Assembly: GCA_013373175.1 (NCBI GenBank)
Contig: JABXII010000009.1
Span: 1 to 64,000, forward strand
DNA length: 64,000 bases
Reading direction: 5' to 3'
DNA from: Campylobacteraceae bacterium
Lineage (GTDB): Bacteria > Campylobacterota > Campylobacteria > Campylobacterales > Arcobacteraceae
Shown: piece after piece, positions 1-64,000 of the stretch
Position numbering within the stretch: position 1 is the stretch's first letter
How the letters are laid out: the number at the start of each line of letters is the position of its first letter
Translations under genes and position numbers: made by a program
Notes under the pieces: model-generated
Told to the model about the DNA's origin: nothing
Database searches by the model: none
Seen by the model: the letters and a program-made list of their open reading frames with translations, nothing else

Positions 1-117
1 AAAGTTGGACAAGAATATGACAAATCAAATGTATTATTAATGCATGCGATGGGTCCAAATGTTGCTGGTGTTATTGGCTCTGCCGTAGCTGCTGGTGTAC
101 TTTTATCGATTTTTTAA
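1..117 (+). CDS. oadB: Oxaloacetate decarboxylase-type sodium pump, beta subunit (C-terminal fragment)
   Basis: Only the last 38 codons are inside the window, read in frame from base 1 to a TAA at 115-117. The peptide ends in [18 protein letters not shown] followed by VLLSIF, the hallmark C-terminus of the membrane beta subunits of Na+-translocating decarboxylases (OadB/GcdB/MmdB family). These couple decarboxylation of a beta-keto acid to sodium export across the inner membrane. The alpha and gamma subunits would be expected to the left of the window. A strong terminator follows directly. The family call is confident; the exact substrate (oxaloacetate is most usual) is inferred. Confidence 0.85.
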
Positions 118-140
118 AACACAAACACTTAATAATCTAA

Positions 141-174
141 AAGCTCAAGTTCTTTGTGAACTTGAGCTTTTTTT
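141..174 (+). terminator. Intrinsic terminator after oadB
   Basis: A perfect 12-bp stem (141-152 with 158-169) around a 5-nt loop is followed by a run of T at 170-174. It lies 24 nt after the oadB stop and ends that operon. Confidence 0.9.
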
Positions 175-210
175 ATACCTATTTTTATTAATTAAATTGT
201 AATAATCATA

Positions 211-224
211 TGCTAGAATAAAAT
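211..224 (+). promoter_or_regulatory. Extended -10 promoter of the K+/H+ antiporter, probable leaderless start
   Basis: TGC-TAGAAT (211-219) is an extended -10 element. Only 5 nt separate it from the ATG at 225, so transcription should begin at or next to the start codon. No Shine-Dalgarno sequence is present upstream. The layout matches three other genes in the window (starts at 8949, 11980 and 50932). Confidence 0.55.
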
Positions 225-1694
225 ATGAACAATTTAGAAATCTATTTATTAATTATTTCCTCTCTTATGTTACTAAGTGTATTATCTAGTAAGTTATCAG
301 ACAAATTTGGAATACCAGTATTATTTATTTTTTTAGGCCTTGGAATGATAGCAGGGTCAGAAGGACTTATAGGTATATATTTTGATAATGCACAATTAGC
401 CCAAACAGTAGGTACAGTAGCATTGATTTATATTCTTTTTGGTGGTGGATTAGATACCAAATGGAAAGTTATAAAGCCTGTTTTAAAAGAGGGTTTAGTA
501 TTAGCTACATTTGGAGTTTTTTTTACAGCTTTATTTGTTGCTGCAATTGTTTACTATATTTTAGATTTCAGTTTTTTAGAATCACTTTTAGTTGGTGCAA
601 TTGTTTCTTCAACAGATGCAGCGGCAGTTTTTGCGATATTACGGGCAAAAGGGATTTCTCTAAAAAAAGGTTTAGCTCCTCTTTTAGAATTAGAATCAGG
701 CAGTAATGACCCAATGGCAATTTTTTTAACAGTTGCTATTTTACAAATTATTTTACTACCAGAAAGTACTTCTTTTATTAATTGGATTATATACTTCTTT
801 TTACAGTTCTTTTTAGGTTTATTCTTAGGATTGATTTTTGGTGTTTTATTACCCAAAATATTAAATAAAGTACATTTTACATTTTATGGTTTATATCCTG
901 TTTTTACAATAGCTTGGGTTTTACTTTTATTTAGTATTGTAACTTTTATTGAAGGAAATGGTTTTCTTGCTGTTTATGTTGCAGGTATTTTTGCAAATAG
1001 AAAAGAGTTTGTACATAAAAAGAATTTAGTTGGATTCCATGATGGCTTATCATGGATAATGCAAATTGCAGTATTCTTAACACTAGGACTATTAGTTTTC
1101 CCTTCTGAGTTACCAGAAGTTGCTTGGAATGGAATGTTAATTGCTTTATGGTTAATTCTTATTGCAAGACCAGCAGGAATATTTTTAAGTTTAGTTTTTA
1201 GTAAATTTTCTATTAGAGAAAAAACATTTATTTCTTGGGTTGGGTTAAGAGGAGCAGTACCTATTGTACTTGCAACTTATCCTTTTATAGAAGGCTTGGA
1301 TAATGCTTCTTTAATATTTAATACTGTTTTTTTTATTGTTTTATTATCAATCTTAATTCAAGGTATAACTCTTCCTTGGGTTGCAAGAATTTTAAAAGTA
1401 GAAGAAAAGGTATTAGAAAAAAAGCCAAAGGCTTCACCACTTTTCAATCAGAGTTTAAAACAATTTTATATAACTGAAAAATCAAGAGTTATTGGTCAAA
1501 GTATTGCAGAATTACAACTTCCTTCAAATTTTCTAATTTTACTTATAAAAAGGGAAAAGGAATATATCTTGCCAACTGGGTCAACTATATTTGAAAAGAA
1601 TGATTTACTACTAATTCAATGTGATAAAAAACAAAGATACAAAAGAATAATAGATACGATTTTTAACTCAAATAATTTAATAGACAATAATTAA
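225..1694 (+). CDS. nhaP2: Potassium/proton antiporter, CPA1 family (NhaP2/CvrA type)
   Basis: A 489-residue inner-membrane cation/proton exchanger. About 12 hydrophobic segments fill residues 1-390. The conserved ion-site region GAIVSSTDAAAVFAIL (about residues 124-139) is followed by ELESGSNDPMAIFLT (about 154-168), as in the NhaP2/CvrA group. The C-terminus (about 405-480) is soluble and resembles a TrkA-C (RCK_C) ligand-binding domain, which regulates this subfamily. The role is K+ (or Na+) efflux in exchange for H+, for pH and osmotic homeostasis. The gene stands alone behind a terminator. The start has no ribosome-binding site but sits just after an extended -10, suggesting a leaderless message. 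Cation preference is inferred from family. Confidence 0.85.
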   Translation: MNNLEIYLLIISSLMLLSVLSSKLSDKFGIPVLFIFLGLGMIAGSEGLIGIYFDNAQLAQTVGTVALIYILFGGGLDTKWKVIKPVLKEGLVLATFGVFFTALFVAAIVYYILDFSFLESLLVGAIVSSTDAAAVFAILRAKGISLKKGLAPLLELESGSNDPMAIFLTVAILQIILLPESTSFINWIIYFFLQFFLGLFLGLIFGVLLPKILNKVHFTFYGLYPVFTIAWVLLLFSIVTFIEGNGFLAVYVAGIFANRKEFVHKKNLVGFHDGLSWIMQIAVFLTLGLLVFPSELPEVAWNGMLIALWLILIARPAGIFLSLVFSKFSIREKTFISWVGLRGAVPIVLATYPFIEGLDNASLIFNTVFFIVLLSILIQGITLPWVARILKVEEKVLEKKPKASPLFNQSLKQFYITEKSRVIGQSIAELQLPSNFLILLIKREKEYILPTGSTIFEKNDLLLIQCDKKQRYKRIIDTIFNSNNLIDNN

Positions 1695-1791
1695 ACTTTT
1701 TATGTCTATAGGATCTTTTCTTTAATTTTATTTATATTAGTTTTTTTAATATGTTTTTGGTAATATTTAAAGAAAAATAAAAGGATATATA

Positions 1792-2220
1792 ATGGAGTGT
1801 GAATTTCCAACAGTTAATAGTAATACAGAAGAATTAAAAGAGATTTTTGAAAATACAAAAACTATTGCAGTTATAGGCTGCTCTCCAAAAGAAGATAAAG
1901 CAAGTAATAGAGTTGCAAATTATTTAAAAAATGCAGGTTTTAAAATGGTTCCTGTTTATCCTAAAGAAGATGAAATATTAGGTGAAAAAGTATATAGAAG
2001 TCTAAAAGATATTCCTTTTAAAGTAGATATGGTTGATATCTTTAGAAAGCCAGATGTAATTGCTCAGGTTGTTGATGAGTGTATTGAAAGAGGTGATATT
2101 GACACTGTATGGACTCAATTAGGTTTAGTAAATAATGAGGCAGCAGCTAAAGCAAAAGAAAAAGGGATGAATGTAGTACAAAATAAGTGTACTAAGATAG
2201 AACACAATAATATATTTTAA
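1792..2220 (+). CDS. CoA-binding domain protein (YccU-like)
   Basis: A 142-residue cytoplasmic protein that is essentially one Rossmann-type CoA_binding domain. TIAVIGCSPKEDKASNRVANYL (split here as TIAVIGCSPKEDKASN and RVANYL, near residue 28) is the nucleotide-binding loop, followed by PVYPKEDEILGEKVYRSL and DIVTVWTQLG-like segments (DIDTVWTQLGLVN). The family binds CoA or acyl-CoA, but its physiological role is poorly defined. A good RBS (AAGGAT) precedes the ATG. It converges on the histidine kinase gene with only 12 nt between the stop codons. Confidence 0.8.
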   Translation: MECEFPTVNSNTEELKEIFENTKTIAVIGCSPKEDKASNRVANYLKNAGFKMVPVYPKEDEILGEKVYRSLKDIPFKVDMVDIFRKPDVIAQVVDECIERGDIDTVWTQLGLVNNEAAAKAKEKGMNVVQNKCTKIEHNNIF

Positions 2221-2232
2221 GTAATAGTAGTT

Positions 2233-3531
2233 TTATTTACTCTTTTTTCGGGATGTTTTGTTCTTTAACTCTAAAGTAGCAATACATCCTGTTTTACCAT
2301 CAGTTCTATTTTTTAAACTAATAGTTGCACCAAGTGCATCAGCAGCATTTTTTGCTAAGAATAATCCAAGACCTGCTCCACTTTCTTCACCCATTCTTTT
2401 AAAAGGTGCAAAAAGGTCAATATTTTCATCAATACCACTTCCATCATCAATAATAGAAATAGTAGTAATCTCTTTAGTTTTTTCAAGTCTAATAGCAATT
2501 GCTTTATCGTCAGGAGTGAATTTAATTGCATTTTGTACAAAGTTTTGAATAATTTGATTTAATAAAGTAGGTTGAAGTGTAACTTTATGATGATTAACAT
2601 TAGAGAAAAATGTAAGAACAATCTTTTTCTTAGAACTTAACATTCTATAATCATTTGTTTTTCTTTGCATATATTGAACTAAATCTATCTCTTCAGATTT
2701 TTCAAATTGGGCACCTTCAGCTCGTCCAATATCTAAAATCGATGAAATCATTTTATTCATATCATTTATTTGTTCAACTGTAAGTTTTAAAGTGTCTTTA
2801 TATTTTTGAGCTTCTCTATCTTTCATCAAAGTTACTTCATTTTTAAGTTTCATAACGGCTAAGGGAGTTTTTAATTCGTGGGCAACTCCAATAAATAACT
2901 CTTTTTTAAATTTAATATTTGTTTCAATTCTAGTTGTTAAAGAGTTGATAGAATCAGCTAAAGCATGAAACTCTATTGGAAGATTAGTTTTATTAATCTG
3001 CGTTAAATAGTTTTCATCCATATTAGATAGTTTTTTAGTAATTTGAATAATTGGTCGTAAAAGTGTTTTAGAAACAGTAAATGCATAAAGTACAACCATA
3101 ATTAAACCACCAAAAGATATCAATAAAATATTATTAAAAATTTTTGTTAGCATCTTAATTGAGCTATTAATATTTTTAACTATCTTAATATATTGATTTT
3201 TCTTATCGTTAAATGGATATAAAATTTGCATAAAATGATTATTGTTTACTTCATATGTAGAATAAGGAACTTCAGGAGTATGTTGTAAAGTTATTAAATC
3301 TACATTGATTCCATTATGAGTAATTATATTAAAGTTACTTGAGCTTGTATCTGCATTTTGACTAATTTTAAAAATCAGTTCTGCATCAGAAAGAAGAGAC
3401 TCTTTAAGCTCTTCATAGATAGTTGATTTCGTATAACCATAAAAAATAAAAGATAAAATAATAATAAAAAGCGAAGTAGCAAGTATAAGTTTTTGATAAA
3501 ACTGTTTATAAATGCTCTTCGCTTGTGCCAT
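2233..3531 (-). CDS. Sensor histidine kinase, partner of the HsrA/CosR-like regulator
   Basis: A 432-residue membrane kinase. A first TM helix lies at about residues 13-33, a periplasmic sensor of about 100 residues follows, and a second TM lies near 135-157 with a HAMP-like linker. The dimerisation/phosphoacceptor motif is VAHELKTPLAVMK (His about 218). The ATPase domain has the N box (QNFVQNAIKFT), the G1 box DDGSGID and the G2 box GAGLGLFL. The gene is 28 nt downstream of the response regulator on the same strand and has its own RBS (AAAGGT), so the two are very likely co-transcribed. The signal is unknown. What is notable is the partner: the regulator belongs to a group described as orphan in Helicobacter and Campylobacter. 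Confidence 0.85.
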   Translation of the reverse strand: MAQAKSIYKQFYQKLILATSLFIIILSFIFYGYTKSTIYEELKESLLSDAELIFKISQNADTSSSNFNIITHNGINVDLITLQHTPEVPYSTYEVNNNHFMQILYPFNDKKNQYIKIVKNINSSIKMLTKIFNNILLISFGGLIMVVLYAFTVSKTLLRPIIQITKKLSNMDENYLTQINKTNLPIEFHALADSINSLTTRIETNIKFKKELFIGVAHELKTPLAVMKLKNEVTLMKDREAQKYKDTLKLTVEQINDMNKMISSILDIGRAEGAQFEKSEEIDLVQYMQRKTNDYRMLSSKKKIVLTFFSNVNHHKVTLQPTLLNQIIQNFVQNAIKFTPDDKAIAIRLEKTKEITTISIIDDGSGIDENIDLFAPFKRMGEESGAGLGLFLAKNAADALGATISLKNRTDGKTGCIATLELKNKTSRKKSK

Positions 3532-3559
3532 ACGTTATTAACCTTTTAGGTGTGTTTTC

Positions 3560-4240
3560 TTATGCTTCTTCGTCAGTGTCAGGGTAACAGAATCTGTAAC
3601 CTCTTCTTCTGATTGTTTCAATAGTAGAAATATTTAATGGTTTGTCCATTTTTTGTCTAATTTGGTTAATTGCAACTTCAATTACGTTTGGAGTTACTAA
3701 TTCTGGTTCTTCCCAGATTGCATCTAATAATTGCTCTTTAGATACAATTTGATCTCTATGTCTAGCAAGGTGAGTTAATACTTCAAAAGGTTTACCTTTT
3801 AGTTCAATCTCTTCACCATTGTATTCAATTTTTTCTTCATCAGGGTTAATTGATAAGTCTTCGATTTCAATTACGTTAGTTCCACCAAATCTTAATCTAG
3901 CTTCGATTCTTGCAAGTAAGATATCAAAATCAAATGGTTTTTTAATATAGTCATCAGCACCAGATTTTAAAGCTTCAATTTCTGAATCTTTGTCATCTCT
4001 TGCAGATAAAATAACAACTGCAGTTCTTGAACTTCTGTTTTTTACAATTTTACACAGTTCAATACCATCACCATCTGGTAACATCCAGTCTGTTAGAACT
4101 AAATCATAATTTCTAATATCAATGAAGTATTCTGCATCTTTGTAGTTTTCTGCTGCATCTACTTGGTATCCAAAGTCAGTAAGACCTTCTTGCAGCGTTC
4201 TATTTAATGTAATCTCATCTTCAATAATTAATATTCTCAT
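3560..4240 (-). CDS. hsrA: OmpR-family response regulator, HsrA/CosR orthologue
   Basis: A 226-residue receiver plus winged-helix regulator. The C-terminal half (for example LKGKPFEVLTHLARHRDQIV, EEPELVTPNVIEVAINQIRQ and IETIRRRGYRFCYP) is close to what I recall of H. pylori HP1043/HsrA and C. jejuni CosR, the homeostatic/oxidative-stress regulators of this phylum. Unlike my recollection of those orphan proteins, the receiver here looks complete: acidic pair E7-D8, phosphoacceptor D51 (in LVLTDWMLPDGDG) and K101 (YIKKPF). The RBS AAGGA precedes the ATG. A kinase gene follows. A TTTAAG-N5-TTTAAA element sits over its own promoter, suggesting autoregulation. Family assignment is strong; essentiality and regulon are inferred from relatives. 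Confidence 0.85.
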   Translation of the reverse strand: MRILIIEDEITLNRTLQEGLTDFGYQVDAAENYKDAEYFIDIRNYDLVLTDWMLPDGDGIELCKIVKNRSSRTAVVILSARDDKDSEIEALKSGADDYIKKPFDFDILLARIEARLRFGGTNVIEIEDLSINPDEEKIEYNGEEIELKGKPFEVLTHLARHRDQIVSKEQLLDAIWEEPELVTPNVIEVAINQIRQKMDKPLNISTIETIRRRGYRFCYPDTDEEA

Positions 4241-4266
4241 ATAGATTTTCCTTAGTACGTTTGTAA

Positions 4267-4304
4267 CTTAAATTTAAGTTAAGTTTAAAATTTGGCGTAT
4301 TATA
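4267..4304 (-). promoter_or_regulatory. Promoter of hsrA with candidate HsrA/CosR box
   Basis: On the minus strand a perfect TATAAT lies at 4304-4299, 58 nt upstream of the ATG at 4240. Just downstream, over the expected start site, the plus strand carries TTTAAG (4273-4278), 5 nt, then TTTAAA (4284-4289). This matches the two-half-site TTTAAG-N5-TTTAAG layout I recall for H. pylori HP1043. A perfect palindrome CTTAAATTTAAG (4267-4278) overlaps it. A protein bound here would cover the start site, so autorepression is more likely than activation. Confidence 0.5.
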
Positions 4305-4431
4305 TCATAAGTATAGTAAAAATTAAAGGTTTTTTAAGGTAAATTTCGAAATTTATAAATAGGGTATTAATTAACTTCATGTTAATAAAATGTAGATAAA
4401 ATACTTAAAACTAAAATTATTAAGGAAAATA

Positions 4432-5259
4432 ATGATTAAAATTACAAGTAAAAAATTAGTGACAAGCCTTATTGCAACAATAACATTAGCAACAAGTAGC
4501 GTTAGCGCTTCTGATGTTTTAGCAACAGTAAACGGTGATAAAATTACAAAGCAAGATGTAGCAATTTTATTAGGAAATCCAAATATTGATTTTAATTCTT
4601 TACCAAAAAAGAATAAAAATCAAATTTTAGATCAAATTATCAACAATAAACTTTTAACAGATAAAGCTGTAAAAAGTGGTATTGAAAAAGATAAAGAGTA
4701 CAAAGAGAGTTTAGAAAAGTTAAAAAGAGATTTAGCTTTAAGAGTATGGTTAAAAAAAGAGTCTCAAAATGTTAAAGTATCTGATAAAGACATTAAAGAT
4801 TATTACAACAAAAATAAGGCTCAATTTAAAGTACCAGCTACTTTAGAAGCAAGACATATTTTAACAAAAACAGAAAAAGAAGCAAAAGATTTAATTCAAA
4901 TTTTAAATAAATCTTCAAACAAAAAAGAAAAATTTGTTGAATTAGCAAAAACAAAATCTGTAGGTCCAAGTGGTCCTCAAGGTGGATATTTAGGTAAATT
5001 CCCAGAAACTAAAATGGTTCCTGAATTCTCTAAAGCTGCGAAAGCTTTAAAAGTTGGAACTTATTCTAAAAGCCCAGTTAAAACTCAATTTGGGTATCAT
5101 GTGATTTATTTAGAAGACAAACAAGCTGAAAAACCTCTTGAGTTTGATAAAATCAAAAATAGAATTAAGCAAGTTTTATTACAAGAAAAATTTAAAGACT
5201 TCCTTGAGTCTGAAGCTAACAAACTAAGAGACAAAGCAAAAATAGTTATAAAATTATAA
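4432..5259 (+). CDS. peb4: Periplasmic peptidyl-prolyl cis-trans isomerase (PEB4/SurA-like parvulin)
   Basis: A 275-residue exported protein with a signal peptide of about 25 residues (cleavage near SVSAS), an N-terminal chaperone (SurA_N-like) helical region at about 30-135, and a parvulin domain at about 140-235. Parvulin motifs are visible: ARHILTKTEKEAKDLI, GPSGPQGGYLGKF and FGYHVIYLEDKQ. It helps fold outer-membrane proteins. In C. jejuni PEB4 (Cj0596) is next to the aldolase gene fba, as here. The fbaA start is 11 nt downstream and its RBS overlaps the peb4 stop codon, so the two should be one transcript. The upstream gap is shared with divergent hsrA. Confidence 0.88.
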   Translation: MIKITSKKLVTSLIATITLATSSVSASDVLATVNGDKITKQDVAILLGNPNIDFNSLPKKNKNQILDQIINNKLLTDKAVKSGIEKDKEYKESLEKLKRDLALRVWLKKESQNVKVSDKDIKDYYNKNKAQFKVPATLEARHILTKTEKEAKDLIQILNKSSNKKEKFVELAKTKSVGPSGPQGGYLGKFPETKMVPEFSKAAKALKVGTYSKSPVKTQFGYHVIYLEDKQAEKPLEFDKIKNRIKQVLLQEKFKDFLESEANKLRDKAKIVIKL

Positions 5260-5270
5260 GGAGAAAATTA

Positions 5271-6338
5271 GTGGCTGTATTAGATGTTGTAAAACCTGGT
5301 GTATTAAGTGGAAGTGAGGCAAAAAAACTTTTTGCCTATGCAAAGGAAAATAAATTTGCTATTCCTGCTGTAAATGTAGTAGGAACGGATTCTGTAAATG
5401 CAGTTTTAGAAGCTGCAGCAAAAGTTAACTCACCAGTAATTATACAATTTTCAAATGGTGGAGCACAATATTTTGCAGGTAAAGGCCTTAAAACTGCTGA
5501 TGCAGCAGTTTTAGGAGGGGTGAGTGGAGCTATTCATGTTCATACAATGGCGGAAGCTTACGGCATACCAGTTATTTTACATACTGACCATGCTGCAAGA
5601 AAACTTTTACCATGGATTGATGGCTTACTTGATGCTGGTAAAAAACACTTTGAAAAAACTGGAAAACCTTTATATACTTCTCATATGTTAGACCTTTCAG
5701 AAGAGTCTTTAGAAGAGAATATTGGAACTTGTGTTGAGTACTTTAAAACAATGAACGAGCTTGATATGATGATTGAAATTGAGCTTGGAATTACTGGTGG
5801 AGAAGAAGATGGTGTAGATAACACTGATGTTGATAATGCCTTACTTTATACTCAACCAGAAGAAGTATGTTATGCATATGAAGAGTTATCAAAAGTTTCT
5901 GAAAACTTTACAATTGCTGCTTCATTTGGTAACGTTCATGGTGTTTATAAGCCAGGGAATGTTGTACTAAGTCCAAAAATCTTAGATAACTCTCAGAAGT
6001 TTATTGAAGAAAAACACGGTACTGCTACTAAGCCAGTTGACTTTGTATTCCATGGTGGTTCAGGTTCTGCACTTGAAGAGATTAGAGAAGCTATTGAGTA
6101 TGGTGTTATTAAAATGAATATTGACACTGATACACAATGGGCATTCTGGGATGGTGTAAGAGGATTTGAAGCTAAAAATCATGATTACTTACAAGGACAA
6201 ATTGGTAACCCAGATGGGGAAGATAAGCCAAATAAGTCTTATTATGACCCAAGAAAGTGGTTAAGAGCTGGACAAGAGTCTATGATTTCAAGACTTGAAA
6301 CAGCATACTCTGACCTTTGTTCTATTAACAAAAACTAA
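5271..6338 (+). CDS. fbaA: Fructose-bisphosphate aldolase, class II
   Basis: A 355-residue zinc aldolase of the class IIA group. Motifs include VILHTDHAARKLLPW (catalytic Asp and zinc His near residue 105-107), EIELGITGGEEDGVD, NVHGVY (zinc His) and the phosphate-binding FHGGSGS followed by KMNIDTDTQWAF. It interconverts fructose 1,6-bisphosphate with glyceraldehyde 3-phosphate and dihydroxyacetone phosphate; in these bacteria the main role is usually gluconeogenic. The start codon is GTG at 5271, chosen because AAGGAG (5258-5263) lies 7 nt upstream and MAVLDVVKPGV is the usual N-terminus. It is the second gene of the peb4-fbaA unit and ends at a bidirectional terminator. Confidence 0.95.
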   Translation: MAVLDVVKPGVLSGSEAKKLFAYAKENKFAIPAVNVVGTDSVNAVLEAAAKVNSPVIIQFSNGGAQYFAGKGLKTADAAVLGGVSGAIHVHTMAEAYGIPVILHTDHAARKLLPWIDGLLDAGKKHFEKTGKPLYTSHMLDLSEESLEENIGTCVEYFKTMNELDMMIEIELGITGGEEDGVDNTDVDNALLYTQPEEVCYAYEELSKVSENFTIAASFGNVHGVYKPGNVVLSPKILDNSQKFIEEKHGTATKPVDFVFHGGSGSALEEIREAIEYGVIKMNIDTDTQWAFWDGVRGFEAKNHDYLQGQIGNPDGEDKPNKSYYDPRKWLRAGQESMISRLETAYSDLCSINKN

Positions 6339-6340
6339 TT

Positions 6341-6374
6341 TTAAAAAGTGGTAGTTTTAACTATCACTTTTTAA
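6341..6374. terminator. Bidirectional terminator between fbaA and the FIST-system regulator
   Basis: A 14-bp stem with one G-T pair (6343-6356 with 6359-6372) has A-rich left and T-rich right flanks. It sits between two convergent stop codons (6338 and 6381) and can serve both. Confidence 0.8.
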
Positions 6375-6380
6375 CTATCT

Positions 6381-7040
6381 TTATTGTGGTATTTTTATCA
6401 TATAACCACTTCCTCTAATATTTATAATAAAATCTTCTTTTAAGACCTTTTTGATTCTATTAATTTCGGACCTAATAGTGGAAATATCTACTTCATCTCC
6501 TGCATAAGCATACTCTTTAAACATATCATAATCAACTATCAAACTTCTATTTTTTGCTAAGACTTCAATTATTTTTATCTGTCTTCTAGGCAAGATATGA
6601 GGTTCGTTATTAAAATATAAAGTTAAACCTTCACAATCAAAACTATATGATTTTGATAACCTTTTATGTTGTGTTGGAGTAATTTGATTTTTAAGAAGCC
6701 TATTAATTCTAATTGTTAGTTCTTTTAGATGAAAGGGTTTTTTTAGATAATCATAACATCCAATATCAAAAGCTCTTGAAATATCTTCTATATCTATAAG
6801 TGCAGAGATATAAATAGTAGGAATATCTCTTTTTTGTTTATGTAAAGTCTCTAAAATAGTAAATCCATCTATATCTGGAACATTTATATCTAAAATTAAA
6901 AGATCAAACTCCTGCGCTTTTAATAGATTTAAACACTCACTTCCTGTACGAGTACTTTTTATTAAGTGTCCAGTAGATGTTAGGTATTCATCTATCATTT
7001 CATTTAGCATAAAATCATCTTCAAGTAGAAGTATTTTCAT
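6381..7040 (-). CDS. OmpR-type response regulator of the FIST kinase
   Basis: A 219-residue regulator: receiver domain with D51 (LLILDINVPDIDG) and Lys in YLKKPF, then a winged-helix domain from about residue 130 (RRQIKIIEVLAKNRS ... IRSEINRIKKVL ... GSGYMIKIP). The start at 7040 is preferred over longer in-frame possibilities because MKILLLEDD is the normal receiver N-terminus and AAGGAT lies 8 nt upstream. It overlaps the last 20 nt of the kinase gene, so the pair is translationally coupled. Its targets are unknown; the divergent aldehyde dehydrogenase, with an 11-bp direct repeat at its promoter, is a reasonable candidate. Confidence 0.82.
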   Translation of the reverse strand: MKILLLEDDFMLNEMIDEYLTSTGHLIKSTRTGSECLNLLKAQEFDLLILDINVPDIDGFTILETLHKQKRDIPTIYISALIDIEDISRAFDIGCYDYLKKPFHLKELTIRINRLLKNQITPTQHKRLSKSYSFDCEGLTLYFNNEPHILPRRQIKIIEVLAKNRSLIVDYDMFKEYAYAGDEVDISTIRSEINRIKKVLKEDFIINIRGSGYMIKIPQ

Positions 7041-8949
7041 TTTTTGTATCCTTAAAAGTATAGATAAAAGATGCGAACTTTTCATTTGACTCAAGCTCTA
7101 TTTCTACATCTTCTTCTTCGCAAATTCTTCTTACTAAATTTAATCCTAATCCAAAACCATTTTGTGTAGTTTGTTCTCTATAATATTCTTCAAATATTTT
7201 TCTTTTGTCTAATATCTGTTTAGAAACACTAGTTATATTTAAAATAGTATCTGAGGATATCTTTTCTATAGTTATATCGATTAAGTTTTTTGGTAAAGTA
7301 TATTTAATTGCATTTGTTAGATTATTATCAACTATTCTTTGAAGCTTTGTTTCATCAAAAAAAACATAAATCTCTTCTTGTGAAGTTTTAAAATTAAAAT
7401 CAAGCTTTGCTTTTTTTGCAATAAGAGAAAAAAACTCAATTCTACTTCTTACAAAATCGACAAGATTTATTTGATGTTTAACTCTATGAATATGGTCTTT
7501 TCTTATTAGATAACTTAAATCATCATAGATATTGAAAAGTGTTTTCATAGCTATTTCAATATTTGAGATATATTTGTTTTTCCCATGTTCCATTTTATAC
7601 ATATCAATATTACCCATAATCACTGACAAAGGAGTGTTTGTCTCATGTACAGAGTATTTTAAAAACTGTTTTTGTAAGTTTAAAAGTTGTTCTGAATATA
7701 AAGTTTTCTCTTCTAGTTTTTCTGATTGTTCATTATAATCTTTTGCTGATTGTTGAATTAAGTGTGTTAATGCTTGCAAACTTCTTGCGTGTTCGCTTAT
7801 TTGGTTTTCTTCTTTTTTAGGAAGAGTCTTAGTTTTACCATTATGTTCTTTTTCACTTAAAGCTACAACTGTAAGTGTTTGGTTTAAAAACTGATTTGAG
7901 TTTTTTTCTTTGTTATGATAAAACTCCCCATAAGTAAAGAACCCAGCAGTAGGAGCAATTTTAGAAAAAGGTTCAATCTCTAAATCAATAATATTAGGCA
8001 TATATCTTCTTCTGGCCATACAAGAATAAATGAAAAAACTTTCTGTTTTATTCATATTATCTGTTTTAAATAAAGACTTTAAAGGATTATTCATGATAAG
8101 TTCTATATTTCCAAAACCTAATTTAACCTTATCACCTTTTAAAAGATTTCCTGCAAAACTTAAACTTCCATCATCATACTTTTTTATAACTGCCCTTGCA
8201 AGAGAAATACCATTTCTTTTGACAATCAAGGGAAACTCAATTCCAGTTGCAGGCAAAGACTTAGCAACATAATCCCCTAAATATTTTTCATAAAAATCTA
8301 AAGACTTAAGTCCAGAGATTTTGTATACTCGATTATCTTTTACTTCATCAATCACATGTGTAATTCCAATAGCAGACCAATTGAAGTTAAATGCAGTCTT
8401 TACATCTAAAACTTTAGAGTTTAAAGATACTGCAATTGCACCACTTGAATAAATTTCATTATTTATTGCAATAAAGGTTTGAGTAAAACTTGCATTATCT
8501 CCTGCCATTCCACCACAAATTGGTACCTTATTATTAACTGTTTCAATACCTTTTAAAAACTCTTCTCCATTTGTTTTTTCTCCATCAGTAAAGCAAATAA
8601 GAAGTTTAGTATCTTCTTTTATTAATGTTTTCGCTACTTTTATGCCATTTTCAAAACTTGTATTTTCATCAAAATATTTTGCTTCAAAAGTAGTATTTTC
8701 AAAGGTCGATATGCTAATTACGGTATTTAAAGTGGAAACACTATTTTCAAAAATTTCTCCATCTGTTGAAGAAGCTATGCACACACTTTGGGGTAACTCT
8801 TTTTTTAAAGTATTTAGTATAGTTTGTAAATTGTTTCTGTTTTCTCCACAAAAAACTTGAATAAGTATGTTTTTATGGGACTTTAACTCATTAAAATTGA
8901 TTGAATCATGAAGTTGATTATTTTTAATAATAAAATTAAATGTTTTCAT
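7021..8949 (-). CDS. FIST-domain sensor histidine kinase
   Basis: A 642-residue soluble kinase. Residues about 25-190 form a FIST_N domain and about 200-375 a FIST_C domain; FIST is a cytoplasmic sensor predicted to bind small molecules such as amino acids. A coiled coil (about 385-430) leads to a phosphoacceptor region, YSVHETNTPLSVIMGNIDMY, in which VHETNTPL replaces the usual HELRTPL. The ATPase domain keeps the N box (DNNLTNAIKYT) and G2 box (GFGLGLNL), but the usual DxGxG G1 box is absent (SVSKQILDKRKIFEEYY), so catalysis may be weak or atypical. No membrane segment is seen. The ATG has no RBS and lies 8 nt from an extended -10, suggesting a leaderless mRNA. Confidence 0.82.
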   Translation of the reverse strand: MKTFNFIIKNNQLHDSINFNELKSHKNILIQVFCGENRNNLQTILNTLKKELPQSVCIASSTDGEIFENSVSTLNTVISISTFENTTFEAKYFDENTSFENGIKVAKTLIKEDTKLLICFTDGEKTNGEEFLKGIETVNNKVPICGGMAGDNASFTQTFIAINNEIYSSGAIAVSLNSKVLDVKTAFNFNWSAIGITHVIDEVKDNRVYKISGLKSLDFYEKYLGDYVAKSLPATGIEFPLIVKRNGISLARAVIKKYDDGSLSFAGNLLKGDKVKLGFGNIELIMNNPLKSLFKTDNMNKTESFFIYSCMARRRYMPNIIDLEIEPFSKIAPTAGFFTYGEFYHNKEKNSNQFLNQTLTVVALSEKEHNGKTKTLPKKEENQISEHARSLQALTHLIQQSAKDYNEQSEKLEEKTLYSEQLLNLQKQFLKYSVHETNTPLSVIMGNIDMYKMEHGKNKYISNIEIAMKTLFNIYDDLSYLIRKDHIHRVKHQINLVDFVRSRIEFFSLIAKKAKLDFNFKTSQEEIYVFFDETKLQRIVDNNLTNAIKYTLPKNLIDITIEKISSDTILNITSVSKQILDKRKIFEEYYREQTTQNGFGLGLNLVRRICEEEDVEIELESNEKFASFIYTFKDTKNENTST

Positions 8950-8956
8950 AAATAAA

Positions 8957-8965
8957 ATTGTAGCA
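8957..8965 (-). promoter_or_regulatory. Extended -10 of the FIST kinase operon, probable leaderless start
   Basis: On the minus strand TGC-TACAAT (8965-8957) lies 7 nt before the ATG at 8949. No Shine-Dalgarno sequence occurs between them. Confidence 0.5.
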
Positions 8966-9052
8966 TAAAAAGAAGTTTAATTAGTAAAATATCAAAAGAT
9001 TTTTATCTTTAAAAAGCACTATTTAATGGGCTTTGTGTCAAAAAATAACATA

Positions 9053-9088
9053 ATGCTATCTCTATGCTATGCTTTCGCTAAATATAAG
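9053..9088 (+). promoter_or_regulatory. Direct-repeat operator and -10 candidate upstream of the aldehyde dehydrogenase
   Basis: ATGCTAT occurs at 9053-9059 and again at 9064-9070, an 11-bp period typical of OmpR-type operators. A possible -10, TATAAG, lies at 9083-9088, 67 nt before the ATG at 9156. The rest of the 206-nt gap (8950-9155) holds the divergent kinase promoter and nothing else I can recognise. Confidence 0.4.
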
Positions 9089-9155
9089 CTATTTTTATTG
9101 TCTAGAATTTTTCAATGGAAAAGTTTCTTTTCAAAAAAATAATAAGGAAAACAAA

Positions 9156-10652
9156 ATGGTATATGAAAAGCCAAAATTTAAAGAACAGTATGAGAACTTT
9201 ATTGGTGGAGAATGGGTAGCTCCAAAAAGTGGTGAATACTTTGATAATATTTCTCCTGTTGATGGTGATGTTCTAACTAGAATTCCAAGATCAAACGAAG
9301 AAGATGTTGAGCTTGCAGTTCAAGCAGCTAAAAAAGCTTTTGAATCATATAAAAATACTTCAGTTATTGAAAGAAGTACTCTTTTAAATAAAATTGCAGA
9401 TGCTATTGAAGCTAACCTTGAAGAATTAGCAATTGTAGAAACGCTTGATAATGGTAAAACAGTTAGAGAAACATTAAATGCTGACTTACCTTTAGTAGTT
9501 GACCATTTTAGATACTTTGCTTCTGTAATTAGAGCTGAGTCTGGAACTGTTGCTGATCTTGATTCAGATACTATTTCTCAAGAAGTATTTGAGCCATATG
9601 GTGTTGTAGCTCAAATTATTCCGTGGAATTTCCCATTATTAATGGCTGCTTGGAAACTTGCTCCTGCACTTGCTGCTGGAAATTGTATTGTTATGAAGCC
9701 AGCTTCTGCTACTCCAAAATCAATTCTTTTATTAATGGAAACAATTCAAGATGTACTACCAAAAGGTGCAATTAATATTATCAATGGTGCAGGTGGTAAA
9801 ATTGGTAAAGCTCTTTCAACTCATCCAGATGTTAAAAAAGTAGGATTTACAGGGGAGACAACAACTGGTCAGTTAATCATGCAATATGCTACTGAAAATA
9901 TTATTCCTTCAACATTAGAACTTGGTGGAAAATCACCAAATGTATTCTTTGAATCAATTATGGATGCAGATGATGAATTCTTTGACAAAGCAATTGAAGG
10001 TTTAGTGTTATTTGCATTTAACTCTGGTGAAGTTTGTACTTGCCCATCAAGAGCACTTATTCAAGAATCAATTTATGATCCATTTATGAAAAGAGTATTA
10101 GAAAGAGTTGCTGCTATTAAATTAGGTGACCCTTTAGATACTGAAAATATGATGGGTGCTCAGTGTTCACTTAATCAAAAAGAAAAAATCTTAGATTATA
10201 TTAAAATTGGTAAAGAAGAGGGAGCAGAATGCCTAATTGGTGGTGATGTTTATGAGTCAGAAAAACATCCAAATGGTTTCTATATTCAACCAACAATCTT
10301 TAAAGGTCATAATAAAATGAGAATCTTCCAAGAAGAGATTTTTGGACCAGTTCTTGCAGTAACTACATTTAAAGATGAAGAAGAAGCATTAGAAATTGCA
10401 AATGACACAATCTACGGATTAGGTTCAGGTGTATGGTCAAGAGATGCTCACCAATTACATAAAATGTCAAGGGGAATTCAAGCAGGTAGAGTATGGGTTA
10501 ACTGCTACCATATGTACCCATCTCATGCTTCATTTGGTGGATATAAAAAATCAGGTATTGGTAGAGAAACTCACATGATGATGTTAAACTCTTATAGACA
10601 TACTAAAAATATTCTTACTTCTTATAGTAAAAATGCTTTAGGATTCTTCTAA
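9156..10652 (+). CDS. NAD+-dependent aldehyde dehydrogenase (ExaC/AldB type)
   Basis: A 498-residue ALDH superfamily enzyme. Motifs: IIPWNFPLLMAAWKLAPALA (coenzyme site), GFTGETTTGQ, the general base Glu in LELGGKSPNVFF, and the catalytic Cys in FNSGEVCTCPSRAL. The sequence is closest to acetaldehyde dehydrogenases of the ExaC/AldB group, which oxidise acetaldehyde (for example from ethanol) to acetate. The next gene encodes DUF779, a small protein often found beside these enzymes, which supports the assignment. The start at 9156 is chosen because AAGGA at 9144-9148 precedes it and MVYEKPKFK fits the family; a longer in-frame reading to 9069 has no RBS. Confidence 0.88.
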   Translation: MVYEKPKFKEQYENFIGGEWVAPKSGEYFDNISPVDGDVLTRIPRSNEEDVELAVQAAKKAFESYKNTSVIERSTLLNKIADAIEANLEELAIVETLDNGKTVRETLNADLPLVVDHFRYFASVIRAESGTVADLDSDTISQEVFEPYGVVAQIIPWNFPLLMAAWKLAPALAAGNCIVMKPASATPKSILLLMETIQDVLPKGAINIINGAGGKIGKALSTHPDVKKVGFTGETTTGQLIMQYATENIIPSTLELGGKSPNVFFESIMDADDEFFDKAIEGLVLFAFNSGEVCTCPSRALIQESIYDPFMKRVLERVAAIKLGDPLDTENMMGAQCSLNQKEKILDYIKIGKEEGAECLIGGDVYESEKHPNGFYIQPTIFKGHNKMRIFQEEIFGPVLAVTTFKDEEEALEIANDTIYGLGSGVWSRDAHQLHKMSRGIQAGRVWVNCYHMYPSHASFGGYKKSGIGRETHMMMLNSYRHTKNILTSYSKNALGFF

Positions 10653-10655
10653 AAT

Positions 10656-10680
10656 AAAAAGAGGCAAAAGCCTCTTTTTT
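10656..10680 (+). terminator. Terminator between the aldehyde dehydrogenase and DUF779 genes
   Basis: A GAGGC/GCCTC stem (10661-10665 with 10670-10674) around AAAA is extended by A-tract/T-tract pairing and followed by six T. It lies only 11 nt before the next start codon, so it should reduce rather than abolish expression of the downstream gene. Confidence 0.8.
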
Positions 10681-10691
10681 AAAGGTTAAAA

Positions 10692-11060
10692 ATGAGTATA
10701 AAAAGAGTAGAGGTAACACAAGAGGCAGAAGAAGTAATTGAAATGCTTAAAGAAGAGCATGGAGAACTTGTTTTTAATCAAAGTGGCGGTTGTTGTGATG
10801 GCACAGCTCCTATGTGCTATGAAAAAGGTGACTTTTATGTCCCAAGTAGAAATGTAAAGCTTGGAGAAATTTGTGGTTGTGAATTCTTTATAGATAAAGA
10901 TCAATTTGAGTATTTTAAACACTCTCAAATTACAGTAGATGTAAAAAAAGAGCAAGGTGCTTTTGGAAATTCTTTTTCTTTAGAGATAGATTTAGGCTAT
11001 CAATTTATTACAAAATCAAGAATCTTTACAGATGAAGAGTATAAAAGCTTAGAAGATTAA
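10692..11060 (+). CDS. DUF779 protein, aldehyde dehydrogenase companion
   Basis: A 122-residue cytoplasmic protein of the DUF779 family. It has a Cys-rich motif FNQSGGCCDGTAPMCYEKGD (about residues 32-51) and CGCEFFIDKDQFEYF (about 69-83). Members are commonly encoded next to acetaldehyde dehydrogenases; the biochemical role is not established. The spaced cysteines could bind a metal, which is inference. The RBS AAAGG precedes the ATG, and the gene follows the ALDH gene across a terminator hairpin. It overlaps the convergent exbD stop by 4 nt. Confidence 0.75.
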   Translation: MSIKRVEVTQEAEEVIEMLKEEHGELVFNQSGGCCDGTAPMCYEKGDFYVPSRNVKLGEICGCEFFIDKDQFEYFKHSQITVDVKKEQGAFGNSFSLEIDLGYQFITKSRIFTDEEYKSLED

Positions 11061-11455
11061 TCTTCTTCACTTTTATTCTCTTTTGTTACAAGAGCTAAGT
11101 TATTTAGGCTATATTTTTGAAGTAAGTCAAGTACTTTTACGACTCTTTCATATTCCACTTTTTTATCTATTTTTACTATTATAGGTTTTTTCTTATTCTT
11201 AATCTCTTTTAAATTGTCTTCTAAAGACTCAAAAGATACTTCAATACCTTTTATTGCCAATTTTGTTTTATTTAATTCAATAAAAACTTGGTCTTCATCT
11301 ATTTCAACAGCTTTTGCATCTGCTTCTGGTAAATCAAGCATAAGTGCAAGTTCGTCTTTTTTGAAAACAGAAGTAACAATAAAAAAGATTAAAAGAATAA
11401 ATACAACATCAATAACAGGTGTTAAATCTATTCCTAGTTGTTCTCTACGTTTCAT
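11057..11455 (-). CDS. exbD: ExbD/TolR-family biopolymer transport protein
   Basis: A 132-residue inner-membrane protein with one TM helix near the N-terminus and a periplasmic domain. The helix carries the proton-channel Asp (LTPVIDVVFILLIFFIVTSVF, Asp about 16). With ExbB it forms the proton-driven motor that energises TonB, or TolA if this is the Tol pair. It is the second gene after exbB and overlaps it by 4 nt. The periplasmic part is typical in length. Whether it serves TonB or Tol cannot be decided here; no tonB, tolB or pal is adjacent. Confidence 0.85.
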   Translation of the reverse strand: MKRREQLGIDLTPVIDVVFILLIFFIVTSVFKKDELALMLDLPEADAKAVEIDEDQVFIELNKTKLAIKGIEVSFESLEDNLKEIKNKKKPIIVKIDKKVEYERVVKVLDLLQKYSLNNLALVTKENKSEED

Positions 11456-11931
11456 AGCTTACCAATAATCTCTTTTTTTGCTTTTAGTTCAATTGAGTCT
11501 AAAAGTGAAATAAAATGGTTATATGCTATATGGTGAGGAATAGCAACAATAAGTCCAGTAATCGTTGTAATAAGAGCAACTGAAATTCCACTTGAGAAAA
11601 CAGTTGGATCACCTAAACCTTTTTGTGTAATAGCTTCAAAGGCTTTATATACTCCATAAACAGTTCCTAAAAGACCTAAAAGTGGAGCTACTGAAGCTAT
11701 ATTTTTTATATAAGTTAATCCACTTTCTAATCTTTTTACTTCATACTCTATTTGAACTTCTATTGTTTTTAAGTTTTGCTCATTTACTTTACTTTTGATT
11801 TTATCAACCATTGCTGTTTTTCTAGGAATAGTAAAAAACTTCCAAATAATAATAGTAAAACCAATAATATTTAAAAAGATAAGTATATAAACAATAATAC
11901 CACCTTTGTCAATATATTCCATAATATTCAT
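11452..11931 (-). CDS. exbB: MotA/TolQ/ExbB proton channel family protein
   Basis: A 159-residue membrane protein with three TM helices (about 13-33, 75-100 and 115-140). The MotA_ExbB signature is clear: IASVAPLLGLLGTVYGVYKAFE and SGISVALITTITGLIVAIP. It is a short ExbB of the type found in Campylobacterota. The RBS AGGAA precedes the ATG. It is divergent from the deaminase-like gene across a 48-nt gap and forms an operon with exbD. It could energise the TonB receptor encoded at 42.4-44.7 kb, but many such pairs exist per genome. Confidence 0.85.
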   Translation of the reverse strand: MNIMEYIDKGGIIVYILIFLNIIGFTIIIWKFFTIPRKTAMVDKIKSKVNEQNLKTIEVQIEYEVKRLESGLTYIKNIASVAPLLGLLGTVYGVYKAFEAITQKGLGDPTVFSSGISVALITTITGLIVAIPHHIAYNHFISLLDSIELKAKKEIIGKL

Positions 11932-11966
11932 TTATATTTCCTATTTTTCTTTTTGTGTAATTCTAG

Positions 11967-11979
11967 TATAATATTCTTA
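11967..11979 (+). promoter_or_regulatory. TATAAT promoter of the PLP deaminase/desulfhydrase gene, probable leaderless start
   Basis: A perfect TATAAT (11967-11972) lies 7 nt before the ATG at 11980. There is no Shine-Dalgarno sequence, so the transcript would begin at about the start codon. Confidence 0.55.
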
Positions 11980-12852
11980 ATGAATTATATAAACTCTCCC
12001 ATAGAAAAAATTAAATTTAGAAATACGGATATCTATTTAAAAAGAGATGACCTTCTAGATAAAGACTTTAGCGGTAATAAAGCAAGAAAATTTTACTACT
12101 ATTTAATAAATGATTTAGAAAATATAGAAAAAATTATAAGTTTTGGTTCAGCCCAAGCAAACTCTTTATATTCACTTTCAGTCCTTGGAAAAATTAGAAA
12201 CCTTGATATTGATTTTTATGTAAACCATATAAGTTCATATCTAAAAGAAAATCCTCATGGAAACTATAAAGCAGCCTTAGAAAATGGTGTAAATATTATT
12301 GAAGATGAAAATTTTGATTTTGAAAAATATGAGTTAAAGAAAAATGAAATTTTAATAGAAGAGGGTGCTAGGGTTCAAGAAGCCCAGTTTGGAATAAAAG
12401 TTCTAGCCCAAGAAATAGATGCTTGGGCAAAGAAAAATGATATAAAAAATTTAAAAATATTTTTGCCAAGTGGTACAGGTACAACAGCACTTTTTTTACA
12501 AAAAAATTTAGAGTTTGAAGTTTTAACTGTAGCTTGTGTTGGTGGAAGTGAGTATTTAAAAAAACAGTTTTTTCATCTTGAAAGTGAAGAAAAATATCAT
12601 CCAAAAATAGTTGAAATGCCAAAAAAATATCACTTTGGAAAACTTTATAAAGAGTTTTATGAAATATATAATGAACTTCTTGAAACAACAAAAATTGAGT
12701 TTGATTTACTTTATGACCCCTTAGGATTTTTAAGTATGCAAAATTATTTAGAAATGAATGAAAATAGTGATGAAGTTTTGTATATTCACCAAGGTGGAAT
12801 CTTAGGAAATGAGAGCATGAAACCTAGATATGAAAGAAAATTCAATAAGTAA
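11980..12852 (+). CDS. PLP-dependent 1-aminocyclopropane-1-carboxylate deaminase / D-cysteine desulfhydrase family protein
   Basis: A 290-residue fold-type II PLP enzyme. The cofactor Lys lies in DFSGNKARKFYYYL (about residues 33-46), and IKNLKIFLPSGTGTTALFL provides the glycine-rich phosphate site. The family contains ACC deaminases and D-cysteine desulfhydrases; in bacteria of this phylum the second activity, or another D-amino-acid lyase activity, is more likely. The start at 11980 is preferred over an in-frame TTG at 11953, because the N-terminus MNYINSPIEKIKF is natural and the TATAAT at 11967-11972 would lie inside the longer version. Substrate is not determined. Confidence 0.78.
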   Translation: MNYINSPIEKIKFRNTDIYLKRDDLLDKDFSGNKARKFYYYLINDLENIEKIISFGSAQANSLYSLSVLGKIRNLDIDFYVNHISSYLKENPHGNYKAALENGVNIIEDENFDFEKYELKKNEILIEEGARVQEAQFGIKVLAQEIDAWAKKNDIKNLKIFLPSGTGTTALFLQKNLEFEVLTVACVGGSEYLKKQFFHLESEEKYHPKIVEMPKKYHFGKLYKEFYEIYNELLETTKIEFDLLYDPLGFLSMQNYLEMNENSDEVLYIHQGGILGNESMKPRYERKFNK

Positions 12853-12897
12853 AAAAGAATTTAACTTGAGTCATTTATTTTTTTACTTTATTTTGGG

Positions 12898-12903
12898 TAT
12901 AAT
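12898..12903 (+). promoter_or_regulatory. Probable -10 of the aroK-hisD operon
   Basis: TATAAT preceded by GGG lies 42 nt upstream of the aroK start and leaves a leader of about 35 nt containing the RBS AGGAAG (12935-12940). Confidence 0.5.
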
Positions 12904-12945
12904 CACTAGATTTTATAAAAAGTAAATGTTTATCAGGAAGAAGTG

Positions 12946-13470
12946 TTGAGTAAAAAAAATAATATTATTCTTATTGGTTTTATGGGAGTTGGGAAAGGAA
13001 CGGTTGCGAGAGCCTTGGTTAAGTCAAGTGATTTTTTTGCAATTGATACTGACGATTTAATTGAAAGTGTTGAGAATAAAAGAGTAAAGAAAATATTTAA
13101 AGATGAGGGTGAACCTTATTTTAGAAACTTAGAAAAGAAGTGTGCTCTTTGGCTTGAAAAAAATGTTGATAATACAATTATCTCAACAGGTGGAGGATTC
13201 TTTAAACAAGAAAATATCCATAAAATAGGAACAATAATCTATTTAGAATCAAGCTTTGATGGGATTTTAAATAGAATACATTCTGCACCTAATGCAAAAT
13301 CAAAACTTAAGAAACGACCACTTTTAAGTAATCTGGATGAAGCTAAAAAGCTTTATAATCAAAGAGTTGAAGATTACAAAAGAGTTTCTGATATAACAGT
13401 AAATGTTGAAAACAAAGATTTGAACTTAATAGTAGAAGAAATTTTAGGAAAAGTAAATGAAAATAATTAA
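12946..13470 (+). CDS. aroK: Shikimate kinase
   Basis: A 174-residue P-loop kinase of the chorismate pathway that phosphorylates shikimate at O3. The Walker A is GFMGVGKGT; DTDDLIE contains the shikimate-binding Asp; STGGGFF is the substrate-binding Gly triplet; KKRPLL lies in the lid. TTG at 12946 is chosen because AGGAAG (12935-12940) is 5 nt upstream; GTG at 12943, one codon earlier, is the alternative. It is the first gene of a run with small gaps or overlaps, and hisD begins 14 nt before its end. Confidence 0.92.
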   Translation: MSKKNNIILIGFMGVGKGTVARALVKSSDFFAIDTDDLIESVENKRVKKIFKDEGEPYFRNLEKKCALWLEKNVDNTIISTGGGFFKQENIHKIGTIIYLESSFDGILNRIHSAPNAKSKLKKRPLLSNLDEAKKLYNQRVEDYKRVSDITVNVENKDLNLIVEEILGKVNENN

Positions 13471-14752
13471 TACAAATGATGCAAACTTTAAACAAGAGTT
13501 TGAAAACATCTTAGGAAGAGCAAAGACTGATATTAAAGAGGTATCATCAATTGTAACTGGAATTATTGATGAAATCGTAGAAGATGGAAATGAAGCTTTA
13601 AAAAAACACATTGAAAAATTTGATAAGTGGGAAGTTAAAAGCGATAATGAACTACAAATTTCAAAAGATGATATGAAAAAAGCTTATGAAAATATTGATG
13701 AAAAACTTAAAGAAGCTTTACATATTGCATATGACAGAATTAAAACTTACCACGAAAAACAATTACCAAAATCTTGGATTGATTTTGAAAAAAATGGAAC
13801 TATCTTAGGACAAAAAGTAACTCCTGTAGATAGAGCAGGGCTTTATATTCCTGGTGGAAAAGCTGCATATCCAAGTAGTTTACTTATGAATGCAATTCCT
13901 GCAATTGTTGCTGGTGTTGAAGAGATTGTAGTATGTACTCCAACTCCAAATAATGAAGTAAATGAGTTATTACTAGCTGCATGTTATATTTGTGGTATTG
14001 AAAAAGCTTTTAAAGTAGGTGGAGCATCTGCTGTTGCTGCTATGGCTTATGGTACTGAAACTATTCCAAAGGTTGATGTAATAACTGGTCCTGGTAATAT
14101 TTTTGTTGCAACTGCTAAAAAGTTAGTATTTGGAGAAGTTCACATTGATATGATTGCAGGGCCTTCTGAAATTGGAATTTTAGCAGATAGTACAGCAAAA
14201 CCAAAATACTTAGCAATTGACCTTTTATCACAAGCAGAGCATGATGAAATGGCAAGTTCAATTATGATTACTATTGATGAAGAAGTTGCAAAACAAACAA
14301 GTGTAGAAGTAGAAAATTACTTACAAACTCTAAGTAGAGAAGAAATTGCTAGAAAATCAATTGAAGATAGAGGAGCTATTATTGTTGCTTCTTCTATGGA
14401 TGAAGCAATTACTCTTATGAATGAGATTGCACCAGAACACTTAGAAGTTATGACTGCAAACTCTTTTGAGCTTTTACCAAAGATTAAACATGCAGGTGCA
14501 ATTTTCTTAGGTGAAAATACTCCTGAACCAATTGGTGATTATATTGCTGGACCAAACCATACACTTCCTACAGGAAGTACAGCTAAGTTTTATAGTCCTT
14601 TAAATGTTGAGAACTTCTTAAAGAAAAGTTCAATTATTAACTTCTCTAAAGAAGCAATTGATGAGTTAGGTGAAGCTTGTGCCTTACTTGCTGATACAGA
14701 AGGGCTAACAGCTCACGCAAAATCAGTTAGAGTAAGACTGGAAGATAAATAG
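13457..14752 (+). CDS. hisD: Histidinol dehydrogenase
   Basis: A 431-residue zinc enzyme that oxidises L-histidinol to L-histidine in two NAD+-dependent steps. Family motifs: GLYIPGGKAAYPSSLLMNA, the zinc/NAD region VITGPGNIFVATAKK, HIDMIAGPSEIGIL, SQAEHDEMASS (zinc Gln/His) and PEHLEVMT. Length is normal. It overlaps aroK by 14 nt and is followed 2 nt later by the next gene, so the run is co-transcribed although the functions are unrelated. Confidence 0.95.
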   Translation: MKIINTNDANFKQEFENILGRAKTDIKEVSSIVTGIIDEIVEDGNEALKKHIEKFDKWEVKSDNELQISKDDMKKAYENIDEKLKEALHIAYDRIKTYHEKQLPKSWIDFEKNGTILGQKVTPVDRAGLYIPGGKAAYPSSLLMNAIPAIVAGVEEIVVCTPTPNNEVNELLLAACYICGIEKAFKVGGASAVAAMAYGTETIPKVDVITGPGNIFVATAKKLVFGEVHIDMIAGPSEIGILADSTAKPKYLAIDLLSQAEHDEMASSIMITIDEEVAKQTSVEVENYLQTLSREEIARKSIEDRGAIIVASSMDEAITLMNEIAPEHLEVMTANSFELLPKIKHAGAIFLGENTPEPIGDYIAGPNHTLPTGSTAKFYSPLNVENFLKKSSIINFSKEAIDELGEACALLADTEGLTAHAKSVRVRLEDK

Positions 14753-14754
14753 TC

Positions 14755-15051
14755 ATGGAAAAAAATTGGCTTTTAGAAGATGAAGATGACATCTTCACAG
14801 GAACACCAAAGTCTAAATATTTTGATGTAACAAGACAAGCAAGCAAAGAAGTAGTTGAAGATGAATTTGACAAACTTCTAGAAAAAGTTGCTGTTATGGA
14901 GAAGCTTTTAACAGAAATTAAAGGCGAAGATTTCGATATTAACAATGAAGTTAGAACACAAGTTTTAACAAATAGCGAAGAAATAGAAAGAATGAAAAAA
15001 GGTCTGTACTTAGAGCTTACAGGCGATATTATTTGTAGATTAGATTCATAA
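14755..15051 (+). CDS. DUF2018-like small protein
   Basis: A 98-residue acidic, helical, cytoplasmic protein. The segment DDIFTGTPKSKYFDVTRQAS (about 11-30) followed by a helix VEDEFDKLLEKVAVMEKLL resembles DUF2018 proteins of Campylobacterota such as H. pylori HP0242, a knotted helical dimer of unknown function; this match is from memory. It lies between hisD (2 nt gap) and the prenyl synthase gene (8 nt gap), so it is part of the operon. Confidence 0.6.
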   Translation: MEKNWLLEDEDDIFTGTPKSKYFDVTRQASKEVVEDEFDKLLEKVAVMEKLLTEIKGEDFDINNEVRTQVLTNSEEIERMKKGLYLELTGDIICRLDS

Positions 15052-15059
15052 GGTTAAAA

Positions 15060-15956
15060 GTGGAAGAGTTACAAGAAGTTAAAAACAAAATAAAAAGTTT
15101 CATTGAAGAGTGTAACGATGAAAAGAGTTTAGAGTTATTAGAAAAGCTTGCAACAGGAAAGATGCTAAGGTCTAAACTTATTTTAAAAATTGCAGGTGTA
15201 AATGAAGAGTCAATAAAACTATGTGCAGTAGTAGAAATGATTCATGCTGCATCACTTTTACATGATGATGTTATTGATGAAGCTGATACTAGAAGAGGAA
15301 AGCCATCAATCAATGCTTTATATGACAATAAAACTTCGATTATGTTTGGTGATGTTCTTTATTCAAAAGCCTTTACAGAACTTTCTCAAATGAACAAAGA
15401 TGTGGCATATAATGTTTCAAATGCAGTTACTCTTTTAAGTATTGGAGAGATGCTAGATGTAAATTTAACAAATGAGTTTAACTCTTCATACGATAAATAT
15501 CTTGATATGATTTACAAAAAGACTGCTTCTTTAATAGAAGCAAGTGCAAAATCTGCTGCTATTTTAGCTGGACTTGATAAAGAAAAGTATGCACTTTATG
15601 GTAAAAACCTTGGTCTTGCATTTCAAATGATTGATGATATTTTAGATATTACTCAAGATAGTGCTACTTTAGGAAAACCTGCAATGCTTGATTTTGTTGA
15701 AGGAAAAGTAACTATTCCATACTTACTACTTCATGAAAGACTTGAAGATAAAACAAAATTAGAAAGCTTATATAAAAAAGAGTTATCAAAAGAAGAAAGC
15801 TCTTGGATAAAAGAAGAAATGATAAAAACAAATGCACTTGCTGATTCTATTACAAAAGCAAAAGAGCTTGGAGTTGAAGCAATTGAAGCAGTTAAAGATG
15901 AAAATAATGAGTCTTTAGTTCAAATTATGAGTGCAATGATTGAAAGAGAGTTTTAA
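15060..15956 (+). CDS. ispB: Polyprenyl diphosphate synthase (octaprenyl/heptaprenyl type)
   Basis: A 298-residue trans-isoprenyl diphosphate synthase, probably making the quinone side chain (menaquinone in this phylum). The first Asp-rich motif is LLHDDVIDEADTRRGKPSIN, the second is MIDDILDITQD, and GKPAMLDFVEGKVTIPYLLL follows. The residues before the first motif (AAS) are small, consistent with a long-chain product. GTG at 15060 is used as the start, with AAGG (15052-15055) upstream. Chain length is not certain, so the symbol is provisional. Confidence 0.82.
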   Translation: MEELQEVKNKIKSFIEECNDEKSLELLEKLATGKMLRSKLILKIAGVNEESIKLCAVVEMIHAASLLHDDVIDEADTRRGKPSINALYDNKTSIMFGDVLYSKAFTELSQMNKDVAYNVSNAVTLLSIGEMLDVNLTNEFNSSYDKYLDMIYKKTASLIEASAKSAAILAGLDKEKYALYGKNLGLAFQMIDDILDITQDSATLGKPAMLDFVEGKVTIPYLLLHERLEDKTKLESLYKKELSKEESSWIKEEMIKTNALADSITKAKELGVEAIEAVKDENNESLVQIMSAMIEREF

Positions 15957-15959
15957 TTT

Positions 15960-17252
15960 ATGAGTTATTTATGTATTAGTTTCTCACATAAAAATACTGA
16001 TATTCAAACAAGAGAAAAATTAGCCTTCCCAAATGAAGAAAACAAAGATAGATTTTTAAAGCAAGTATTAACTGATAGTAATATTGAAGAAGCTATTTTA
16101 CTTTCTACCTGTAATAGAGTAGAGATAATTTCTGCTGCAAATAATTCTAAACTTGCAGCTAAATTTATAATAGAAAGACTTGCTAATTATTCTGGGATTG
16201 AGTTTGAAAATCTTTTTGATAGAGCAGATATCTATGAAAATGATGGAGCGATTCACCATCTTTTCTCAGTGGCTTCTGCTTTAGATTCATTAGTTATTGG
16301 AGAAACACAAATTGTTGGTCAGCTAAAAGATGCGTTTAGATTCTCTTTAGCTAAAAAATATTGTGAACAAAATCTTCCAAGAGCACTTCACTACTCTTTT
16401 AAATGTGCAGCAGCAGTAAGAAATGCTACAAGCTTAGGAACAGGTTCTGTTTCTGTTGCTTCTACAGCAGTTGCAAAAGCAAAAGAGATTATCGGAGATA
16501 CAAGTGGAGTTAAAGCACTTGTTATTGGTGCAGGAGAAATGAGTGAACTTACTATTAAGCACTTAGTCTCTTCTGGTTTTGATGTAGTTTTAACAAGTAG
16601 AGATATTAAAAAAGCCACTATGTTAGCAGATAGTTTTGAACAACATATTGAAGTTAAAGAGTATTCTACTTTAGAGACTATGCTAAATCATATTCCAGTT
16701 ATGATAACTGCAACAGCAGCTCCATACCCCATTATCACGCAAGAAATGGTAAATGACTGTCCTTTTGATAGATTTTGGTTTGATATAGCAGTACCTAGAG
16801 ATATAGATGATATAGAGTCTCCAAATTTAGATATCTATTCAGTTGATGATTTACAAGACATTGTTGATGAAAATATGACCTTAAGAGCAAAACAAGCAAA
16901 AACAGCATATTCAATTGTAAATAAAATGTCTATGGAGTTTTTTGAATGGCTTAAATCACTTGAAGTAGAACCTGTAATAAAACATATGTACAAAAAAGGT
17001 GATGAGGTAATAGATAAAAAAATCAATAATGCTATTAAAAAAGGTTTCATCAAAGAAGAAGACCAAGAAAATATTAAAAAACTTTGTCAAACAGTTTTAA
17101 CAGAATATCTACATGAACCATCAAGTAGATTAAAAGGAATATCAAAAGATAGCCAATGTGATGTTGTTGTAGGAACAGTTCAATCAATTTTTGGGCTAAA
17201 AGATACAAACTTTTTAACTAAATGCGAACACGCAATAAAAAATAATGAATAG
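15960..17252 (+). CDS. hemA: Glutamyl-tRNA reductase
   Basis: A 430-residue enzyme of the C5 haem pathway; it reduces glutamyl-tRNA to glutamate 1-semialdehyde with NADPH. The catalytic Cys is in LLSTCNRVEI (about residue 50), and FSVASALDSLVIGETQIVGQ and the NADPH-binding VIGAGEMSELTIKHL follow. The C-terminal dimerisation helix is present. It starts 3 nt after the prenyl synthase stop and is followed by proS, an order also seen in relatives, where prenyl synthase-hemA-proS is a common block. Confidence 0.95.
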   Translation: MSYLCISFSHKNTDIQTREKLAFPNEENKDRFLKQVLTDSNIEEAILLSTCNRVEIISAANNSKLAAKFIIERLANYSGIEFENLFDRADIYENDGAIHHLFSVASALDSLVIGETQIVGQLKDAFRFSLAKKYCEQNLPRALHYSFKCAAAVRNATSLGTGSVSVASTAVAKAKEIIGDTSGVKALVIGAGEMSELTIKHLVSSGFDVVLTSRDIKKATMLADSFEQHIEVKEYSTLETMLNHIPVMITATAAPYPIITQEMVNDCPFDRFWFDIAVPRDIDDIESPNLDIYSVDDLQDIVDENMTLRAKQAKTAYSIVNKMSMEFFEWLKSLEVEPVIKHMYKKGDEVIDKKINNAIKKGFIKEEDQENIKKLCQTVLTEYLHEPSSRLKGISKDSQCDVVVGTVQSIFGLKDTNFLTKCEHAIKNNE

Positions 17253-17262
17253 GATTTATTAA

Positions 17263-18984
17263 ATGAAATTTTCTCAAATGTTTATGCCAACTACAAAAGA
17301 GACACCAAATGATGCAACTTTAGCATCTCATCAATATCTAATTAGAGGTGGATTTATAACTCAAACAGGTTCTGGGTTATATAACTTTTTACCCCTTGGA
17401 AAAATTGTTCTAGATAAAATAAGAGCAGTAGTTAAAGAAGAGATGGATAACACAGGTGCAAATGAACTTTTAATGAGTTTTGTTACACCACTAGAACTTT
17501 GGGAACAATCAGGGCGTGCTTCAACAATGGGAAGTGAGCTTTTAAGATTCAAAGATAGAAAAAATGCTGATTTTGTTTTAAGTCCTACAAATGAAGAAAC
17601 TGTAGTTGATATAGTAAAAAATAGAATTACTTCATACAAAGATTTACCAATAAACTTATATCACATAAATACAAAATTTAGAGATGAAGCAAGACCTAGA
17701 TTTGGACTTATGAGAGGTAGAGAATTTTTAATGAAAGATGCTTACTCTTTCCATGATACACATGAAGATTTAGTAAGAGAATTCCATGTTATGGAAGAAG
17801 CATATAAAAAGATTTATGAAAGATTAGGATTAGAGTATAGAGTTGTTGCTGCTGATAGTGGAGCTATTGGTGGTAGTGGTTCAAAAGAGTTTATGGTACT
17901 AGCAGATAGTGGAGAAGATACTATTGTTGTATGTCCTGATTGTGAATATGGAGCAAATATTGAAGCTGCAACTAGAGCTAAAAAAGTTGTACCAAATTGG
18001 CAAGAAACTACAAATACTCCAATTACTCAAGAAAAAGTTTTAACTGAAGGTATGAAGACTATTGAAGATGTATCAAACTTCTTAAGTACTTCAAAGGCTC
18101 AATCAATTAAAGCAGTAATGAAAAAAGCTATCTATGAAGAAAGTTCTCAGATTGTTGTTTTCTTTGTAAGAGGAAATGATGAACTTGAAGAGACAAAAGC
18201 TTGTAATGCAGTAGATGCATTAGACTTAGTTGATGCAAGTGAAGAAGAGGTTAAAGAAGCTGGCTTAGTAGCTGGATATTGTGGACCATTTGGATTACCA
18301 GAAAATATCAACTTTGTTGTAGATGAAGAAATAAAAGATGAAGTTGGATTAGTATGTGGAGCAAATGAAGAAGATTATCACTTTACAGGAACTGATTTAT
18401 CAACTTTAAAAGATGTGAAATATTTTGACTTAGTAGCAGTTCAAGAAGGTGATACTTGTTCTTGTTGTGGTGGAAAATTACAATACACAAAAGGTATTGA
18501 AGCAGGTCACATCTTCCAACTTGGAACAAAATATTCTGAAGCAATGGATGCAACTTTCTTAGATAACAATGGAAAAAAACAACCATTTATTATGGGTTGT
18601 TATGGAATAGGTGTTAGTAGACTTGTTGCAGCTGTAATTGAACAAAACCATGATGATAAAGGTGCAATCTGGACAAAAGAAACGGCACCATTCTTAGTTG
18701 ATGTTATTGTTTCAAATGCTAAAAAAGAAGAAGAACTAGAAGCTGGTCTTAAAATCTATGAAGACTTAAAGTCTTTAGGTGTTGAAACAATTATTGATGA
18801 TAGAAAAAAAGAGAGATTTGGTTTCAAAATGTCTGATTTTGAACTTATTGGTTTCCCTTATGCAGTTGTAGTTGGTAAAAAATTACAAGATGGTTTTGTA
18901 GAGATTATTGATAGAAAAACTTTAGAAAAAGAAGAAGTTGAAGTATCAAGAGTTTCTCAAATTCTTTTTGAAAAAATTAAATAA
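17263..18984 (+). CDS. proS: Prolyl-tRNA synthetase
   Basis: A 573-residue class II aminoacyl-tRNA synthetase of the bacterial ProS type. Motif 2 is [20 protein letters not shown]; an INS editing domain lies at about residues 225-385; motif 3 is [20 protein letters not shown]; and an anticodon-binding domain closes the protein. The insert contains a Cys pair (CPDCEYGA). The RBS AGGAT precedes the ATG. It is co-transcribed with hemA (10 nt gap) and mscS (12 nt gap). Confidence 0.96.
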
Positions 18985-18996
18985 CAAGGATTAATA

Positions 18997-19812
18997 ATGG
19001 AAGATAGTGTACAAGCTGTTACTGATATGATTGGATTATATGCATTAAATATTGCAACTGCAATAATCATTTTTATTGTTGGTAAATTTGTTGCTAGAAA
19101 AGTGACTGATTTTTTTGTAAGAGTAATGAACAGAAAACAAAGTGTTGACCAAACACTTCTTTCTTTTTTAGATGATATTGTTTACTATATTTTAATGGTT
19201 GTTGTTATTTTAACTTCTTTAAAGCAGTTAGGAATAGATACAACATCATTCTTCGCAATCTTAGGTGCTGCTGGTCTTGCTATTGGTTTAGCTCTTAAAG
19301 ATTCTTTAGGAAACTTCGCTTCTGGTGTTATGATTATTTTCTTCAAACCTTTTAGAGTAGGGGATTTTGTAGAAGCTGGTGGAACTGCTGGTACTATTGT
19401 AGAAGTTGGTATTTTTAATACAGAGTTTAAAACTCCTGATAATCAAAAAATTATTGTACCAAATGGAGCAATAACAAGTGGAAATATCAAAAATGTAAAT
19501 GCACATGATACAAGAAGAGTAGATTTAGTTGTTGGTATTGGTTATGATGATGATATCAAAAAAGCAAAAGAGACTTTAACAAAAATTGTTGAAGCTGATG
19601 AAAGAGTTTTACAAGACAAAGGTATTACAGTTGCAGTTTCAGAATTAGCTGACTCATCAGTTAACTTTGTAGTTAGAGCTTGGGTTAATACTCCTGATTA
19701 CTGGGCTGTAAAATTTGATTTAACAGAAAATGTAAAACTTACATTTGATAAAGAGGGTATCTCAATTCCTTATCCTCAAACAGATGTACATGTATTCAAA
19801 CATAAAAAATAA
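18997..19812 (+). CDS. mscS: Small-conductance mechanosensitive channel
   Basis: A 271-residue inner-membrane channel of the MscS family. TM1-TM3 are at about 15-35, 58-80 and 83-108, with the Gly/Ala-rich pore helix FFAILGAAGLAIGLALKDSLGNFASG. The cytoplasmic beta domain follows (GDFVEAGGTAGTIVEVGIFNTEF, split here only by reading; positions about 122-145), then the alpha/beta vestibule. It releases osmolytes on hypo-osmotic shock. The RBS AAGGAT precedes the ATG. Its end overlaps the cca start. Confidence 0.92.
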   Translation: MEDSVQAVTDMIGLYALNIATAIIIFIVGKFVARKVTDFFVRVMNRKQSVDQTLLSFLDDIVYYILMVVVILTSLKQLGIDTTSFFAILGAAGLAIGLALKDSLGNFASGVMIIFFKPFRVGDFVEAGGTAGTIVEVGIFNTEFKTPDNQKIIVPNGAITSGNIKNVNAHDTRRVDLVVGIGYDDDIKKAKETLTKIVEADERVLQDKGITVAVSELADSSVNFVVRAWVNTPDYWAVKFDLTENVKLTFDKEGISIPYPQTDVHVFKHKK

Positions 19813-21175
19813 TCTACCATCAATATTAATTGATATATTAAAAAGCTTACAAGAAGTAGGGGCTAAACCTATTCTTGTAGGTGGCTGCGTTAGAGACTCA
19901 CTTTTAAATATTCCAAATAAAGATTTTGACATTGAATTGTTTAATATTGACACTTTAGATGAAGTTCAAACTGTCTTAGAAAAATACGGAACAGTAAAAC
20001 AAGTTGGAAAATCTTTTGGTGTACTTATTTTAAATGTTGCAGGCTATGATTTTGATTTTGCCCTTGCAAGATTAGAGAAAAAAGTAGGCCATGGACACAA
20101 GAGTTTTGAAGTTACAACAAAAGCTACACTTACTTTTGAAGAGGCAAGTTTAAGAAGAGACTTTACTATTAATTCTATTGGTTATGACTATTTTGAAGAT
20201 AAGTATTTAGACCCAAATGGTGGACTTAAAGATTTAGAAGAAAAAACCTTACGACATATAAAAGATGAAACCTTTGTGGAAGATCCTTTAAGGGTTTATA
20301 GGGCAATACAATTTGTAGCAAGATATGAATTACAAATAGATGAAAAAACTTTTAATCTTTGTAAAGATATGGTAGAAGATGATGAATTGAAGTATCTACC
20401 TAAGCAAAGAGTTTATGAAGAGTTTAAAAAACTATTTTTAAAAGCAAATAAGCCATCACTTGGATTTAATCTTCTAAAAGACTTAGGGGCATTAAAACAC
20501 TTTCCTGAACTTGAAGCTTTAGATGGTTGTATTCAAGATAAAGAGTATCATCCTGAAGGTGATGTTTGGGTTCATACTTTAATGACACTTGATGAAATGG
20601 CAAAATATAAAACTGGTGATGACTATAGAGATTTATATCTATTCTATGCACTTCTTTGCCATGACTTAGGAAAACCTTTTTGTACCCAAACTACTGACGA
20701 AGGAAGGGTAACTTCTCATAAACATGAAGCCTTAGGAGTTGAGCCTACTATTAGCTTTTTAAATAGAGTAACCGATGAAAAAAAGTTTATTGAAAAAGTA
20801 GTTCCTTTAGTAAAAAATCATCTTGCCCCTTTTCAACTTTATAAAGCTGAGTCTAGTTTAAAAGCTGTAAAAAGGCTTTCTTTAAAATGTTCTATTGAAG
20901 ACCTTTGTATCGTTTGTCTTGCAGACTGTAAAGGAAGAACAATCCCAGATAAAGACAAATGTGATAAAGCTATTTCTTGGGTATTAAAACAAGCAAGGCA
21001 AATGAATATCTCCGAAGAGGGGTTAAAGCCACTAGTTCAAGGGAGAGATTTAATATCTCTTGGAATGAAACCAAGTAAAGAGTTTAAAGAGATTTTAGAG
21101 TTTGCACTAAATCTTCAAATAGATGAAAACTTAGATAAAGAAGAGATAATAAGTAAAATAAAATCACATTTTTAA
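19784..21175 (+). CDS. cca: CCA tRNA nucleotidyltransferase with HD domain
   Basis: About 463 residues. The class II nucleotidyltransferase head carries the signature LVGGCVRDSLLNIPNKDFDI with the two catalytic Asp in DFDIELF, and EASLRRDFTINSIGYD is the neck motif. RNA-binding helices and an HD phosphohydrolase domain (HDLGKPF) follow. It adds or repairs the 3' CCA of tRNA. The start is uncertain: ATGs at 19784 and 19790 both lie inside the last 30 nt of mscS, with no clear RBS, so translation is probably coupled to mscS. An upstream in-frame TTG at 19745 is less likely. Confidence 0.85.
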   Translation: MYMYSNIKNNLPSILIDILKSLQEVGAKPILVGGCVRDSLLNIPNKDFDIELFNIDTLDEVQTVLEKYGTVKQVGKSFGVLILNVAGYDFDFALARLEKKVGHGHKSFEVTTKATLTFEEASLRRDFTINSIGYDYFEDKYLDPNGGLKDLEEKTLRHIKDETFVEDPLRVYRAIQFVARYELQIDEKTFNLCKDMVEDDELKYLPKQRVYEEFKKLFLKANKPSLGFNLLKDLGALKHFPELEALDGCIQDKEYHPEGDVWVHTLMTLDEMAKYKTGDDYRDLYLFYALLCHDLGKPFCTQTTDEGRVTSHKHEALGVEPTISFLNRVTDEKKFIEKVVPLVKNHLAPFQLYKAESSLKAVKRLSLKCSIEDLCIVCLADCKGRTIPDKDKCDKAISWVLKQARQMNISEEGLKPLVQGRDLISLGMKPSKEFKEILEFALNLQIDENLDKEEIISKIKSHF

Positions 21176-21233
21176 TTGGAATACCTGTAGATAATAAAAG
21201 TACTTATTTAATATTTACTTAAATAAAAAGTAA

Positions 21234-21260
21234 TATAATTTTATACTAAAAAATAGTATA
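21234..21260 (+). promoter_or_regulatory. Promoter and 5'-UTR hairpin of the peptidoglycan-binding protein operon
   Basis: TATAAT at 21234-21239 is followed by a 7-bp perfect hairpin TATACTA/TAGTATA (21242-21248 with 21254-21260) that ends directly before the RBS GAAGG (21261-21265). The hairpin would be at the 5' end of the mRNA and may stabilise it or modulate translation. Confidence 0.45.
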
Positions 21261-21271
21261 GAAGGCACTTC

Positions 21272-21691
21272 ATGTTTAAAATGTTATTAGTAATTAGCTT
21301 AATTACTTCATTCTCTTATGCAGGATTTTGGAGTAGTGTAGCAGGTGGAGTTGTAGCAAACTCTTTATCAAGTTCTGGGTCTAAAAGAAGTATAGATTAT
21401 AGACAGACAGAAGGAATGAAAATTCAACAAGCTTTATATGGCTTAGGATTTTATGATTCTAAACTTGATGGAAATTTAAACACACTCGATTCAAGAATGG
21501 CTATAAATAAATTTCAAGAAAGTTTTGGTTTAGAAAAAACAGGAATAGTTTCAGATACAAACAAACAACATCTTCTTTTTTTACATGAATTATATAGTTC
21601 TTTAATAAAAGAGTATAACAACAAAGAAAAAAGAAATTTTCTTTTTGATGAGATTGATAAAGCAATTGCTTTGATAAAAGGAAATAACTAA
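21272..21691 (+). CDS. Exported peptidoglycan-binding-domain protein
   Basis: A 139-residue protein with a signal peptide (cleavage near SYAG, about residue 18), a Gly/Ser-rich stretch, and a PG_binding_1-like domain at about 50-95 (IQQALYGLGFYDSKLDGNLN ... MAINKFQESFGLEKTGIVSD). The C-terminus is a charged helix. It is presumably periplasmic and attached to the cell wall. Its stop codon overlaps the start of the next gene by 1 nt (TAATG), so the two are coupled. Confidence 0.72.
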   Translation: MFKMLLVISLITSFSYAGFWSSVAGGVVANSLSSSGSKRSIDYRQTEGMKIQQALYGLGFYDSKLDGNLNTLDSRMAINKFQESFGLEKTGIVSDTNKQHLLFLHELYSSLIKEYNNKEKRNFLFDEIDKAIALIKGNN

Positions 21692-23205
21692 TGAATTATT
21701 TAAAATCTTTTTTATCAATAGTATTTATAACTTTATTATTTTCAGCTTGTAGTAGTGAAAGTAAAGTAAGAGTTGTTGCTGATTTAGAAAAAGCAGATGT
21801 TTTAGTTGATGGAAAAAAATTAGGTCAAATAAGAATTGGATATTCAACTTTTTCATTACCAACAGGTGAGCATAAAATAAGTGTTGAAAAATATTCAAAA
21901 AATAAAGAGTGGAAATATATTTCAAGTAAAAGTGTTGAAATAAAAGCTGATAATATAAATTATGTTGAGTTTGAAAAGATTGAAAAAAAACCTACTCAAA
22001 AAAGATTGGATAGACTTGCTAAAGAAGAAGCGGATAAAAAAGCTTATTTAGCTAGTTTATGGAATTCTAAAGAGATTGTTGAAGATGAGGATGCTGGTGT
22101 TTTTTGGCAAAATATAGAACCAAATAAAATTAGTTATAAAATTCACAATCAAAAAAAAGAGATGATTAATTATTGCCAAAACTTAGAATTTGCACAAATG
22201 AAAGAGTGGAGGTTACCTACTCATACAGAGATGGATTCTATATTAAAAAGTAAAAAACTTTCAAAAATAGGTAAATATCACAGGGATAACAAATGGCATG
22301 GAGGAGAACATAGTTATTTTGCATATAAAAATTATGCTTCAAAATACTTTTTATGTGTTCATGATACACCTACAAAGATAGAACAAAAAGAAAAAATTGC
22401 TAAAAAATATGGATTTGGCGAATATCCAAAAGGCATTTATATTGACGAGGTAAATAAGCTTTTCTGGGAAAATCCAATTTTACAAAAAAAAGCAGCATGG
22501 AATCTTTATGATAAAAAAACTTATGGAACTCCTAGTGGAAGTTCAGTAGCTGTAAAAAATTGTAAAAATTTTAATTTGCATGGTTTAAGCAACTGGAGAC
22601 TACCTACAACAAAAGAGCTTTTATATATTGCTGAAAATAAACAACCAATGTTTATGAATTTTAAACCTACTTATTATATGTCTTCTGAAAGAAAATATGC
22701 TACATATTTTAATAAACCTTTGAATGATACTATTAATCTAAAGAATGGTTATATAGTTAAGAAAAAAAATAATCTTCAAAGGCCTTATTATGTTTGTGTA
22801 AAAGAGATTTATAAAAAATCAAATAGTAATGTAAAGTCTAATATAAATGAACAAGTTATGCAAAAAAAGTTACAAAAGTCTGTAGCTTCTGCAAAAGAAC
22901 AAAAAAACCTTAATTCTTTAGATATTTCAAAAACATATGTTGAAGATAATAAATGGCAAGCGATTATAAAAGTAGAATGTTTGGATAAAAATAAAGAGTG
23001 TGGAAGTATAGATTTCCGTTCATTAAAATGCGGAGGCTCTTTGGTTTTTAAAGATAAAAAAGATTCAGTTTATGTATTTAATGAAAAACTTAAATATGGG
23101 AAATGTGTAAGTGGATGTCAGATAAAACTTAATATAAAAGAAAATATTTATGGGGAATACTGTTCAGGAAGAAGAACAGGTGGTGGAAAAGTGAGAGTAG
23201 AATAA
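21691..23205 (+). CDS. Lipoprotein with PEGA-like and DUF1566 domains
   Basis: A 504-residue exported lipoprotein. The lipobox is TLLFSACSSE with the lipidated Cys at about residue 20. Residues about 25-95 resemble a PEGA domain (VRVVADLEKADVLVDGKKLG ... LPTGEHKISVEKY). Two DUF1566/Lcl-type units follow, marked by WRLPTHTEMDSIL and WRLPTTKELLYIAENK. The C-terminal 110 residues contain several Cys (CLDKNKECGS, KCGG, KCVSGCQ), perhaps disulfide-bonded. DUF1566 is linked to surface or adhesion proteins, but the function here is unknown. It is coupled to the upstream peptidoglycan-binding protein, suggesting an envelope pair. Confidence 0.7.
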   Translation: MNYLKSFLSIVFITLLFSACSSESKVRVVADLEKADVLVDGKKLGQIRIGYSTFSLPTGEHKISVEKYSKNKEWKYISSKSVEIKADNINYVEFEKIEKKPTQKRLDRLAKEEADKKAYLASLWNSKEIVEDEDAGVFWQNIEPNKISYKIHNQKKEMINYCQNLEFAQMKEWRLPTHTEMDSILKSKKLSKIGKYHRDNKWHGGEHSYFAYKNYASKYFLCVHDTPTKIEQKEKIAKKYGFGEYPKGIYIDEVNKLFWENPILQKKAAWNLYDKKTYGTPSGSSVAVKNCKNFNLHGLSNWRLPTTKELLYIAENKQPMFMNFKPTYYMSSERKYATYFNKPLNDTINLKNGYIVKKKNNLQRPYYVCVKEIYKKSNSNVKSNINEQVMQKKLQKSVASAKEQKNLNSLDISKTYVEDNKWQAIIKVECLDKNKECGSIDFRSLKCGGSLVFKDKKDSVYVFNEKLKYGKCVSGCQIKLNIKENIYGEYCSGRRTGGGKVRVE

Positions 23206-23209
23206 ATTC

Positions 23210-23242
23210 AAGAACTAAAGTTACTTAACTTTAGTTCTTTTC
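23210..23242. terminator. Bidirectional terminator between the lipoprotein gene and lnt
   Basis: A perfect 13-bp stem (23210-23222 with 23227-23239) around a 4-nt loop has T after it on the plus strand and an A-rich left flank. It lies between two convergent stop codons (23205 and 23247). Confidence 0.85.
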
Positions 23243-23246
23243 TATT

Positions 23247-24479
23247 TTATGGTCTAACTATATAGTTTTTACTTCCATTTGTAGAGTGAAAAATTGTAAT
23301 ACCATATTTTTTAGCATAATACTTTAGTAAAATCTTTTGTAAAGTTGGTTCTATAGATGGTGTAAACCAAGCATTATTAGAAGTTACTATCATATATTTT
23401 GTATCTTCTAAATCTTGATATATCTTTTCATTTGTTGCTTCATAACAAATAGCATTTCTAAAACTTATTCCTTGGATATCAAAATCAGTTGGTTTATCTG
23501 CTGTTTTATAATCTTGTGCTCCATCATAAAGCTTTTCATTTATAAAATCAACTAAAAATTTTGGAAGAGGTATTTCTTCTCCAAAAGGAACTAAAACAAC
23601 TTTTTTTGCAATATCAAGATTTCCCTTTTTGAAGTGATAAGTTGCATTGTAATAATTATTGTTTTCAGAAAATATAGCCCCCGCAACAATATCAATATAT
23701 TGAGACCTTTTAAGTAGGCTATCTAGTAAAAACTCTTCATTGTTTAGCACAATTGGGAAGACAGTTTCAGGTAGTATTATTAAGTCTTTTTCTTCTTTTA
23801 TAGCATTATCAATTAAATTCAAGTTTTCATCAATAGTCTTTGCTAGATTTTGTTGTTGCCATTTTTGGTCTTGTGACGTATTAAGTTGTGGCATAGAGAT
23901 TTTAAGACCTGTTGAGTCAATATAAACACCACTATTATGAATGATAAATATTAAAGGAACAATTGAAATAGCTTTTTTTATTCCATTTGCTTTAATGAAG
24001 ATATAAATAGATGCTAATACAAGTGCAAAATGTGCTTTTGAAAAAGCTAAATAACTATTTACTAATATAAGTTCAGGAACAAACCAATTAAAGCCCATAG
24101 GATGAACAAAAGAGACAAGAAATATAGTTAAAGCCCTAAACCAAGTTTTATTAATAAGTGTCATAAAATAAAATAATAAAGCGTATCCTAGCCCTATACC
24201 AATTACAACAAGGTACTTTAAATAGGCTAAGTCATAATACTGAAAGCTATTACCAATCCAATAAAACCATAAAATACCAGTGAAAAAACCTGCTATTACA
24301 AAACTTTTCTTATTTATTGTTAATAGCAAATAAAAAGATATAAGTGCTAAAAAAGTATTTAAAAGTTTTGAGAATATTTCATAGTGTTCTAAGTAAATGA
24401 AAGAGCTTAAAGAAATAGCAGTTATCAAGCCTATTATTATATTAGTTTTGTTAGAATATGCCCGTTTTATTAAAAACAT
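23247..24479 (-). CDS. lnt: Apolipoprotein N-acyltransferase
   Basis: A 410-residue inner-membrane enzyme that adds the third acyl chain to lipoproteins. About six TM helices (residues 10-200) precede a nitrilase domain. The catalytic triad is visible: Glu238 (LPETVFP), Lys292/293 (DIAKKVVLVPFGEE) and Cys345 (NAICYEATN). It is shorter than the E. coli enzyme (about 510 residues), and the protein ends soon after HSTNGSKNYIV without the usual last TM helix. The start at 24479 has no good RBS. It is divergent from yajC with only 28 nt between start codons; lnt-yajC-secD-secF is also the C. jejuni order. Confidence 0.85.
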   Translation of the reverse strand: MFLIKRAYSNKTNIIIGLITAISLSSFIYLEHYEIFSKLLNTFLALISFYLLLTINKKSFVIAGFFTGILWFYWIGNSFQYYDLAYLKYLVVIGIGLGYALLFYFMTLINKTWFRALTIFLVSFVHPMGFNWFVPELILVNSYLAFSKAHFALVLASIYIFIKANGIKKAISIVPLIFIIHNSGVYIDSTGLKISMPQLNTSQDQKWQQQNLAKTIDENLNLIDNAIKEEKDLIILPETVFPIVLNNEEFLLDSLLKRSQYIDIVAGAIFSENNNYYNATYHFKKGNLDIAKKVVLVPFGEEIPLPKFLVDFINEKLYDGAQDYKTADKPTDFDIQGISFRNAICYEATNEKIYQDLEDTKYMIVTSNNAWFTPSIEPTLQKILLKYYAKKYGITIFHSTNGSKNYIVRP

Positions 24480-24507
24480 AGAAAAATACTTTTTAAAAGG
24501 AAATTTG

Positions 24508-24780
24508 ATGGAAGGTCAAAGTGCAGACTTAATAAGCTCATTGTTACCCCTAGTTGCATTATTTGCGATTTTTTACTTCTTAATTATTAGACCACAACAA
24601 AAACAAGCTAAACAGCATAAGGAAATGATTGCGGATCTAAAGAAAGGCGATAAAATTGTAACAAATGGTGGCTTAATGGTAGAAATTACTAAAGTAGAAG
24701 AGAACTTCTTAATTGTAAAAAACCACGATGATAGCCAAATGAAATTAGCAAAAGAATTCGTTGCAAAGCTTTCAGAATAA
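24508..24780 (+). CDS. yajC: Preprotein translocase subunit YajC
   Basis: A 90-residue single-TM protein of the SecDF-YajC complex. LLPLVALFAIFYFLIIRPQQKQAK is the hallmark TM and RPQQKQ cytoplasmic edge (described in pieces: FYFLIIRPQQKQ near residue 25), and LKKGDKIVTNGGLM is the conserved cytoplasmic motif. The start at 24508 is chosen because AAAAGG (24495-24500) lies upstream and MEGQSADLISS is a normal N-terminus. A TAGAAT at 24452-24457, inside the 5' end of lnt, is a possible promoter. Confidence 0.93.
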   Translation: MEGQSADLISSLLPLVALFAIFYFLIIRPQQKQAKQHKEMIADLKKGDKIVTNGGLMVEITKVEENFLIVKNHDDSQMKLAKEFVAKLSE

Positions 24781-24784
24781 TTAT

Positions 24785-24816
24785 TTTAAAACATGTAATT
24801 TCTTACATGTTTTAAA
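24785..24816 (+). terminator. Hairpin between yajC and secD (attenuator-like)
   Basis: A perfect 14-bp stem (24785-24798 with 24803-24816) with the 4-nt loop TTTC is followed by AT-rich sequence but no continuous T run. It lies in the 69-nt gap between two genes that normally share a transcript, so a partial terminator or an RNA-processing/stability element is more likely than full termination. Confidence 0.55.
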
Positions 24817-24849
24817 TTCTATGTTTACTTCTTATTTTAAGGGATTGAC

Positions 24850-26418
24850 TTGAAAATCTTTAATTACAGACTCGTTATATTTATATTAAGTATAATTTTT
24901 GGAGTTGTATTCTCTGTACCATCTTTTTTACAAACAGAATCTGGTAAAAAAATCTCACTAGGACTTGATTTACAAGGTGGGTTACATATGCTTCTTGGTG
25001 TTCAAACTAACGAAGCAGTTACTTCAAAAATAAAATCAACAGCTACAGCAGTTAAATACTTCGCAAATGATGAAGATATTTTAATTGATGGCTTAAGTAT
25101 CAAAGACAATGACAGAATTGTTTTTACAGTATTAGACCAAGATGAGTTACCAAAAGTTGACAAAATGCTTGAACAAATTAGTGGTTTACAAATCACTAAA
25201 AATGACCTTGATTACTCTTTAACTTTAACACCTGCTGAAGAGGTTAAAACTAAAGACCAAGCAGTTTCTCAAGCAGTTGAAACTATTAGAAACAGGCTTG
25301 ACCAATTTGGTCTTGCAGAACCAAATGTTGTAAGACAAGGTGAAACTGATATTGTTGTTCAACTTCCAGGTATTAAAACAGCTGCTGAAGAAAAAGCTGC
25401 AAGAGAACTTATCTCTAAACCAGCTAACTTAGAGCTTATGGCTGTTGATGAAGAAAGAGCTGACCAAGTTTATACTATGTCAAAAGCTCAAGCAGCACAA
25501 TATGGTGATATCATTTTAGAAGCTACAGATAACCCTGGGGTTAAGTATCTTGTAAAAGAGATTCCTATTTTAAATGGTTCTCAAGTAGTTGATGCACAAG
25601 TTGCTTTTGACCAATCTAATCAACCAATTATTAACTTTACACTAAATAGTGCAGGTGCTAGAATCTTTGGAGACTTCACTGCTAAAAATGTAGGGAAAAG
25701 ACTTGCAGTTGTATTAGATGGTAAAGTTTACTCTGCACCAAATATTAGAGAAAGAATTGGTGGAGGAAGCGGTCAGATTTCTGGTGGCTTCACTGTTATA
25801 GAAGCAGGAAATGTTGCAATTGCTTTAAGGTCAGGTGCACTGCCAGCTTCTGTTAAGCTACTTGAAAAAAGAAGTGTAGGACCAAGTTTAGGTGCAGATT
25901 CTATTAAAGCTTCAACTATAGCACTTGTTTCTGGTTTCTTAATTGTATTTATCTTCATGATTGTTTATTATAGACGAGCAGGAGTTATTGCAAATGTTGC
26001 ACTTGTTACAAATATTTTTATTATCATCTCTGTTATGGCAATGTTTGGAGCAACATTAACACTTCCAGGTATGGCAGGTATTGTATTAACAGTTGGTATG
26101 GCAGTTGATGCAAACGTTATTATTACTGAAAGAATTAGAGAACTTCTAAGACAAGGTGTATCTATACCAAAAGCAGTTGAAGATGGTTATTCAAATGCAA
26201 TGAGAGCAATTCTAGATGCAAATATTACAACACTACTTGTTGCTGTAATTTTATATGCATATGGAACAGGACCAATTAAAGGTTTTGCAGTAACAATCTC
26301 TATTGGTATTTTAGCTTCAATGTTAACGGCAATTTTAGGAACTCATGGTATTTATGAAGCATTATTATCAAAAATTGCAAAAGACAAAAACTTAAATAAA
26401 TGGTTTGGGATTAAATAA
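24850..26418 (+). CDS. secD: Protein translocase subunit SecD
   Basis: A 522-residue inner-membrane protein of the RND-like SecDF family that uses the proton gradient to assist late steps of Sec export. It has TM1 near the N-terminus, the LGLDLQGGLHMLL motif (about 36-48), a large periplasmic P1 region, and five clustered TM helices at about 350-510 containing GMAVDANVIITERIRELL. The start is TTG at 24850, with AAGGGA about 6 nt upstream. The stop overlaps the secF start by 1 nt. Confidence 0.95.
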   Translation: MKIFNYRLVIFILSIIFGVVFSVPSFLQTESGKKISLGLDLQGGLHMLLGVQTNEAVTSKIKSTATAVKYFANDEDILIDGLSIKDNDRIVFTVLDQDELPKVDKMLEQISGLQITKNDLDYSLTLTPAEEVKTKDQAVSQAVETIRNRLDQFGLAEPNVVRQGETDIVVQLPGIKTAAEEKAARELISKPANLELMAVDEERADQVYTMSKAQAAQYGDIILEATDNPGVKYLVKEIPILNGSQVVDAQVAFDQSNQPIINFTLNSAGARIFGDFTAKNVGKRLAVVLDGKVYSAPNIRERIGGGSGQISGGFTVIEAGNVAIALRSGALPASVKLLEKRSVGPSLGADSIKASTIALVSGFLIVFIFMIVYYRRAGVIANVALVTNIFIIISVMAMFGATLTLPGMAGIVLTVGMAVDANVIITERIRELLRQGVSIPKAVEDGYSNAMRAILDANITTLLVAVILYAYGTGPIKGFAVTISIGILASMLTAILGTHGIYEALLSKIAKDKNLNKWFGIK

Positions 26419-27386
26419 TGGAAATTTTTAAAGGTACAAAAGTTCATGACTTTATGGGTAAAAGAGTCCCATTTTTAAGTTTATCGGCTGTTTTAGTTAT
26501 TGTTTCACTTGTGCTACTTTTTACAAGAGGGTTAAATCTTGGTATTGATTTTGCAGGTGGTACTTTAGTTCAAGTTCAATATGAGCACAAAGCGCCAATT
26601 GATAAAATCAGAACTGTATTAAATGCAACAGATTACAAAGGTTCTTCTATTACAAAATTTGGTAGTGAAGAAGAAGTAGTTATTAGAATCTCAGGAGTAT
26701 CATCTAACTTAACAAATGATATTGGTGATGAGATGCATAAGATACTTGATTCAACTGGTAAATTCCAAATCAGAAGAGTTGATATGGTTGGACCAAAGGT
26801 TGGTGGAGAACTTAGAGAAAAAGGTATTATGGCCTTATCTTTATCACTTATTGTGATACTTATTTATGTATCATATAGATTTGAGTGGAGATTTGCCATT
26901 GCTTCTATTTTAGCCTTAGCACATGATGTTATTATTGCTCTTGGAGCTATTTCATTAGTTGGGGTTGAAGTTAACCTTGATATTCTTGCTGCAATTCTTA
27001 CAATCCTTGGGTATTCGCTAAATGATACGATTATTGTATTTGATAGGATTAGAGAAGGTGTTCAAACTTCTAAAGAAGCAGTTCTTGACAATGTAGTTAA
27101 TACTTCTGTTTCAAGAACATTATCAAGAACAACTCTTACTTCATTAACAACATTCTTTGTTGTTGCAACTTTATATTTCTTTGGTGGAGAGATTATTAAT
27201 GGATTTGCATTTACATTACTTGTAGGTGTGATTGTTGGTACTTATTCATCTATCTTTATTGCTGCTTCATTCTTAGTACAGCTTAAATTCTCTATTGAGA
27301 GTTTTAGAGCTAAAGAGGCTGAGAAGGTTAAGAGGCAAAAAGAAAAAGAAAAGCTACGTGCGATGTATGAAAAAGGAACTGTGTAA
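26418..27386 (+). CDS. secF: Protein translocase subunit SecF
   Basis: A 322-residue partner of SecD with six TM helices. LGIDFAGGTLVQVQ (about 43-56) and LGYSLNDTIIVFDRIREGV (about 198-216) are the family motifs. Translation is coupled to secD through TAATG. The last coding bases form the left arm of the operon terminator. Confidence 0.95.
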   Translation: MEIFKGTKVHDFMGKRVPFLSLSAVLVIVSLVLLFTRGLNLGIDFAGGTLVQVQYEHKAPIDKIRTVLNATDYKGSSITKFGSEEEVVIRISGVSSNLTNDIGDEMHKILDSTGKFQIRRVDMVGPKVGGELREKGIMALSLSLIVILIYVSYRFEWRFAIASILALAHDVIIALGAISLVGVEVNLDILAAILTILGYSLNDTIIVFDRIREGVQTSKEAVLDNVVNTSVSRTLSRTTLTSLTTFFVVATLYFFGGEIINGFAFTLLVGVIVGTYSSIFIAASFLVQLKFSIESFRAKEAEKVKRQKEKEKLRAMYEKGTV

Positions 27387-27410
27387 ACTGTTATAAAACA
27401 GTTCCTTTTT
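27371..27410 (+). terminator. Terminator overlapping the end of secF
   Basis: A 12-bp perfect stem (27371-27382 with 27398-27409) ends in a T run. The left arm lies inside the last secF codons and the stop codon is in the loop. Confidence 0.75.
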
Positions 27411-27430
27411 CAATAACTCTACGTCATATA

Positions 27431-27480
27431 ATAAAATTTAGTCGGTCATTTACTACAGTAAACTCCCTTCTAAATTTTAT
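27431..27480. repeat. Inverted repeat with nested palindrome
   Basis: ATAAAATTTAG (27431-27441) pairs perfectly with CTAAATTTTAT (27470-27480). Inside the 28-nt loop is a second palindrome, TTTACT-AC-AGTAAA (27449-27462). Together with the large hairpin that follows, it fills the 383-nt non-coding gap after secF. Confidence 0.6.
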
Positions 27481-27542
27481 TTTCTTCCTTGATTTCTTAA
27501 AAAAACTTCAATTTTCTAACAGTTTACAGACCATTTCAAAAG

Positions 27543-27677
27543 GTATCGATTTATATTTTTAGGGCAAAAATTTTATGAATAAAAAGCGTTAAAAAATTGT
27601 AACTGTTTGAGACGAAGTCGAGTTTTACAATTTTAGCTTTGCGTGAATAAAATTCCTAAAAATCTAACTTTCGATAC
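27543..27677. repeat. 135-nt imperfect palindrome (MITE-like element or structured RNA)
   Basis: Four stem blocks pair in order: GTATCGA (27543-27549) with TCGATAC (27671-27677); TTTTTAGG (27556-27563) with CCTAAAAA (27655-27662); AATTTTAT (27569-27576) with ATAAAATT (27647-27654); AAAATTGTAA (27593-27602) with TTACAATTTT (27625-27634). The apical loop has a small GAC-GAA-GTC hairpin (27611-27619). No ORF is present. The size and symmetry suggest either a non-autonomous repeat or a conserved structured transcript; I cannot tell which from one copy. Confidence 0.6.
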
Positions 27678-27769
27678 GATTTTTTGTTTTACTTTTTATA
27701 AAAAAAGTAATAAAAGACTCCAAAGGGCAATTACAATATAATAAATCTAATAATTTATTTAGGAATAAG

Positions 27770-28987
27770 ATGTCAGAGAAGAAAATAAATAAATGTAAAA
27801 TAGAAGATTGTGGCAGAGATATTGATGAAAAAGAATATTTGTTAACAAAAGATGAAAATAGATGTATTCTCCATTGTAATAAAAGTGACTCTTTTTCTAT
27901 AGAAATAAATAGTTTATTTATAGATGAACTTAATAAACTTATGGATTATCAAATTAGAGATAATATTGATCAACAAAAAGAAATAGAACAAGATGAAACT
28001 TTTACTTTTAATGTTCCTTGGGGTTTAGATTTTTATAATATTCATTTTCCAATAATGAAGATTGCTTTATTCTTTTTTGATAATATGCGAAAGTATGACC
28101 TTTATTTTGAAAATTGCGTATTTTGTGAAGAACAAAAAAAAGTTATGTATGATTTTAAAAATAGAATAAATTTTATAAATTGCATATTTAAAGAAAATGT
28201 AGATTTTTCAAATTCAACGTTTAGCAAAAATATAAGTTTTGAAAAATCAACTTTTGAAAAGAAGTTAATACTAGAAGAGACAACTTTTGATGGGAATGTT
28301 AATTTTAAAGAAGTAATATTTAAAGAAAAAGTAAAAATTGATTCAACTTATTTCAATGGTAATAGCAATTTTATATATTTAAATAAAAACTATAAAAAAG
28401 AAGTATTAGTAGAAAATCGTGAAACCGCAAGAATTATAAAAGACTCTTTTGAACAACAAAACAACATAATTGAAGCAAATAAATTTTATGCATTAGAAAT
28501 GAAAGAAAGAGAAAAAGAACTTAATTGGAAAAAAGATTTTTTTGATTGGATAGTTTTCAAAGCACATGGACTTGCTTCAAATCACTCACAAAACTGGCTT
28601 CTTCCTATCTTTTGGATTATATTTTTAGGGCTATTAAATTCATACTTTCAACCATTAGATTTTTATACCATGAATCATTCTGATATTTTATATAAAGAAA
28701 TTTTTATAGGACTATTAATTTCTTTAACAACTTTTGTTTTTTTATTATCCCTTATTGAACATAAAATCTATTATAATTATATATCAAGCTTTTTTATCAT
28801 ATTACTTGTTTATTTGATATTTACTAATGATATTTATTTTAGTGATTTTGCAAATTCTGTTAATCCTTTCTCAATTATGACAAAAGGTGAAGAACTTTCT
28901 TTTGGAACATTAATTTATAAAATCATAATAGCCTATTTAATCTACCAACTAATCATTTCAATCCGTCAAAACACAAGACGAAAATAA
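27770..28987 (+). CDS. Pentapeptide-repeat membrane protein with N-terminal Cys motif
   Basis: A 405-residue protein of unknown function. Residues 9-14 and about 35-40 hold two Cys pairs (C-X4-C and C-X3-C) that could bind zinc. Residues about 125-205 form a Phe-rich pentapeptide-type repeat (FINCIFKENVDF, SNSTFSKNISF, EKSTFEKKLIL, EETTFDGNVNF), about six turns of a right-handed beta helix. A helical linker leads to about four C-terminal TM helices (about 280-400). The RBS AGGAAT precedes the ATG. The membrane part is clearly related to the next gene. Codon use is very AT-rich like its surroundings. Role unknown; a membrane sensor or channel is possible but unsupported. Confidence 0.65.
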   Translation: MSEKKINKCKIEDCGRDIDEKEYLLTKDENRCILHCNKSDSFSIEINSLFIDELNKLMDYQIRDNIDQQKEIEQDETFTFNVPWGLDFYNIHFPIMKIALFFFDNMRKYDLYFENCVFCEEQKKVMYDFKNRINFINCIFKENVDFSNSTFSKNISFEKSTFEKKLILEETTFDGNVNFKEVIFKEKVKIDSTYFNGNSNFIYLNKNYKKEVLVENRETARIIKDSFEQQNNIIEANKFYALEMKEREKELNWKKDFFDWIVFKAHGLASNHSQNWLLPIFWIIFLGLLNSYFQPLDFYTMNHSDILYKEIFIGLLISLTTFVFLLSLIEHKIYYNYISSFFIILLVYLIFTNDIYFSDFANSVNPFSIMTKGEELSFGTLIYKIIIAYLIYQLIISIRQNTRRK

Positions 28988-29070
28988 ACTCCTATAAAAA
29001 AGGTTTTCTAATAATATATGTTTAATTCTTTTTAATATAAAATTATTATTTAAACCTTATGGAGAAAAAT

Positions 29071-29565
29071 ATGGAAAACACAGTAAGTGCATCGCAAAAG
29101 GGTTTGTTATATTATTTTAATAGAATCACATCAAACGATGGAAAAGATTGGTTTTTAGCTTTAACATGGATTTTTGTCTTTGAAATTATTTCTTCAATTA
29201 TTGAATACTACTATTTAACAGCCGCTAGAACTTATGTAATTGACATTCCTGAGGGAGTACTAAAAGAGTTTTTAATAGCAATATTCGTGACTTTCTTTAT
29301 TTGGCACTTTGTTTTTAGTATTGTAAATATGCATAGAAATCAGTTTTATTTTCTTATTATGTATGGACTTTTAGGTTTATATTTTTATCTAACAAAAGAT
29401 ATGACTTTTAATCTTTTATTTCACAATATTATAAATCCCTTTGAATTTGAATTCAATGGTTTTGGGTTTTATACAGTTGTGCAGTTGTTTTTAAAACTTA
29501 CTATTTTATATCTAATTTTTAAAATGTTTCAAGGTTTTAAATATAGAAAGTTAAAAAATAGCTAG
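29071..29565 (+). CDS. Membrane protein related to the C-terminal module of the upstream gene
   Basis: A 164-residue protein with about four TM helices. It aligns by eye with the membrane part of the preceding protein: DWFLALTWIF with NWLLPIFWII, LYFYLTKDMTF with VYLIFTNDIYF, INPFEFEF with VNPFSIM, and the LYLIFKMFQGFKYRK end with AYLIYQLIISIRQNTRRK. It lacks the Cys motif and the pentapeptide repeats. The start at 29071 is chosen because GGAG (29061-29064) lies 6 nt upstream; an ATG at 29059 is in frame but has no RBS. Function unknown. Confidence 0.65.
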   Translation: MENTVSASQKGLLYYFNRITSNDGKDWFLALTWIFVFEIISSIIEYYYLTAARTYVIDIPEGVLKEFLIAIFVTFFIWHFVFSIVNMHRNQFYFLIMYGLLGLYFYLTKDMTFNLLFHNIINPFEFEFNGFGFYTVVQLFLKLTILYLIFKMFQGFKYRKLKNS

Positions 29566-29642
29566 CAAGCCATTTTTTATCCTTTTTTAGATATTATATT
29601 TGCTTAAATTTTAAAAAGTAAAAATCTATAAAAGGATAATTC

Positions 29643-29987
29643 ATGGATTGGGGTAAAGTAACCTATATATTCTTTTCACTAATGTCATTAACAACAACAG
29701 CAGGCTTTATTTATGAGCCAAATGCAGTAGCGCTCTTCTTAGCAGCAGGTGTTAATGTTATCTCAACAATTTTAAAAATAGGTGTTAAAAACCTTTTAGC
29801 AGCAGAGTTATTAGCAAGTTCTTTAGTTGCTGATTTACACCTTATTCCAGCGTTCATGGTATTAACTTTTATGGGTGATGAATCAATGGCAATAGCCTTA
29901 GCAATCGGAGCTATTGTAGCAAATATTTTCTCAATTGCCTTAGCTTTAATTGAGAGTACAAAAAGTCAAGATAAGGAAGATTATTAA
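29643..29987 (+). CDS. Small membrane protein (possibly DUF6394 family)
   Basis: A 114-residue hydrophobic protein with three to four TM helices and a charged C-terminus. The sequence ([20 protein letters not shown] at the N-terminus, [20 protein letters not shown] in the centre) looks like a small conserved membrane family of Campylobacterota, which I recall as DUF6394, not certain. The RBS AAAGGAT precedes the ATG. The stop overlaps the leuS start (TAATG), so it is coupled to leuS. Confidence 0.6.
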
Positions 29988-32452
29988 TGGAGTATAGTCC
30001 AAAGAGTATTGAAACAAAGTGGCAAAATTACTGGGTTGAAAATAAGTCTTTTGAGCCAAGTAATGATTATAAAAAAGATAAAAAATATATTTTAAGTATG
30101 TTCCCATATCCAAGTGGTAGAATTCACATGGGACATGTAAGAAACTACTGTTTAGGTGATGCAATCGCAAGATTTTTTAGAAAAGCTAACTTTAATGTTT
30201 TACATCCAATTGGATGGGATAGTTTTGGTATGCCAGCAGAAAATGCAGCTATCAAACATAAGCTTCACCCTAAAAAATGGACTTATGAAAATATTGACTA
30301 TATGAGAGATGAATTAAAAGCTTTAGGTCTTTCTTTCTCAGAAGAAAGAGAGTTTGCAACTTCTGATGAACTATATACAAAATGGGAACAAGAATTTATT
30401 ATCAAAATGTTTGAAGATGGACTTTTATATAGAAAATCTACAACTGTAAACTGGTGTCCTCATGACTTAACAGTATTAGCAAATGAACAATTAGAAGAGG
30501 GTTGCTGTTGGAGATGTGGTACTACAGTAGTTCAAAAAGAGATGCCTGGGTACTATTTAGGAATTACAAAATATGCACAAGAATTACTTGATGATTTAAA
30601 AGACCTTGAAGGTCAATGGCCATCACAAGTTTTAACTATGCAAGAAAACTGGATTGGTAGAAGTGAAGGTTTAGAGTTTAATTTCTTATTATCAAAACAA
30701 GCAAAATATAAATTAGATAATCACTTCTCATCTTATCAAGTATTTACTACTAGACCAGATACAATTTATGGAATCTCTTATTCAGCTTTAGCACCTGAAC
30801 ATCCAATTGTAAAATATATCGTTGATAATAAACTTCTTCCAGATAGTAAAATCAATGCTATTAAAGCAATGCAAAAAGTAAGTGAAAGAGATAGAGCAAC
30901 TATGCCTAAAGAAGGTGTTTCTTTAGAGATTGATGTTATTCATCCACTTACTGGTGAATCTATTCCTGTATGGGTTGCAAACTTTGTACTTGCTTCTTAT
31001 GGTGGTGGAGCAGTTATGGCAGTTCCAGCCCATGACCAAAGAGACTTTGAGTTTGCAAGACAATATGACTTACCAATCAAACAAGTTATTGTTGGAAAAG
31101 ATGGAATTTTATCTAACCAAACAGAAGCATATACAGAAGAGGGTGAATTAATCAACTCGGAAAGCTTCACTGGACTTAAAAACAATAAAGCTAAAAAAGC
31201 AATTATTTATCACTTTGAACAAAACTCACTTGGTAAAAAACAAATCAATTTCAAACTAAGAGATTGGGGAGTTTCTAGACAGAGATATTGGGGAGCACCA
31301 ATTCCATTTATTCACTGTGATGATTGTGGATTAGTTCCAGAAAAATTAGAAAATCTTCCAGTTGCACTTCCAGAAGATGTTGAGATTACAGGTGAGGGTA
31401 ACCCACTTGATACTCATCCTACTTGGAAGCATACTACTTGTCCTTGTTGTGGTAAACCAGCAGTTAGAGAAACAGATACTTTAGATACTTTTGTTCAATC
31501 ATCTTGGTATTTCTTAAGATATGCGACAAATAGTGCAAAATGGGAAAAAGAAGGAATCTCTAAAAAAGATAGTGATTACTGGATGGATGTTGACCAATAC
31601 ATTGGTGGTATTGAGCACGCTATTTTACACTTACTTTATGCAAGATTCTTTACAAAAGTACTAAATGATTTAGGATATACAAACTCAAGAGAACCATTTA
31701 AAAACCTACTTACTCAAGGTATGGTACTTAAAGATGGTGCTAAAATGTCTAAATCAAAAGGAAATGTAGTAGACCCTGATTCTATTGTAGAAAAGTATGG
31801 AGCTGATACAGCTAGAATGTTTATTTTATTTGCTGCGCCTCCAACAAAAGAGTTAGAGTGGAATGATTCAGCAGTAGAAGGTTCATTTAAATTTATTAAA
31901 AAATTCTATGAAAGATCAGTAAATGTTACAGAAGATGCAATTGCAAACTTCAAAAATATTGATCACTCTTCTTTAACAAAAGAAGAAAAAGAAGCTAGAA
32001 AAAAACTATATGAAGCAGTTCAAAAAGCCGATGATGTATTTAATAAAACATATACATTCAATACTTTAATTGCTGCATCTATGGAAGCAATGAATGCACT
32101 TCAAGCACAAAACAATGAACTTGTTTGGGCAGAAGGTTACTATATCTTAACAAATATTTTAGAGCCAGTTATTCCTCATGCTTGTTGGGATTTAGCTCAT
32201 AAATTATTTGATAAAGAGAACTTCTCTTCAAAAATTGAAATTAAAGAAGAAGTATTTACTTTAGATTCTATTATTTTAGCAGTTACAATTAATGGTAAAA
32301 AAAGAGCTGAAGTTGAAGTGGCTCCAAGTGCATCAAAAGATGAAATTTTAGCCCTAGCAAAAGAAGTTGGAGCTAAATGGATTGATGGTAAAGAGTTAAT
32401 CAAAGAAATTGTAGTACCAAATAAATTAGTTAACTTGGTTGTTAAGGGATAA
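29987..32452 (+). CDS. leuS: Leucyl-tRNA synthetase
   Basis: An 821-residue class Ia synthetase. The HIGH motif is in [16 protein letters not shown] (about residues 38-53) and the KMSKS motif in [14 protein letters not shown] (about 584-597). The CP1 editing domain (about 220-410) with [12 protein letters not shown] and [14 protein letters not shown] is present, as are two Cys pairs of a zinc-binding insertion (CPHD/CWRCG and CDDCG/CPCCG). Normal length. It starts the leuS-lptE-folC-csd1-ccmA run. Confidence 0.96.
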
Positions 32453-32453
32453 A

Positions 32454-32963
32454 ATGAAAAATAGTCTATTAGTATTATTAATAGTTTTTGTATTTACTGC
32501 TTGTGGTTATAAACCTTCAAGCCATTATGCAAAAAGACAATTAGAAGGTTCTATTTATGTTAATTTAATTATTAACTTAGAAGACCCAAGAAATGCAGTA
32601 ATTATCAAAGATGCAATGCATGAACTAATAGTACATAGACTAGATTCAAAACTTGTATTTGATAAAAGCTTAGCTGATACGATTTTAGATGTAAAACTAA
32701 ACTCAGTAGGAATGCAAGAATTACAAGATGACGAAGATGGTTATAACAATCTTTATAGAGCTGTAGTTAGTATTAATGTTGCATATGAAAAAGATGGAAG
32801 AAAAAAATCTTTCTCTGTTAGTGGAGATTATGAATTCTCTATTAATAGTGGAGCAACTATTACAGACTCAAAAAGATTTGAAGCAATTAGAAATGCAGCT
32901 AATAAAGCCTTAGAAGAAGTTATTTCTAAATTAGCAGTACAATCTTTTGAAAAAAAGAAGTAG
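32454..32963 (+). CDS. lptE: LPS-assembly lipoprotein LptE-like
   Basis: A 169-residue lipoprotein with lipobox VFTACGYKP (Cys about residue 16). The compact alpha/beta body (IYVNLIINLEDPRNAVIIKD, then RAVVSINVAYEK) fits the LptE family, which plugs the LptD channel in the outer membrane. It starts 1 nt after the leuS stop, with an RBS (AAGGGA) inside the end of leuS. The gene between leuS and folC in C. jejuni and H. pylori is of the same type. The ATG at 32454 is chosen over an upstream in-frame start because it begins the signal peptide. Confidence 0.75.
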   Translation: MKNSLLVLLIVFVFTACGYKPSSHYAKRQLEGSIYVNLIINLEDPRNAVIIKDAMHELIVHRLDSKLVFDKSLADTILDVKLNSVGMQELQDDEDGYNNLYRAVVSINVAYEKDGRKKSFSVSGDYEFSINSGATITDSKRFEAIRNAANKALEEVISKLAVQSFEKKK

Positions 32964-34133
32964 ATGCTTATTGATTTTAAGAAAGCTTCTTTAGAAGAAG
33001 TATTACAGCACAAAACGATGTACTATGAGAAGATAGACTTCTCTATAGTACAAAACTCATGGGAAATACTTTCCCAACACCTAACTCTTCCTTTTATTAT
33101 TCATATTGTTGGAACAAATGGAAAAGGTAGTACAGGAAGATTTTTATCTCACTACTTACATAAAAAAGGTTTTAGAGTACTTCATTATTCTTCTCCTCAT
33201 ATTTTAAAATTCAATGAAAGAATATGGATAAATGGAAGAGATAGTAGTGATATAGAACTACAAATGGCAAGCTCAAAAATTCAAGAAATCTTGCCTTTAC
33301 ATCTTTTAGAAAAATTAACTTATTTTGAATACACAACTCTTTTAGCCTTTGTTTTAAGTTCAAGTTTTGATTATTTAGTTTTAGAAGCAGGGCTTGGTGG
33401 AGAGTTTGATGCAACAAATGTTGTTAAAAATGATTTATCACTTATTACTACAATTGGACTTGACCACCAAAGTTTTTTAGGTAACACAATAGAAGAGATT
33501 GCAAGAACTAAAATGCGTTCAGTGGATACTAAAATGATAATTGGTTACCAAACTTCAAATGTAGTTTATGAAACAGCTTTAAAAGTTAAAGATGAACTAA
33601 AACAAGAGTTTGGAAGAGATATACTCATACAAAGTGTTAAAGAGTTTGATAAGTACACATTAGATAAAAAATTTGCTTCATACTTAAGACTTAACCTACA
33701 TTTGGTTATAGCAGCACTAGAAGAATTAAATATAGATATAAATCTTGATATTTTTAATGATGTTAAATTATCAGGAAGATGCGAAAAAATCAAAAAAAAC
33801 ATAACTATAGATGTTGGACATAATCCCTTAGCAGCTACATTCTTAGCTAAAGAATTCAATAATAAAAAAGTACATTTAATATATAATTCTTATGCTGACA
33901 AAGATTATAAAAAAGTTCTTGAAATTTTAAAACCCATTGTTACAAAGATAACAATAATTGATTTAGAAGACCAAAGAATCGTAGATAAAAATAATTTATT
34001 GGAAATTTGCCATAATTTAAATATAATAGTGACTTCTTTAAAAAATATAGAGCCCAAGGAAGAATATTTAGTATTCGGTTCATTTTTAGTTGTGGAAAAA
34101 TTTTTAGAAAATATGAGATTAAATGAAGAATAG
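32964..34133 (+). CDS. folC: Folylpolyglutamate synthase / dihydrofolate synthase
   Basis: A 389-residue Mur-ligase-type enzyme that adds glutamate to dihydropteroate and folates. The P-loop is HIVGTNGKGSTGRFLSHYL; the second signature is LEAGLGGEFDATNVV; and TIDVGHNPLAA marks the C-terminal domain. It begins directly after the lptE stop and overlaps the next gene by 11 nt. Confidence 0.93.
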   Translation: MLIDFKKASLEEVLQHKTMYYEKIDFSIVQNSWEILSQHLTLPFIIHIVGTNGKGSTGRFLSHYLHKKGFRVLHYSSPHILKFNERIWINGRDSSDIELQMASSKIQEILPLHLLEKLTYFEYTTLLAFVLSSSFDYLVLEAGLGGEFDATNVVKNDLSLITTIGLDHQSFLGNTIEEIARTKMRSVDTKMIIGYQTSNVVYETALKVKDELKQEFGRDILIQSVKEFDKYTLDKKFASYLRLNLHLVIAALEELNIDINLDIFNDVKLSGRCEKIKKNITIDVGHNPLAATFLAKEFNNKKVHLIYNSYADKDYKKVLEILKPIVTKITIIDLEDQRIVDKNNLLEICHNLNIIVTSLKNIEPKEEYLVFGSFLVVEKFLENMRLNEE

Positions 34134-35064
34134 ATTAATAATTACTGTTTCTGATGTACATGGAACAAAAGCCTTTAATGTACACCAAATTGCAAAAAAA
34201 CTTATTGTATTTATTGTTCTATTTGTTTTGCTTATTATAGGTGGAGGCTCATGGTTTATCAATAATTTAAGTGATAAAATGGAGTTTTTAAAAGAGCAAA
34301 AACAAAGAGAACTTGCGCAAAAAGAAGTAGAAATTGATAAAAAAGAAAAAGAGATTACGGCTTTAAATGAAAAAGAACAAAAGCTACAAGCTCAAAATAA
34401 ATTTTATTCATTGCAGATTAAAAGTAAAGTAGAAGATATTGATGCTTTAAGTTCAAAGCTTGACGAAATAGAGTCAATGATTGGTCTTAAAGATGAAAAG
34501 ATAGAGAAACTTACAAAAGAGACTATAGACTCAATTAGTGATAATACAAAGTATTTTACTCTTTTAACAATTCCTAATGGTAGTCCTTTAAAAAGTACAA
34601 GAGTAACTTCTCCTTATGGTTATAGAATCCATCCAATTACGAAAAGAAAGAAATTTCATAGAGGGATTGATTTAAGAGCAAGAATGAGAACACCAGTAAA
34701 AGCAACTGCAAATGGTGTTGTTGTTTATGTAAGGTCAAGGGACAATGGTGACTTTGGTAGGGTAGTAAAACTACAACATAGCTTTGGGTTTATGACTATT
34801 TATGCACACTTAAGTAAGACAGAAGTGAAACTTGGAGATGTAATTAGAAAAGGTCAAGTTGTTGGATTAAGTGGAAATAGTGGACGAAGTAGTGCTGCAC
34901 ATTTACACTATGAAGTAAGATATGGTGGAAAAATATTAAATCCAAAAGACTTTATAACATGGAATTTTAAAAATTATGATAAAATCTTTACTAAACAAAG
35001 GAGAGTTAAGTGGGAATCTTTGGTAAGGCTAATAAGCGAACAACACAAAATGGTGCTACAGTAA
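34123..35064 (+). CDS. csd1: M23 (LytM) peptidoglycan endopeptidase, Csd1-type cell-shape protein
   Basis: A 313-residue protein with an N-terminal TM anchor (about 25-45), a coiled coil (about 50-125) and a LytM domain at about 160-285. The zinc ligands are intact: His and Asp in KFHRGIDL, and the HLHYEV pair. It should cut peptidoglycan cross-links in the periplasm. The position between folC and ccmA matches H. pylori csd2-csd1 (HP1544-HP1543), which give helical cell shape; here only one peptidase gene is present, so it could correspond to either. It overlaps folC by 11 nt and ccmA by 55 nt. Confidence 0.82.
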   Translation: MKNRLIITVSDVHGTKAFNVHQIAKKLIVFIVLFVLLIIGGGSWFINNLSDKMEFLKEQKQRELAQKEVEIDKKEKEITALNEKEQKLQAQNKFYSLQIKSKVEDIDALSSKLDEIESMIGLKDEKIEKLTKETIDSISDNTKYFTLLTIPNGSPLKSTRVTSPYGYRIHPITKRKKFHRGIDLRARMRTPVKATANGVVVYVRSRDNGDFGRVVKLQHSFGFMTIYAHLSKTEVKLGDVIRKGQVVGLSGNSGRSSAAHLHYEVRYGGKILNPKDFITWNFKNYDKIFTKQRRVKWESLVRLISEQHKMVLQ

Positions 35065-35447
35065 TTGCCCACGGAACTTGTATAATTGGTGGAATTACGA
35101 CTGAAGGTACAGTTCATATTGATGGAAAATTTGAAGGTGTTATATTAGAAGCTGATGTTATTTCAATTGGTAAAACAGGTGAAGTAATAGGTGATATAAA
35201 AGCAAATAACTTAATAGTTAGTGGACTTTTAGATGGTAAAATTGATTGCAATGAAGTACAAATTCTTTCAACAGGAAAAGTTATAGGAAATATGAAATAT
35301 AACGAACTGAGTATTGAAGAAGATGGAAAATTTGAAGGTCAAGGTGTTAGAAAAGGTTCTAAACTAAAAAGTAGATATGATGAAATAGAAAACAAACTAA
35401 ACAACATCATTATCACACCATCTCACCAGATTGAGCATGAAGCATAA
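35010..35447 (+). CDS. ccmA: Bactofilin, CcmA-type cell-shape scaffold
   Basis: A 145-residue cytoplasmic bactofilin. The beta-helix core is visible as repeated short strands: TCIIGGITTEGTVHIDGKFE, ADVISIGKTGEVIGDIKA, NNLIVSGLLDGKIDCNEVQI. GTG at 35010 is the start, supported by AAAGGAG (34997-35003), so the gene begins 55 nt inside the upstream peptidase gene in another frame. CcmA polymers organise peptidoglycan hydrolases in H. pylori. Presence of this pair predicts a curved or helical cell. Confidence 0.88.
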   Translation: MGIFGKANKRTTQNGATVIAHGTCIIGGITTEGTVHIDGKFEGVILEADVISIGKTGEVIGDIKANNLIVSGLLDGKIDCNEVQILSTGKVIGNMKYNELSIEEDGKFEGQGVRKGSKLKSRYDEIENKLNNIIITPSHQIEHEA

Positions 35448-37551
35448 AAAAATAGAAGAAAGATTAAAAGAACTTTATGAACAAAAAATTACTATAGAAA
35501 AAGAGATTGAAACTCTTGAATCTATAGTTAATCAAAAAGAAAATAAAAATCTATCAAAAGATGAAAAAGTAGAACTTTTCAAGTCTCTATTTTTTGCTAG
35601 AACAGATATATATGCTAAAAAATGGATTAGTAAAGATGGCTCAAAACAAGCCTTCTACCCCTTAACTCAAACCTTTAGAGGAAATGATTACTTACCTTTA
35701 ACAAACAATGATGTTGAACTTCACTTAAGAGGGAAAGCTCAACTAGCTTCTTACTTAATAACTCAAACAAACAAAAGTAAATACATAGTTTTAGAGGTTT
35801 TAGAAAAAGATATTTCTAAATTGTTAAAAACTTTTGCTAGTATAAATATAGAAGCACTTTTTGAATATAGTTCTTATAACTCAATTTTGGTATGGGTATT
35901 TTTTGAAAAAGAGATTGAAACTAAACTTGCTAAGACTTTTGCTCAATATATTTTAAAAAAATCAAATATAAGTGCAAAGGTTTATCCTACAAAAGAGTTT
36001 GTTTCTAATGCCAGCTTTGATGAACCAATAGAGTTACCACTTCATTTAAAGTTTAGAGATACAAATAAAACAGTGTTTTTTGAGCCAAACTCTAAAGAGA
36101 TTTATAGTGACCAGTGGAAACTTTTACAAAATATCTCTAAAGTAGATGAAAAAACAGTTTTAAAATATCACGATTTTGAAAAGATTGACAAAACTGATTT
36201 AATGTTTGATGATATAGAGTTTCCTTTATTTAAACTAGAGATTAAGTTATATGATTATTTGTATGTTCCAACTCAAAATCTATCAAGGGGTTTAATAAAC
36301 AAATTAAAAGCCTTTGCTTCTTTTGATAATCCACAAGTAAAAGTATTACTTAGCCTTAGAAAGCCACTTTACAATACGCCAAGGGTAATAAAAAACTTTG
36401 AAGAAGATGAAAACTACTTGAAACTTCCAAGGGGTCTTATTTATCAAATTTCAAAATATTTGGATACAAATAATGTTGATTTTAGAATTGATGATAAAAC
36501 ATATTCTGAAGAGATTGAGACAAAAAAAGTTTTATATACCTTACGACCTGAACAACAAGAAGCAATAGATAAAATGCTTAAAAAAAGGTTCTCTATTTGT
36601 GTTGCACCTCCTGGTTTTGGTAAAACATTATTAGGTGCAAAGATGTTCGAACAAAGAGCTTGTTCTACTTTGATTATCGTAAATAAAAATATGCTTCTTG
36701 ATCAGTGGAGAGATAGATTTGTTGAGTATTTTGATTATAAAAAAGCAGAGATTGGCTTCTTAGGTAAGAGTAAAAATAAATTAAATGGAAAAATTGATGT
36801 TGCAACTATGCAAAGCTTAAAAAACTCTCCTGAAATAATAAATAACTACTCTTTTGTGATAGTAGATGAGTGCCACCATATACCAGCAGTTACTTTTGAG
36901 CAGATAGTTAAACAGTTTTTTGGAAAGTATATTTTAGGGCTTAGTGCCACACCTAAAAGAAAGGATGGATTAGACCCAATTTTATTCCAACAGTTAGGAG
37001 ATATTTCCTATGAATTTAAAAAGAAAAAAACTTTTAATAATAAATTAGAGATAATAACAACAGACTTTATAAGTGAAGCAGATAATTATGCAGCATTAAT
37101 TAATGAATTATGTGTAGATGAAAAAAGAAATGCTTTAATTATCGAACAAATAAAGCTTCATCAAGACAGAAAAATATTAATCTTAACTGACAGAATAGAG
37201 CATATTAATGCTTTAGAAAAATTATTAATAAATGAAGAAATGGATTATGTTTCAATTCATGGAAGTATGAGTAAAAAAGAACAAAGTGAAAAGATTAAAC
37301 TTGTAGAGTCTAAAAGTCTAATTTTAGCAACTACATCTTATTTTGGTGAAGGAATAGACTTCCCTCATTTAAATACGATTATATTTGCAACTCCAATTTC
37401 TTATTATGGAAGATTGATTCAGTATTTAGGAAGAATAGGTAGAGGAAATCAAGAGTGTTTAGCTATTGATTTTTTAGATAACAAAAATGCGATGCTTAAT
37501 TCAGCTTATAAAAAAAGGCTAGAAGGATATAAGCAAATGCACTATTTATAA
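35437..37551 (+). CDS. SF2 helicase fused to a primase-like (TOTE-type AEP) domain
   Basis: About 704 residues. A coiled coil (1-35) is followed by a region (about 45-235) that resembles the archaeo-eukaryotic primase domain of TOTE-type proteins: FFARTDIYAKKWISKDG, LPLTNNDVELHLRGK, SILVWVFFEKEIETKLAKTF, and EPNSKEIYSDQWKLLQNI. The catalytic positions look lost: LEVLEK is found where AADFDK is expected, and the usual SGNGGH is SSYNSI. The C-terminal half is an XPB-like helicase with APPGFGKT, VDECHH, LSATPKRKDG, FGEGIDFP and QYLGRIGRG. ATG at 35437 overlaps the ccmA end by 11 nt. Role unknown; DNA repair or defence are both possible. Confidence 0.65.
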   Translation: MKHKKIEERLKELYEQKITIEKEIETLESIVNQKENKNLSKDEKVELFKSLFFARTDIYAKKWISKDGSKQAFYPLTQTFRGNDYLPLTNNDVELHLRGKAQLASYLITQTNKSKYIVLEVLEKDISKLLKTFASINIEALFEYSSYNSILVWVFFEKEIETKLAKTFAQYILKKSNISAKVYPTKEFVSNASFDEPIELPLHLKFRDTNKTVFFEPNSKEIYSDQWKLLQNISKVDEKTVLKYHDFEKIDKTDLMFDDIEFPLFKLEIKLYDYLYVPTQNLSRGLINKLKAFASFDNPQVKVLLSLRKPLYNTPRVIKNFEEDENYLKLPRGLIYQISKYLDTNNVDFRIDDKTYSEEIETKKVLYTLRPEQQEAIDKMLKKRFSICVAPPGFGKTLLGAKMFEQRACSTLIIVNKNMLLDQWRDRFVEYFDYKKAEIGFLGKSKNKLNGKIDVATMQSLKNSPEIINNYSFVIVDECHHIPAVTFEQIVKQFFGKYILGLSATPKRKDGLDPILFQQLGDISYEFKKKKTFNNKLEIITTDFISEADNYAALINELCVDEKRNALIIEQIKLHQDRKILILTDRIEHINALEKLLINEEMDYVSIHGSMSKKEQSEKIKLVESKSLILATTSYFGEGIDFPHLNTIIFATPISYYGRLIQYLGRIGRGNQECLAIDFLDNKNAMLNSAYKKRLEGYKQMHYL

Positions 37552-37564
37552 GAAGAAGGAAAAT

Positions 37565-39202
37565 ATGTTAGGAATTATTGTTTGGACACTATTTATAGCA
37601 ATAGTAGTTAATCTTATTTTAAAAAAGTTCCATTTACCAACAATTATTGGTTATATTTTAACAGGTACAATTATTGCATATGTATTTGATTTGCATACAG
37701 CTGTAAATAACCATGATTTAAAAGAGATTGCAGAGTTTGGTGTTGTATTTTTAATGTTTACAATTGGATTAGAGTTCTCTTTAGAGCATTTAAAAAGAAT
37801 GAGAAAAGAAGTATTCTTTACTGGTTCTTTACAAATAATAGTAACTACAATATTTGTAATTACAATTTGTATGCTTGTTTTCAATTTTGATTTTAAAACA
37901 TCACTTATTATTGGTGCAGCAATGTCTTTATCTTCAACAGCAATTGTTTTAAAAACATATAATGAAAATAATGAGATTAAAAAAAGACATGGACAAAGAG
38001 TTCTTGGAATTTTAATTATGCAAGATATTGCAGTAATTCCTATTTTACTTATGATTTCATTATTTGCAAGTGATGATGGTAAAAGTGTTAGTTCATTAAT
38101 TTTTGAAACAACAGTTGCAGCTGGGATTTTACTTGCATTGCTTTATATCTCTGGAAAATATTTATTAGAGCCATTTTTTGAGCATGTATCAAAATCAAAA
38201 TCTGATGAACTATTTGTGGGGTCAGTTTTACTTGTAGCAATTGGGGCTTCTTATTTAGCTCATTATTTTGGATTTACATATTCACTTGGAGCATTTGTTG
38301 CAGGTATGATGATTAGTGAAACAAAGTTTAAACATCAAGTAGAAGCTGACCTTACACCCTTTAGAAATTTATTATTAGGTGTATTCTTTATCACTGTTGG
38401 TATGCAAATAAACTTCCAGTTAATTGCTGATAATATTGTAATTATTCTAATTTTATTACCACTATTAGTTTCGTTAAAATATTCAATTATTTACTTACTT
38501 GTTAGAATTGATGATACAAAAAGAATTGCATTTAAAACTGCTTTATCTTTAGTTCAAATTGGAGAGTTCTCATTAGCAATTTTAGAGTTAGCTAGAAGTA
38601 GAAGTTTAATTGATCCAACATATTCGCAGATACTTATAGTTACAATTGTTATTTCAATGATTTTAACTCCAATTATCTTAAAAAACCTTTCATCAATTGC
38701 TACAAAACTTTTAACGGAAGATACATTAAAACTTCCAGAAACATACAATATAGATAAAGATACAAAAGGTCATATTGTAGTATTAGGTTTTGGACACTTA
38801 GGACAAGAGATTGCTCATAATCTAAGAGAAGATGGACATACTTATGTAATCATTGAGCATAATTTAAAATATTTTGAGATGGGATATAATGATAATGAGC
38901 CTATTATCTTTGGAAATGCAGCCCATAAACATATCTTAACATCAGTAAATATCAAAGATGCTTGTGCTGTTATTGTTGCTATTGATAACCCAGAAAAATT
39001 ACATCTTATTTGTGAAGTTATTAATGACTTAACACACAATACAAAAACTATTGTTAAAGTAACTAGATTTACAGAAAAACAAGAGTTAGAGTCTTTACAC
39101 TTAGAACATATTATTGTAGAAGATGACGTGGTTGCACGTGCCCTTGTTGAGGAAACAAAAGAGTGTAGAATAGATTTTATAAAAGAGAATAAAGAAGAAT
39201 AA
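37565..39202 (+). CDS. Kef-type CPA2 cation/proton antiporter with TrkA-N domain
   Basis: A 545-residue membrane protein. About 12 TM helices at 1-375 include LPTIIGYILTGTII, FGVVFLMFTIGLEFSLEHL and the ion-site region MSLSSTAIVLKTY. A Rossmann TrkA-N (RCK) domain follows at about 400-510 (HIVVLGFGHLGQEIAHNLRE). This is the KefB/KefC layout of K+ efflux gated by a nucleotide or thiol ligand. The RBS AAGGA precedes the ATG. It ends in a bidirectional terminator. The regulatory ligand is not known. Confidence 0.85.
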   Translation: MLGIIVWTLFIAIVVNLILKKFHLPTIIGYILTGTIIAYVFDLHTAVNNHDLKEIAEFGVVFLMFTIGLEFSLEHLKRMRKEVFFTGSLQIIVTTIFVITICMLVFNFDFKTSLIIGAAMSLSSTAIVLKTYNENNEIKKRHGQRVLGILIMQDIAVIPILLMISLFASDDGKSVSSLIFETTVAAGILLALLYISGKYLLEPFFEHVSKSKSDELFVGSVLLVAIGASYLAHYFGFTYSLGAFVAGMMISETKFKHQVEADLTPFRNLLLGVFFITVGMQINFQLIADNIVIILILLPLLVSLKYSIIYLLVRIDDTKRIAFKTALSLVQIGEFSLAILELARSRSLIDPTYSQILIVTIVISMILTPIILKNLSSIATKLLTEDTLKLPETYNIDKDTKGHIVVLGFGHLGQEIAHNLREDGHTYVIIEHNLKYFEMGYNDNEPIIFGNAAHKHILTSVNIKDACAVIVAIDNPEKLHLICEVINDLTHNTKTIVKVTRFTEKQELESLHLEHIIVEDDVVARALVEETKECRIDFIKENKEE

Positions 39203-39224
39203 AGTAGGAAAAATCCTACTTTAT
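39199..39224. terminator. Bidirectional terminator overlapping two stop codons
   Basis: A perfect 11-bp stem (39199-39209 with 39214-39224) has an AAAA loop. Its left arm contains the stop codon of the antiporter (39200-39202) and its right arm the stop codon (TAG on the minus strand, 39218-39216) of the convergent DUF4198 gene. Confidence 0.8.
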
Positions 39225-40028
39225 ATTTATTGTCGCACTTGCTGTATTTGAAATAGTGATACTATCAACTACTTTTTTATTTTTAACAGTAAACATCCAC
39301 TGACCAAAGTTAGTTAATACAAACTTTGCTTTACCTTTTCTAACATTAGCAAACAAAGCATTATCATTTTTTGCTATTGCACTTTTAGCAGTAATATATC
39401 CACTTTCTAAAGGCTTTCCTTTATATAAAACTTTAAAAGCAATAGTATCGCCTATATGAAGTTTAGAAATGTCATTAGTAGGAATTAGTTCTAAGTCATG
39501 TCCTACTGCTTTTGGTTGAGACCAAGATTTATTTACAAAATATGTTTTAGCAAATGTTGTATTTTGAATTGTTTCTAATACCTCTTTTAGATTTCTAATT
39601 TTATCTTTAGATTTTGTAGTAAATCTTTTATTGTCATTTTTATCAAGATATCTAATTAATGTTTTTGTTTTAGTAGCTAAACTTGCAGTGTATGTACCTT
39701 CTTTTGATTCTTTTTTAAAAGATATTTTTTGCATTGCAAGGTTACTATCTACAATATTTAGATTATCTTTATTATAAATCTCTTTTAAACCTTTTTGTGG
39801 TTTTTTTAAAGTAATTGCCTTTCCAGAAGGTGTAATTAAATCAAAAGATTTAAGTTCAACTCTATCAGATATAGAGTCTTCAATTGTTGGATTATGTCCT
39901 GTTCCTAATCCTACAGTTACAAGTTTAGCTCCATGAGATGATGCCTCAAATGAGTTAAGCCAAAGTCCGTGAGCAAAAACAGTTGAAGTTGTAATTGCTC
40001 CTGCTAGTAATAGTTTTGAAAGTTTCAT
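39216..40028 (-). CDS. Periplasmic DUF4198 protein of the iron-uptake operon
   Basis: A 270-residue exported protein with a signal peptide ending ...STVFA, followed by HGLWLNSFEAS, the typical DUF4198 mature start in which the first His may ligand a metal. The body has beta-rich segments (KLVTVGLGTGHNPTIED, IAFKVLYKGKPLESGYITAK). DUF4198 proteins accompany nickel, cobalt or iron uptake systems. It is the last gene of the operon beginning with the TonB receptor, 12 nt after the DUF3325 gene, with RBS AAGGAA. Confidence 0.78.
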   Translation of the reverse strand: MKLSKLLLAGAITTSTVFAHGLWLNSFEASSHGAKLVTVGLGTGHNPTIEDSISDRVELKSFDLITPSGKAITLKKPQKGLKEIYNKDNLNIVDSNLAMQKISFKKESKEGTYTASLATKTKTLIRYLDKNDNKRFTTKSKDKIRNLKEVLETIQNTTFAKTYFVNKSWSQPKAVGHDLELIPTNDISKLHIGDTIAFKVLYKGKPLESGYITAKSAIAKNDNALFANVRKGKAKFVLTNFGQWMFTVKNKKVVDSITISNTASATINIK

Positions 40029-40040
40029 TTTTTTTTCCTT

Positions 40041-40361
40041 TTATAAAAAATTTAATATCAATGTTAAAACAAAAAGTAAAACAGATATTTTGATGATTAG
40101 ATGAGATTTATATGTGTACATAAAGGCAATAAAAATTGCAACAATACTTAATAAACCTACAAAATAAGTTATTCCTAGTGAAATACCAATAGTTTTAATA
40201 AAAACAACAAAAGAGATAATCAAAAAGATACTGCCTAGTATTTTCATGAAAAGTTTTGTGTTTTTATTTACGGCTTTTTTTATTACTTGTTTATAATGCT
40301 TTTCTAAAGAAAAAGAGAACAGTAACATTCCAAGATAAGTAAAAAATGAAGCAAGAAACAT
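40041..40361 (-). CDS. DUF3325 membrane protein
   Basis: A 106-residue protein with three to four TM helices and a conserved Y/H-K pattern after the first helix (SLEKHYKQV). Proteins of this size and layout next to PepSY and DUF3649 genes belong to DUF3325, a family found with siderophore uptake. Its start overlaps the PepSY gene's stop by 1 nt. Precise function unknown. Confidence 0.7.
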   Translation of the reverse strand: MFLASFFTYLGMLLFSFSLEKHYKQVIKKAVNKNTKLFMKILGSIFLIISFVVFIKTIGISLGITYFVGLLSIVAIFIAFMYTYKSHLIIKISVLLFVLTLILNFL

Positions 40362-42082
40362 TATGCCTTTCTCCTTTCTTTTCTAATTAAAATAAATCTT
40401 ATTAATAGAGAAACTAAAGCCATAAAGATAAAGAAAATATCAAAATATATAAAGATTGAATCTCTAGTAAAGACTTCCAAAAAGGTTTCTAAAACTGTGA
40501 TTGCATTTATAATTGGTAAAGATAAAAATAAAATAGCAGTTAATAAAAGCTGTTCTTTCCACGCCTTGTTTGTATCTCTTAAAAAAGCATGAATATACGA
40601 GAAAAGCCAAGCTAAAAAGAAAGCATTTATTTCTAAGTCTTTTCTATTTACTTCATCAAAAGAGATAACTCTATTTGCTATAAAATAAATAGTAAGTGCA
40701 AGCATTATTCCAACTATTGTTCCAAGATTTAATTTCTCAACAAGCCAAAAGCCAAAACTTTTTTTAAGAGCATTTTTCTTTTTTCTTTTTTGTGTCCATA
40801 ACACAAGACCTGTTCCTATAAGGATAATTCCTAAGATTCCTGAAACAAAGAAAATAAACCTAAGTGTAGAATCTGCAAATTTTGCTTCATGTAAAGCTCT
40901 TAATGTAGTACTAGTATTTAAAACTTTACTTTCTAAAGAGGGCAAAATAGAACTATCAAGTAAAGTCAAACTTTTAGCATCATAAGTAGCAACTTCCCTT
41001 TGCATTTTGTAGTTAAATAGTGTCGTTGCAACCCTTGGACTAACTTCTATAATAGGGTTTTTGTTTTTCTCTTTTATAATTGTAAAAGAACCAATATTAT
41101 TAGGCCAGATTTCATTAGCTTTTTTTATAATTAAGTTAAGAGTCTCTTTTGTGATAATATTTTTAGTCTCAATATATTCATAATTATGTAGCTGTCTTTT
41201 TGCCTTTATAAAAGCAAGTCTTTTGGAATTGCTATTAATGTAGTTAGCTTGTCTTAAGGAATTAGAGTTTACAGCACTATAGATATTTGCTTTATTTTCT
41301 ACTTCTTTGTTTTTAAGAATAACTCTTTTGGCTTCAAGCTCTTTATTATCTACACTATAAAGTTTGATGTACTCTTGCTTATAAGCTCTAAAGTTGTCCC
41401 CAAAGTATGCTTTTATTCCCCATGGCATTATGGTTCCAGTTAAAAGAATCAACCCTGAATAAGTAATCATAATCAAAAATGGTAAAGCAGCAACAGCAGG
41501 AAGAATATGTGCATCCATCCAACCTCTTGTATTGTTTTTAGGTCTAAAAGTAAAGATGTCTTTAAATATTTTTTTATGAATTAGGATTCCAGTAATAATT
41601 GCAACAAACATTGACATAGTTGCAATGGCTACAATCCATCTACCTACACTTCTTGGGACTTCAAAAAGTTCAAAGTGAAATCTATATAAAAAGTTACCAC
41701 CTGCTGTTTTAGTAGTCTCTTTAATTTTTTTACCATTACTTGCATCATAATAAGTAGGAGGAACTCTTCTTTTTCTTTTGTTAGTTTGTTTTTTATTGTT
41801 TGAGTTTTCAAATCTTACTGTTATTAAATTACTTCTATTATTTGGTAGAGTTACACTTACTTTATCATTTCTTTCAATCTTTTCAATAGCTTTGTTAATT
41901 GCAATATCTAAAGTCTTATCATTTTGTTTTGATTTGTGAAACTCTGGTTGCATCCATAATGTGATTTCATTTTTATAGTATGCACTTGTTCCTGTTACAA
42001 AAATAGCAAAAAAAAGCCAACCTACAATCAAACCACTGTAAGTATGAAGCCATCTCATTGTTTCGTTAAAGTTCTCTTTCAT
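40361..42082 (-). CDS. PepSY-associated TM protein (PiuB-like), iron reductase candidate
   Basis: A 573-residue inner-membrane protein of the PepSY_TM family. The N-terminus MRWLHTYSGLIVGWLFFAIF is typical, with conserved His in helices (LHTYSGL, DAHILPAVAALPF, LHEAKFA) that may ligate haem. Two long periplasmic regions lie between the TM helices. Such proteins are thought to reduce or release iron from siderophores at the inner membrane. The start at 42082 is chosen for AAGGAT upstream; a start 27 nt earlier is possible but overlaps DUF3649. Middle gene of the operon. Confidence 0.78.
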   Translation of the reverse strand: MKENFNETMRWLHTYSGLIVGWLFFAIFVTGTSAYYKNEITLWMQPEFHKSKQNDKTLDIAINKAIEKIERNDKVSVTLPNNRSNLITVRFENSNNKKQTNKRKRRVPPTYYDASNGKKIKETTKTAGGNFLYRFHFELFEVPRSVGRWIVAIATMSMFVAIITGILIHKKIFKDIFTFRPKNNTRGWMDAHILPAVAALPFLIMITYSGLILLTGTIMPWGIKAYFGDNFRAYKQEYIKLYSVDNKELEAKRVILKNKEVENKANIYSAVNSNSLRQANYINSNSKRLAFIKAKRQLHNYEYIETKNIITKETLNLIIKKANEIWPNNIGSFTIIKEKNKNPIIEVSPRVATTLFNYKMQREVATYDAKSLTLLDSSILPSLESKVLNTSTTLRALHEAKFADSTLRFIFFVSGILGIILIGTGLVLWTQKRKKKNALKKSFGFWLVEKLNLGTIVGIMLALTIYFIANRVISFDEVNRKDLEINAFFLAWLFSYIHAFLRDTNKAWKEQLLLTAILFLSLPIINAITVLETFLEVFTRDSIFIYFDIFFIFMALVSLLIRFILIRKERRKA

Positions 42083-42084
42083 GG

Positions 42085-42348
42085 CTATCCTTTTATTCCA
42101 GTAAGACAAATATTTATTAAATAAAGATTTGCACTAATTAGGATAAGTTGTATAATTAGACTTTTTAATTTGACATTGCTATATGAGTAGATAATAAATC
42201 CTAACCAAACAAGAAAGGAAATCATTGTTGCAAAAGAGATTGCTTCAATTTTATTTGAAAAAGGTAGTGCAAGGCTTAAAGTCACTGTAATCAAGGAGGC
42301 TAATAGGTATCCTCCAACACATGCTGTTATTAATCTAAGTATATTCAT
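42085..42348 (-). CDS. DUF3649 small membrane protein (iron-transport associated)
   Basis: An 87-residue protein with three TM helices. The N-terminus LRLITACVGGYLLASLITVT fits DUF3649, a family that usually sits between a TonB receptor and a PepSY protein, exactly as here. Its stop is 2 nt before the PepSY start. It follows the receptor gene across a hairpin. Confidence 0.72.
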   Translation of the reverse strand: MNILRLITACVGGYLLASLITVTLSLALPFSNKIEAISFATMISFLVWLGFIIYSYSNVKLKSLIIQLILISANLYLINICLTGIKG

Positions 42349-42380
42349 TTTGATTCCATTATTTTAATAGTACTATTAAT

Positions 42381-42412
42381 GCCCAAGTCAAAAATTCGCA
42401 AAAGACTTGGGC
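42381..42412 (-). terminator. Hairpin between the TonB receptor and the rest of the iron operon
   Basis: A perfect 9-bp GC-containing stem (42381-42389 with 42404-42412) has a 14-nt loop. On the minus strand it starts 9 nt after the receptor stop and is followed by ATTAATAG rather than a T run. It is best read as a leaky terminator or 3'-end stabiliser that lets the receptor be made in excess over the downstream proteins. Confidence 0.55.
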
Positions 42413-42420
42413 CTTAAAAT

Positions 42421-44658
42421 TTAGAATGTGTAGTTTAAACTAACCCAAAAGTTTCTATTTGGTGTGATATTACTGTATTGGTCATAGTAATATGGAGTTC
42501 TTCCTGAACCTTTTTCCACTGCTGAATACTCTAAGAAGTCTTTATCTAATAAGTTGTTAACTCTTCCATTTATAGTTAAGTTTTTATCAACTTTATAAGA
42601 TGCTCCAAGATTCCATATTGAGTAGTCTTTGTAGTATAAATCTTTATAGTCTCCACTAGCAGTTTCATATCTTGTGTTAAATCTATCTTTCTCTCCTTTA
42701 TATTGTAAATAAGTATTAAACTTAGGAGTTGCTTGATAGTCTAAAGTTGCACTATACATATGTTTTGGACTACTTGTAAGTGGTCTTCCATTTGTTGAGT
42801 CTTCATTTGATTCAATTTCAGAATCCATATATGTCCAACTAGCTTTAATAGATAAGTTATCTAAGATAAAATATTTACCTGCTAATTCAAGTCCTAAGAT
42901 TTCTGCTTTTCCAACATTTTGCTTCATCTTAGGGTCATAACCTAAATCAATCCAAGCTTGAGAAATACCACCAACAGCATCATCACTTTCAATTTTATCT
43001 TTAAAGTTGTTTTGGAATAAAGTTATATTGAAGTTGTGTCTATCAGGGTGTTCATAATAAACAGCAATCTCTTTACTTAAACTCTCTTCTGGTTTTAAAT
43101 CAGGATTTCCAATCCAAGGGGAAGTACCTTGTCCTCCAAACCCTGTCACACCTGCTTGTAAGTCAGATGTTTTAGGAGTTTTATATCCTGTAGCAACACC
43201 ACCTTTAACAGTCCAGTTATCATTTAAAATATAAGTTAAGTAAGCTCTTGGACTAACATGACTTCCAAAGTCCTCATGTTTATCATATCTTGCACCAACA
43301 GTAAATGTTAATAAGTCAGATAAGTTCCAACTATCCTCAGCAAATAGGGCATATTGGTAATACTCTTTTTCACCATTTGTTTTTCCTTCACTCATTCCAA
43401 AAACACCATCTGTCATTTGTGCTTTTAGGTATTCTGTGCCAACAACTATATAATGGTTATCTAAAGGAAGTTCATATTTTGCACTAAATGTTGTGTTTTT
43501 AGATTCTAATGTTCTAGCTGGTCTTGGCATAAGAGCTGCAAAAGTAGGGTCAGCTAATGCAGCATCTAAGTCTGCCCATCCTGCTTTATTATCTTCAATA
43601 TATTTTCTTTGTTCTGCTGTTAAAGGTAAACTTCTTCCTAGGTTTTCAGATTCAATATGATGAACACCTACAGTACTTTTACCAACTTTCCAATCTGCTT
43701 CCCAAGATAAAGAGTATTGTTCTCTTTGCATTCTTTGGTATTCAGCATATCCAACTCTTTGTCTTTTATATAAAGTTTCATATGTATCAATTGTTCCTAC
43801 TTGACCTTCTGTATTGTCATATTTTTGTTTAGCAATATCAAAGTCAGCTCTAATAGTATGGTTATCATTTGGAGTAAATGTTAATCCCGCACCTAAAGTC
43901 CAGTTTTGATTATCCATAGTTTTACCACTTGCTGCAAAACTATCATTTGATTTACTTGAGTCTTCTATTGTTCCATTGTTATTAAACGTATCATTATCCC
44001 ATTGTGGTTGAGACTCTTCTTTATCGTAGTAACTTCCTCTAAGACTAATTCCTAATTTATCTTTGATAATTGGACCCATGATTGCAACATCAGTTGTTGA
44101 TTCATTTCCCCAATAACTTTTTGATTGGAATGTTTGACCTTTTGAGATAGAACCAGTCCATTCATTTGCAATTTTTTTAGTAATGATATTAATAACCCCA
44201 CCCATTGCATCTGCACCATAAAGCGTACTCATTGGTCCTCTTACAACTTCAATTCTTTCAATCATAGATAAAGGAGGAATATTAGCAAATTGTAAACCAC
44301 CAAAGTTATTTGGATAGATATCTCCATTGTTGTTTTGTTTTCTTCCATCAATTAGAACAAGAGTATAATCAGAACCCATTCCTCTAATACTAATTGTACC
44401 TTGACCTGATTTGTCTGTGCTCTCTCCAATATCAACACCTTCAATATCTTTTACAGCATCTAAAAGATTAGTGTATGGTTTCTTTTGTAAATCTTCTTGC
44501 GAGATTACTGAAATACTTGCAGGAGCTGTTACAAGTTTTTGTTCAAATCCACTAGCACTAGTTACAGTGATGTCTCCAAGATTTGACTTATTTGCATATA
44601 GATTACTTAATGAAGCAATTGCTACTAATGAAAGTAAACTTTTTCTTTTTATATTCAT
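42421..44658 (-). CDS. TonB-dependent siderophore receptor (FepA/CfrA-like)
   Basis: A 745-residue outer-membrane receptor with a signal peptide (cleavage near LYANK). The TonB box region is probably LGDITVTSA. The plug domain has ISQEDLQKKPYTNLLDAVKD, ISIRGMGSDYTLVLIDGRK and VVRGPMSTLYGADAMGGVIN. The 22-strand barrel ends in the expected aromatic residue (WVSLNYTF). The plug resembles ferric-enterobactin type receptors. The start at 44658 is chosen for AAGGAT upstream and the signal peptide. A Fur-box-like palindrome lies 68 nt upstream. The ligand is inferred only by family. Confidence 0.88.
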   Translation of the reverse strand: MNIKRKSLLSLVAIASLSNLYANKSNLGDITVTSASGFEQKLVTAPASISVISQEDLQKKPYTNLLDAVKDIEGVDIGESTDKSGQGTISIRGMGSDYTLVLIDGRKQNNNGDIYPNNFGGLQFANIPPLSMIERIEVVRGPMSTLYGADAMGGVINIITKKIANEWTGSISKGQTFQSKSYWGNESTTDVAIMGPIIKDKLGISLRGSYYDKEESQPQWDNDTFNNNGTIEDSSKSNDSFAASGKTMDNQNWTLGAGLTFTPNDNHTIRADFDIAKQKYDNTEGQVGTIDTYETLYKRQRVGYAEYQRMQREQYSLSWEADWKVGKSTVGVHHIESENLGRSLPLTAEQRKYIEDNKAGWADLDAALADPTFAALMPRPARTLESKNTTFSAKYELPLDNHYIVVGTEYLKAQMTDGVFGMSEGKTNGEKEYYQYALFAEDSWNLSDLLTFTVGARYDKHEDFGSHVSPRAYLTYILNDNWTVKGGVATGYKTPKTSDLQAGVTGFGGQGTSPWIGNPDLKPEESLSKEIAVYYEHPDRHNFNITLFQNNFKDKIESDDAVGGISQAWIDLGYDPKMKQNVGKAEILGLELAGKYFILDNLSIKASWTYMDSEIESNEDSTNGRPLTSSPKHMYSATLDYQATPKFNTYLQYKGEKDRFNTRYETASGDYKDLYYKDYSIWNLGASYKVDKNLTINGRVNNLLDKDFLEYSAVEKGSGRTPYYYDQYSNITPNRNFWVSLNYTF

Positions 44659-44689
44659 TTTAATCCTTGTGTAAAAAGTTAGTAAGCGT

Positions 44690-44695
44690 ATTGTA
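44690..44695 (-). promoter_or_regulatory. Possible -10 of the TonB receptor operon
   Basis: TACAAT on the minus strand (44695-44690), 31 nt before the receptor ATG, is the best -10 candidate. The palindrome at 44723-44743 lies about 28 nt further upstream. Confidence 0.4.
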
Positions 44696-44722
44696 TTGAT
44701 AAAAAATGATGTAAAAATGATA

Positions 44723-44743
44723 TTTTGATAATTGGTATCAAAA
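44723..44743. promoter_or_regulatory. Fur-box-like palindrome
   Basis: TTTTGATA (44723-44730) and TATCAAAA (44736-44743) form a perfect 8-bp inverted repeat with a 5-nt spacer. The central 15-mer TGATAATTGGTATCA (44726-44740) matches the 7-1-7 Fur consensus TGATAAT-N-ATTATCA at 12 of 14 positions. It lies in the gap between the receptor and the divergent regulator and could control both. Confidence 0.5.
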
Positions 44744-44778
44744 TCATTAATAAAAGTAATTTTTAATCTATTTTTTAA

Positions 44779-44784
44779 TATAAT
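44779..44784 (+). promoter_or_regulatory. -10 of the two-component system next to the TonB receptor
   Basis: TATAAT at 44779-44784, 42 nt before the GTG start of the regulator at 44827. Confidence 0.5.
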
Positions 44785-44826
44785 ATTGAGTCTAATTATC
44801 ATAATAAGTATTGTAAAGGCTTAAAA

Positions 44827-45561
44827 GTGTCAAGTAATTTATTAGCAAATAGAAATTTTGATGTTCTAGTAGTTGAAGATGAACCAATACTAGCTATGTC
44901 AATGGAACTAAAATTAAAAAAGTTAGGACTAAATGTAAGTGGAATTGCTACTTCTCCAGACCATGCAATTTTGCATGCACAAAACAATTTCCCAGATATA
45001 GCAATTATTGATATAAATCTAAATGCTAAAAAAACAGGAATAGATGTTGCAAACTATTTATGGAAAAATTTTAATATACCAATAATATTTTTAACTTCAT
45101 ACTACAACGATAATATCTTAAGTCAAGCTATGGAATCTGAACCATATGCATATTTAATAAAGCCTTGTAGAAATGAAGAACTAAAAGTAGCAATAAATAC
45201 TGCAATGCATAAACATCAATTCTTTTTTAAAAACAAAAAAAGTTTTAAACAGATGAAAGATGATTTTTTATACTTAGAAAGTAGTGTTAAATATAATAGG
45301 AGTACTTCTGAATTATATGTAAATGACGAGATTTTTAAATTAACAAGAAATGAGAAGAAATTATTTGAAATCTTAACTAAAAACCCAGGTAAAGTAGTTA
45401 GTTTCGATACTATTTTTAGCTTTATTTGGAGAGAAGATGTATATGATTTATCAAAATTAAGGTCTTTGATTTATAGACTTAAAACAAAGCTAAAATTTAA
45501 TCCTTTTGAGAATTTATATGAAGAAGGTTATAGGGTAAAAATAGTTGGCAAGGATATTTAA
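44827..45561 (+). CDS. Response regulator with winged-helix output, divergent from the TonB receptor
   Basis: A 244-residue regulator. The receiver has E18-D19, D62 (DIAIIDINLNAKKTGID) and Lys in YLIKPC. The C-terminal domain (about 155-240; FKLTRNEKKLFEILTKNPGK ... LSKLRSLIYRLKTKL ... YEEGYRVKI) is an OmpR-type winged helix. The receiver resembles those paired with HisKA_2 kinases, and such a kinase follows. The start is GTG at 44827 with AAAGG upstream. Overlap with the kinase gene is 17 nt. Its position suggests it may control iron uptake, which is inference. Confidence 0.8.
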   Translation: MSSNLLANRNFDVLVVEDEPILAMSMELKLKKLGLNVSGIATSPDHAILHAQNNFPDIAIIDINLNAKKTGIDVANYLWKNFNIPIIFLTSYYNDNILSQAMESEPYAYLIKPCRNEELKVAINTAMHKHQFFFKNKKSFKQMKDDFLYLESSVKYNRSTSELYVNDEIFKLTRNEKKLFEILTKNPGKVVSFDTIFSFIWREDVYDLSKLRSLIYRLKTKLKFNPFENLYEEGYRVKIVGKDI

Positions 45562-47383
45562 ACTAAAAAACTACTCCTTTACTACGAAGGTTATTTTCTC
45601 ATTTTTTCTTATGCTTATATTTATATATGGAGTAAGAAGTGCTTTAACAATTCCTAAAATCCATACTGAAAATGAAAAAGAGGTAATAGAACATATTACT
45701 AAAACTTTAATGATTATAAAAAATCAATTTATGATTATTGGTAAGTCTATTCGAATGCAAGCAAATTTAGAAGTAGAACTTCTACAAGAAAAAATTTCCT
45801 ACGAATTAAAAAAAAATGAAGAGTTTTTAAATACTTTAGAAAATGAACAAGTAGTTAAATATCTAAAAAGTAATGAGTATATAAAAAAATGCTCCTTTCA
45901 AATAAAAGCTAAGAGTTTTGTTTTTGAAGAGATAAATCGTATAAAAAGTTTTGATGAGTCAAATACTTATGAAAAGTGGATACTTACTGAAAAAGATACC
46001 GCTTCAAAAGCATATAGACGAATAAAGATTTATTATTATAACTTTCTTTTAAAAAACCAAACAAGACTCTCTTTTGCTTGTAGCCGTGGAAGTTTAAACC
46101 CTGGACATTCTCCTTTTGAAAAAGAGTTAAAAAAATACTTTCATAAAAAACTTGTATTTGGAACAAATTTAAATGAAGCAAAGACAGCACTCTTTTGGCT
46201 TAATCCTAAGTTTAAAGAGTATGATATTCCTTTATACTCAAATGACATAAATATAAGAAAAAGTAGATACATCTTAAGTAATTTATCCAATGTTAGAAAT
46301 CTTCCAATAGGAGATTTAAGTTTAAAAGAGCTTTTAGAAGCAGATGAAAAGAAGCCAATTTTTCATAAAATAAATGGGAAAGAAGTTTTAACTTGGGTTG
46401 TAAATTTAAGTCCTAAAGTAAAGAATAATAGATATTTTATTTTAATCCATAGCATAAATAAAGAAGAGATAATAGATAAAAGTAGTGAAGATATTATTGT
46501 CTTATTAAATGAAACTCTACTTACTATTGCAATTAGTTTTTTATTGATTTTATTTTTATTTAGAAGAATTTTGAAAAATATTGACAAAATTACTAGGACT
46601 GCCATAGAGGTAAATCAAGGTAAAAGAAATATAAGAAGTAAGGTTAATGGTGATGATGATATTGGCATTTTAGGTCATGCTTTTGATTCTATGTTAGACC
46701 TATTTGAGAATAATATTAAAACATTAGATAAGAAAGTTGAAGAGAAAACAAAAGAGATAACAAAATCATTAGAGGAAAAAGAATTACTTTTAAAAGAGAT
46801 ACATCATAGAGTTAAAAACAATCTTGCTTTAACAATTGGCTTGATTGAACTACAAGAAGAAGATGTCCAAGATGAAAAAACAAGAAAGGTTTTAAAAGAT
46901 ATTCAAGAGAGAATTTTTACTATGGAGCTTTTACATAGAAAACTGTATGAGTCTGAAAGTATAAATGATATACCTTTTAAAACCTATGTAAAAGATTTAA
47001 TATCTACAATAGCCCACTCTTATGATATAAACAATAAAGTAACTGTTTCAATTAAAATGGAAGAGATAAATTTAAATATAGAAAAAGCCATGCCTTGTGG
47101 TTTGATTTTAAATGAATTAATAACAAACTCTTTTAAATATGCATTTTTTAAAAATGATAATGCTAAATTGGATATTGAAATTATAAAAGATAAAGAAAAT
47201 TTAATTATGAGTGTTAAAGACAATGGAAAAGGCTTAGAAGGAGAGTTTGACAATCTTAATTCTAAAACATTAGGGCTAAAACTTATAAATACTATTGTTA
47301 GGTTCCAGCTTTTTGGTTCTATTGATTATATTTATGATGATGGGGCAAAATTTATTATAAAAGCAAAAGTTGAAGATATATAG
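45545..47383 (+). CDS. HisKA_2-type sensor histidine kinase
   Basis: A 612-residue membrane kinase. TM1 is at about 10-32, a large periplasmic sensor follows (about 35-315, alpha-rich, with a helical first half), then TM2 (about 318-340), HAMP, a coiled coil, and a HisKA_2 domain with LLKEIHHRVKNNLALTIGL (His about 420). The ATPase region has LILNELITNSFKYAF, VKDNGKGLEG and TLGLKLI. The start is probably TTG at 45545, inside the end of the regulator gene; there is no nearby ATG. It ends 3 nt before the convergent acyltransferase stop. Confidence 0.8.
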   Translation: MARIFKLKNYSFTTKVIFSFFLMLIFIYGVRSALTIPKIHTENEKEVIEHITKTLMIIKNQFMIIGKSIRMQANLEVELLQEKISYELKKNEEFLNTLENEQVVKYLKSNEYIKKCSFQIKAKSFVFEEINRIKSFDESNTYEKWILTEKDTASKAYRRIKIYYYNFLLKNQTRLSFACSRGSLNPGHSPFEKELKKYFHKKLVFGTNLNEAKTALFWLNPKFKEYDIPLYSNDINIRKSRYILSNLSNVRNLPIGDLSLKELLEADEKKPIFHKINGKEVLTWVVNLSPKVKNNRYFILIHSINKEEIIDKSSEDIIVLLNETLLTIAISFLLILFLFRRILKNIDKITRTAIEVNQGKRNIRSKVNGDDDIGILGHAFDSMLDLFENNIKTLDKKVEEKTKEITKSLEEKELLLKEIHHRVKNNLALTIGLIELQEEDVQDEKTRKVLKDIQERIFTMELLHRKLYESESINDIPFKTYVKDLISTIAHSYDINNKVTVSIKMEEINLNIEKAMPCGLILNELITNSFKYAFFKNDNAKLDIEIIKDKENLIMSVKDNGKGLEGEFDNLNSKTLGLKLINTIVRFQLFGSIDYIYDDGAKFIIKAKVEDI

Positions 47384-47386
47384 ACT

Positions 47387-49093
47387 TTAGCCTATATATC
47401 TTTTTCTTGCACTATCTTTTATCTTTTGTACATCAACTAAAATAAAACCATCAACACAATCAGAAAAATCAGGGTCAACATTAAAGCCTAAAAACTTAAC
47501 TCCACCTTCTTCACAAATATCTGCGTATTGTTTAAAAAGTGTTGGTACAGCAACTCCAATACCATTTAAACTTGATTTTAAAATTTTGAAGTCTTCTTTT
47601 CTACTTTTGTATTCATAAATAGACCTTAAATCTAAACTATGAGAAGAGTATTGGTATGGTATTTTAGCTTCAACCATCTCTTCTTCACTTGAATAATAAT
47701 AAGAGTAGTGAAATACCAGTAAATCTTTGGCTGCACTTGGGAAGTTAGCGGAAATAGATACTGGACCAAACATATATTTTATTTCTGGATGGTTTTTTAA
47801 ATATGCTCCAATTCCATACCAAAGATAATCTAAAGCTCTTGTTCCCCAATATTTAGGTTGTACAAAACTTCTTCCAAGCTCAATAGAGTCATTTAAATAT
47901 GGAATAAATCTATTATTATATTTAAACAAAGTATTAGAGTAAAAACCTTTTACCCCAAGGTTTTCATTGATAAATTTACCATTTCCAATTCTATAAGAAC
48001 CAACTATTTCTAAGTCATTATCATCCCAAAGAATAATATGTTGGTAATAAATATCATACTTATCTGTATCTCTTTTTTTATTAATTCCTTCACCAACTTT
48101 TCTAAAAGATAACTCTCTTAATCTTCCTAACTCTTTTAAAACTACAGAATCATCTTCATAATCATAAAGATAGATTTTTTTACCATCTTTTGTTTCCCCA
48201 ATAAGCTTTGATTTTTTTAACTCTTTTATAATGTCCTCTTTCTTTTGAGGGTGAGCAATAGCCTTTTGAGTTTCAAAGAAAGATTTTTTACCTTTTTTTA
48301 AAGCATAAAGATGTTTTTTATAAAGGTTAAGAAGATACTTTTTATCAATTCCTTTTGGCTTAACATTTTCATTTGGAATAATTTGTCCAATCTTTATATT
48401 TATATTTGTAGATTTCTTTTTAAACATTTCATGTGATAGAAGAAGTGTTGAAAATGTTTTATTTAAAACAGACATTGTGTAAAAAGTTTTAGAGTTTTTG
48501 CCTCCAATAAATATCGGTAAAATTGGTGCATTTGTATTTATTGCAAAGTTTAAAAAACCTTTGCTCCATGAAGGGTCTTTAATTCCTTTTGTACCAGCAC
48601 GGCTAACTTCTCCTGCTGGGAATATAATTACTGCTTCATCATTGTTTAAAGCACTATAAACAGCTTGAATATCTTTTTTAGATTGTCTCATCTTGTAGTT
48701 ATCTATAGGAATGAAAAGTGACTTTAAAGCATTTATTCCAACTAGAAAGTCATTTGCTACAATCTTAACATCAGTTCTAATTGTTCCAACAAGTTTTAAC
48801 AAAGATAAAGCATCAAGTCCTCCAAGAGGGTGATTAGCAATAATCACTACTTTTCCAGTACTTGGAATATTTTGCAAATCATTACTTGAAACTGTATAGT
48901 CAAAGTTAAAATAGTCTAATACAGCATCAACAAATTCAAAACCTTTTAGGTGTGAGTGTTTTTCTAAAAATTCATTTATTGAGTTTTCGTGTACAACTTT
49001 TTTAGCAATGTTAATTAAAGATTTTTTCAAGAAGTTTGGATTTTTATTTATATTTGGGAACTTCTTTGCTATCTCTTTTTGAACATCAATCAT
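47387..49093 (-). CDS. olsF: Bifunctional acyltransferase, OlsF-like (ornithine lipid synthesis)
   Basis: A 568-residue fusion. The N-terminal half (about 75-280) is a PlsC-type O-acyltransferase with the HX4D motif in ANHPLGGLD and the FPAGEVSR motif. The C-terminal half (about 330-540) resembles OlsB/haemolysin-type N-acyltransferases (LRELSFRKVGEG, VGSYRIGNGKF, ELGRSFVQPKYWGTRALDYL). This order is that of OlsF, which both N-acylates ornithine and esterifies the product to make phosphorus-free ornithine lipids. The monocistronic minus-strand gene has an upstream RBS. The exact amino acid used is inferred from the family. Confidence 0.72.
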   Translation of the reverse strand: MIDVQKEIAKKFPNINKNPNFLKKSLINIAKKVVHENSINEFLEKHSHLKGFEFVDAVLDYFNFDYTVSSNDLQNIPSTGKVVIIANHPLGGLDALSLLKLVGTIRTDVKIVANDFLVGINALKSLFIPIDNYKMRQSKKDIQAVYSALNNDEAVIIFPAGEVSRAGTKGIKDPSWSKGFLNFAINTNAPILPIFIGGKNSKTFYTMSVLNKTFSTLLLSHEMFKKKSTNINIKIGQIIPNENVKPKGIDKKYLLNLYKKHLYALKKGKKSFFETQKAIAHPQKKEDIIKELKKSKLIGETKDGKKIYLYDYEDDSVVLKELGRLRELSFRKVGEGINKKRDTDKYDIYYQHIILWDDNDLEIVGSYRIGNGKFINENLGVKGFYSNTLFKYNNRFIPYLNDSIELGRSFVQPKYWGTRALDYLWYGIGAYLKNHPEIKYMFGPVSISANFPSAAKDLLVFHYSYYYSSEEEMVEAKIPYQYSSHSLDLRSIYEYKSRKEDFKILKSSLNGIGVAVPTLFKQYADICEEGGVKFLGFNVDPDFSDCVDGFILVDVQKIKDSARKRYIG

Positions 49094-49239
49094 TTTTACT
49101 CCTTAGTTTGGAAATTTTAAAATAAATACATTACAAATGAGTTACATGGTTTAATTTAAGTGGTTACTATTTTTTAAAAGAGGTAATAAATAAATTACGT
49201 AAATTATGATAAAATCCAAAATAAAATATGGAGGCGTTT

Positions 49240-49944
49240 ATGAGTAAAACTGATATTACAAATTTAATTACTTTGCTTATTGTGGCACTTGGTTATTCAA
49301 ATGACAATAATACTATTTTTATGATTGGGCTATTTGCTTTAAGTGGATCAATTACAAATACTTTAGCTATTCATATGCTTTTTGAAAAGGTACCATTTTT
49401 ATATGGGAGTGGTGTTATTGAGAAAAAATTTGAAGCTTTTAAAAGTGCAATTCATAACTTACTAATGAATGAGTTTTTTACAAAAGATAATTTAACAAAC
49501 TTTTTTAAAGCAGAAGTTTCAAGTGCGAAAAGTACAATTGATTTTGAAAAACTATTAAATAAAACAGATTTTACACCAGCATATGACTCTTTAAAAGAAT
49601 CAGTTGTTGAATCACCTTTTGGTGGAATGCTTGGAATGTTTGGTGGGGAAGCAGCCTTAGAGCCATTAAAAGAACCATTTGTTAAAAAATTAAAAGCTTC
49701 TATTGTAAAAATCTCTCAAACAGAATCTTTTCAATCAGTGTTAAATGAAGCATTGACTTCTGATGATTTAAGTGAAGATGTATATGAAAAGTTAAGTAAA
49801 ATAGTAAATGCTAGATTAGATGAATTAACTCCAAAAATGGTAAAAGAATTAGTTCAAAATATGATAAAAGAACATTTAGGTTGGCTTGTAATTTGGGGTG
49901 CAGTATTTGGTGGACTAATAGGTTTTATTTCAACATTTTTATAG
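49240..49944 (+). CDS. DUF445 membrane protein
   Basis: A 234-residue protein of the DUF445 (YheB-type) family: an N-terminal hydrophobic region with GLFALSGSITNTLAIHMLFE and PFLYGSGVIEKKFEAFKSAI, a helical amphipathic middle, and a C-terminal TM helix (WLVIWGAVFGGLIGFISTF). Function unknown. ATG at 49240 is chosen because GGAGG (49231-49235) precedes it; an in-frame ATG at 49228 lies before that RBS. Confidence 0.75.
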   Translation: MSKTDITNLITLLIVALGYSNDNNTIFMIGLFALSGSITNTLAIHMLFEKVPFLYGSGVIEKKFEAFKSAIHNLLMNEFFTKDNLTNFFKAEVSSAKSTIDFEKLLNKTDFTPAYDSLKESVVESPFGGMLGMFGGEAALEPLKEPFVKKLKASIVKISQTESFQSVLNEALTSDDLSEDVYEKLSKIVNARLDELTPKMVKELVQNMIKEHLGWLVIWGAVFGGLIGFISTFL

Positions 49945-50000
49945 AAAGCAAAAAAGTTAGAGTCTCTAAAGTATTTAATTGGTTTACTATTTAAAACTTA

Positions 50001-50033
50001 TGCAAGTTTCATGACAGACTTATTTTTTATAAT
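50001..50033 (+). promoter_or_regulatory. Predicted TctD box 1 and promoter of usp-tctD-tctE
   Basis: TGCAAG (50001-50006), TTTCA, TGACAG (50012-50017), then 10 nt, then TATAAT (50028-50033). The half-sites are 11 bp apart. The same layout occurs at four other places in the cluster. The transcript would begin near 50040, 25 nt before the usp start. Confidence 0.7.
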
Positions 50034-50063
50034 TTCAGAATATATCTTTAAAAAGGATTACTT

Positions 50064-50912
50064 ATGAAATACAAAAAACTATTTTTCCCTATTGGTGGTG
50101 GAGATGAATTAGAAGAGAGACTTTTTGCCGCTTTCTTGATTGCGAAACATTTTAATGTTAGTCTTGAAGTTTTAAAATGTGGACTAAAAACAAATATGAG
50201 TATCTACAAAGCACTATCAATACCTAAAGATATTATGAAAAAGATTGATGAAGTAGTTGATACGAAACTAGATGATGAGAATCATCAGATGCATGAATTA
50301 TTTGAAAAAATAGCAGCTGAGGTTGGTATTAAGGTTTCCGAAAAAACTCTTGAAAATGAAGCAAATACTTTTTTAAATATAAAAGAAGGTTTGCGAAGCT
50401 CCCTAGTCGAACAAGAGTCAAAGTTTTGTGATTTGGTTATAGCAGCAGCTCCTCCTTCTGGTGTTACAACTGCAACTTTTGAAACGGCAGTATTAAAAAG
50501 TGGAAAATCTGTACTTATGTTTCCTAGAATAATGAGAAATTTTAAAACGGACTCAATCATTATTGGATGGAACAATTCTCCTGAAGCATCTCGTGCTGTT
50601 ACTTCATCAATTGAAATTTTAAAACAAGCTCAAAGAGTACATATAGTCTCTTCAGAAGAGTACACTGATGATTTAGAAAAAATGAATAGATTAAGAGAAT
50701 ATCTTTCATATCATGGAATTGATGCTAGTTATGAGATTGTTAAAACAACAAGAATTCCAGGACAAGCTCTTCTAAATGCAGCATTAGATGGAAATTTTGA
50801 TTTAATTGTTGCTGGTTCTTATGGACATAGAGGCTTAAAAGAGCTTATGTTTGGTGGTGCCACAAGATATTTATTAGAGAAATCAACACTTCCTATATTT
50901 ATGTCTCATTAA
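50064..50912 (+). CDS. Tandem universal stress protein
   Basis: A 282-residue cytoplasmic protein with two USP folds (about 1-150 and 155-282). The second carries the ATP-binding signature G-X2-G-X9-G in GSYGHRGLKELMFGGATRYLL (read as GSYGHRG and MFGGATRYLL). The first repeat is degenerate. It is the first gene of the unit with tctD and tctE, behind TctD box 1. Its link to carboxylate use is unclear; it may be a stress or energy-status protein co-induced with the pathway. Confidence 0.8.
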   Translation: MKYKKLFFPIGGGDELEERLFAAFLIAKHFNVSLEVLKCGLKTNMSIYKALSIPKDIMKKIDEVVDTKLDDENHQMHELFEKIAAEVGIKVSEKTLENEANTFLNIKEGLRSSLVEQESKFCDLVIAAAPPSGVTTATFETAVLKSGKSVLMFPRIMRNFKTDSIIIGWNNSPEASRAVTSSIEILKQAQRVHIVSSEEYTDDLEKMNRLREYLSYHGIDASYEIVKTTRIPGQALLNAALDGNFDLIVAGSYGHRGLKELMFGGATRYLLEKSTLPIFMSH

Positions 50913-50916
50913 TTTA

Positions 50917-50931
50917 TGGTAGAATTTACTT
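50917..50931 (+). promoter_or_regulatory. Internal leaderless promoter of tctD
   Basis: TGG-TAGAAT (50917-50925), an extended -10, is 6 nt before the ATG at 50932, with no RBS between. It would give tctD-tctE constitutive expression independent of the box upstream of usp. Confidence 0.55.
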
Positions 50932-51588
50932 ATGAAACTATTAATCCTTGAAGACAATGAAACCTTAGCAGATGGTATTTATAAAAAACTAAAAGAGATG
51001 GGCTATATTGCAGATGTTTTTTATGAGGGAGAAGAAGGACTTTTCGCTTTAGAGACATCTACTTATGATCTTCTTATTTTAGATTTAGGTCTTCCTGGAA
51101 TTGATGGAATTGATATTATAACAAAACTACGTAATTCTAAAAAAAATCTTCCTATTTTAGTTATATCTGCAAGGGATAGATTAGATCAAAGAATCTTAGG
51201 CTTAGAAACTGGTGCTGATGATTATATCTGTAAGCCTTTTGAACTTGATGAAGTTGTAGCAAGAGTACAAGCTCTTCTTAGACGAAGTCATAATCAAACT
51301 TCAAATATCATAAAATATAATAACTTAGAGTTTAATTCTAAAACTTTAACTTTGACAAGAGATGAAGAGAAAATCGAATTAAGTAAAAGAGAACTAACAA
51401 TATTTAAATATCTACTTTTAAATCTAAATGCAATAGTAAGTAAAGATAATATAGTAGAACATATAACTTCCATAGATGATGAATTTAACCCAACTGCTGT
51501 TGAAACTTATGTCTCAAGACTTAGAAAAAAACTAGGAGATTCTATAAATTTAAAAACAGTTAGAGGCTTAGGTTACATGATGAGTTAA
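50932..51588 (+). CDS. tctD: TctD-type response regulator
   Basis: A 218-residue OmpR/PhoB-family regulator. The receiver has E7-D8, D51 (YDLLILDLGLPGIDG) and Lys in YICKPF. The winged helix (about 125-216) includes LSKRELTIFKYLLLN, NPTAVETYVSRLRKKL and TVRGLGYMM. With the TctE-type kinase it should sense tricarboxylates and activate the adjacent uptake genes. The 11-bp direct repeats upstream of five nearby units are its best candidate binding sites. Confidence 0.83.
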   Translation: MKLLILEDNETLADGIYKKLKEMGYIADVFYEGEEGLFALETSTYDLLILDLGLPGIDGIDIITKLRNSKKNLPILVISARDRLDQRILGLETGADDYICKPFELDEVVARVQALLRRSHNQTSNIIKYNNLEFNSKTLTLTRDEEKIELSKRELTIFKYLLLNLNAIVSKDNIVEHITSIDDEFNPTAVETYVSRLRKKLGDSINLKTVRGLGYMMS

Positions 51589-51589
51589 C

Positions 51590-52969
51590 ATGGAGGCAAC
51601 TACTAAATCTATTAAATCTAACCTTATAGCTTGGCTAACTTTCCCCTTAATTATTTTTACAATGATTCTTTTTGTTTATATATATTTTGTTTTAGAAAAA
51701 AAAGTTACTAACTTTTTTGACAATAGATTAAAAGCAAGTGCTAAAAGTATTGAATATAGTATTGGAATAAAGAACTCAAAACTTTTTGTTGATATACCTA
51801 GTTTTTCAATTGAACTACTCTCTTCAAATGATAAAGGTTTGATTTTTTATTCTGTAGTTGATGAAGAAAATAGACTTCTTGTTGGATATGAATCTTTATT
51901 AAATAAAAGAAGACTAGTTGATGAAGAAGCTATATTTTATAATACAGAATATAATGACTATAATTTAAGAATTGTTTCTTACAAAACTTCCCTTTATAGT
52001 GCAGGAAAAGCCTATAATGCTTATATCACTTTAGGTGAAACCACAGAAGAAAGAGATGAAAATATAAAATATGTATTAAGTTTGCTTCTAATAATAATGG
52101 TAATTGTAATAGTCTCAACTGTATTAATAACTCTAGTTGCAGTCTCTGAAGGTTTAAAACCACTTGATAGATTAAAAAGAATCATAAAAAAAAGAGATGA
52201 AAGGGATTTAGAACCACTCTTTTTTAATGCTCCTAAGGAGGTTGAAGATATTGTAAAAAGTATCAATATTTTATTAGAAAGAAGTAGGGAAACTATTGAT
52301 TATATAGAACAATTTAACTCTGATGTATCTCATCAATTAAGAACTCCTCTTGCAGAGATGAAAGTAAAACTAGAGTTCTTATATGATAAAGATGATAAAA
52401 ATTATATCGCTTTAAACTCTCTTTTAAATAATATGTCACATATAACTGAACAGCTTCTTTTATATGCAAAAACAAATCCAAATACTATAAATCTAAAACG
52501 ATTTAAAAAACAAAGTCTAAATGCAATTTGCAAAGATTATAGTTTAAAAGCAGCTCCAAGAGTATATAAAAAAGGTTTTGAGTTTGCATTTGAAAATATT
52601 GAAGAAGAGGTTTTTATTCAATGTGATCAAATTCTTCTTGAAAGCATGCTAGATAATATAATAAACAATGCTTTACACTATGCAGTTGATGAAAATGGTA
52701 AGCCTATGGGAACAATTACAATATCTTTAGAAAGACACAATAATGCTATTTGGTTGAATGTAAAAGATGAAGGAAAGGGAGTAGATAAAAAGCTTTTAAA
52801 AACCATCTTTGATAGATACTATAGAGTTGATTCTAAAAAAAGTGGTTCAGGTCTAGGACTTAGTATTGTAAAGCAAATTGCCACACTACATAATGCAAAG
52901 GTTCAAGCAATAAATGAAAATGGATTAAAAATATCTTTAATCTTTGATATCCCAAAACATCAAAACTAA
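51590..52969 (+). CDS. tctE: TctE-type sensor histidine kinase
   Basis: A 459-residue membrane kinase: TM1 at about 15-37, periplasmic sensor about 40-155, TM2 about 160-185, HAMP, then the phosphoacceptor SDVSHQLRTPLAEMKVK (His about 246). The N box is NIINNALHYA, G1 is VKDEGKGVD and G2 is GSGLGLSIVKQIA. The layout fits the TctE/2CSK_N group that monitors external tri- or dicarboxylates. It begins 1 nt after tctD. It overlaps the convergent tctC2 stop by 4 nt. Confidence 0.83.
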   Translation: MEATTKSIKSNLIAWLTFPLIIFTMILFVYIYFVLEKKVTNFFDNRLKASAKSIEYSIGIKNSKLFVDIPSFSIELLSSNDKGLIFYSVVDEENRLLVGYESLLNKRRLVDEEAIFYNTEYNDYNLRIVSYKTSLYSAGKAYNAYITLGETTEERDENIKYVLSLLLIIMVIVIVSTVLITLVAVSEGLKPLDRLKRIIKKRDERDLEPLFFNAPKEVEDIVKSINILLERSRETIDYIEQFNSDVSHQLRTPLAEMKVKLEFLYDKDDKNYIALNSLLNNMSHITEQLLLYAKTNPNTINLKRFKKQSLNAICKDYSLKAAPRVYKKGFEFAFENIEEEVFIQCDQILLESMLDNIINNALHYAVDENGKPMGTITISLERHNNAIWLNVKDEGKGVDKKLLKTIFDRYYRVDSKKSGSGLGLSIVKQIATLHNAKVQAINENGLKISLIFDIPKHQN

Positions 52970-53928
52970 TCTTTTATTAAATAGTTGTATTTTTCAAAGT
53001 CTTCAAATGAGTTTTTTAAAATTCTTGTAGAGTTTTGTGTACCTATCCAAGTGTAACCAATATTTTTTCTTTTTAAATATCTATGTACAGATCTTTTTGC
53101 AAGTGTTTTTTGAATTGCTTTTTTTAGGGTTTTAAATCTATGGGGAAAATCTTCTTTAAATTTTCTTGAAACTGCAATTCCTCTTATTGGTCCATGGATA
53201 ATTGGCATTGTAATGCCTGTATCTTTTATTGTTTCATTCAAGGTTGGAGCATCCCATCTTTTAGAAGGTTTACTTGATACTATAGCAAGTGGTTTTATAT
53301 CTTCTCTATACTTTTCACTTCCTTGAGCTGCAATAATAAGAAGGTCAACTCTTGATTCAAGTAGTGCTTCTCTTGCACTTCCTCCTCCACTATAAAGTCT
53401 TATATCAACATCTTTAGAAGGGATATCAAACTTTTCTAGTAATAGTTTAAAAAGGATATGTCCACTTGATCTATTTATTAATGCTACTTTTAACTTTTTT
53501 GGATTCTTTTTTATATAGTTTAAAACTTCAATTACTGAGTTAAACTTGGAGTCTTTTTTAACTGCAATAAAATCTTGTTCAAACCATTGAAGATTTATTA
53601 TTACAAAATCATTTAGTGAAAAACCTGCTTTTTCACTTATTATTAAATTTATTAGGTATGGAGAAAAAGTAGAACAAAAAACCTTATACCCATCATGGGG
53701 TTCTTTTAAAATATAATTAGCTGCATCTAAAGAGCCATTTGTTTTTATAGTTTTAACACTTGTATATACTCCTAGTTCTGCTTGAAGGAGGGCTGCCATA
53801 TTTCTTGCCATTCTATCAGCACTTCCTCCTTCTCCTAGTCCAACTACAAATTCAATTGGTTTATTTGGATAATCAAGTGAAAAAAGTAAACTCTTTAATA
53901 AAATAAAAAATAAAAAGATATATCTCAT
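52966..53928 (-). CDS. TctC/Bug-family solute-binding protein 2
   Basis: A 320-residue periplasmic protein with a signal peptide of about 17 residues. The Bug fold motifs are present: YPNKPIEFVVGLGEGGSADRMARNMA, read as PIEFVVGLGEGGSADR; NYILKEPHDGYKVFCST; and a typical SGGGSAREALLESRVDLLI. It is the last gene of the tctAB-prpF-tauE unit and converges on tctE. In Bordetella a TctC-type protein (BctC) also contacts its sensor kinase, so this second copy may act in sensing; that is inference. It is clearly different from the TctC at 59.1-60.1 kb. Confidence 0.78.
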   Translation of the reverse strand: MRYIFLFFILLKSLLFSLDYPNKPIEFVVGLGEGGSADRMARNMAALLQAELGVYTSVKTIKTNGSLDAANYILKEPHDGYKVFCSTFSPYLINLIISEKAGFSLNDFVIINLQWFEQDFIAVKKDSKFNSVIEVLNYIKKNPKKLKVALINRSSGHILFKLLLEKFDIPSKDVDIRLYSGGGSAREALLESRVDLLIIAAQGSEKYREDIKPLAIVSSKPSKRWDAPTLNETIKDTGITMPIIHGPIRGIAVSRKFKEDFPHRFKTLKKAIQKTLAKRSVHRYLKRKNIGYTWIGTQNSTRILKNSFEDFEKYNYLIKD

Positions 53929-53937
53929 ATTAAAACC

Positions 53938-54687
53938 TTACATTAAAACAATTCCATCATAAATTAATTTACTTCCTAGTATAAGTATAACAACTTTTAA
54001 AATCTTTTTAAATAGTTTATTACTACTTTTATCAAGAAGTTTTTTACCTGCAAGTGTACCTAGATATGAAAATAGGATTAATAGAAAAATTAAAAATATC
54101 CAAGGAGTATAATCAAATCCTAAGCCACCAAAAATTACAGCTTTACCAAGGTTTTGAAAAGATACACACCAAGCAAGAGTACCAACTATTAGATGTCTCT
54201 TTGTTAAAATTGAAGATAAAAAAATTGCTATTAATGGTCCCATAACACCAACAAACATTGTTAGGAATCCAGTTATTATACCAAAAATCACAATTAGAAA
54301 ATCAGATACTTTTTTAAATTTTAAATTAGGAAGTAGGTTTAATACAATAATTCCTATTCCCAAAGAAAGTTTCAGGACATAATCTGGCAAAGATATTAAA
54401 AAGTAGATACTTAAAATATATCCAATAATACTTCCTACCATAAAAAGCAGAAAAAATCTTACTAAATAAGATTTTCTGAAAAGAAAAGCTCGTAAAAGCC
54501 CTGAGCCTGATTGCGTAAGTGCATGAATAGAAAGAAGTGCCGTAGGAGGAAGAATCATACTCATTCCTCCAATTACTAAAAGACCTCCCCCAGAACCAAC
54601 AGTTGTTGATATTGCTGCTCCAATAAAACAACAAATTATTAATATAGATATATCAAAAAGTTCTAGAGGAAGATAAAAAAAGTCCAT
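53938..54687 (-). CDS. TauE/SafE (TSUP) family membrane transporter
   Basis: A 249-residue protein with about seven TM helices. The family pattern CFIGAAISTTVGSGGGLLVI (about 15-34) and the second repeat LTMFVGVMGPLIAIFLSSIL are present. TSUP members export sulfite, sulfoacetate or small carboxylates, so it may remove a product of the pathway. The start at 54687 follows directly after the prpF stop (TAAC-ATG); an in-frame GTG at 54705 lies inside prpF. Substrate unknown. Confidence 0.72.
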   Translation of the reverse strand: MDFFYLPLELFDISILIICCFIGAAISTTVGSGGGLLVIGGMSMILPPTALLSIHALTQSGSGLLRAFLFRKSYLVRFFLLFMVGSIIGYILSIYFLISLPDYVLKLSLGIGIIVLNLLPNLKFKKVSDFLIVIFGIITGFLTMFVGVMGPLIAIFLSSILTKRHLIVGTLAWCVSFQNLGKAVIFGGLGFDYTPWIFLIFLLILFSYLGTLAGKKLLDKSSNKLFKKILKVVILILGSKLIYDGIVLM

Positions 54688-54688
54688 G

Positions 54689-55759
54689 TTATACAAAAAC
54701 TTCACCGGCCATTAAAAGTCTGGCCGTTCTTGTTGTTTTCCCTTCTACATCTTTTATATTTGTCGTAGGAAAGTTTACTCCAACTTCGATTGTTCCTGAA
54801 GGTGTTTCTATTTTCACAGTATGTTCTCCTATTTCTAACTCTTTAGAATTTAGTTCATGTATAATAGTTCCTTTTACAAAAGAAGCAGCTGCTACGCAAA
54901 AACCTGCACTAACTGCAAGAGCTGGGTGAGCAGATTTAGGAGTAAAGTATCTAATGTTTATATCCCCATCATTTTTTGCCTCTGAAATAACTGCAAATTT
55001 TGGAATTACATTTCCTTTAGCACTACCTAATCCCATCTTTTTTGAAGCTTCTTCTCTAATTGATTCTATTTTTTCAAAAAGTTCTTTTTTTGCATCAAGT
55101 TCAGCTGGAGTTTCATATCCTGTTAACCCCATATCCTTTGCTTTTACAAAAACAACCGGCATAGAGATATCTAAACAAGTGGCTTTAACACCATCAAAAA
55201 TATCATATTTGTTTCCTGTAGGAAGATAGTGTCCTGTTTTCCCACCAGTTATATTTTTAAAAAACATTTTTATAGGAGAAGCTTTTCCAGGAACTCCAGC
55301 TATCTCAAAGTCACCATGATATTGAACTGTTCTATTTGGAGTTTTGATTACTTGAGTGATAGTTGCACCAGTATTTACGTCATAAACATTTACTGTAGTT
55401 TCACCATCTTCAACTGATACTAAACCTCTTTCAATACCAAAAGCTCCTACTGCAGTAAGAATATTACCGCAAGTAGGTTTATCATCAGCTGTTGCTTCAT
55501 CTATACTTGGTTGAATAAATTTATAATCTAAATCTATTCCTTCTCTTTTTGATACTGAGATTACTGCAACTTTTGTTGTAACAGAAGTTGCGCCACCTAT
55601 CCCATCAATTTGTCTAATATCAGGACTTCCCATAATTTTTAAAATTAAAGCATGTCTTTCTTCTTTATCTTTAGGTAAATCATTATCTAAAAAATATGCC
55701 CCTTTTGAAGTTCCTGATCTATATAAAATACAGTTAATTCTTTTTAAATCATTCATCAT
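54689..55759 (-). CDS. PrpF-family isomerase (aconitate / 4-oxalomesaconate type)
   Basis: A 356-residue enzyme with the diaminopimelate-epimerase fold of the PrpF family. Motifs: LYRSGTSKGAYFL at the N-terminus, DGIGGATSVTTKVAVIS, ADDKPTCGNILTAVG (active-site Cys) and SAHPALAVSAGFCVAA. Members include PrpF (2-methylaconitate and trans/cis-aconitate isomerisation) and GalD (4-oxalomesaconate tautomerase of gallate degradation). Both act on unsaturated tricarboxylates, fitting a TTT transport cluster. The RBS AGGAG overlaps the tctAB end. Which substrate applies is open. Confidence 0.82.
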   Translation of the reverse strand: MMNDLKRINCILYRSGTSKGAYFLDNDLPKDKEERHALILKIMGSPDIRQIDGIGGATSVTTKVAVISVSKREGIDLDYKFIQPSIDEATADDKPTCGNILTAVGAFGIERGLVSVEDGETTVNVYDVNTGATITQVIKTPNRTVQYHGDFEIAGVPGKASPIKMFFKNITGGKTGHYLPTGNKYDIFDGVKATCLDISMPVVFVKAKDMGLTGYETPAELDAKKELFEKIESIREEASKKMGLGSAKGNVIPKFAVISEAKNDGDINIRYFTPKSAHPALAVSAGFCVAAASFVKGTIIHELNSKELEIGEHTVKIETPSGTIEVGVNFPTTNIKDVEGKTTRTARLLMAGEVFV

Positions 55760-55760
55760 T

Positions 55761-57752
55761 TTATGCTCCTGTTATTGCATCATAAATTAAACCTGTTGGA
55801 AGGTGAAGTGTCATAATGTGGCTTATGAATAGTAGGAAACCTATTGCTATAGAAGTAATAATAAATATCTTCAACCAAGAACTTTTCATTTTTGTTCTAA
55901 TTATTATCACAAAAAGAATTGCTAATGAAGGAACAAAACCTAAAATCCAAGTTCCTAATAGGAAAATAGGAAGAATTAAAAAGTTTTTCCAAATACTAAC
56001 CCATGTAGATGTAAGCTGTCCATTTTCAGTAACTGCAACGGCTAAAACATCTTTTTGTTTCTTTTTAGATGTAATTTGAATTGATAATAACACTCCAAAA
56101 ACTAGAAGTAATGAACTTATTACCATAGGGAAAATTCCACCTAAGAATTGCAGGTCATACGAGTCAATTAAAGCAAATAGACCAAATGCCATAAGAAGCC
56201 AAATAAATAGTAATTCTCCTGTAAAGAATGAATATGAATGATCTATTGTTTCTTCTTCTTTTTGTGGATTTTCTTCTTTCTGTTTTTTAGAGTCTTTATT
56301 TTTAAAATAAACACTAATTAAAATAGATGAAACTAAGAATATTAATAAGATGATTACCCCTGGTCTTTCCATCATTTCCCAAGAGTAAAATTGAACTGCT
56401 TGATAATAATATGTTTCAATAGTTCCAGCTAATACAAATCCAATAAGTAATGCAGGTCTTGGCCAATCAAAATATTTAAATAATGTTCCTAGTGCACCAA
56501 TTGCAATTAAAAGCATTAAATCTTCTAAAGATCTTGTTGCTTGAAGTGCTGCAAAGAAAATAATCATTAACATAAACGGTGCAACATATCCATAAGGAAT
56601 AGTTGTGATTTTTGAAATCTTATTTGATAAAAGCATACACGTTCCAGTACCAACAACATTTGCAAGTGCTAAAGACCAAATAATAATATATGAAACTTCT
56701 AAGTTTTCATTAATCATTCCAGGACCAGGCTCAATTCCAAGAATTACAAGTCCTCCTAAGAATACAGCCATAGAACCACTTCCAGGGATACCAAATAAAA
56801 GTGTTGGAACTAATCCTCCACCTTCTTTTGCATTATTAGCTGATTCAGGAGCAATAACTCCTCTTACATCACCTTTACCAAACTGTGATTTGTCTTTTGA
56901 AGTTTGTACAACATGACCATAAGCAATCCAGTCAACAACACTTCCTCCAAGACCAGGAATAGCCCCAATCATAGCCCCAATTGGAGCACAACGAGCTACT
57001 ATCCATCTTGAAACCCACATATCTTTTATACCTTGAACAAAACTTCCTCCAAGCTTTTCAGCTTTTGAAATCTTTTTATTCTCAACTAATAAAGAGATAA
57101 TTTCAGGAACTGCATAAACCCCAAGTCCTAAAATTACAAGTTTAATTCCATCGTATAAATAGTAACTATCCATTGTCATTCTAAATTCACCAGTTGCTGG
57201 TGCTGAACCAATAGAGCCTAAAAGTAGTCCAATTGCAGCAGCTATAAATCCTTTGTATAAAGATTTACCACTTAAAACTCCAACCATACTAAGTCCAAAA
57301 ATACCTAAAATAAATAGCTCAGCAGAACCAAGTTTTAAAATTAAATCTCTTGCAAAAATTATGAATGCTGATAAAATTAAAGCGCCTAAAAGACCTCCTA
57401 CTAATGAAGCAGAAAATGCAGCTCCAAGTGCTCTTGCTGCCTCACCTTTTTTTGACATTGGGTATCCATCAAGAACTGTTGCTTGAGAAGCAGAAGAACC
57501 TGGAATTCCCATAAGAACTGAAGTAAAAGTATCCGAAGTTGGAATAACTGCAACCATACCAATTAGCATTGCTAGTGCTGAAGTTTGATCCATACCATAA
57601 AGAAAAGGTAACATTATAGAAAAACCTACAATACCTCCTAATCCTGGTAAAATACCAACTAAAATTCCTAAAAACACTCCACCAAGTAGATAGATCATAT
57701 GCTGAACTTGCATTAATTCAGTAAATGCACTCATAAGTGTTTCAAAAGCCAT
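55761..57752 (-). CDS. tctA: TctA-TctB fusion, permease of a tripartite tricarboxylate transporter
   Basis: A 663-residue membrane protein. Residues 1-495 are TctA (large permease), with the signatures GILVGILPGLGGIVGFSIMLP, MGIPGSSASQATVLDGYPM, IGAIPGLGGSVVDWIAYGHV and APESANNAKEGGGLVPTL. A charged linker (about 490-515, KNKDSKKQKEENPQKEEE) joins a TctB-like small subunit of four TM helices (about 520-660). Most TTT systems encode TctA and TctB separately. It uses the ion gradient and a TctC protein to import carboxylates. First gene of its operon, directly behind TctD box 2. Confidence 0.88.
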   Translation of the reverse strand: MAFETLMSAFTELMQVQHMIYLLGGVFLGILVGILPGLGGIVGFSIMLPFLYGMDQTSALAMLIGMVAVIPTSDTFTSVLMGIPGSSASQATVLDGYPMSKKGEAARALGAAFSASLVGGLLGALILSAFIIFARDLILKLGSAELFILGIFGLSMVGVLSGKSLYKGFIAAAIGLLLGSIGSAPATGEFRMTMDSYYLYDGIKLVILGLGVYAVPEIISLLVENKKISKAEKLGGSFVQGIKDMWVSRWIVARCAPIGAMIGAIPGLGGSVVDWIAYGHVVQTSKDKSQFGKGDVRGVIAPESANNAKEGGGLVPTLLFGIPGSGSMAVFLGGLVILGIEPGPGMINENLEVSYIIIWSLALANVVGTGTCMLLSNKISKITTIPYGYVAPFMLMIIFFAALQATRSLEDLMLLIAIGALGTLFKYFDWPRPALLIGFVLAGTIETYYYQAVQFYSWEMMERPGVIILLIFLVSSILISVYFKNKDSKKQKEENPQKEEETIDHSYSFFTGELLFIWLLMAFGLFALIDSYDLQFLGGIFPMVISSLLLVFGVLLSIQITSKKKQKDVLAVAVTENGQLTSTWVSIWKNFLILPIFLLGTWILGFVPSLAILFVIIIRTKMKSSWLKIFIITSIAIGFLLFISHIMTLHLPTGLIYDAITGA

Positions 57753-57798
57753 CTTAAATCCTTTCTCGAAGTACTATTACTTCTCATTTTATGAAAGA

Positions 57799-57831
57799 AG
57801 ATTAACATTCTACGCTGGCACGAAACTTGCA
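57799..57831 (-). promoter_or_regulatory. Predicted TctD box 2 and promoter of tctAB-prpF-tauE-tctC2
   Basis: On the minus strand: TGCAAG (57831-57826), TTTCG, TGCCAG (57820-57815), 10 nt, TAATCT (57804-57799). The start site should be near 57792, 40 nt before the tctA ATG. The complement also resembles a sigma-54 promoter pointing the other way; see the rejected list. Confidence 0.7.
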
Positions 57832-57870
57832 TTTTTTGTAAAAGTTATATTAAAAATCTGTGAAAATAAA

Positions 57871-57902
57871 AAAAGCTATCTTGCAGAACAAGACAGCTTT
57901 TT
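57871..57902 (-). terminator. Terminator of the tctC-hydrolase unit
   Basis: Stem 57871-57883 with 57889-57901, one mismatch, loop CAGAA. On the minus strand it is followed by a long T-rich run. It starts about 21 nt after the hydrolase stop. Confidence 0.8.
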
Positions 57903-57922
57903 AATGGAAGAATATTGAAAAG

Positions 57923-59038
57923 TTATTTTATATTTTTATTAAGCCAATTATCGATAAATTTAGCAATCTCTAGATTGTTTTTTTCAAGCATAAGCATATG
58001 CCCATTACCTTTTATATTTACATCTTCAAGTCTTACTAAATCATTTTTTACCCCTGCTTGTGTAAGCCAATTAGAAGTACAATGATCATAGGGTGCATGG
58101 TATGATGATTCACTAACTAAAAACAATATGTTTTTATCTTTCAAGTTTACAAGTTGTTTTGCAGGTTCTTTTTGTTTCCAACATTTAACTAAGTTTGTTC
58201 CTTGCGCTTTAGTCTCTTGTACAACTTCTAACTGCTTTGCACTAGCAATAGCTGGTTCATATGTCATAGGTACAACTGATACTCCCCATGTCATACTTTT
58301 TTTACCTTTTTTATTCTTAATTGGTGGTCCACTTGGTTCTATAGTTACAATACCTTTAACAAGATCTGGTCTTGCATCAGTAATAAGCCACCCAAAAGGT
58401 CCCGATTGAGAGTGGGTAATTAAAATAGCTGGTCCTATTTTATCTAGTAATGCAACTCCTGCATTTTTTACTAAATTACTACTTTCTACATGTGATTTTA
58501 CAGATTCAACTTGACTTGCATAAAATTGGTCAAAAGTCTCATCACCTTGTCTTCCTGTACCTGGCCATTGATTATGTTTATAAGCTTGAGGCCATTGGTT
58601 TTTAAACTGTTCAGCCGCTGTAAACTTTTTTTCTAAAATTTCAGCATTAAACATTCTAAACTCTTTATTGATTTTAGGATGCCAAGCTGATCTACCTCGT
58701 GAAGGTTGGTCAACCATATATACAACATAACCATTTTTTACAAAATAATTAGCCCAACCTGGTCTACCATCTGGTGTTGTAATCCAATTTACTGCTGTTT
58801 GGGCTGCTCCATGGATTAGAACAAGTGGGTATTTATGTTTTATCTCTTTTGGTGTCCATTTTTCAACATACATTTGCTCAGACATCAAAGTTTTATCTTT
58901 GCTTTGTTTAATATATTTTCCACCTACATAAAAGACTTCACTTTTATAATGCAAAAAAGAATAATTATCCTCTTTTGCATTTACTTGAGTAGCCAAAAAA
59001 ATGATGCTTAATGTTAATATTAGTTTATTATAAAACAT
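57923..59038 (-). CDS. Exported alpha/beta hydrolase (esterase)
   Basis: A 371-residue protein with a signal peptide (MFYNKLILTLSIIFLATQVN, cleavage near NAKED). The fold motifs are LVLIHGAAQTAVNW (oxyanion region), VDQPSRGRS, the nucleophile elbow THSQSGPFGW (Ser between Gln and His-type positions) and the catalytic His in GNGHMLMLE. It should act in the periplasm on an ester or lactone. It is 13 nt after tctC and shares its TctD box, which links it to supply of the transported carboxylate, for example by cleaving an ester before uptake. That role is inferred. Confidence 0.75.
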   Translation of the reverse strand: MFYNKLILTLSIIFLATQVNAKEDNYSFLHYKSEVFYVGGKYIKQSKDKTLMSEQMYVEKWTPKEIKHKYPLVLIHGAAQTAVNWITTPDGRPGWANYFVKNGYVVYMVDQPSRGRSAWHPKINKEFRMFNAEILEKKFTAAEQFKNQWPQAYKHNQWPGTGRQGDETFDQFYASQVESVKSHVESSNLVKNAGVALLDKIGPAILITHSQSGPFGWLITDARPDLVKGIVTIEPSGPPIKNKKGKKSMTWGVSVVPMTYEPAIASAKQLEVVQETKAQGTNLVKCWKQKEPAKQLVNLKDKNILFLVSESSYHAPYDHCTSNWLTQAGVKNDLVRLEDVNIKGNGHMLMLEKNNLEIAKFIDNWLNKNIK

Positions 59039-59051
59039 AATATGTTACTTA

Positions 59052-60131
59052 CTAGAATCTTACTCTATAATTATCAGTTAGCCAGTTTCTAATCCATTTT
59101 CTATCTTCGTTATTTACCTTTGTAGCAGTTGATTTAAGAGTTTCTGCTTTTTCTCCAACTGTTTGAGGATAAATACCAAGTTGTTGCTCACTCATTGCTT
59201 TAAATTTTGGGTCTGAAACAATCTTTTTCATAGCATTTTGGTAAGTTTCAATAACATCACTTGATACTTCTTTTGGTAACATAATCATTTTTTGAGATGG
59301 GAATGAAGCTGTAAATAATGTTTTCCATGCTTTAAATGCCGCACCTGATGGTTTTTTACCATGTACTTTTTCATATACTTCACCAAAATGTGGTAGATTT
59401 GGGAAAGTTGGGTCTCTTTGGAAATCACCATTATCATCTAATGTTCCCCATGCAAATAAAGGAACAGCTCTACCTTCTTTTTGTGCTGGTAATACATTTT
59501 TAATATAAGAAGAAGTTGTTTGGAAATCAATATTAGTTTCACCTCTTAAAAATGCAAGTCTTGTTGATTTTTTACCTTTCATACCAAATACAGCTTTAGT
59601 TTCGATATCTAATAAATCAAATGCTAATAATGCAACTAAATCCATAGATGTTGCACCTTGTGATCCAAACTTTAATTCTTGAGATTTAAGCTTATCTAAA
59701 TCATCAATACTATTAACTCCAAGTTTAGATGATACATAAACAACTCCTCCTGTAGGTGAAGAGATTACTGCTTTCCAGTTTTTATAATCATATCTTACTC
59801 TTTTATCTCCAAGTAAAAATGGAATTTGAGTTGAAGCAGATGAAGCAAAAATTGTTAAACCATCTTTTGAAGCTCTTTTTGCAAAAAAGTTTGCACCTTT
59901 AGTTGATCCACCACCTGGCATATTCTTGATTACTACAGTTGGTTGTCCTGGAAGGTTTTTAGAAATTAAAGGAGCATAAAATCTACTCCATTTATCAGTT
60001 CCTCCTCCAGCTTTATAAGGAACTATCCATTCAATAGTTTTCCCTTTAAAACTAACTTCTTTTGCAGTTGCAATATTTACTAGCATCCCTAGTGCTAAAG
60101 TTGAAGTTAAAATTGTCTTTGCCATTTTCAT
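59052..60131 (-). CDS. tctC: TctC/Bug-family solute-binding protein 1
   Basis: A 359-residue periplasmic binding protein with a signal peptide ending near ATAKE. The N-terminal motif KTIEWIVPYKAGGGTDKWSR, then VVIKNMPGGGSTKGANFF and LGVNSIDDLDKLKSQELKFG, show the Bug fold, though it is longer than usual (about 320). It should deliver the substrate to the TctAB permease. First gene of the unit with the exported hydrolase, behind TctD box 3. RBS AAAGGAT precedes the ATG. Confidence 0.85.
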   Translation of the reverse strand: MKMAKTILTSTLALGMLVNIATAKEVSFKGKTIEWIVPYKAGGGTDKWSRFYAPLISKNLPGQPTVVIKNMPGGGSTKGANFFAKRASKDGLTIFASSASTQIPFLLGDKRVRYDYKNWKAVISSPTGGVVYVSSKLGVNSIDDLDKLKSQELKFGSQGATSMDLVALLAFDLLDIETKAVFGMKGKKSTRLAFLRGETNIDFQTTSSYIKNVLPAQKEGRAVPLFAWGTLDDNGDFQRDPTFPNLPHFGEVYEKVHGKKPSGAAFKAWKTLFTASFPSQKMIMLPKEVSSDVIETYQNAMKKIVSDPKFKAMSEQQLGIYPQTVGEKAETLKSTATKVNNEDRKWIRNWLTDNYRVRF

Positions 60132-60161
60132 GTGAAATCCTTTATTTGGTTTTATGGTGGA

Positions 60162-60194
60162 AGATTAACATTGGTTTCTGGCATGAACCTTGCA
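60162..60194 (-). promoter_or_regulatory. Predicted TctD box 3 and promoter of tctC-hydrolase
   Basis: On the minus strand: TGCAAG (60194-60189), GTTCA, TGCCAG (60183-60178), 10 nt, TAATCT (60167-60162). The start site should be about 24 nt before the tctC ATG. Confidence 0.7.
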
Positions 60195-60256
60195 GAATTG
60201 CAAGTTTTATATAGAGATTTGAAATGCTATTTTATTGCTATGTTTAGGGCTTTTTT

Positions 60257-60289
60257 TGCAAGATTATTGACAGAATCCAATGTTAATAT
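60257..60289 (+). promoter_or_regulatory. Predicted TctD box 4 and promoter of the porin
   Basis: TGCAAG (60257-60262), ATTAT, TGACAG (60268-60273), 10 nt, TAATAT (60284-60289). It points toward the porin at 60350. A partial half-site TGCAAG-N5-TATAGA lies upstream at 60199-60215. Boxes 3 and 4 therefore face away from each other in the 218-nt gap, which holds no real gene. Confidence 0.7.
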
Positions 60290-60349
60290 GCCCCATGAAT
60301 TTTATTTAGTTACTGCTGGATAAAAAATCTATACATAAAAGGAATAAAA

Positions 60350-61567
60350 ATGGGGAAATTACAAAAAAGAAGCCTTATTGCTGCATTTTTAATAGTATCA
60401 ACAGGTTCACAAGTTTTAGCATCTGATTCAATTGTAGATGCTTTTGCAAATGGAAAAACGAAAGGTGAATTAAAATCATTCTATTTTGATGAATCTTATG
60501 ATTCTGCTAAATCATCAGACAATCATGTTTGGGCAAATGGAATAAAGTTAGGATATGAAACTGATAGATATTTAGGTTTTAAATTAGGAGCAACATTTCA
60601 AGGAGCATCTACTACATCTATAGATGATGAAAAAGATAAACAGAAAAAGACAATGAATGCTTCAGGATCTGTTTTATCAGAAGCTTTTGTAAGTTATAAA
60701 TATAGTAATACAGAGTTTAAAGGTGGTAGACAATTTATCTCTTTACCTTTAATAAAAGGTTCTGGTTCAAGACTTGTAAAAGAGTCTTTTGAAGGATATT
60801 TCTTATCTAACACAGATATTCCTGATACACTTGTTTCTTTAGGAAAAATTACTAAATATCAAACAAGAACAGATGCAGTTACATCAACAACTAATGCAGC
60901 ATCATTTACAAACTCAGATTCAAATATTGGTGATGTAGGTGAGTTTAATAAAATTGGAACTGATGGGGCGGTTTCTTTATATATTAAGAATAAATCAATT
61001 GATAACTTAACTATTCAAACTCATTATGTTGATTTTATTGATGAAGTAGTTGACCTTTATGTAGATGCTAAATATGGCTTTGGTGGTGACTTTAAACCAT
61101 ATATCGCAGCACAATATTATAACTCAAATTATGATGATAATGCAATTGAAGATAGTCATATGACAGGGTATAAAGTAGGTGCAACATTTGGTGGATATAA
61201 TTTACATGTTTCATATACTTCAACAGATAATGATGGAAATGTAACTAGAGGTATAGGTGAGGGTGCAACAGCATCATTTACATCTGCAACATCAACTACA
61301 GGAAACTATACAGCAGGAACTGATACATGGCAAGTGGGAGTTTCTAAGAAATTTGGAAACTTATTAGCAAAAGCAAAATATACAAGTAGTGATGCAGTAG
61401 CAGAAAAGAATGACTTAGACCAAATATATTTAGGATTAAAATATAAATTCTCTGGTGAACTTAAAAACCTTTCTTTATCAACAGAATACACTATCTATGA
61501 CTATGGACAAGGTAATGAAGCGAAAGAGAAAGATGAATTAAGAGCTAAATTAATTTATAAATTCTAA
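60350..61567 (+). CDS. Outer-membrane porin (OprD-like)
   Basis: A 405-residue protein with a signal peptide (cleavage near QVLAS). The mature start DSIVDAFANGKTKGELKSFYF resembles OprD-family porins of Campylobacterota. The rest is alternating hydrophobic beta strands and it ends in a Phe after charged residues (AKLIYKF), as outer-membrane barrels do. OprD-type channels admit small organic acids and basic amino acids. Behind TctD box 4, it is the likely outer-membrane entry route for the substrate. Followed by a terminator. Confidence 0.78.
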   Translation: MGKLQKRSLIAAFLIVSTGSQVLASDSIVDAFANGKTKGELKSFYFDESYDSAKSSDNHVWANGIKLGYETDRYLGFKLGATFQGASTTSIDDEKDKQKKTMNASGSVLSEAFVSYKYSNTEFKGGRQFISLPLIKGSGSRLVKESFEGYFLSNTDIPDTLVSLGKITKYQTRTDAVTSTTNAASFTNSDSNIGDVGEFNKIGTDGAVSLYIKNKSIDNLTIQTHYVDFIDEVVDLYVDAKYGFGGDFKPYIAAQYYNSNYDDNAIEDSHMTGYKVGATFGGYNLHVSYTSTDNDGNVTRGIGEGATASFTSATSTTGNYTAGTDTWQVGVSKKFGNLLAKAKYTSSDAVAEKNDLDQIYLGLKYKFSGELKNLSLSTEYTIYDYGQGNEAKEKDELRAKLIYKF

Positions 61568-61606
61568 TCCTTTTCTTCTAAATCAGAAACTAAATACGCG
61601 CGAACA

Positions 61607-61636
61607 AAAAAAAAGGAGGTAAAACTCCTTTTTTTA
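61607..61636 (+). terminator. Terminator of the porin gene
   Basis: GGAG/CTCC (61615-61618 with 61625-61628), extended by A-tract/T-tract pairing, with loop GTAAAA and a T run. Confidence 0.8.
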
Positions 61637-61651
61637 CTCTTAATCTATAAT

Positions 61652-61684
61652 TGCCAGTTTTATGCCAGCTAAATAAACTACCAT
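61652..61684 (+). promoter_or_regulatory. Predicted TctD box 5 and promoter of the rraA-like gene
   Basis: TGCCAG (61652-61657), TTTTA, TGCCAG (61663-61668; the two half-sites are identical), 10 nt, TACCAT (61679-61684). The weakest -10 of the five, as expected for a strongly activator-dependent promoter. Confidence 0.6.
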
Positions 61685-61708
61685 TCGAAAAAATTAAAAA
61701 GGACGAAT

Positions 61709-62194
61709 ATGAGAAAATATAGAACAGCTGATCTTTGTGATGAAAATCAAGATAAAAAAATCCAAGTATTATCCTCTAGTTTTAAAAACTATGGAGGGAA
61801 AAAAAGGTTTAAAGGAAAAATAACAACTGTTAAAATTGAAAAAAGTAATTGGGCAGTAATTGATATATTAAAAAATGAATCAGGTAAAAATAAAATTCTA
61901 GTTGTAGATGCACAAGAAGTTCATTATGGAATTATTGGAGACAAATTATCTAATCTTGCAGAAAAAAATGAATATGAAGCCATAATAGTAAATGGATATG
62001 TTAGAGATACAATGGAAACAGAAAAATTTAATATTGGACTTTTTGCCCTTGGTACTTGTCCTTTAAGAAATTTTGATAAAACACCATCTCAAGTAGGAAT
62101 TGATTTATACTTTGGAAATGTCTCTTTCAAAGAAGATGATTATATATATTGTGATGAAGATGGAATTATTGTTTCAAATGAAAGGCTTATGTAA
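61709..62194 (+). CDS. RraA-family protein, probable oxo-acid aldolase/decarboxylase
   Basis: A 161-residue protein aligned over its length with E. coli RraA (TADLCDENQDKKIQVLSSSF, ILVVDAQEVHYGIIGDKLSNLA). E. coli RraA has Gln after the conserved Arg, but here the pair is R99-D100 (NGYVRDTME) with G77-D78, the residues used by 4-hydroxy-4-methyl-2-oxoglutarate / 4-carboxy-4-hydroxy-2-oxoadipate aldolases, which also decarboxylate oxaloacetate. Together with a PrpF/GalD-type isomerase and TTT transport, an enzymatic role is more likely than RNase E inhibition. It is behind TctD box 5. RBS AAGGA precedes the ATG. Confidence 0.75.
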   Translation: MRKYRTADLCDENQDKKIQVLSSSFKNYGGKKRFKGKITTVKIEKSNWAVIDILKNESGKNKILVVDAQEVHYGIIGDKLSNLAEKNEYEAIIVNGYVRDTMETEKFNIGLFALGTCPLRNFDKTPSQVGIDLYFGNVSFKEDDYIYCDEDGIIVSNERLM

Positions 62195-62322
62195 AAATAT
62201 TTTTTGCTATTTAATATTAAAAAATAAAATAAAAATATAAATCTTATATCAGGTAAGGTAATAGAAAAGCTAATTTAAATACAATACATTTTTAAATCAC
62301 TATAAAATTAAATAGGATAGAA

Positions 62323-62628
62323 ATGGAAGAATTAGATGTTTTAGTATTACTTGATGTAGCAGGGCTTGAAGATAAAGAAAAGTTTGAAAAACATATAAAA
62401 AGAGAAGGCTTTTCTACTGTTGAAGGTGAAAACTTTGTTTATACCGCAAAATCGACAACAACAACATTTTCTACAAAAGCGTACATCTTAGAAGTATTTA
62501 GAAAAGGGCTTCAAAAAAACAACTTCACAGATGCAAACTTGATTTTCTTGCTTAATGAGACACCATATCCTGCTTACTACTATGATAAGCAAACAAATGA
62601 CTTTGAAGAAGCAAAAGAAGAAAAATAG
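62323..62628 (+). CDS. Conserved small protein upstream of mfd
   Basis: A 101-residue acidic protein of unknown family. The segment MEELDVLVLLDVAGLEDKEK then REGFSTVEGENFVYTAKS suggests an alpha/beta fold of ferredoxin type. RBS AGGAT precedes the ATG. Its TAG shares a base with the mfd GTG start, so the two are translationally coupled. The 128-nt gap before it (62195-62322) is AT-rich and shows nothing I recognise. Confidence 0.6.
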   Translation: MEELDVLVLLDVAGLEDKEKFEKHIKREGFSTVEGENFVYTAKSTTTTFSTKAYILEVFRKGLQKNNFTDANLIFLLNETPYPAYYYDKQTNDFEEAKEEK

Positions 62629-64000
62629 TGAAAAATATATATGAATATCTGAAAAACTTAAAGGATGAAAAAAGATTAAAAGAGTGTCAACTTTTAATTG
62701 TAAATGATGATAAACAAGCTCAAATAGCAAGTGATATTGTCTCTTTCTTAGGTTTTAAACCTTTTTGCTTAGCAGATTTTAGAGCAAATTATGGAGATGA
62801 CTTACTATCTTTTTCTACAGAACTTCAAGATATTACAAAAGTTTTAAATGAGTATTACTCATATAAAAAACAAGATAAAATATTAATTTCTCCAATTAGA
62901 ACAGTATCTTATCCAATGCCAAAAGATAAGTGCTTTGATTCTTTTGAAATAAATTTTGCAGATACTTTAAATTTAGAAGAGTTAAAAACAAAACTTTATA
63001 ACTGGGGATACTATTTTGTAGATATTGTTACAAGTGAAGCAGAAGTTTCTATAAGAGGAGATATCTTAGATATCTGTCCTTTAGGAAGTGAAACAGGATA
63101 TAGAGTATCACTTTTTGATGATGAAGTAGAAAGTATCAGAGAGTTTGATATTGAAGACCAAAAATCATCAAAAGATGAGATTGAAAGTTTTAAGATTACT
63201 CCTGCTTTTTTAGCCCTTGATGAAGATTCAATAAGAGAAATAAATGAGCAAATAGAAAGTGTAGAAAGTGATGCTTTTATTAAAGATATTCACTCTTTAG
63301 GTTTTTGGTACTTAGGTGACTTAGGTGAATATTTACCTCAAAAACTAAACTCATATATAACACATGAAGCTTTAGATGAGTTGGAAGAGGTTTATGTTTT
63401 TGAAGACAAAAGAGTAAATAAAGATAAGTTTTTAACGCTACCGCAGATATTTAACTCAAAATCTTATCAAGAAATAGCACCAGCAAATATAAAAGAGTTT
63501 TTAACTTTCCATGAAGATAAAAAGGTAACTATTATTTCTTCTTCTGAAGCAAAAGTAAAATCCTTTGACTTAGAGCTTTCTAATTCAAATATAAATTATG
63601 TTTTTGAAAACTACATTATTAATCTTATTGGAAGTGATGAGATAATCATTTCACTTAATAAAGAGATTAAAAAAAGAAGAAAAAAGAAAGTAAAACTTGT
63701 ACTTGATGAACTTCAAGTAGGAGATTTTGTAGTTCATGAAACCCATGGAATAGGTCAATATAGAGGAATAGACCCAGTTGTAGTTATGGGAGCAAAAAGA
63801 GATTTTGTTGTTGTAACTTATGCAGGGGATGATAAGTTACTGATTCCTGTAGAAAATATTGATTTAATTGATAGATATGTTAGTGATGGAAGCTCTTATG
63901 CTGTAGTTGATAAACTAGGTAAGGGAAGCTTTGCAAAATTAAAAGAGAAAGTAAAAGATAAATTATTTGCTATTGCAAATGATATTATCAAAATTGCAGC
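62628..64000 (+). CDS. mfd: Transcription-repair coupling factor Mfd (5' part)
   Basis: The reading frame starts at GTG 62628 (overlapping the previous TAG by one base) and runs open to the window edge, about 457 codons. The N-terminal UvrB-like domain has SIRGDILDICPLGSE (about residues 143-157), and the CarD-like RNA-polymerase-interacting domain begins with LQVGDFVVHETHGIGQYRGI and DKLLIPVENIDLIDRY. Mfd removes RNA polymerase stalled at lesions and recruits UvrA. The helicase domains lie beyond the window. In H. pylori and C. jejuni mfd follows ccmA directly; here it is about 27 kb away. Confidence 0.92.
   Translation, partial: MKNIYEYLKNLKDEKRLKECQLLIVNDDKQAQIASDIVSFLGFKPFCLADFRANYGDDLLSFSTELQDITKVLNEYYSYKKQDKILISPIRTVSYPMPKDKCFDSFEINFADTLNLEELKTKLYNWGYYFVDIVTSEAEVSIRGDILDICPLGSETGYRVSLFDDEVESIREFDIEDQKSSKDEIESFKITPAFLALDEDSIREINEQIESVESDAFIKDIHSLGFWYLGDLGEYLPQKLNSYITHEALDELEEVYVFEDKRVNKDKFLTLPQIFNSKSYQEIAPANIKEFLTFHEDKKVTIISSSEAKVKSFDLELSNSNINYVFENYIINLIGSDEIIISLNKEIKKRRKKKVKLVLDELQVGDFVVHETHGIGQYRGIDPVVVMGAKRDFVVVTYAGDDKLLIPVENIDLIDRYVSDGSSYAVVDKLGKGSFAKLKEKVKDKLFAIANDIIKIA

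Follow-up and report, generated by a model that had tools for sequence, protein, structure and literature searches.

Two adjacent palindromic repeats behind secF in a Campylobacteraceae genome, one of them resembling ERIC elements

ERIC elements are among the best-known bacterial repeats, and ERIC-PCR is in use for typing Arcobacter. ERIC (IRU, RU-1) elements are imperfect palindromes of ∼117-120 nt, intergenic, multi-copy and often behind genes, with a core (A)GTCAYTTAC-N-GTAARCTCC and the flanks CTGCGTT and GCCTT. They are reported to carry 7-bp terminal inverted repeats (TIRs) with TA at the termini (PMC2229807), are given as found in Enterobacteriaceae and Vibrionaceae (2024 review, PMC10969869) and are reported from E. 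coli, Y. pestis and V. cholerae (PMC2267715). Copies that lie at the 3' end of a Yersinia gene are reported to alter transcript levels via an RNase E site (PMC2229807, PMC10969869), and a further study gives the ERIC primer sites as absent from two A. butzleri genomes (PMC3566208). Other comparable systems are MITEs, which are small, palindromic and dispersed, and the REP/BIME elements with their RAYT, among them the GTAG-/CGTC-tagged REPs, which are conserved intergenic hairpins in many phyla (PMC3733652; its main text lacks the terms Arcobacter, Sulfurimonas, Desulf and Flavobacterium).

The window analysed here is a stretch of 64,000 nucleotides in which secF (26418-27386) and the next ORF (start 27770) enclose a gap of 383 nt (27387-27769). 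A sequence-only reading had described this gap as ORF-free and as a single structured element, either a folded RNA or a small non-autonomous repeat. The lack of ORFs was borne out for ORFs of at least 80 aa, the lower size limit of the listing. The first inverted repeat that had been described (AATAAAATTTAG at 27430-27441 against CTAAATTTTATT at 27470-27481), the palindrome nested in it (TTTACT-AC-AGTAAA) and the 135-nt palindrome with its stem blocks and GAC-GAA-GTC tip (27611-27619) are all present. They do not form one element: the gap holds two unrelated elements of two families, unit 1 and unit 2, standing side by side. With the gap as DNA query against 16 genomes of the genus, the two halves return different loci (query 19-130 the unit 1 set, query 195-327 the unit 2 set), and short matches to query 290-332 and 343-381 make up further sets. 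In three relatives (G003, G009 and G010) the entire gap can be aligned behind secF. The features are as follows.

26418..27386, plus strand: secF, the upstream gene (ORF; Pfam SecD_SecF_C, 2e-67)
27368-27382 / 27398-27412, unstranded: 15-bp perfect inverted repeat, terminator-like (inverted-repeat listing)
27398..27516, minus strand: unit 1, putative ERIC-type element (model R2, which includes the window copy: 27398-27512 minus, 90.8 bits; alignments A1, A4, A5)
27444..27466, plus strand: putative ERIC core of unit 1, GGTCATTTACTACAGTAAACTCC (compared with E. coli ERIC AGTCACTTACTTATGTAAGCTCC)
27542..27678, plus strand: unit 2, type A, a nested imperfect palindrome with covarying stem blocks (alignment A2, pair counts)
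27577..27646, plus strand: unit 2 core common to other phyla (model R3, which includes the window copy, 75.4 bits)
27601..27626, plus strand: unit 2 tip AACTGTTTGAG-ACGAAGT-CGAGTTTT, with a conserved internal loop enclosing an apex stem that varies
27684-27697 / 27702-27715, unstranded: second hairpin, T/A-rich (inverted-repeat listing)

The 15-bp inverted repeat spans the end of secF, finishes in CTTTTTC and runs into unit 1. T/A-rich hairpins like that at 27684..27715 come after many unit 2 copies, as judged by eye among the matches listed. The gene 3' of the palindromes (27770-28987) has a Pfam match to Pentapeptide_3; in sister species (L036, L037, L038, L045) different proteins occupy this place behind a similar leader, which by eye makes it a variable slot.

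The two units are probably old, non-autonomous palindromic repeats that derive from mobile elements, are now immobile and serve as 3'-end hairpins exchanged by recombination. Their symmetry is pronounced. In a palindrome scan of the whole window, genes and gaps alike (10,640 centres, one per 6 nt, with centres within 60 nt merged; mean of all centres 17.3, sd 5.0), centre 27452 ranks first (score 55) and centre 27608 sixth (44). The claim that, of the gaps, only this one shows such symmetry is not supported by the scan, other centres of the window being as strong (60224, 45986, 1688 and 40586, with scores of 45-53). Folded as DNA, the whole gap has a z of −3.6, with 0/100 dinucleotide shuffles equally good; positions 27520-27690 have a z of −2.4 as RNA (3/200 shuffles equally good) and −2.2 as DNA (5/200).

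The likeness of the unit 1 core to ERIC was first noticed when copies were aligned, and tested afterwards. The unit 1 family has the central core AGTCACTTAC-N-GTAAGCTCC with asymmetric edges that is a hallmark of ERIC. A search of 397 genomes from the phylum for the core pattern gave 52 places, spread over 20 genomes, and none in a reversed control; at 51 of these places the letters on either side of TTAC/GTAA form a matching Y-R pair. L040, a copy that was located by secF synteny alone, has 23 positions in common with the 25-nt core of E. coli; the window copy has only 18 and L042, which has a longer loop, 15, the range for ten shuffles of a single 4-kb locus being 14-16. The two ERIC flank motifs, which were not selection criteria, co-occur in 17 of 30 copies (some orthologous, hence not all independent), whereas 500 shuffles average 0.04 such copies and never exceed 2; these shuffles, like those used below for the unit 2 arms, preserve base composition only.

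A minus-strand model (R2) of 39 Campylobacterota copies was run against 60 loci (404 kb) at E up to 10 and returned exactly two matches, namely both E. coli ERIC loci at full length. One scored 32.0 bits (E 0.01) and the other 30.4 bits (E 0.022), the E-values being rough, with positions 1-115 over E. coli 214-330. The match to the core is partly circular, because 29 of the 39 rows had been picked by a pattern taken from that core. An earlier plus-strand model (R1), built without the core pattern, gave E. coli ERIC 15.2 and 13.4 bits, which is not significant. Outside the core, resemblance to ERIC is supported by the flank motifs and the R2 alignment, while the R1 bits stand against it. To judge from these alignments, unit 1 belongs to the ERIC superfamily, although it lies in another phylum, is A/T-rich, has strongly diverged arms and is present in few copies per genome. 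R2 finds 7 unit 1 copies in the genome of the window (three of them model rows) and 2-21 per genome in all 16 genomes of the genus, with a copy beside secF in 11 of the 16. In the relatives the copy beside secF has changed letters and kept its pairing, as in TTACT..AGTAA versus GTACT..AGTAC. Double changes were seen in 2 of 5 pairs in one count and 9 of 12 in another, in alignments that are cut ∼46 nt from the core, short of the element ends.

Full-text searches found no literature on ERIC elements in Campylobacterota genomes, which is to say that none was found and not that none is in print. If relatives of ERIC stand behind conserved genes of another phylum, ERIC would have a far greater age than assumed, or would pass between phyla more readily. 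Diverged copies in the phylum would also fit both facts in the dispute over ERIC-PCR in Arcobacter, provided that A. butzleri carries them too.

Unit 2 appears from its aligned copies to be a second dispersed family, apart from ERIC, whose arms drift with their pairing kept while the tip (AACTGTTTGAG-stem-CGAGTTTT) is fixed. The tip, whose conserved internal loop is CTGTTTGA/GAGTTT, is the most conserved part. Of 104 family genomes, 29 contain the pattern ACTGTTTGAG-N(2-30)-CGAGTTTT, at 44 places in all, against two in a reversed control. At least three arm types exist: A is that of the window, B that of L003 in the same genome, and C is found for example in L081, L082 and L099. The type A alignment has 12 copies, of which four are secF orthologues, and in 21 of its 43 pairs both sides have changed with pairing kept; shuffles yield 8.9 ± 1.9 pairs, none of 500 as many as observed, and slid controls yield at most 6. 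In 17 type B copies the corresponding count, made without a shuffle control, is 19 of 39. By the model of the unit 2 core (R3), 11 of the 16 genus genomes contain copies, 20 in total and two of them in the genome of the window; this model may miss long-tipped copies of type C. The tips of L069, L072 and L075 have a GGAGG-N-ACG stretch inserted in the apex. Neither a paper with the unit 2 tip nor a name for the family was found, with the same limit as above. A literature search by six motif strings gave, among the matches listed, only CTGTTTGAGCG, and none of these was on a bacterial repeat by title.

Both halves of the gap have scattered copies, so that the repeat-element option of the sequence-only reading holds. 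Its proposed check for compensatory changes also gave a positive answer in both units, and the fold is therefore conserved, either as RNA or as DNA. A serious if somewhat doubtful possibility is that the two folds are structured, cis-acting 3'-UTR elements selected as RNA, for termination, mRNA decay or protein binding, and that their dispersal is incidental. The pairing maintained by double changes is consistent with this, and so is the placement of unit 1. In the AGTCA..CTCC orientation, 35 of 38 scored copies stand behind a same-strand gene, 30 of these 35 with the core 40-70 nt past the stop codon, a narrow distance. Forty Campylobacterota loci were given for this count, L020 and L035 (the window's own copy) falling outside the pattern, together with two E. 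coli loci at which no ORF was called; many places are orthologous, so the counts are not independent. In E. coli, ERIC lies behind ybhI on the same strand at L065 and is oriented opposite to fbaA and pgk at L067. Reading of the proteins suggests that the genes upstream of unit 1 include htpG, nrdB, guaB, dxs, uvrB, ilvC, fusA, efp, fabI, purH and ribD, apparently housekeeping genes, with the Pfam check made for the SecF of the window only. Orthologous placement extends across genera, by the same reading, for guaB, nrdB and htpG among others, and what we take to be guaB bears unit 1 in G000 (the genome of the window), G047 and G085.

The strands divide the evidence on selection as RNA. One strand of unit 1 does fold better (mean z −6.0 versus −4.0, in 34 of 40 rows), but it is the minus strand, antisense to the gene ahead; in the window copy the strands are about equal (−4.5 plus, −4.7 minus). 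Unit 2 type A folds equally on both strands (−5.1 and −5.2), and in type B the sense strand is slightly better in 12 of 17. Inverted-repeat correction in DNA can likewise yield double changes. Rfam offers no match: at gathering level there were none in the window and none at an element in 8 further loci, and on the gap at E up to 10 there were 11, all sub-threshold and mostly to microRNA and snoRNA models. An argument on the RNA strand of unit 2 from G-U versus A-C counts seemed strong at first sight and was dropped, because it involved few columns, used a fold that had been picked for that strand and drew no support from the type A z-scores. By placement, 27 of 35 scored unit 2 copies stand behind a same-strand gene (39 loci given, with L073, L080, L107 and L117 dropped, and two places counted twice, L085/L031 and L088/L115).

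Behind secF the two units have different relationships. Unit 2 is shared between G000 and G003 (97%) and unit 1 is not (76%); between G003 and G010, unit 1 is shared (99%) and unit 2 is not (69%). G000 is 98% identical to G010 in the right flank and 93% at the secF end, versus 87% in each case for G003, and the SecF proteins agree with the flanks, that of G000 being closer to G010 (97%) than to G003 (93%). In another genus, G079 and G082 agree at the secF end (97%) and in unit 2 (98%), and only to 74% in unit 1. Type A unit 2 stands behind secF in both genera and is therefore probably the older state here. A second mosaic site has type B in G000 (L003) and type C in G010 (L099 about 2200-2400, G010:C2). 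Homologous recombination between relatives would be the simplest account of this mosaic. As a separate observation, comparison of L106 (G009:C6) with L119 (G010:C2) reveals a unit 2 copy plus an ORF, GIY-YIG-like by eye, that interrupt an intrinsic terminator which is intact in G010.

The derivation from mobile elements that we favour can be put as a sequence of steps. Both units would have arrived as transposase-dependent miniature elements. They would by now be immobile here, since their positions are common to different genera, and relatives would exchange them by homologous recombination. They may act as long hairpins at transcript 3' ends that influence the ending or decay of the mRNA, as ERIC does in Yersinia, and an effect of this kind on secF mRNA is, with modest confidence, their most likely role. 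For both units, multiple copies, pairing kept through double changes and a preference for the 3' side of a same-strand gene are directly observed. Against the favoured reading, no transposase was identified for either family, and secF has a terminator-like hairpin of its own.

Unit 2 offers signs of movement in two other lineages. Its tip pattern occurs in at least 119 stretches of named genomes, the carriers among the matches listed including Desulfobacterales, Campylobacterales, Flavobacterium, Elizabethkingia, Lachnospiraceae, Leptotrichia and Burkholderiales. In 82 of 109 matches listed with 45 nt on both sides, the arms flanking the tip are more complementary than all 20 shuffles, and 104 of 114 distinct tip matches listed have an apex stem of at least 2 bp, against ∼31 expected (the closing G-C, fixed by the pattern, is counted). 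Most tip matches are therefore not due to chance; L236, L249, L252 and L257 are examples that apparently are. Elements of 235-243 nt with the tip at their centre and terminal repeats like GTAACTATTCAGCC occur in the MAG S015_14 and in its relative S015_20; three of five have direct duplications of 8-9 bp. On contigs mostly labelled Desulfobacterales or Deltaproteobacteria, elements are bounded by repeats like TGATGGTTTCGTAAAAAGTC, and duplications of 4 bp, in one case 5 bp, accompany 6 of 10, of which three have the exact tip. The terminal-repeat motifs and duplications were read by eye. Since the same tip lies in elements with different terminal repeats, different TIR types enclose one core. 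Unit 2 cores thus occur elsewhere inside MITE-like elements with TIRs and target duplications, but, unlike in MITEs, the TIR types around the one core differ and no common TIR could be defined for the Campylobacterota copies. Among the latter no clean empty site with a target duplication was found, the best candidate (L106) carrying a gene too. A search for literature on a MITE with Desulfobacter found none. Two plasmid records match the gap, and a Sulfurovum mangrovi plasmid has a 78% identical unit 2 copy between two convergent genes; the plasmid search gave no match with a unit 1 copy and a phage search with unit 2 none, while 7 stretches matched in a search of viral contigs.

It is very unlikely that the units are REP-like elements whose hairpin tip is recognised by a Y1 (HUH, RAYT) transposase that moves them. 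A sequence-conserved tip on variable arms would resemble a hairpin recognised as single-stranded DNA. However, the Y1 domain PF01797 has no match in the genome of the window, G003 or G010, and it is present in 11 of the 29 genomes with the unit 2 pattern versus 36 of 104 overall. The target duplications of the TIR-bounded copies elsewhere point to DDE-type movement. Although conserved intergenic hairpins in many phyla are shared with REP/BIME, the units here are much longer, have no GTAG/CGTC tag as far as reading of the sequences goes and have no RAYT association. One family genome (G057) has 17 Y1 transposase matches, several of them equal in score.

That the units are elaborate transcription terminators of secF with no mobile history is most unlikely. 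Intrinsic terminators share with them a stem and T-run behind the stop codon, but the units belong to families that are dispersed and conserve a core or an internal loop, and their scattered copies lie behind unrelated genes and in other phyla. A terminator scan that permitted loops of 3-8 finds no site in 27250-27900, though this loop limit shuts out long palindromes and puts the hairpin at 27368..27412, with its loop of 15, beyond reach. Integron attC-like sites, which are likewise imperfect palindromes behind genes with structure conserved over sequence, and which the joint absence from G010 of the G009 unit 2 copy and its adjacent ORF would suit, can be set aside as extremely improbable, because attC sites have a variable tip and conserved simple sites, unlike unit 2 with its most conserved part at the tip.

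The spread of unit 2 over several phyla raises a testable question, namely which protein or process holds the tip constant. A speculative answer, which we consider unlikely, is that the variable apex stem over the CTGTTTGA/GAGTTT loop is one pan-bacterial module, placed in unrelated miniature elements of Campylobacterota, Desulfobacterota, Bacteroidota and Firmicutes because it is recognised, as RNA or single-stranded DNA, by a widely conserved host factor or by the fold itself. A second case would then be ERIC, with its conserved mismatch edges, and both would be palindromes kept at gene ends across phyla for a shared function rather than as transposition junk. Two further stretches (L258 236-389 and L194 1313-1491) have the Desulfobacterales-type terminal repeats and 4-bp duplications without the tip, and one contig with a unit 2 core also has a lysine riboswitch (L185 1189-1371; Rfam RF00168, 84.9 bits).

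Follow-up and report, generated by a model that had tools for sequence, protein, structure and literature searches.

Five promoter boxes predicted to be operators of a TctD-like response regulator in a carboxylate gene cluster of Arcobacteraceae

The window analysed here is a 64,000-nucleotide stretch of an Arcobacteraceae genome (assembly GCA_013373175.1, contig JABXII010000009.1, positions 1 to 64,000). It contains an 11-gene cluster that spans 12 kb (50001-62194) and is arranged in five transcription units, in the order usp-tctD-tctE (plus strand), tctAB-prpF-tauE-tctC2 (minus strand), tctC1-esterase (minus strand), an OprD-type porin gene (plus strand) and an rraA-like gene (plus strand). 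The genes are as follows:

50064-50912, plus strand: universal stress protein (Usp) gene, first in the regulator operon (Pfam PF00582)
50932-51588, plus strand: TctD-like OmpR/PhoB response regulator, the proposed binding protein of the promoter boxes described below (Response_reg and Trans_reg_C domains; co-occurrence with the box)
51590-52969, plus strand: TctE-like sensor histidine kinase (2CSK_N, HisKA and HATPase_c domains)
52966-53928, minus strand: TctC-family solute-binding protein, tctC2 (Pfam TctC)
53938-54705, minus strand: TauE/SafE permease (Pfam TauE)
54689-55759, minus strand: PrpF-family isomerase, nearest to YbhH / 4-oxalomesaconate tautomerase (Pfam PrpF; PDB 6otv)
55761-57752, minus strand: TctA permease (Pfam TctA) whose C-terminal domain resembles TctB (residues 519-652; a weak Pfam match, under the curated cut-off)
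57923-59038, minus strand: alpha/beta-hydrolase, carboxylesterase 1QLW-like
59052-60131, minus strand: TctC-like solute-binding protein, tctC1 (weak Pfam TctC, under the curated cut-off)
60350-61567, plus strand: OprD-family outer-membrane porin (Pfam OprD)
61709-62194, plus strand: RraA/aldolase-family protein (Pfam RraA-like; NCBIfam RraA)

The PrpF-family isomerase scored 419 bits against NCBIfam OMA_tautomer, just under the cut-off of 440, and TctA and TctB may be joined in the single protein encoded at 55761-57752. The kinase gene and tctC2, with which the opposing operon ends, share four bases at their stop codons (52966-52969).

The first-pass annotation of this DNA had assigned a TctD regulator and its kinase to the cluster. 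The family assignment held, as the regulator carries both domains of an OmpR/PhoB-type protein (Pfam Response_reg, 3.5e-25; Trans_reg_C, 1.6e-17) and is encoded next to a kinase with a 2CSK_N domain (PF08521), in a cluster with TctA and TctC family proteins, which is a TctD/TctE context. The name itself derives from this context: against the NCBIfam TctD equivalog the regulator reached 182 bits where the cut-off is 337, and "TctD-like" is therefore the accurate description. In a phylogenetic tree the Campylobacterota regulators grouped with those of Halomonas (support 91/82), while Pseudomonas TctD fell in a poorly resolved part. Two more response regulator/kinase pairs, with 24-31% identity, lie near the beginning of the window (2281-7875).

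Each transcription unit of the cluster is preceded by one intergenic box that matches TGCMAG-N5-TGMCAG, followed by 10 bp and a -10 hexamer:

50001-50033, plus strand: box 1, TGCAAGTTTCATGACAG, 10 bp, -10 TATAAT; predicted promoter of usp-tctD-tctE (autoregulation), kept in 16 orthologous promoters
57799-57831, minus strand: box 2, TGCAAGTTTCGTGCCAG, 10 bp, -10 TAATCT; predicted promoter of tctAB-prpF-tauE-tctC2, kept upstream of tctAB in relatives
60162-60194, minus strand: box 3, TGCAAGGTTCATGCCAG, 10 bp, -10 TAATCT; predicted promoter of tctC1-esterase
60257-60289, plus strand: box 4, TGCAAGATTATTGACAG, 10 bp, -10 TAATAT; predicted promoter of the OprD-type porin gene
61652-61684, plus strand: box 5, TGCCAGTTTTATGCCAG, 10 bp, -10 TACCAT; predicted promoter of the rraA-like gene, kept at rraA in relatives even where the gene is inverted

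All five sites reported by the first-pass annotation were recovered at their positions and strands, and in each of them the second half-site is separated from TANNNT by exactly 10 bp; together they cover all five units as had been claimed. Their description as identical layouts is right for the spacing, while the half-sites and -10 hexamers vary. Box 5 diverges most, with TGCCAG as its first half-site; in a set of 51 boxes all the other 50 have TGCAAG. In the whole 2.76-Mb assembly the exact TGCMAG-N5-TGMCAG pattern occurred only at these five sites, with 22 further matches at one mismatch. The spacing had been judged hard to explain by chance, and a Poisson estimate agrees: 24 bare 17-mers in 87 family genomes that lack the regulator give an expectation of 0.0014 in 12.2 kb, so that five would arise with a probability of about 5e-17.

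TANNNT stood at offset 10 in 51/51 boxes; the remaining offsets between 4 and 17 had it in 0 to 8 of 51. Comparison across relatives sharpened the consensus to TGCAAG-nTTnn-TGMCAG (mostly TGACAG), with the TT of the five-base spacer invariant; about ten bases follow, often ending in ATGT, and a TG usually precedes the -10. Among 16 orthologous regulator promoters the half-sites were 98% conserved and the -10 91%, compared with roughly 56% for the flanks and the gap. If the -10 is taken as -12 to -7, the half-sites lie at about -39/-34 and -28/-23, and where a -35 hexamer would be expected the sequence is that of the first half-site and the spacer instead of TTGACA. Every in-cluster box has the PhoB/OmpR-type layout that had been proposed for it, an 11-bp direct repeat replacing the -35 with the -10 ten bases further on. 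Campylobacter sigma70 promoters rely on an extended -10 and show no clear -35 (PMC3656092); the TG before the -10 in these boxes resembles that extended element.

In 104 Arcobacteraceae genomes we looked for the bare box, for the regulator protein and for the full pattern, in which the box is followed after 10 bp by TANNNT. A regulator orthologue (at least 69% identity) was found in 17/104. The full pattern gave 52 matches in 14 genomes, all of them among the 17 orthologue carriers, and 50 of the 52 lay inside the regulator's cluster. It was absent from all 87 family genomes without an orthologue (Fisher 8.6e-15, although the genomes are related rather than independent, and the seven genera that make up the 14 positive genomes are nearer to the effective number of observations). 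A -10 was correctly placed behind 52/54 bare boxes in regulator-bearing genomes versus 0/24 in other family genomes. Among 399 genomes of the order, which include a sample of Arcobacteraceae, only seven contained the full pattern. Both scans proposed by the first-pass annotation, of the assembly and of related genomes, thus came out clearly in its favour, with the pattern enriched only at clusters that have this regulator.

A few genomes depart from this pairing. G069, G076 and G086 have the orthologue without an exact full pattern and carry variants with one or two mismatches at the same spacing; in G069 a one-mismatch box lies upstream of a DctP gene. The sole exact full-pattern site of G087 is found near a paralogue of 58% identity instead of near the orthologue. 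The two exact sites outside tctD clusters (G041 C69 and G087 C6, at L169 8660 and L168 11506) are both upstream of an ABC binding protein resembling those of putative aminoethylphosphonate transporters. Other candidates were set aside: full-pattern matches in G104 and G188, from other families, looked like chance and had neither a TctD-like regulator nor the cluster's Tct genes nearby, and a box on contig 8 of G042 had no -10 and no cluster genes in its vicinity.

Rearranged clusters in relatives show what the boxes follow. Where rraA is inverted (L155, L156, L159) the box is inverted along with it, and where tctC2 (L153-L156) or the esterase gene (L152) is detached, it has its own box each time. 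In G032 and G033 the boxes stand ahead of a different TctC/TctA set, and one box more than usual is present in G019 and in G021. In nearly every cluster the regulator operon is preceded by a box of its own, in exact or variant form. Since the boxes stay with their transcription units when these are inverted, split or have genes exchanged, their common factor is the regulator and not one gene family. In G019 the extra box belongs to a methyl-accepting chemotaxis receptor gene (L155 3291-5645), which suggests that the regulator may there also control chemotaxis towards the substrate.

Related regulators come with related boxes. A paralogue (64-65% identity; G055, G092 and G093) is accompanied by TGTCAG-N5-TGCCAG with the same 10-bp gap, and a search of the 104 genomes found this sequence six times, two per genome, in exactly the three paralogue carriers. 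G055 contains both regulator systems side by side, each with its own boxes. Orthologues in family f20 (G324, G405) have TGCAAG-N5-TGCAAG, and in G086 and G087 TGAAAG-N5-TGACAG lies ahead of the regulator operon. Halomonas regulators (48-50% identity) are encoded close to TGCAAGGTTGGTGACAG, which has TAGCGT at +10 and precedes a TctC gene by about 200 bp; the pattern was found in 14/61 Halomonas-group genomes. In Pseudomonas, TGAAAG-N5-YGAAAG-N10-TANNNT occurred in 46/50 genomes, usually once, and adjoined tctD in 19/20 loci checked; it presumably corresponds to the motif published for P. aeruginosa TctD. No such box was found near proteobacterial regulators at 33-40% identity, Pseudomonas TctD excepted.

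Taken together, the results make it highly probable that the TctD-like regulator encoded in the cluster (50932-51588) has the five sites as its operators, through which it would activate its own operon and the four other units. The regulator is put forward as the box binder because box and orthologue co-occur almost perfectly across genomes; we infer its binding and activation from these patterns, and activation, as opposed to repression, is an assumption drawn from promoter geometry. In the proposed mechanism, the TctE-like kinase would sense the substrate, leading to phosphorylation of the TctD-like regulator, a dimer of which would bind head to tail to the half-site pair, whose 11-bp period places both sites on the same helix face. 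Occupying the place of the -35, the bound regulator would recruit sigma70 RNA polymerase to the -10. Activation of usp-tctD-tctE would constitute positive feedback, and the further targets would be the units for the TctAB permease, PrpF, TauE and second binding protein, for TctC and the esterase, for the OprD porin, and for the RraA-like aldolase.

We consider it improbable that the same regulator binds the boxes mainly as a repressor, with derepression on substrate, in place of class II activation. There is precedent, as P. aeruginosa TctD is reported to oppose PhoB at shared promoters (PMC4513871). Against this, the boxes lie in the -35 zone, have no -35 hexamer and keep the 10-bp gap at all in-cluster sites; so strictly fixed a gap is expected of an activator in contact with sigma, while a repressor would tolerate variable spacing.

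It also appears quite unlikely that a different OmpR/PhoB-family regulator, encoded elsewhere, binds the boxes while the cluster's regulator acts on other targets. The layout by itself is common in the OmpR/PhoB family, the pho box being one case (PMC4971064), and the genome encodes several other members (seven matches at E <= 1e-30). However, genomes that lack the orthologue lack the box as well, even though OmpR/PhoB regulators match in 100/104 genomes; moreover, it stands at the TctD-like regulator's own promoter, and the paralogue comes with a distinct box. Descent without selection, in which the five sites would be leftovers of promoter duplication within one cluster, is very unlikely: boxes 2, 3 and 4 do share AATGTTAAT around the -10, but in 16 genomes the half-sites remained 98% conserved where majority identity in the flanks had fallen to about 56%, and paralogous and Pseudomonas promoters place other half-sites at the same positions. 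That a reader merely picked a chance pattern by eye, as repeated words can be found in 64 kb, has a negligible probability given the Poisson estimate and the independent confirmation in genomes outside the first-pass annotation.

Control of tct genes by TctD is already known in Pseudomonas; the predicted Arcobacteraceae regulon would be a new case of it. The first-pass annotation knew of no TctD box in Campylobacterota, and our literature search likewise found no paper with TctD and Arcobacter together. For P. aeruginosa, a study that combined expression profiling with a motif search of promoters is reported to have located such a motif at both tctD and opdH-tctCBA (PMC4513871). As that study describes it, the system is similar to ours in having an OmpR/PhoB regulator beside TctABC and OprD-type porin genes, and a motif at both the regulator's own promoter and that of the transporter (PMC4513871). 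The Pseudomonas half-sites are TGAAAG, compared with TGCAAG/TGACAG here, and there is usually one match per genome as against five separate units. The same report has TctD repressing some genes, PhoB targets among them (PMC4513871). The E. coli pho box lies near the -10 and usually substitutes for the -35, and it too is a head-to-tail repeat with a period of about 11 bp (PMC4971064). PhoB differs in half-site sequence, signal and regulon, whereas here all five genomic sites lie in one cluster with an invariant 10-bp gap.

What raises the interest of the system is how cleanly regulator and box vary together, between lineages as well as between duplicates, and the analysis yields a predicted DNA code for an Arcobacteraceae two-component regulator with its regulon marked gene by gene. 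Lineages of equal geometry with unlike half-sites (TGCAAG/TGACAG, TGTCAG/TGCCAG, TGCAAG/TGCAAG, TGAAAG/TGACAG and TGAAAG/YGAAAG) form a natural series on how duplicated response regulators gain separate DNA specificities. The residue of the recognition helix aligned to PhoB Val197 is Thr with TGC or TGT and Ile with TGA, a link drawn post hoc; G041 looks intermediate, having Ile with both TGC and TGA boxes. We tentatively suggest, as a possibility somewhat short of an even chance, that TctD-like regulators of Campylobacterota and Gammaproteobacteria might share one rigid grammar (11-bp repeat, 10-bp gap, -10), in which half-sites drift by lineage and the third base follows the recognition-helix residue, insulating duplicated systems. 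If true, a few residue and base changes would keep duplicated systems in one genome apart, even side by side as in G055. The recognition helix was rejected as the only cause of every box variant, as G086/G087 and G041 share Ile yet have different boxes.

A tricarboxylate of the aconitate/tricarballylate type is the probable substrate, because in relatives clusters with the same box carry the tricarballylate dehydrogenase TcuA (655 bits against a cut-off of 369) and TcuB (371 bits against 246.6), and because the window encodes the PrpF/oxalomesaconate-tautomerase-like isomerase together with TctA and TctC proteins. On this basis, genes with poor annotation (those for the esterase, the PrpF-like isomerase, the RraA-like aldolase, the chemoreceptor and TauE) would be grouped in one programme of tricarboxylate use. 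TcuA and TcuB are also part of Salmonella tcuRABC (tricarballylate utilisation), from which the window's cluster differs in lacking TcuAB, in its TctABC-like transport and in its two-component control rather than only a LysR regulator. The TcuA/TcuB pairs lie inside the clusters at L152 4633-7114, L159 10328-12809 and L161 8644-11131, adjoining a divergent LysR regulator in L152 and L159. The window's cluster, which has no TcuA/TcuB, contains an esterase gene, as does that of G063 (L152); our guess is that the esterase frees the acid from esters.
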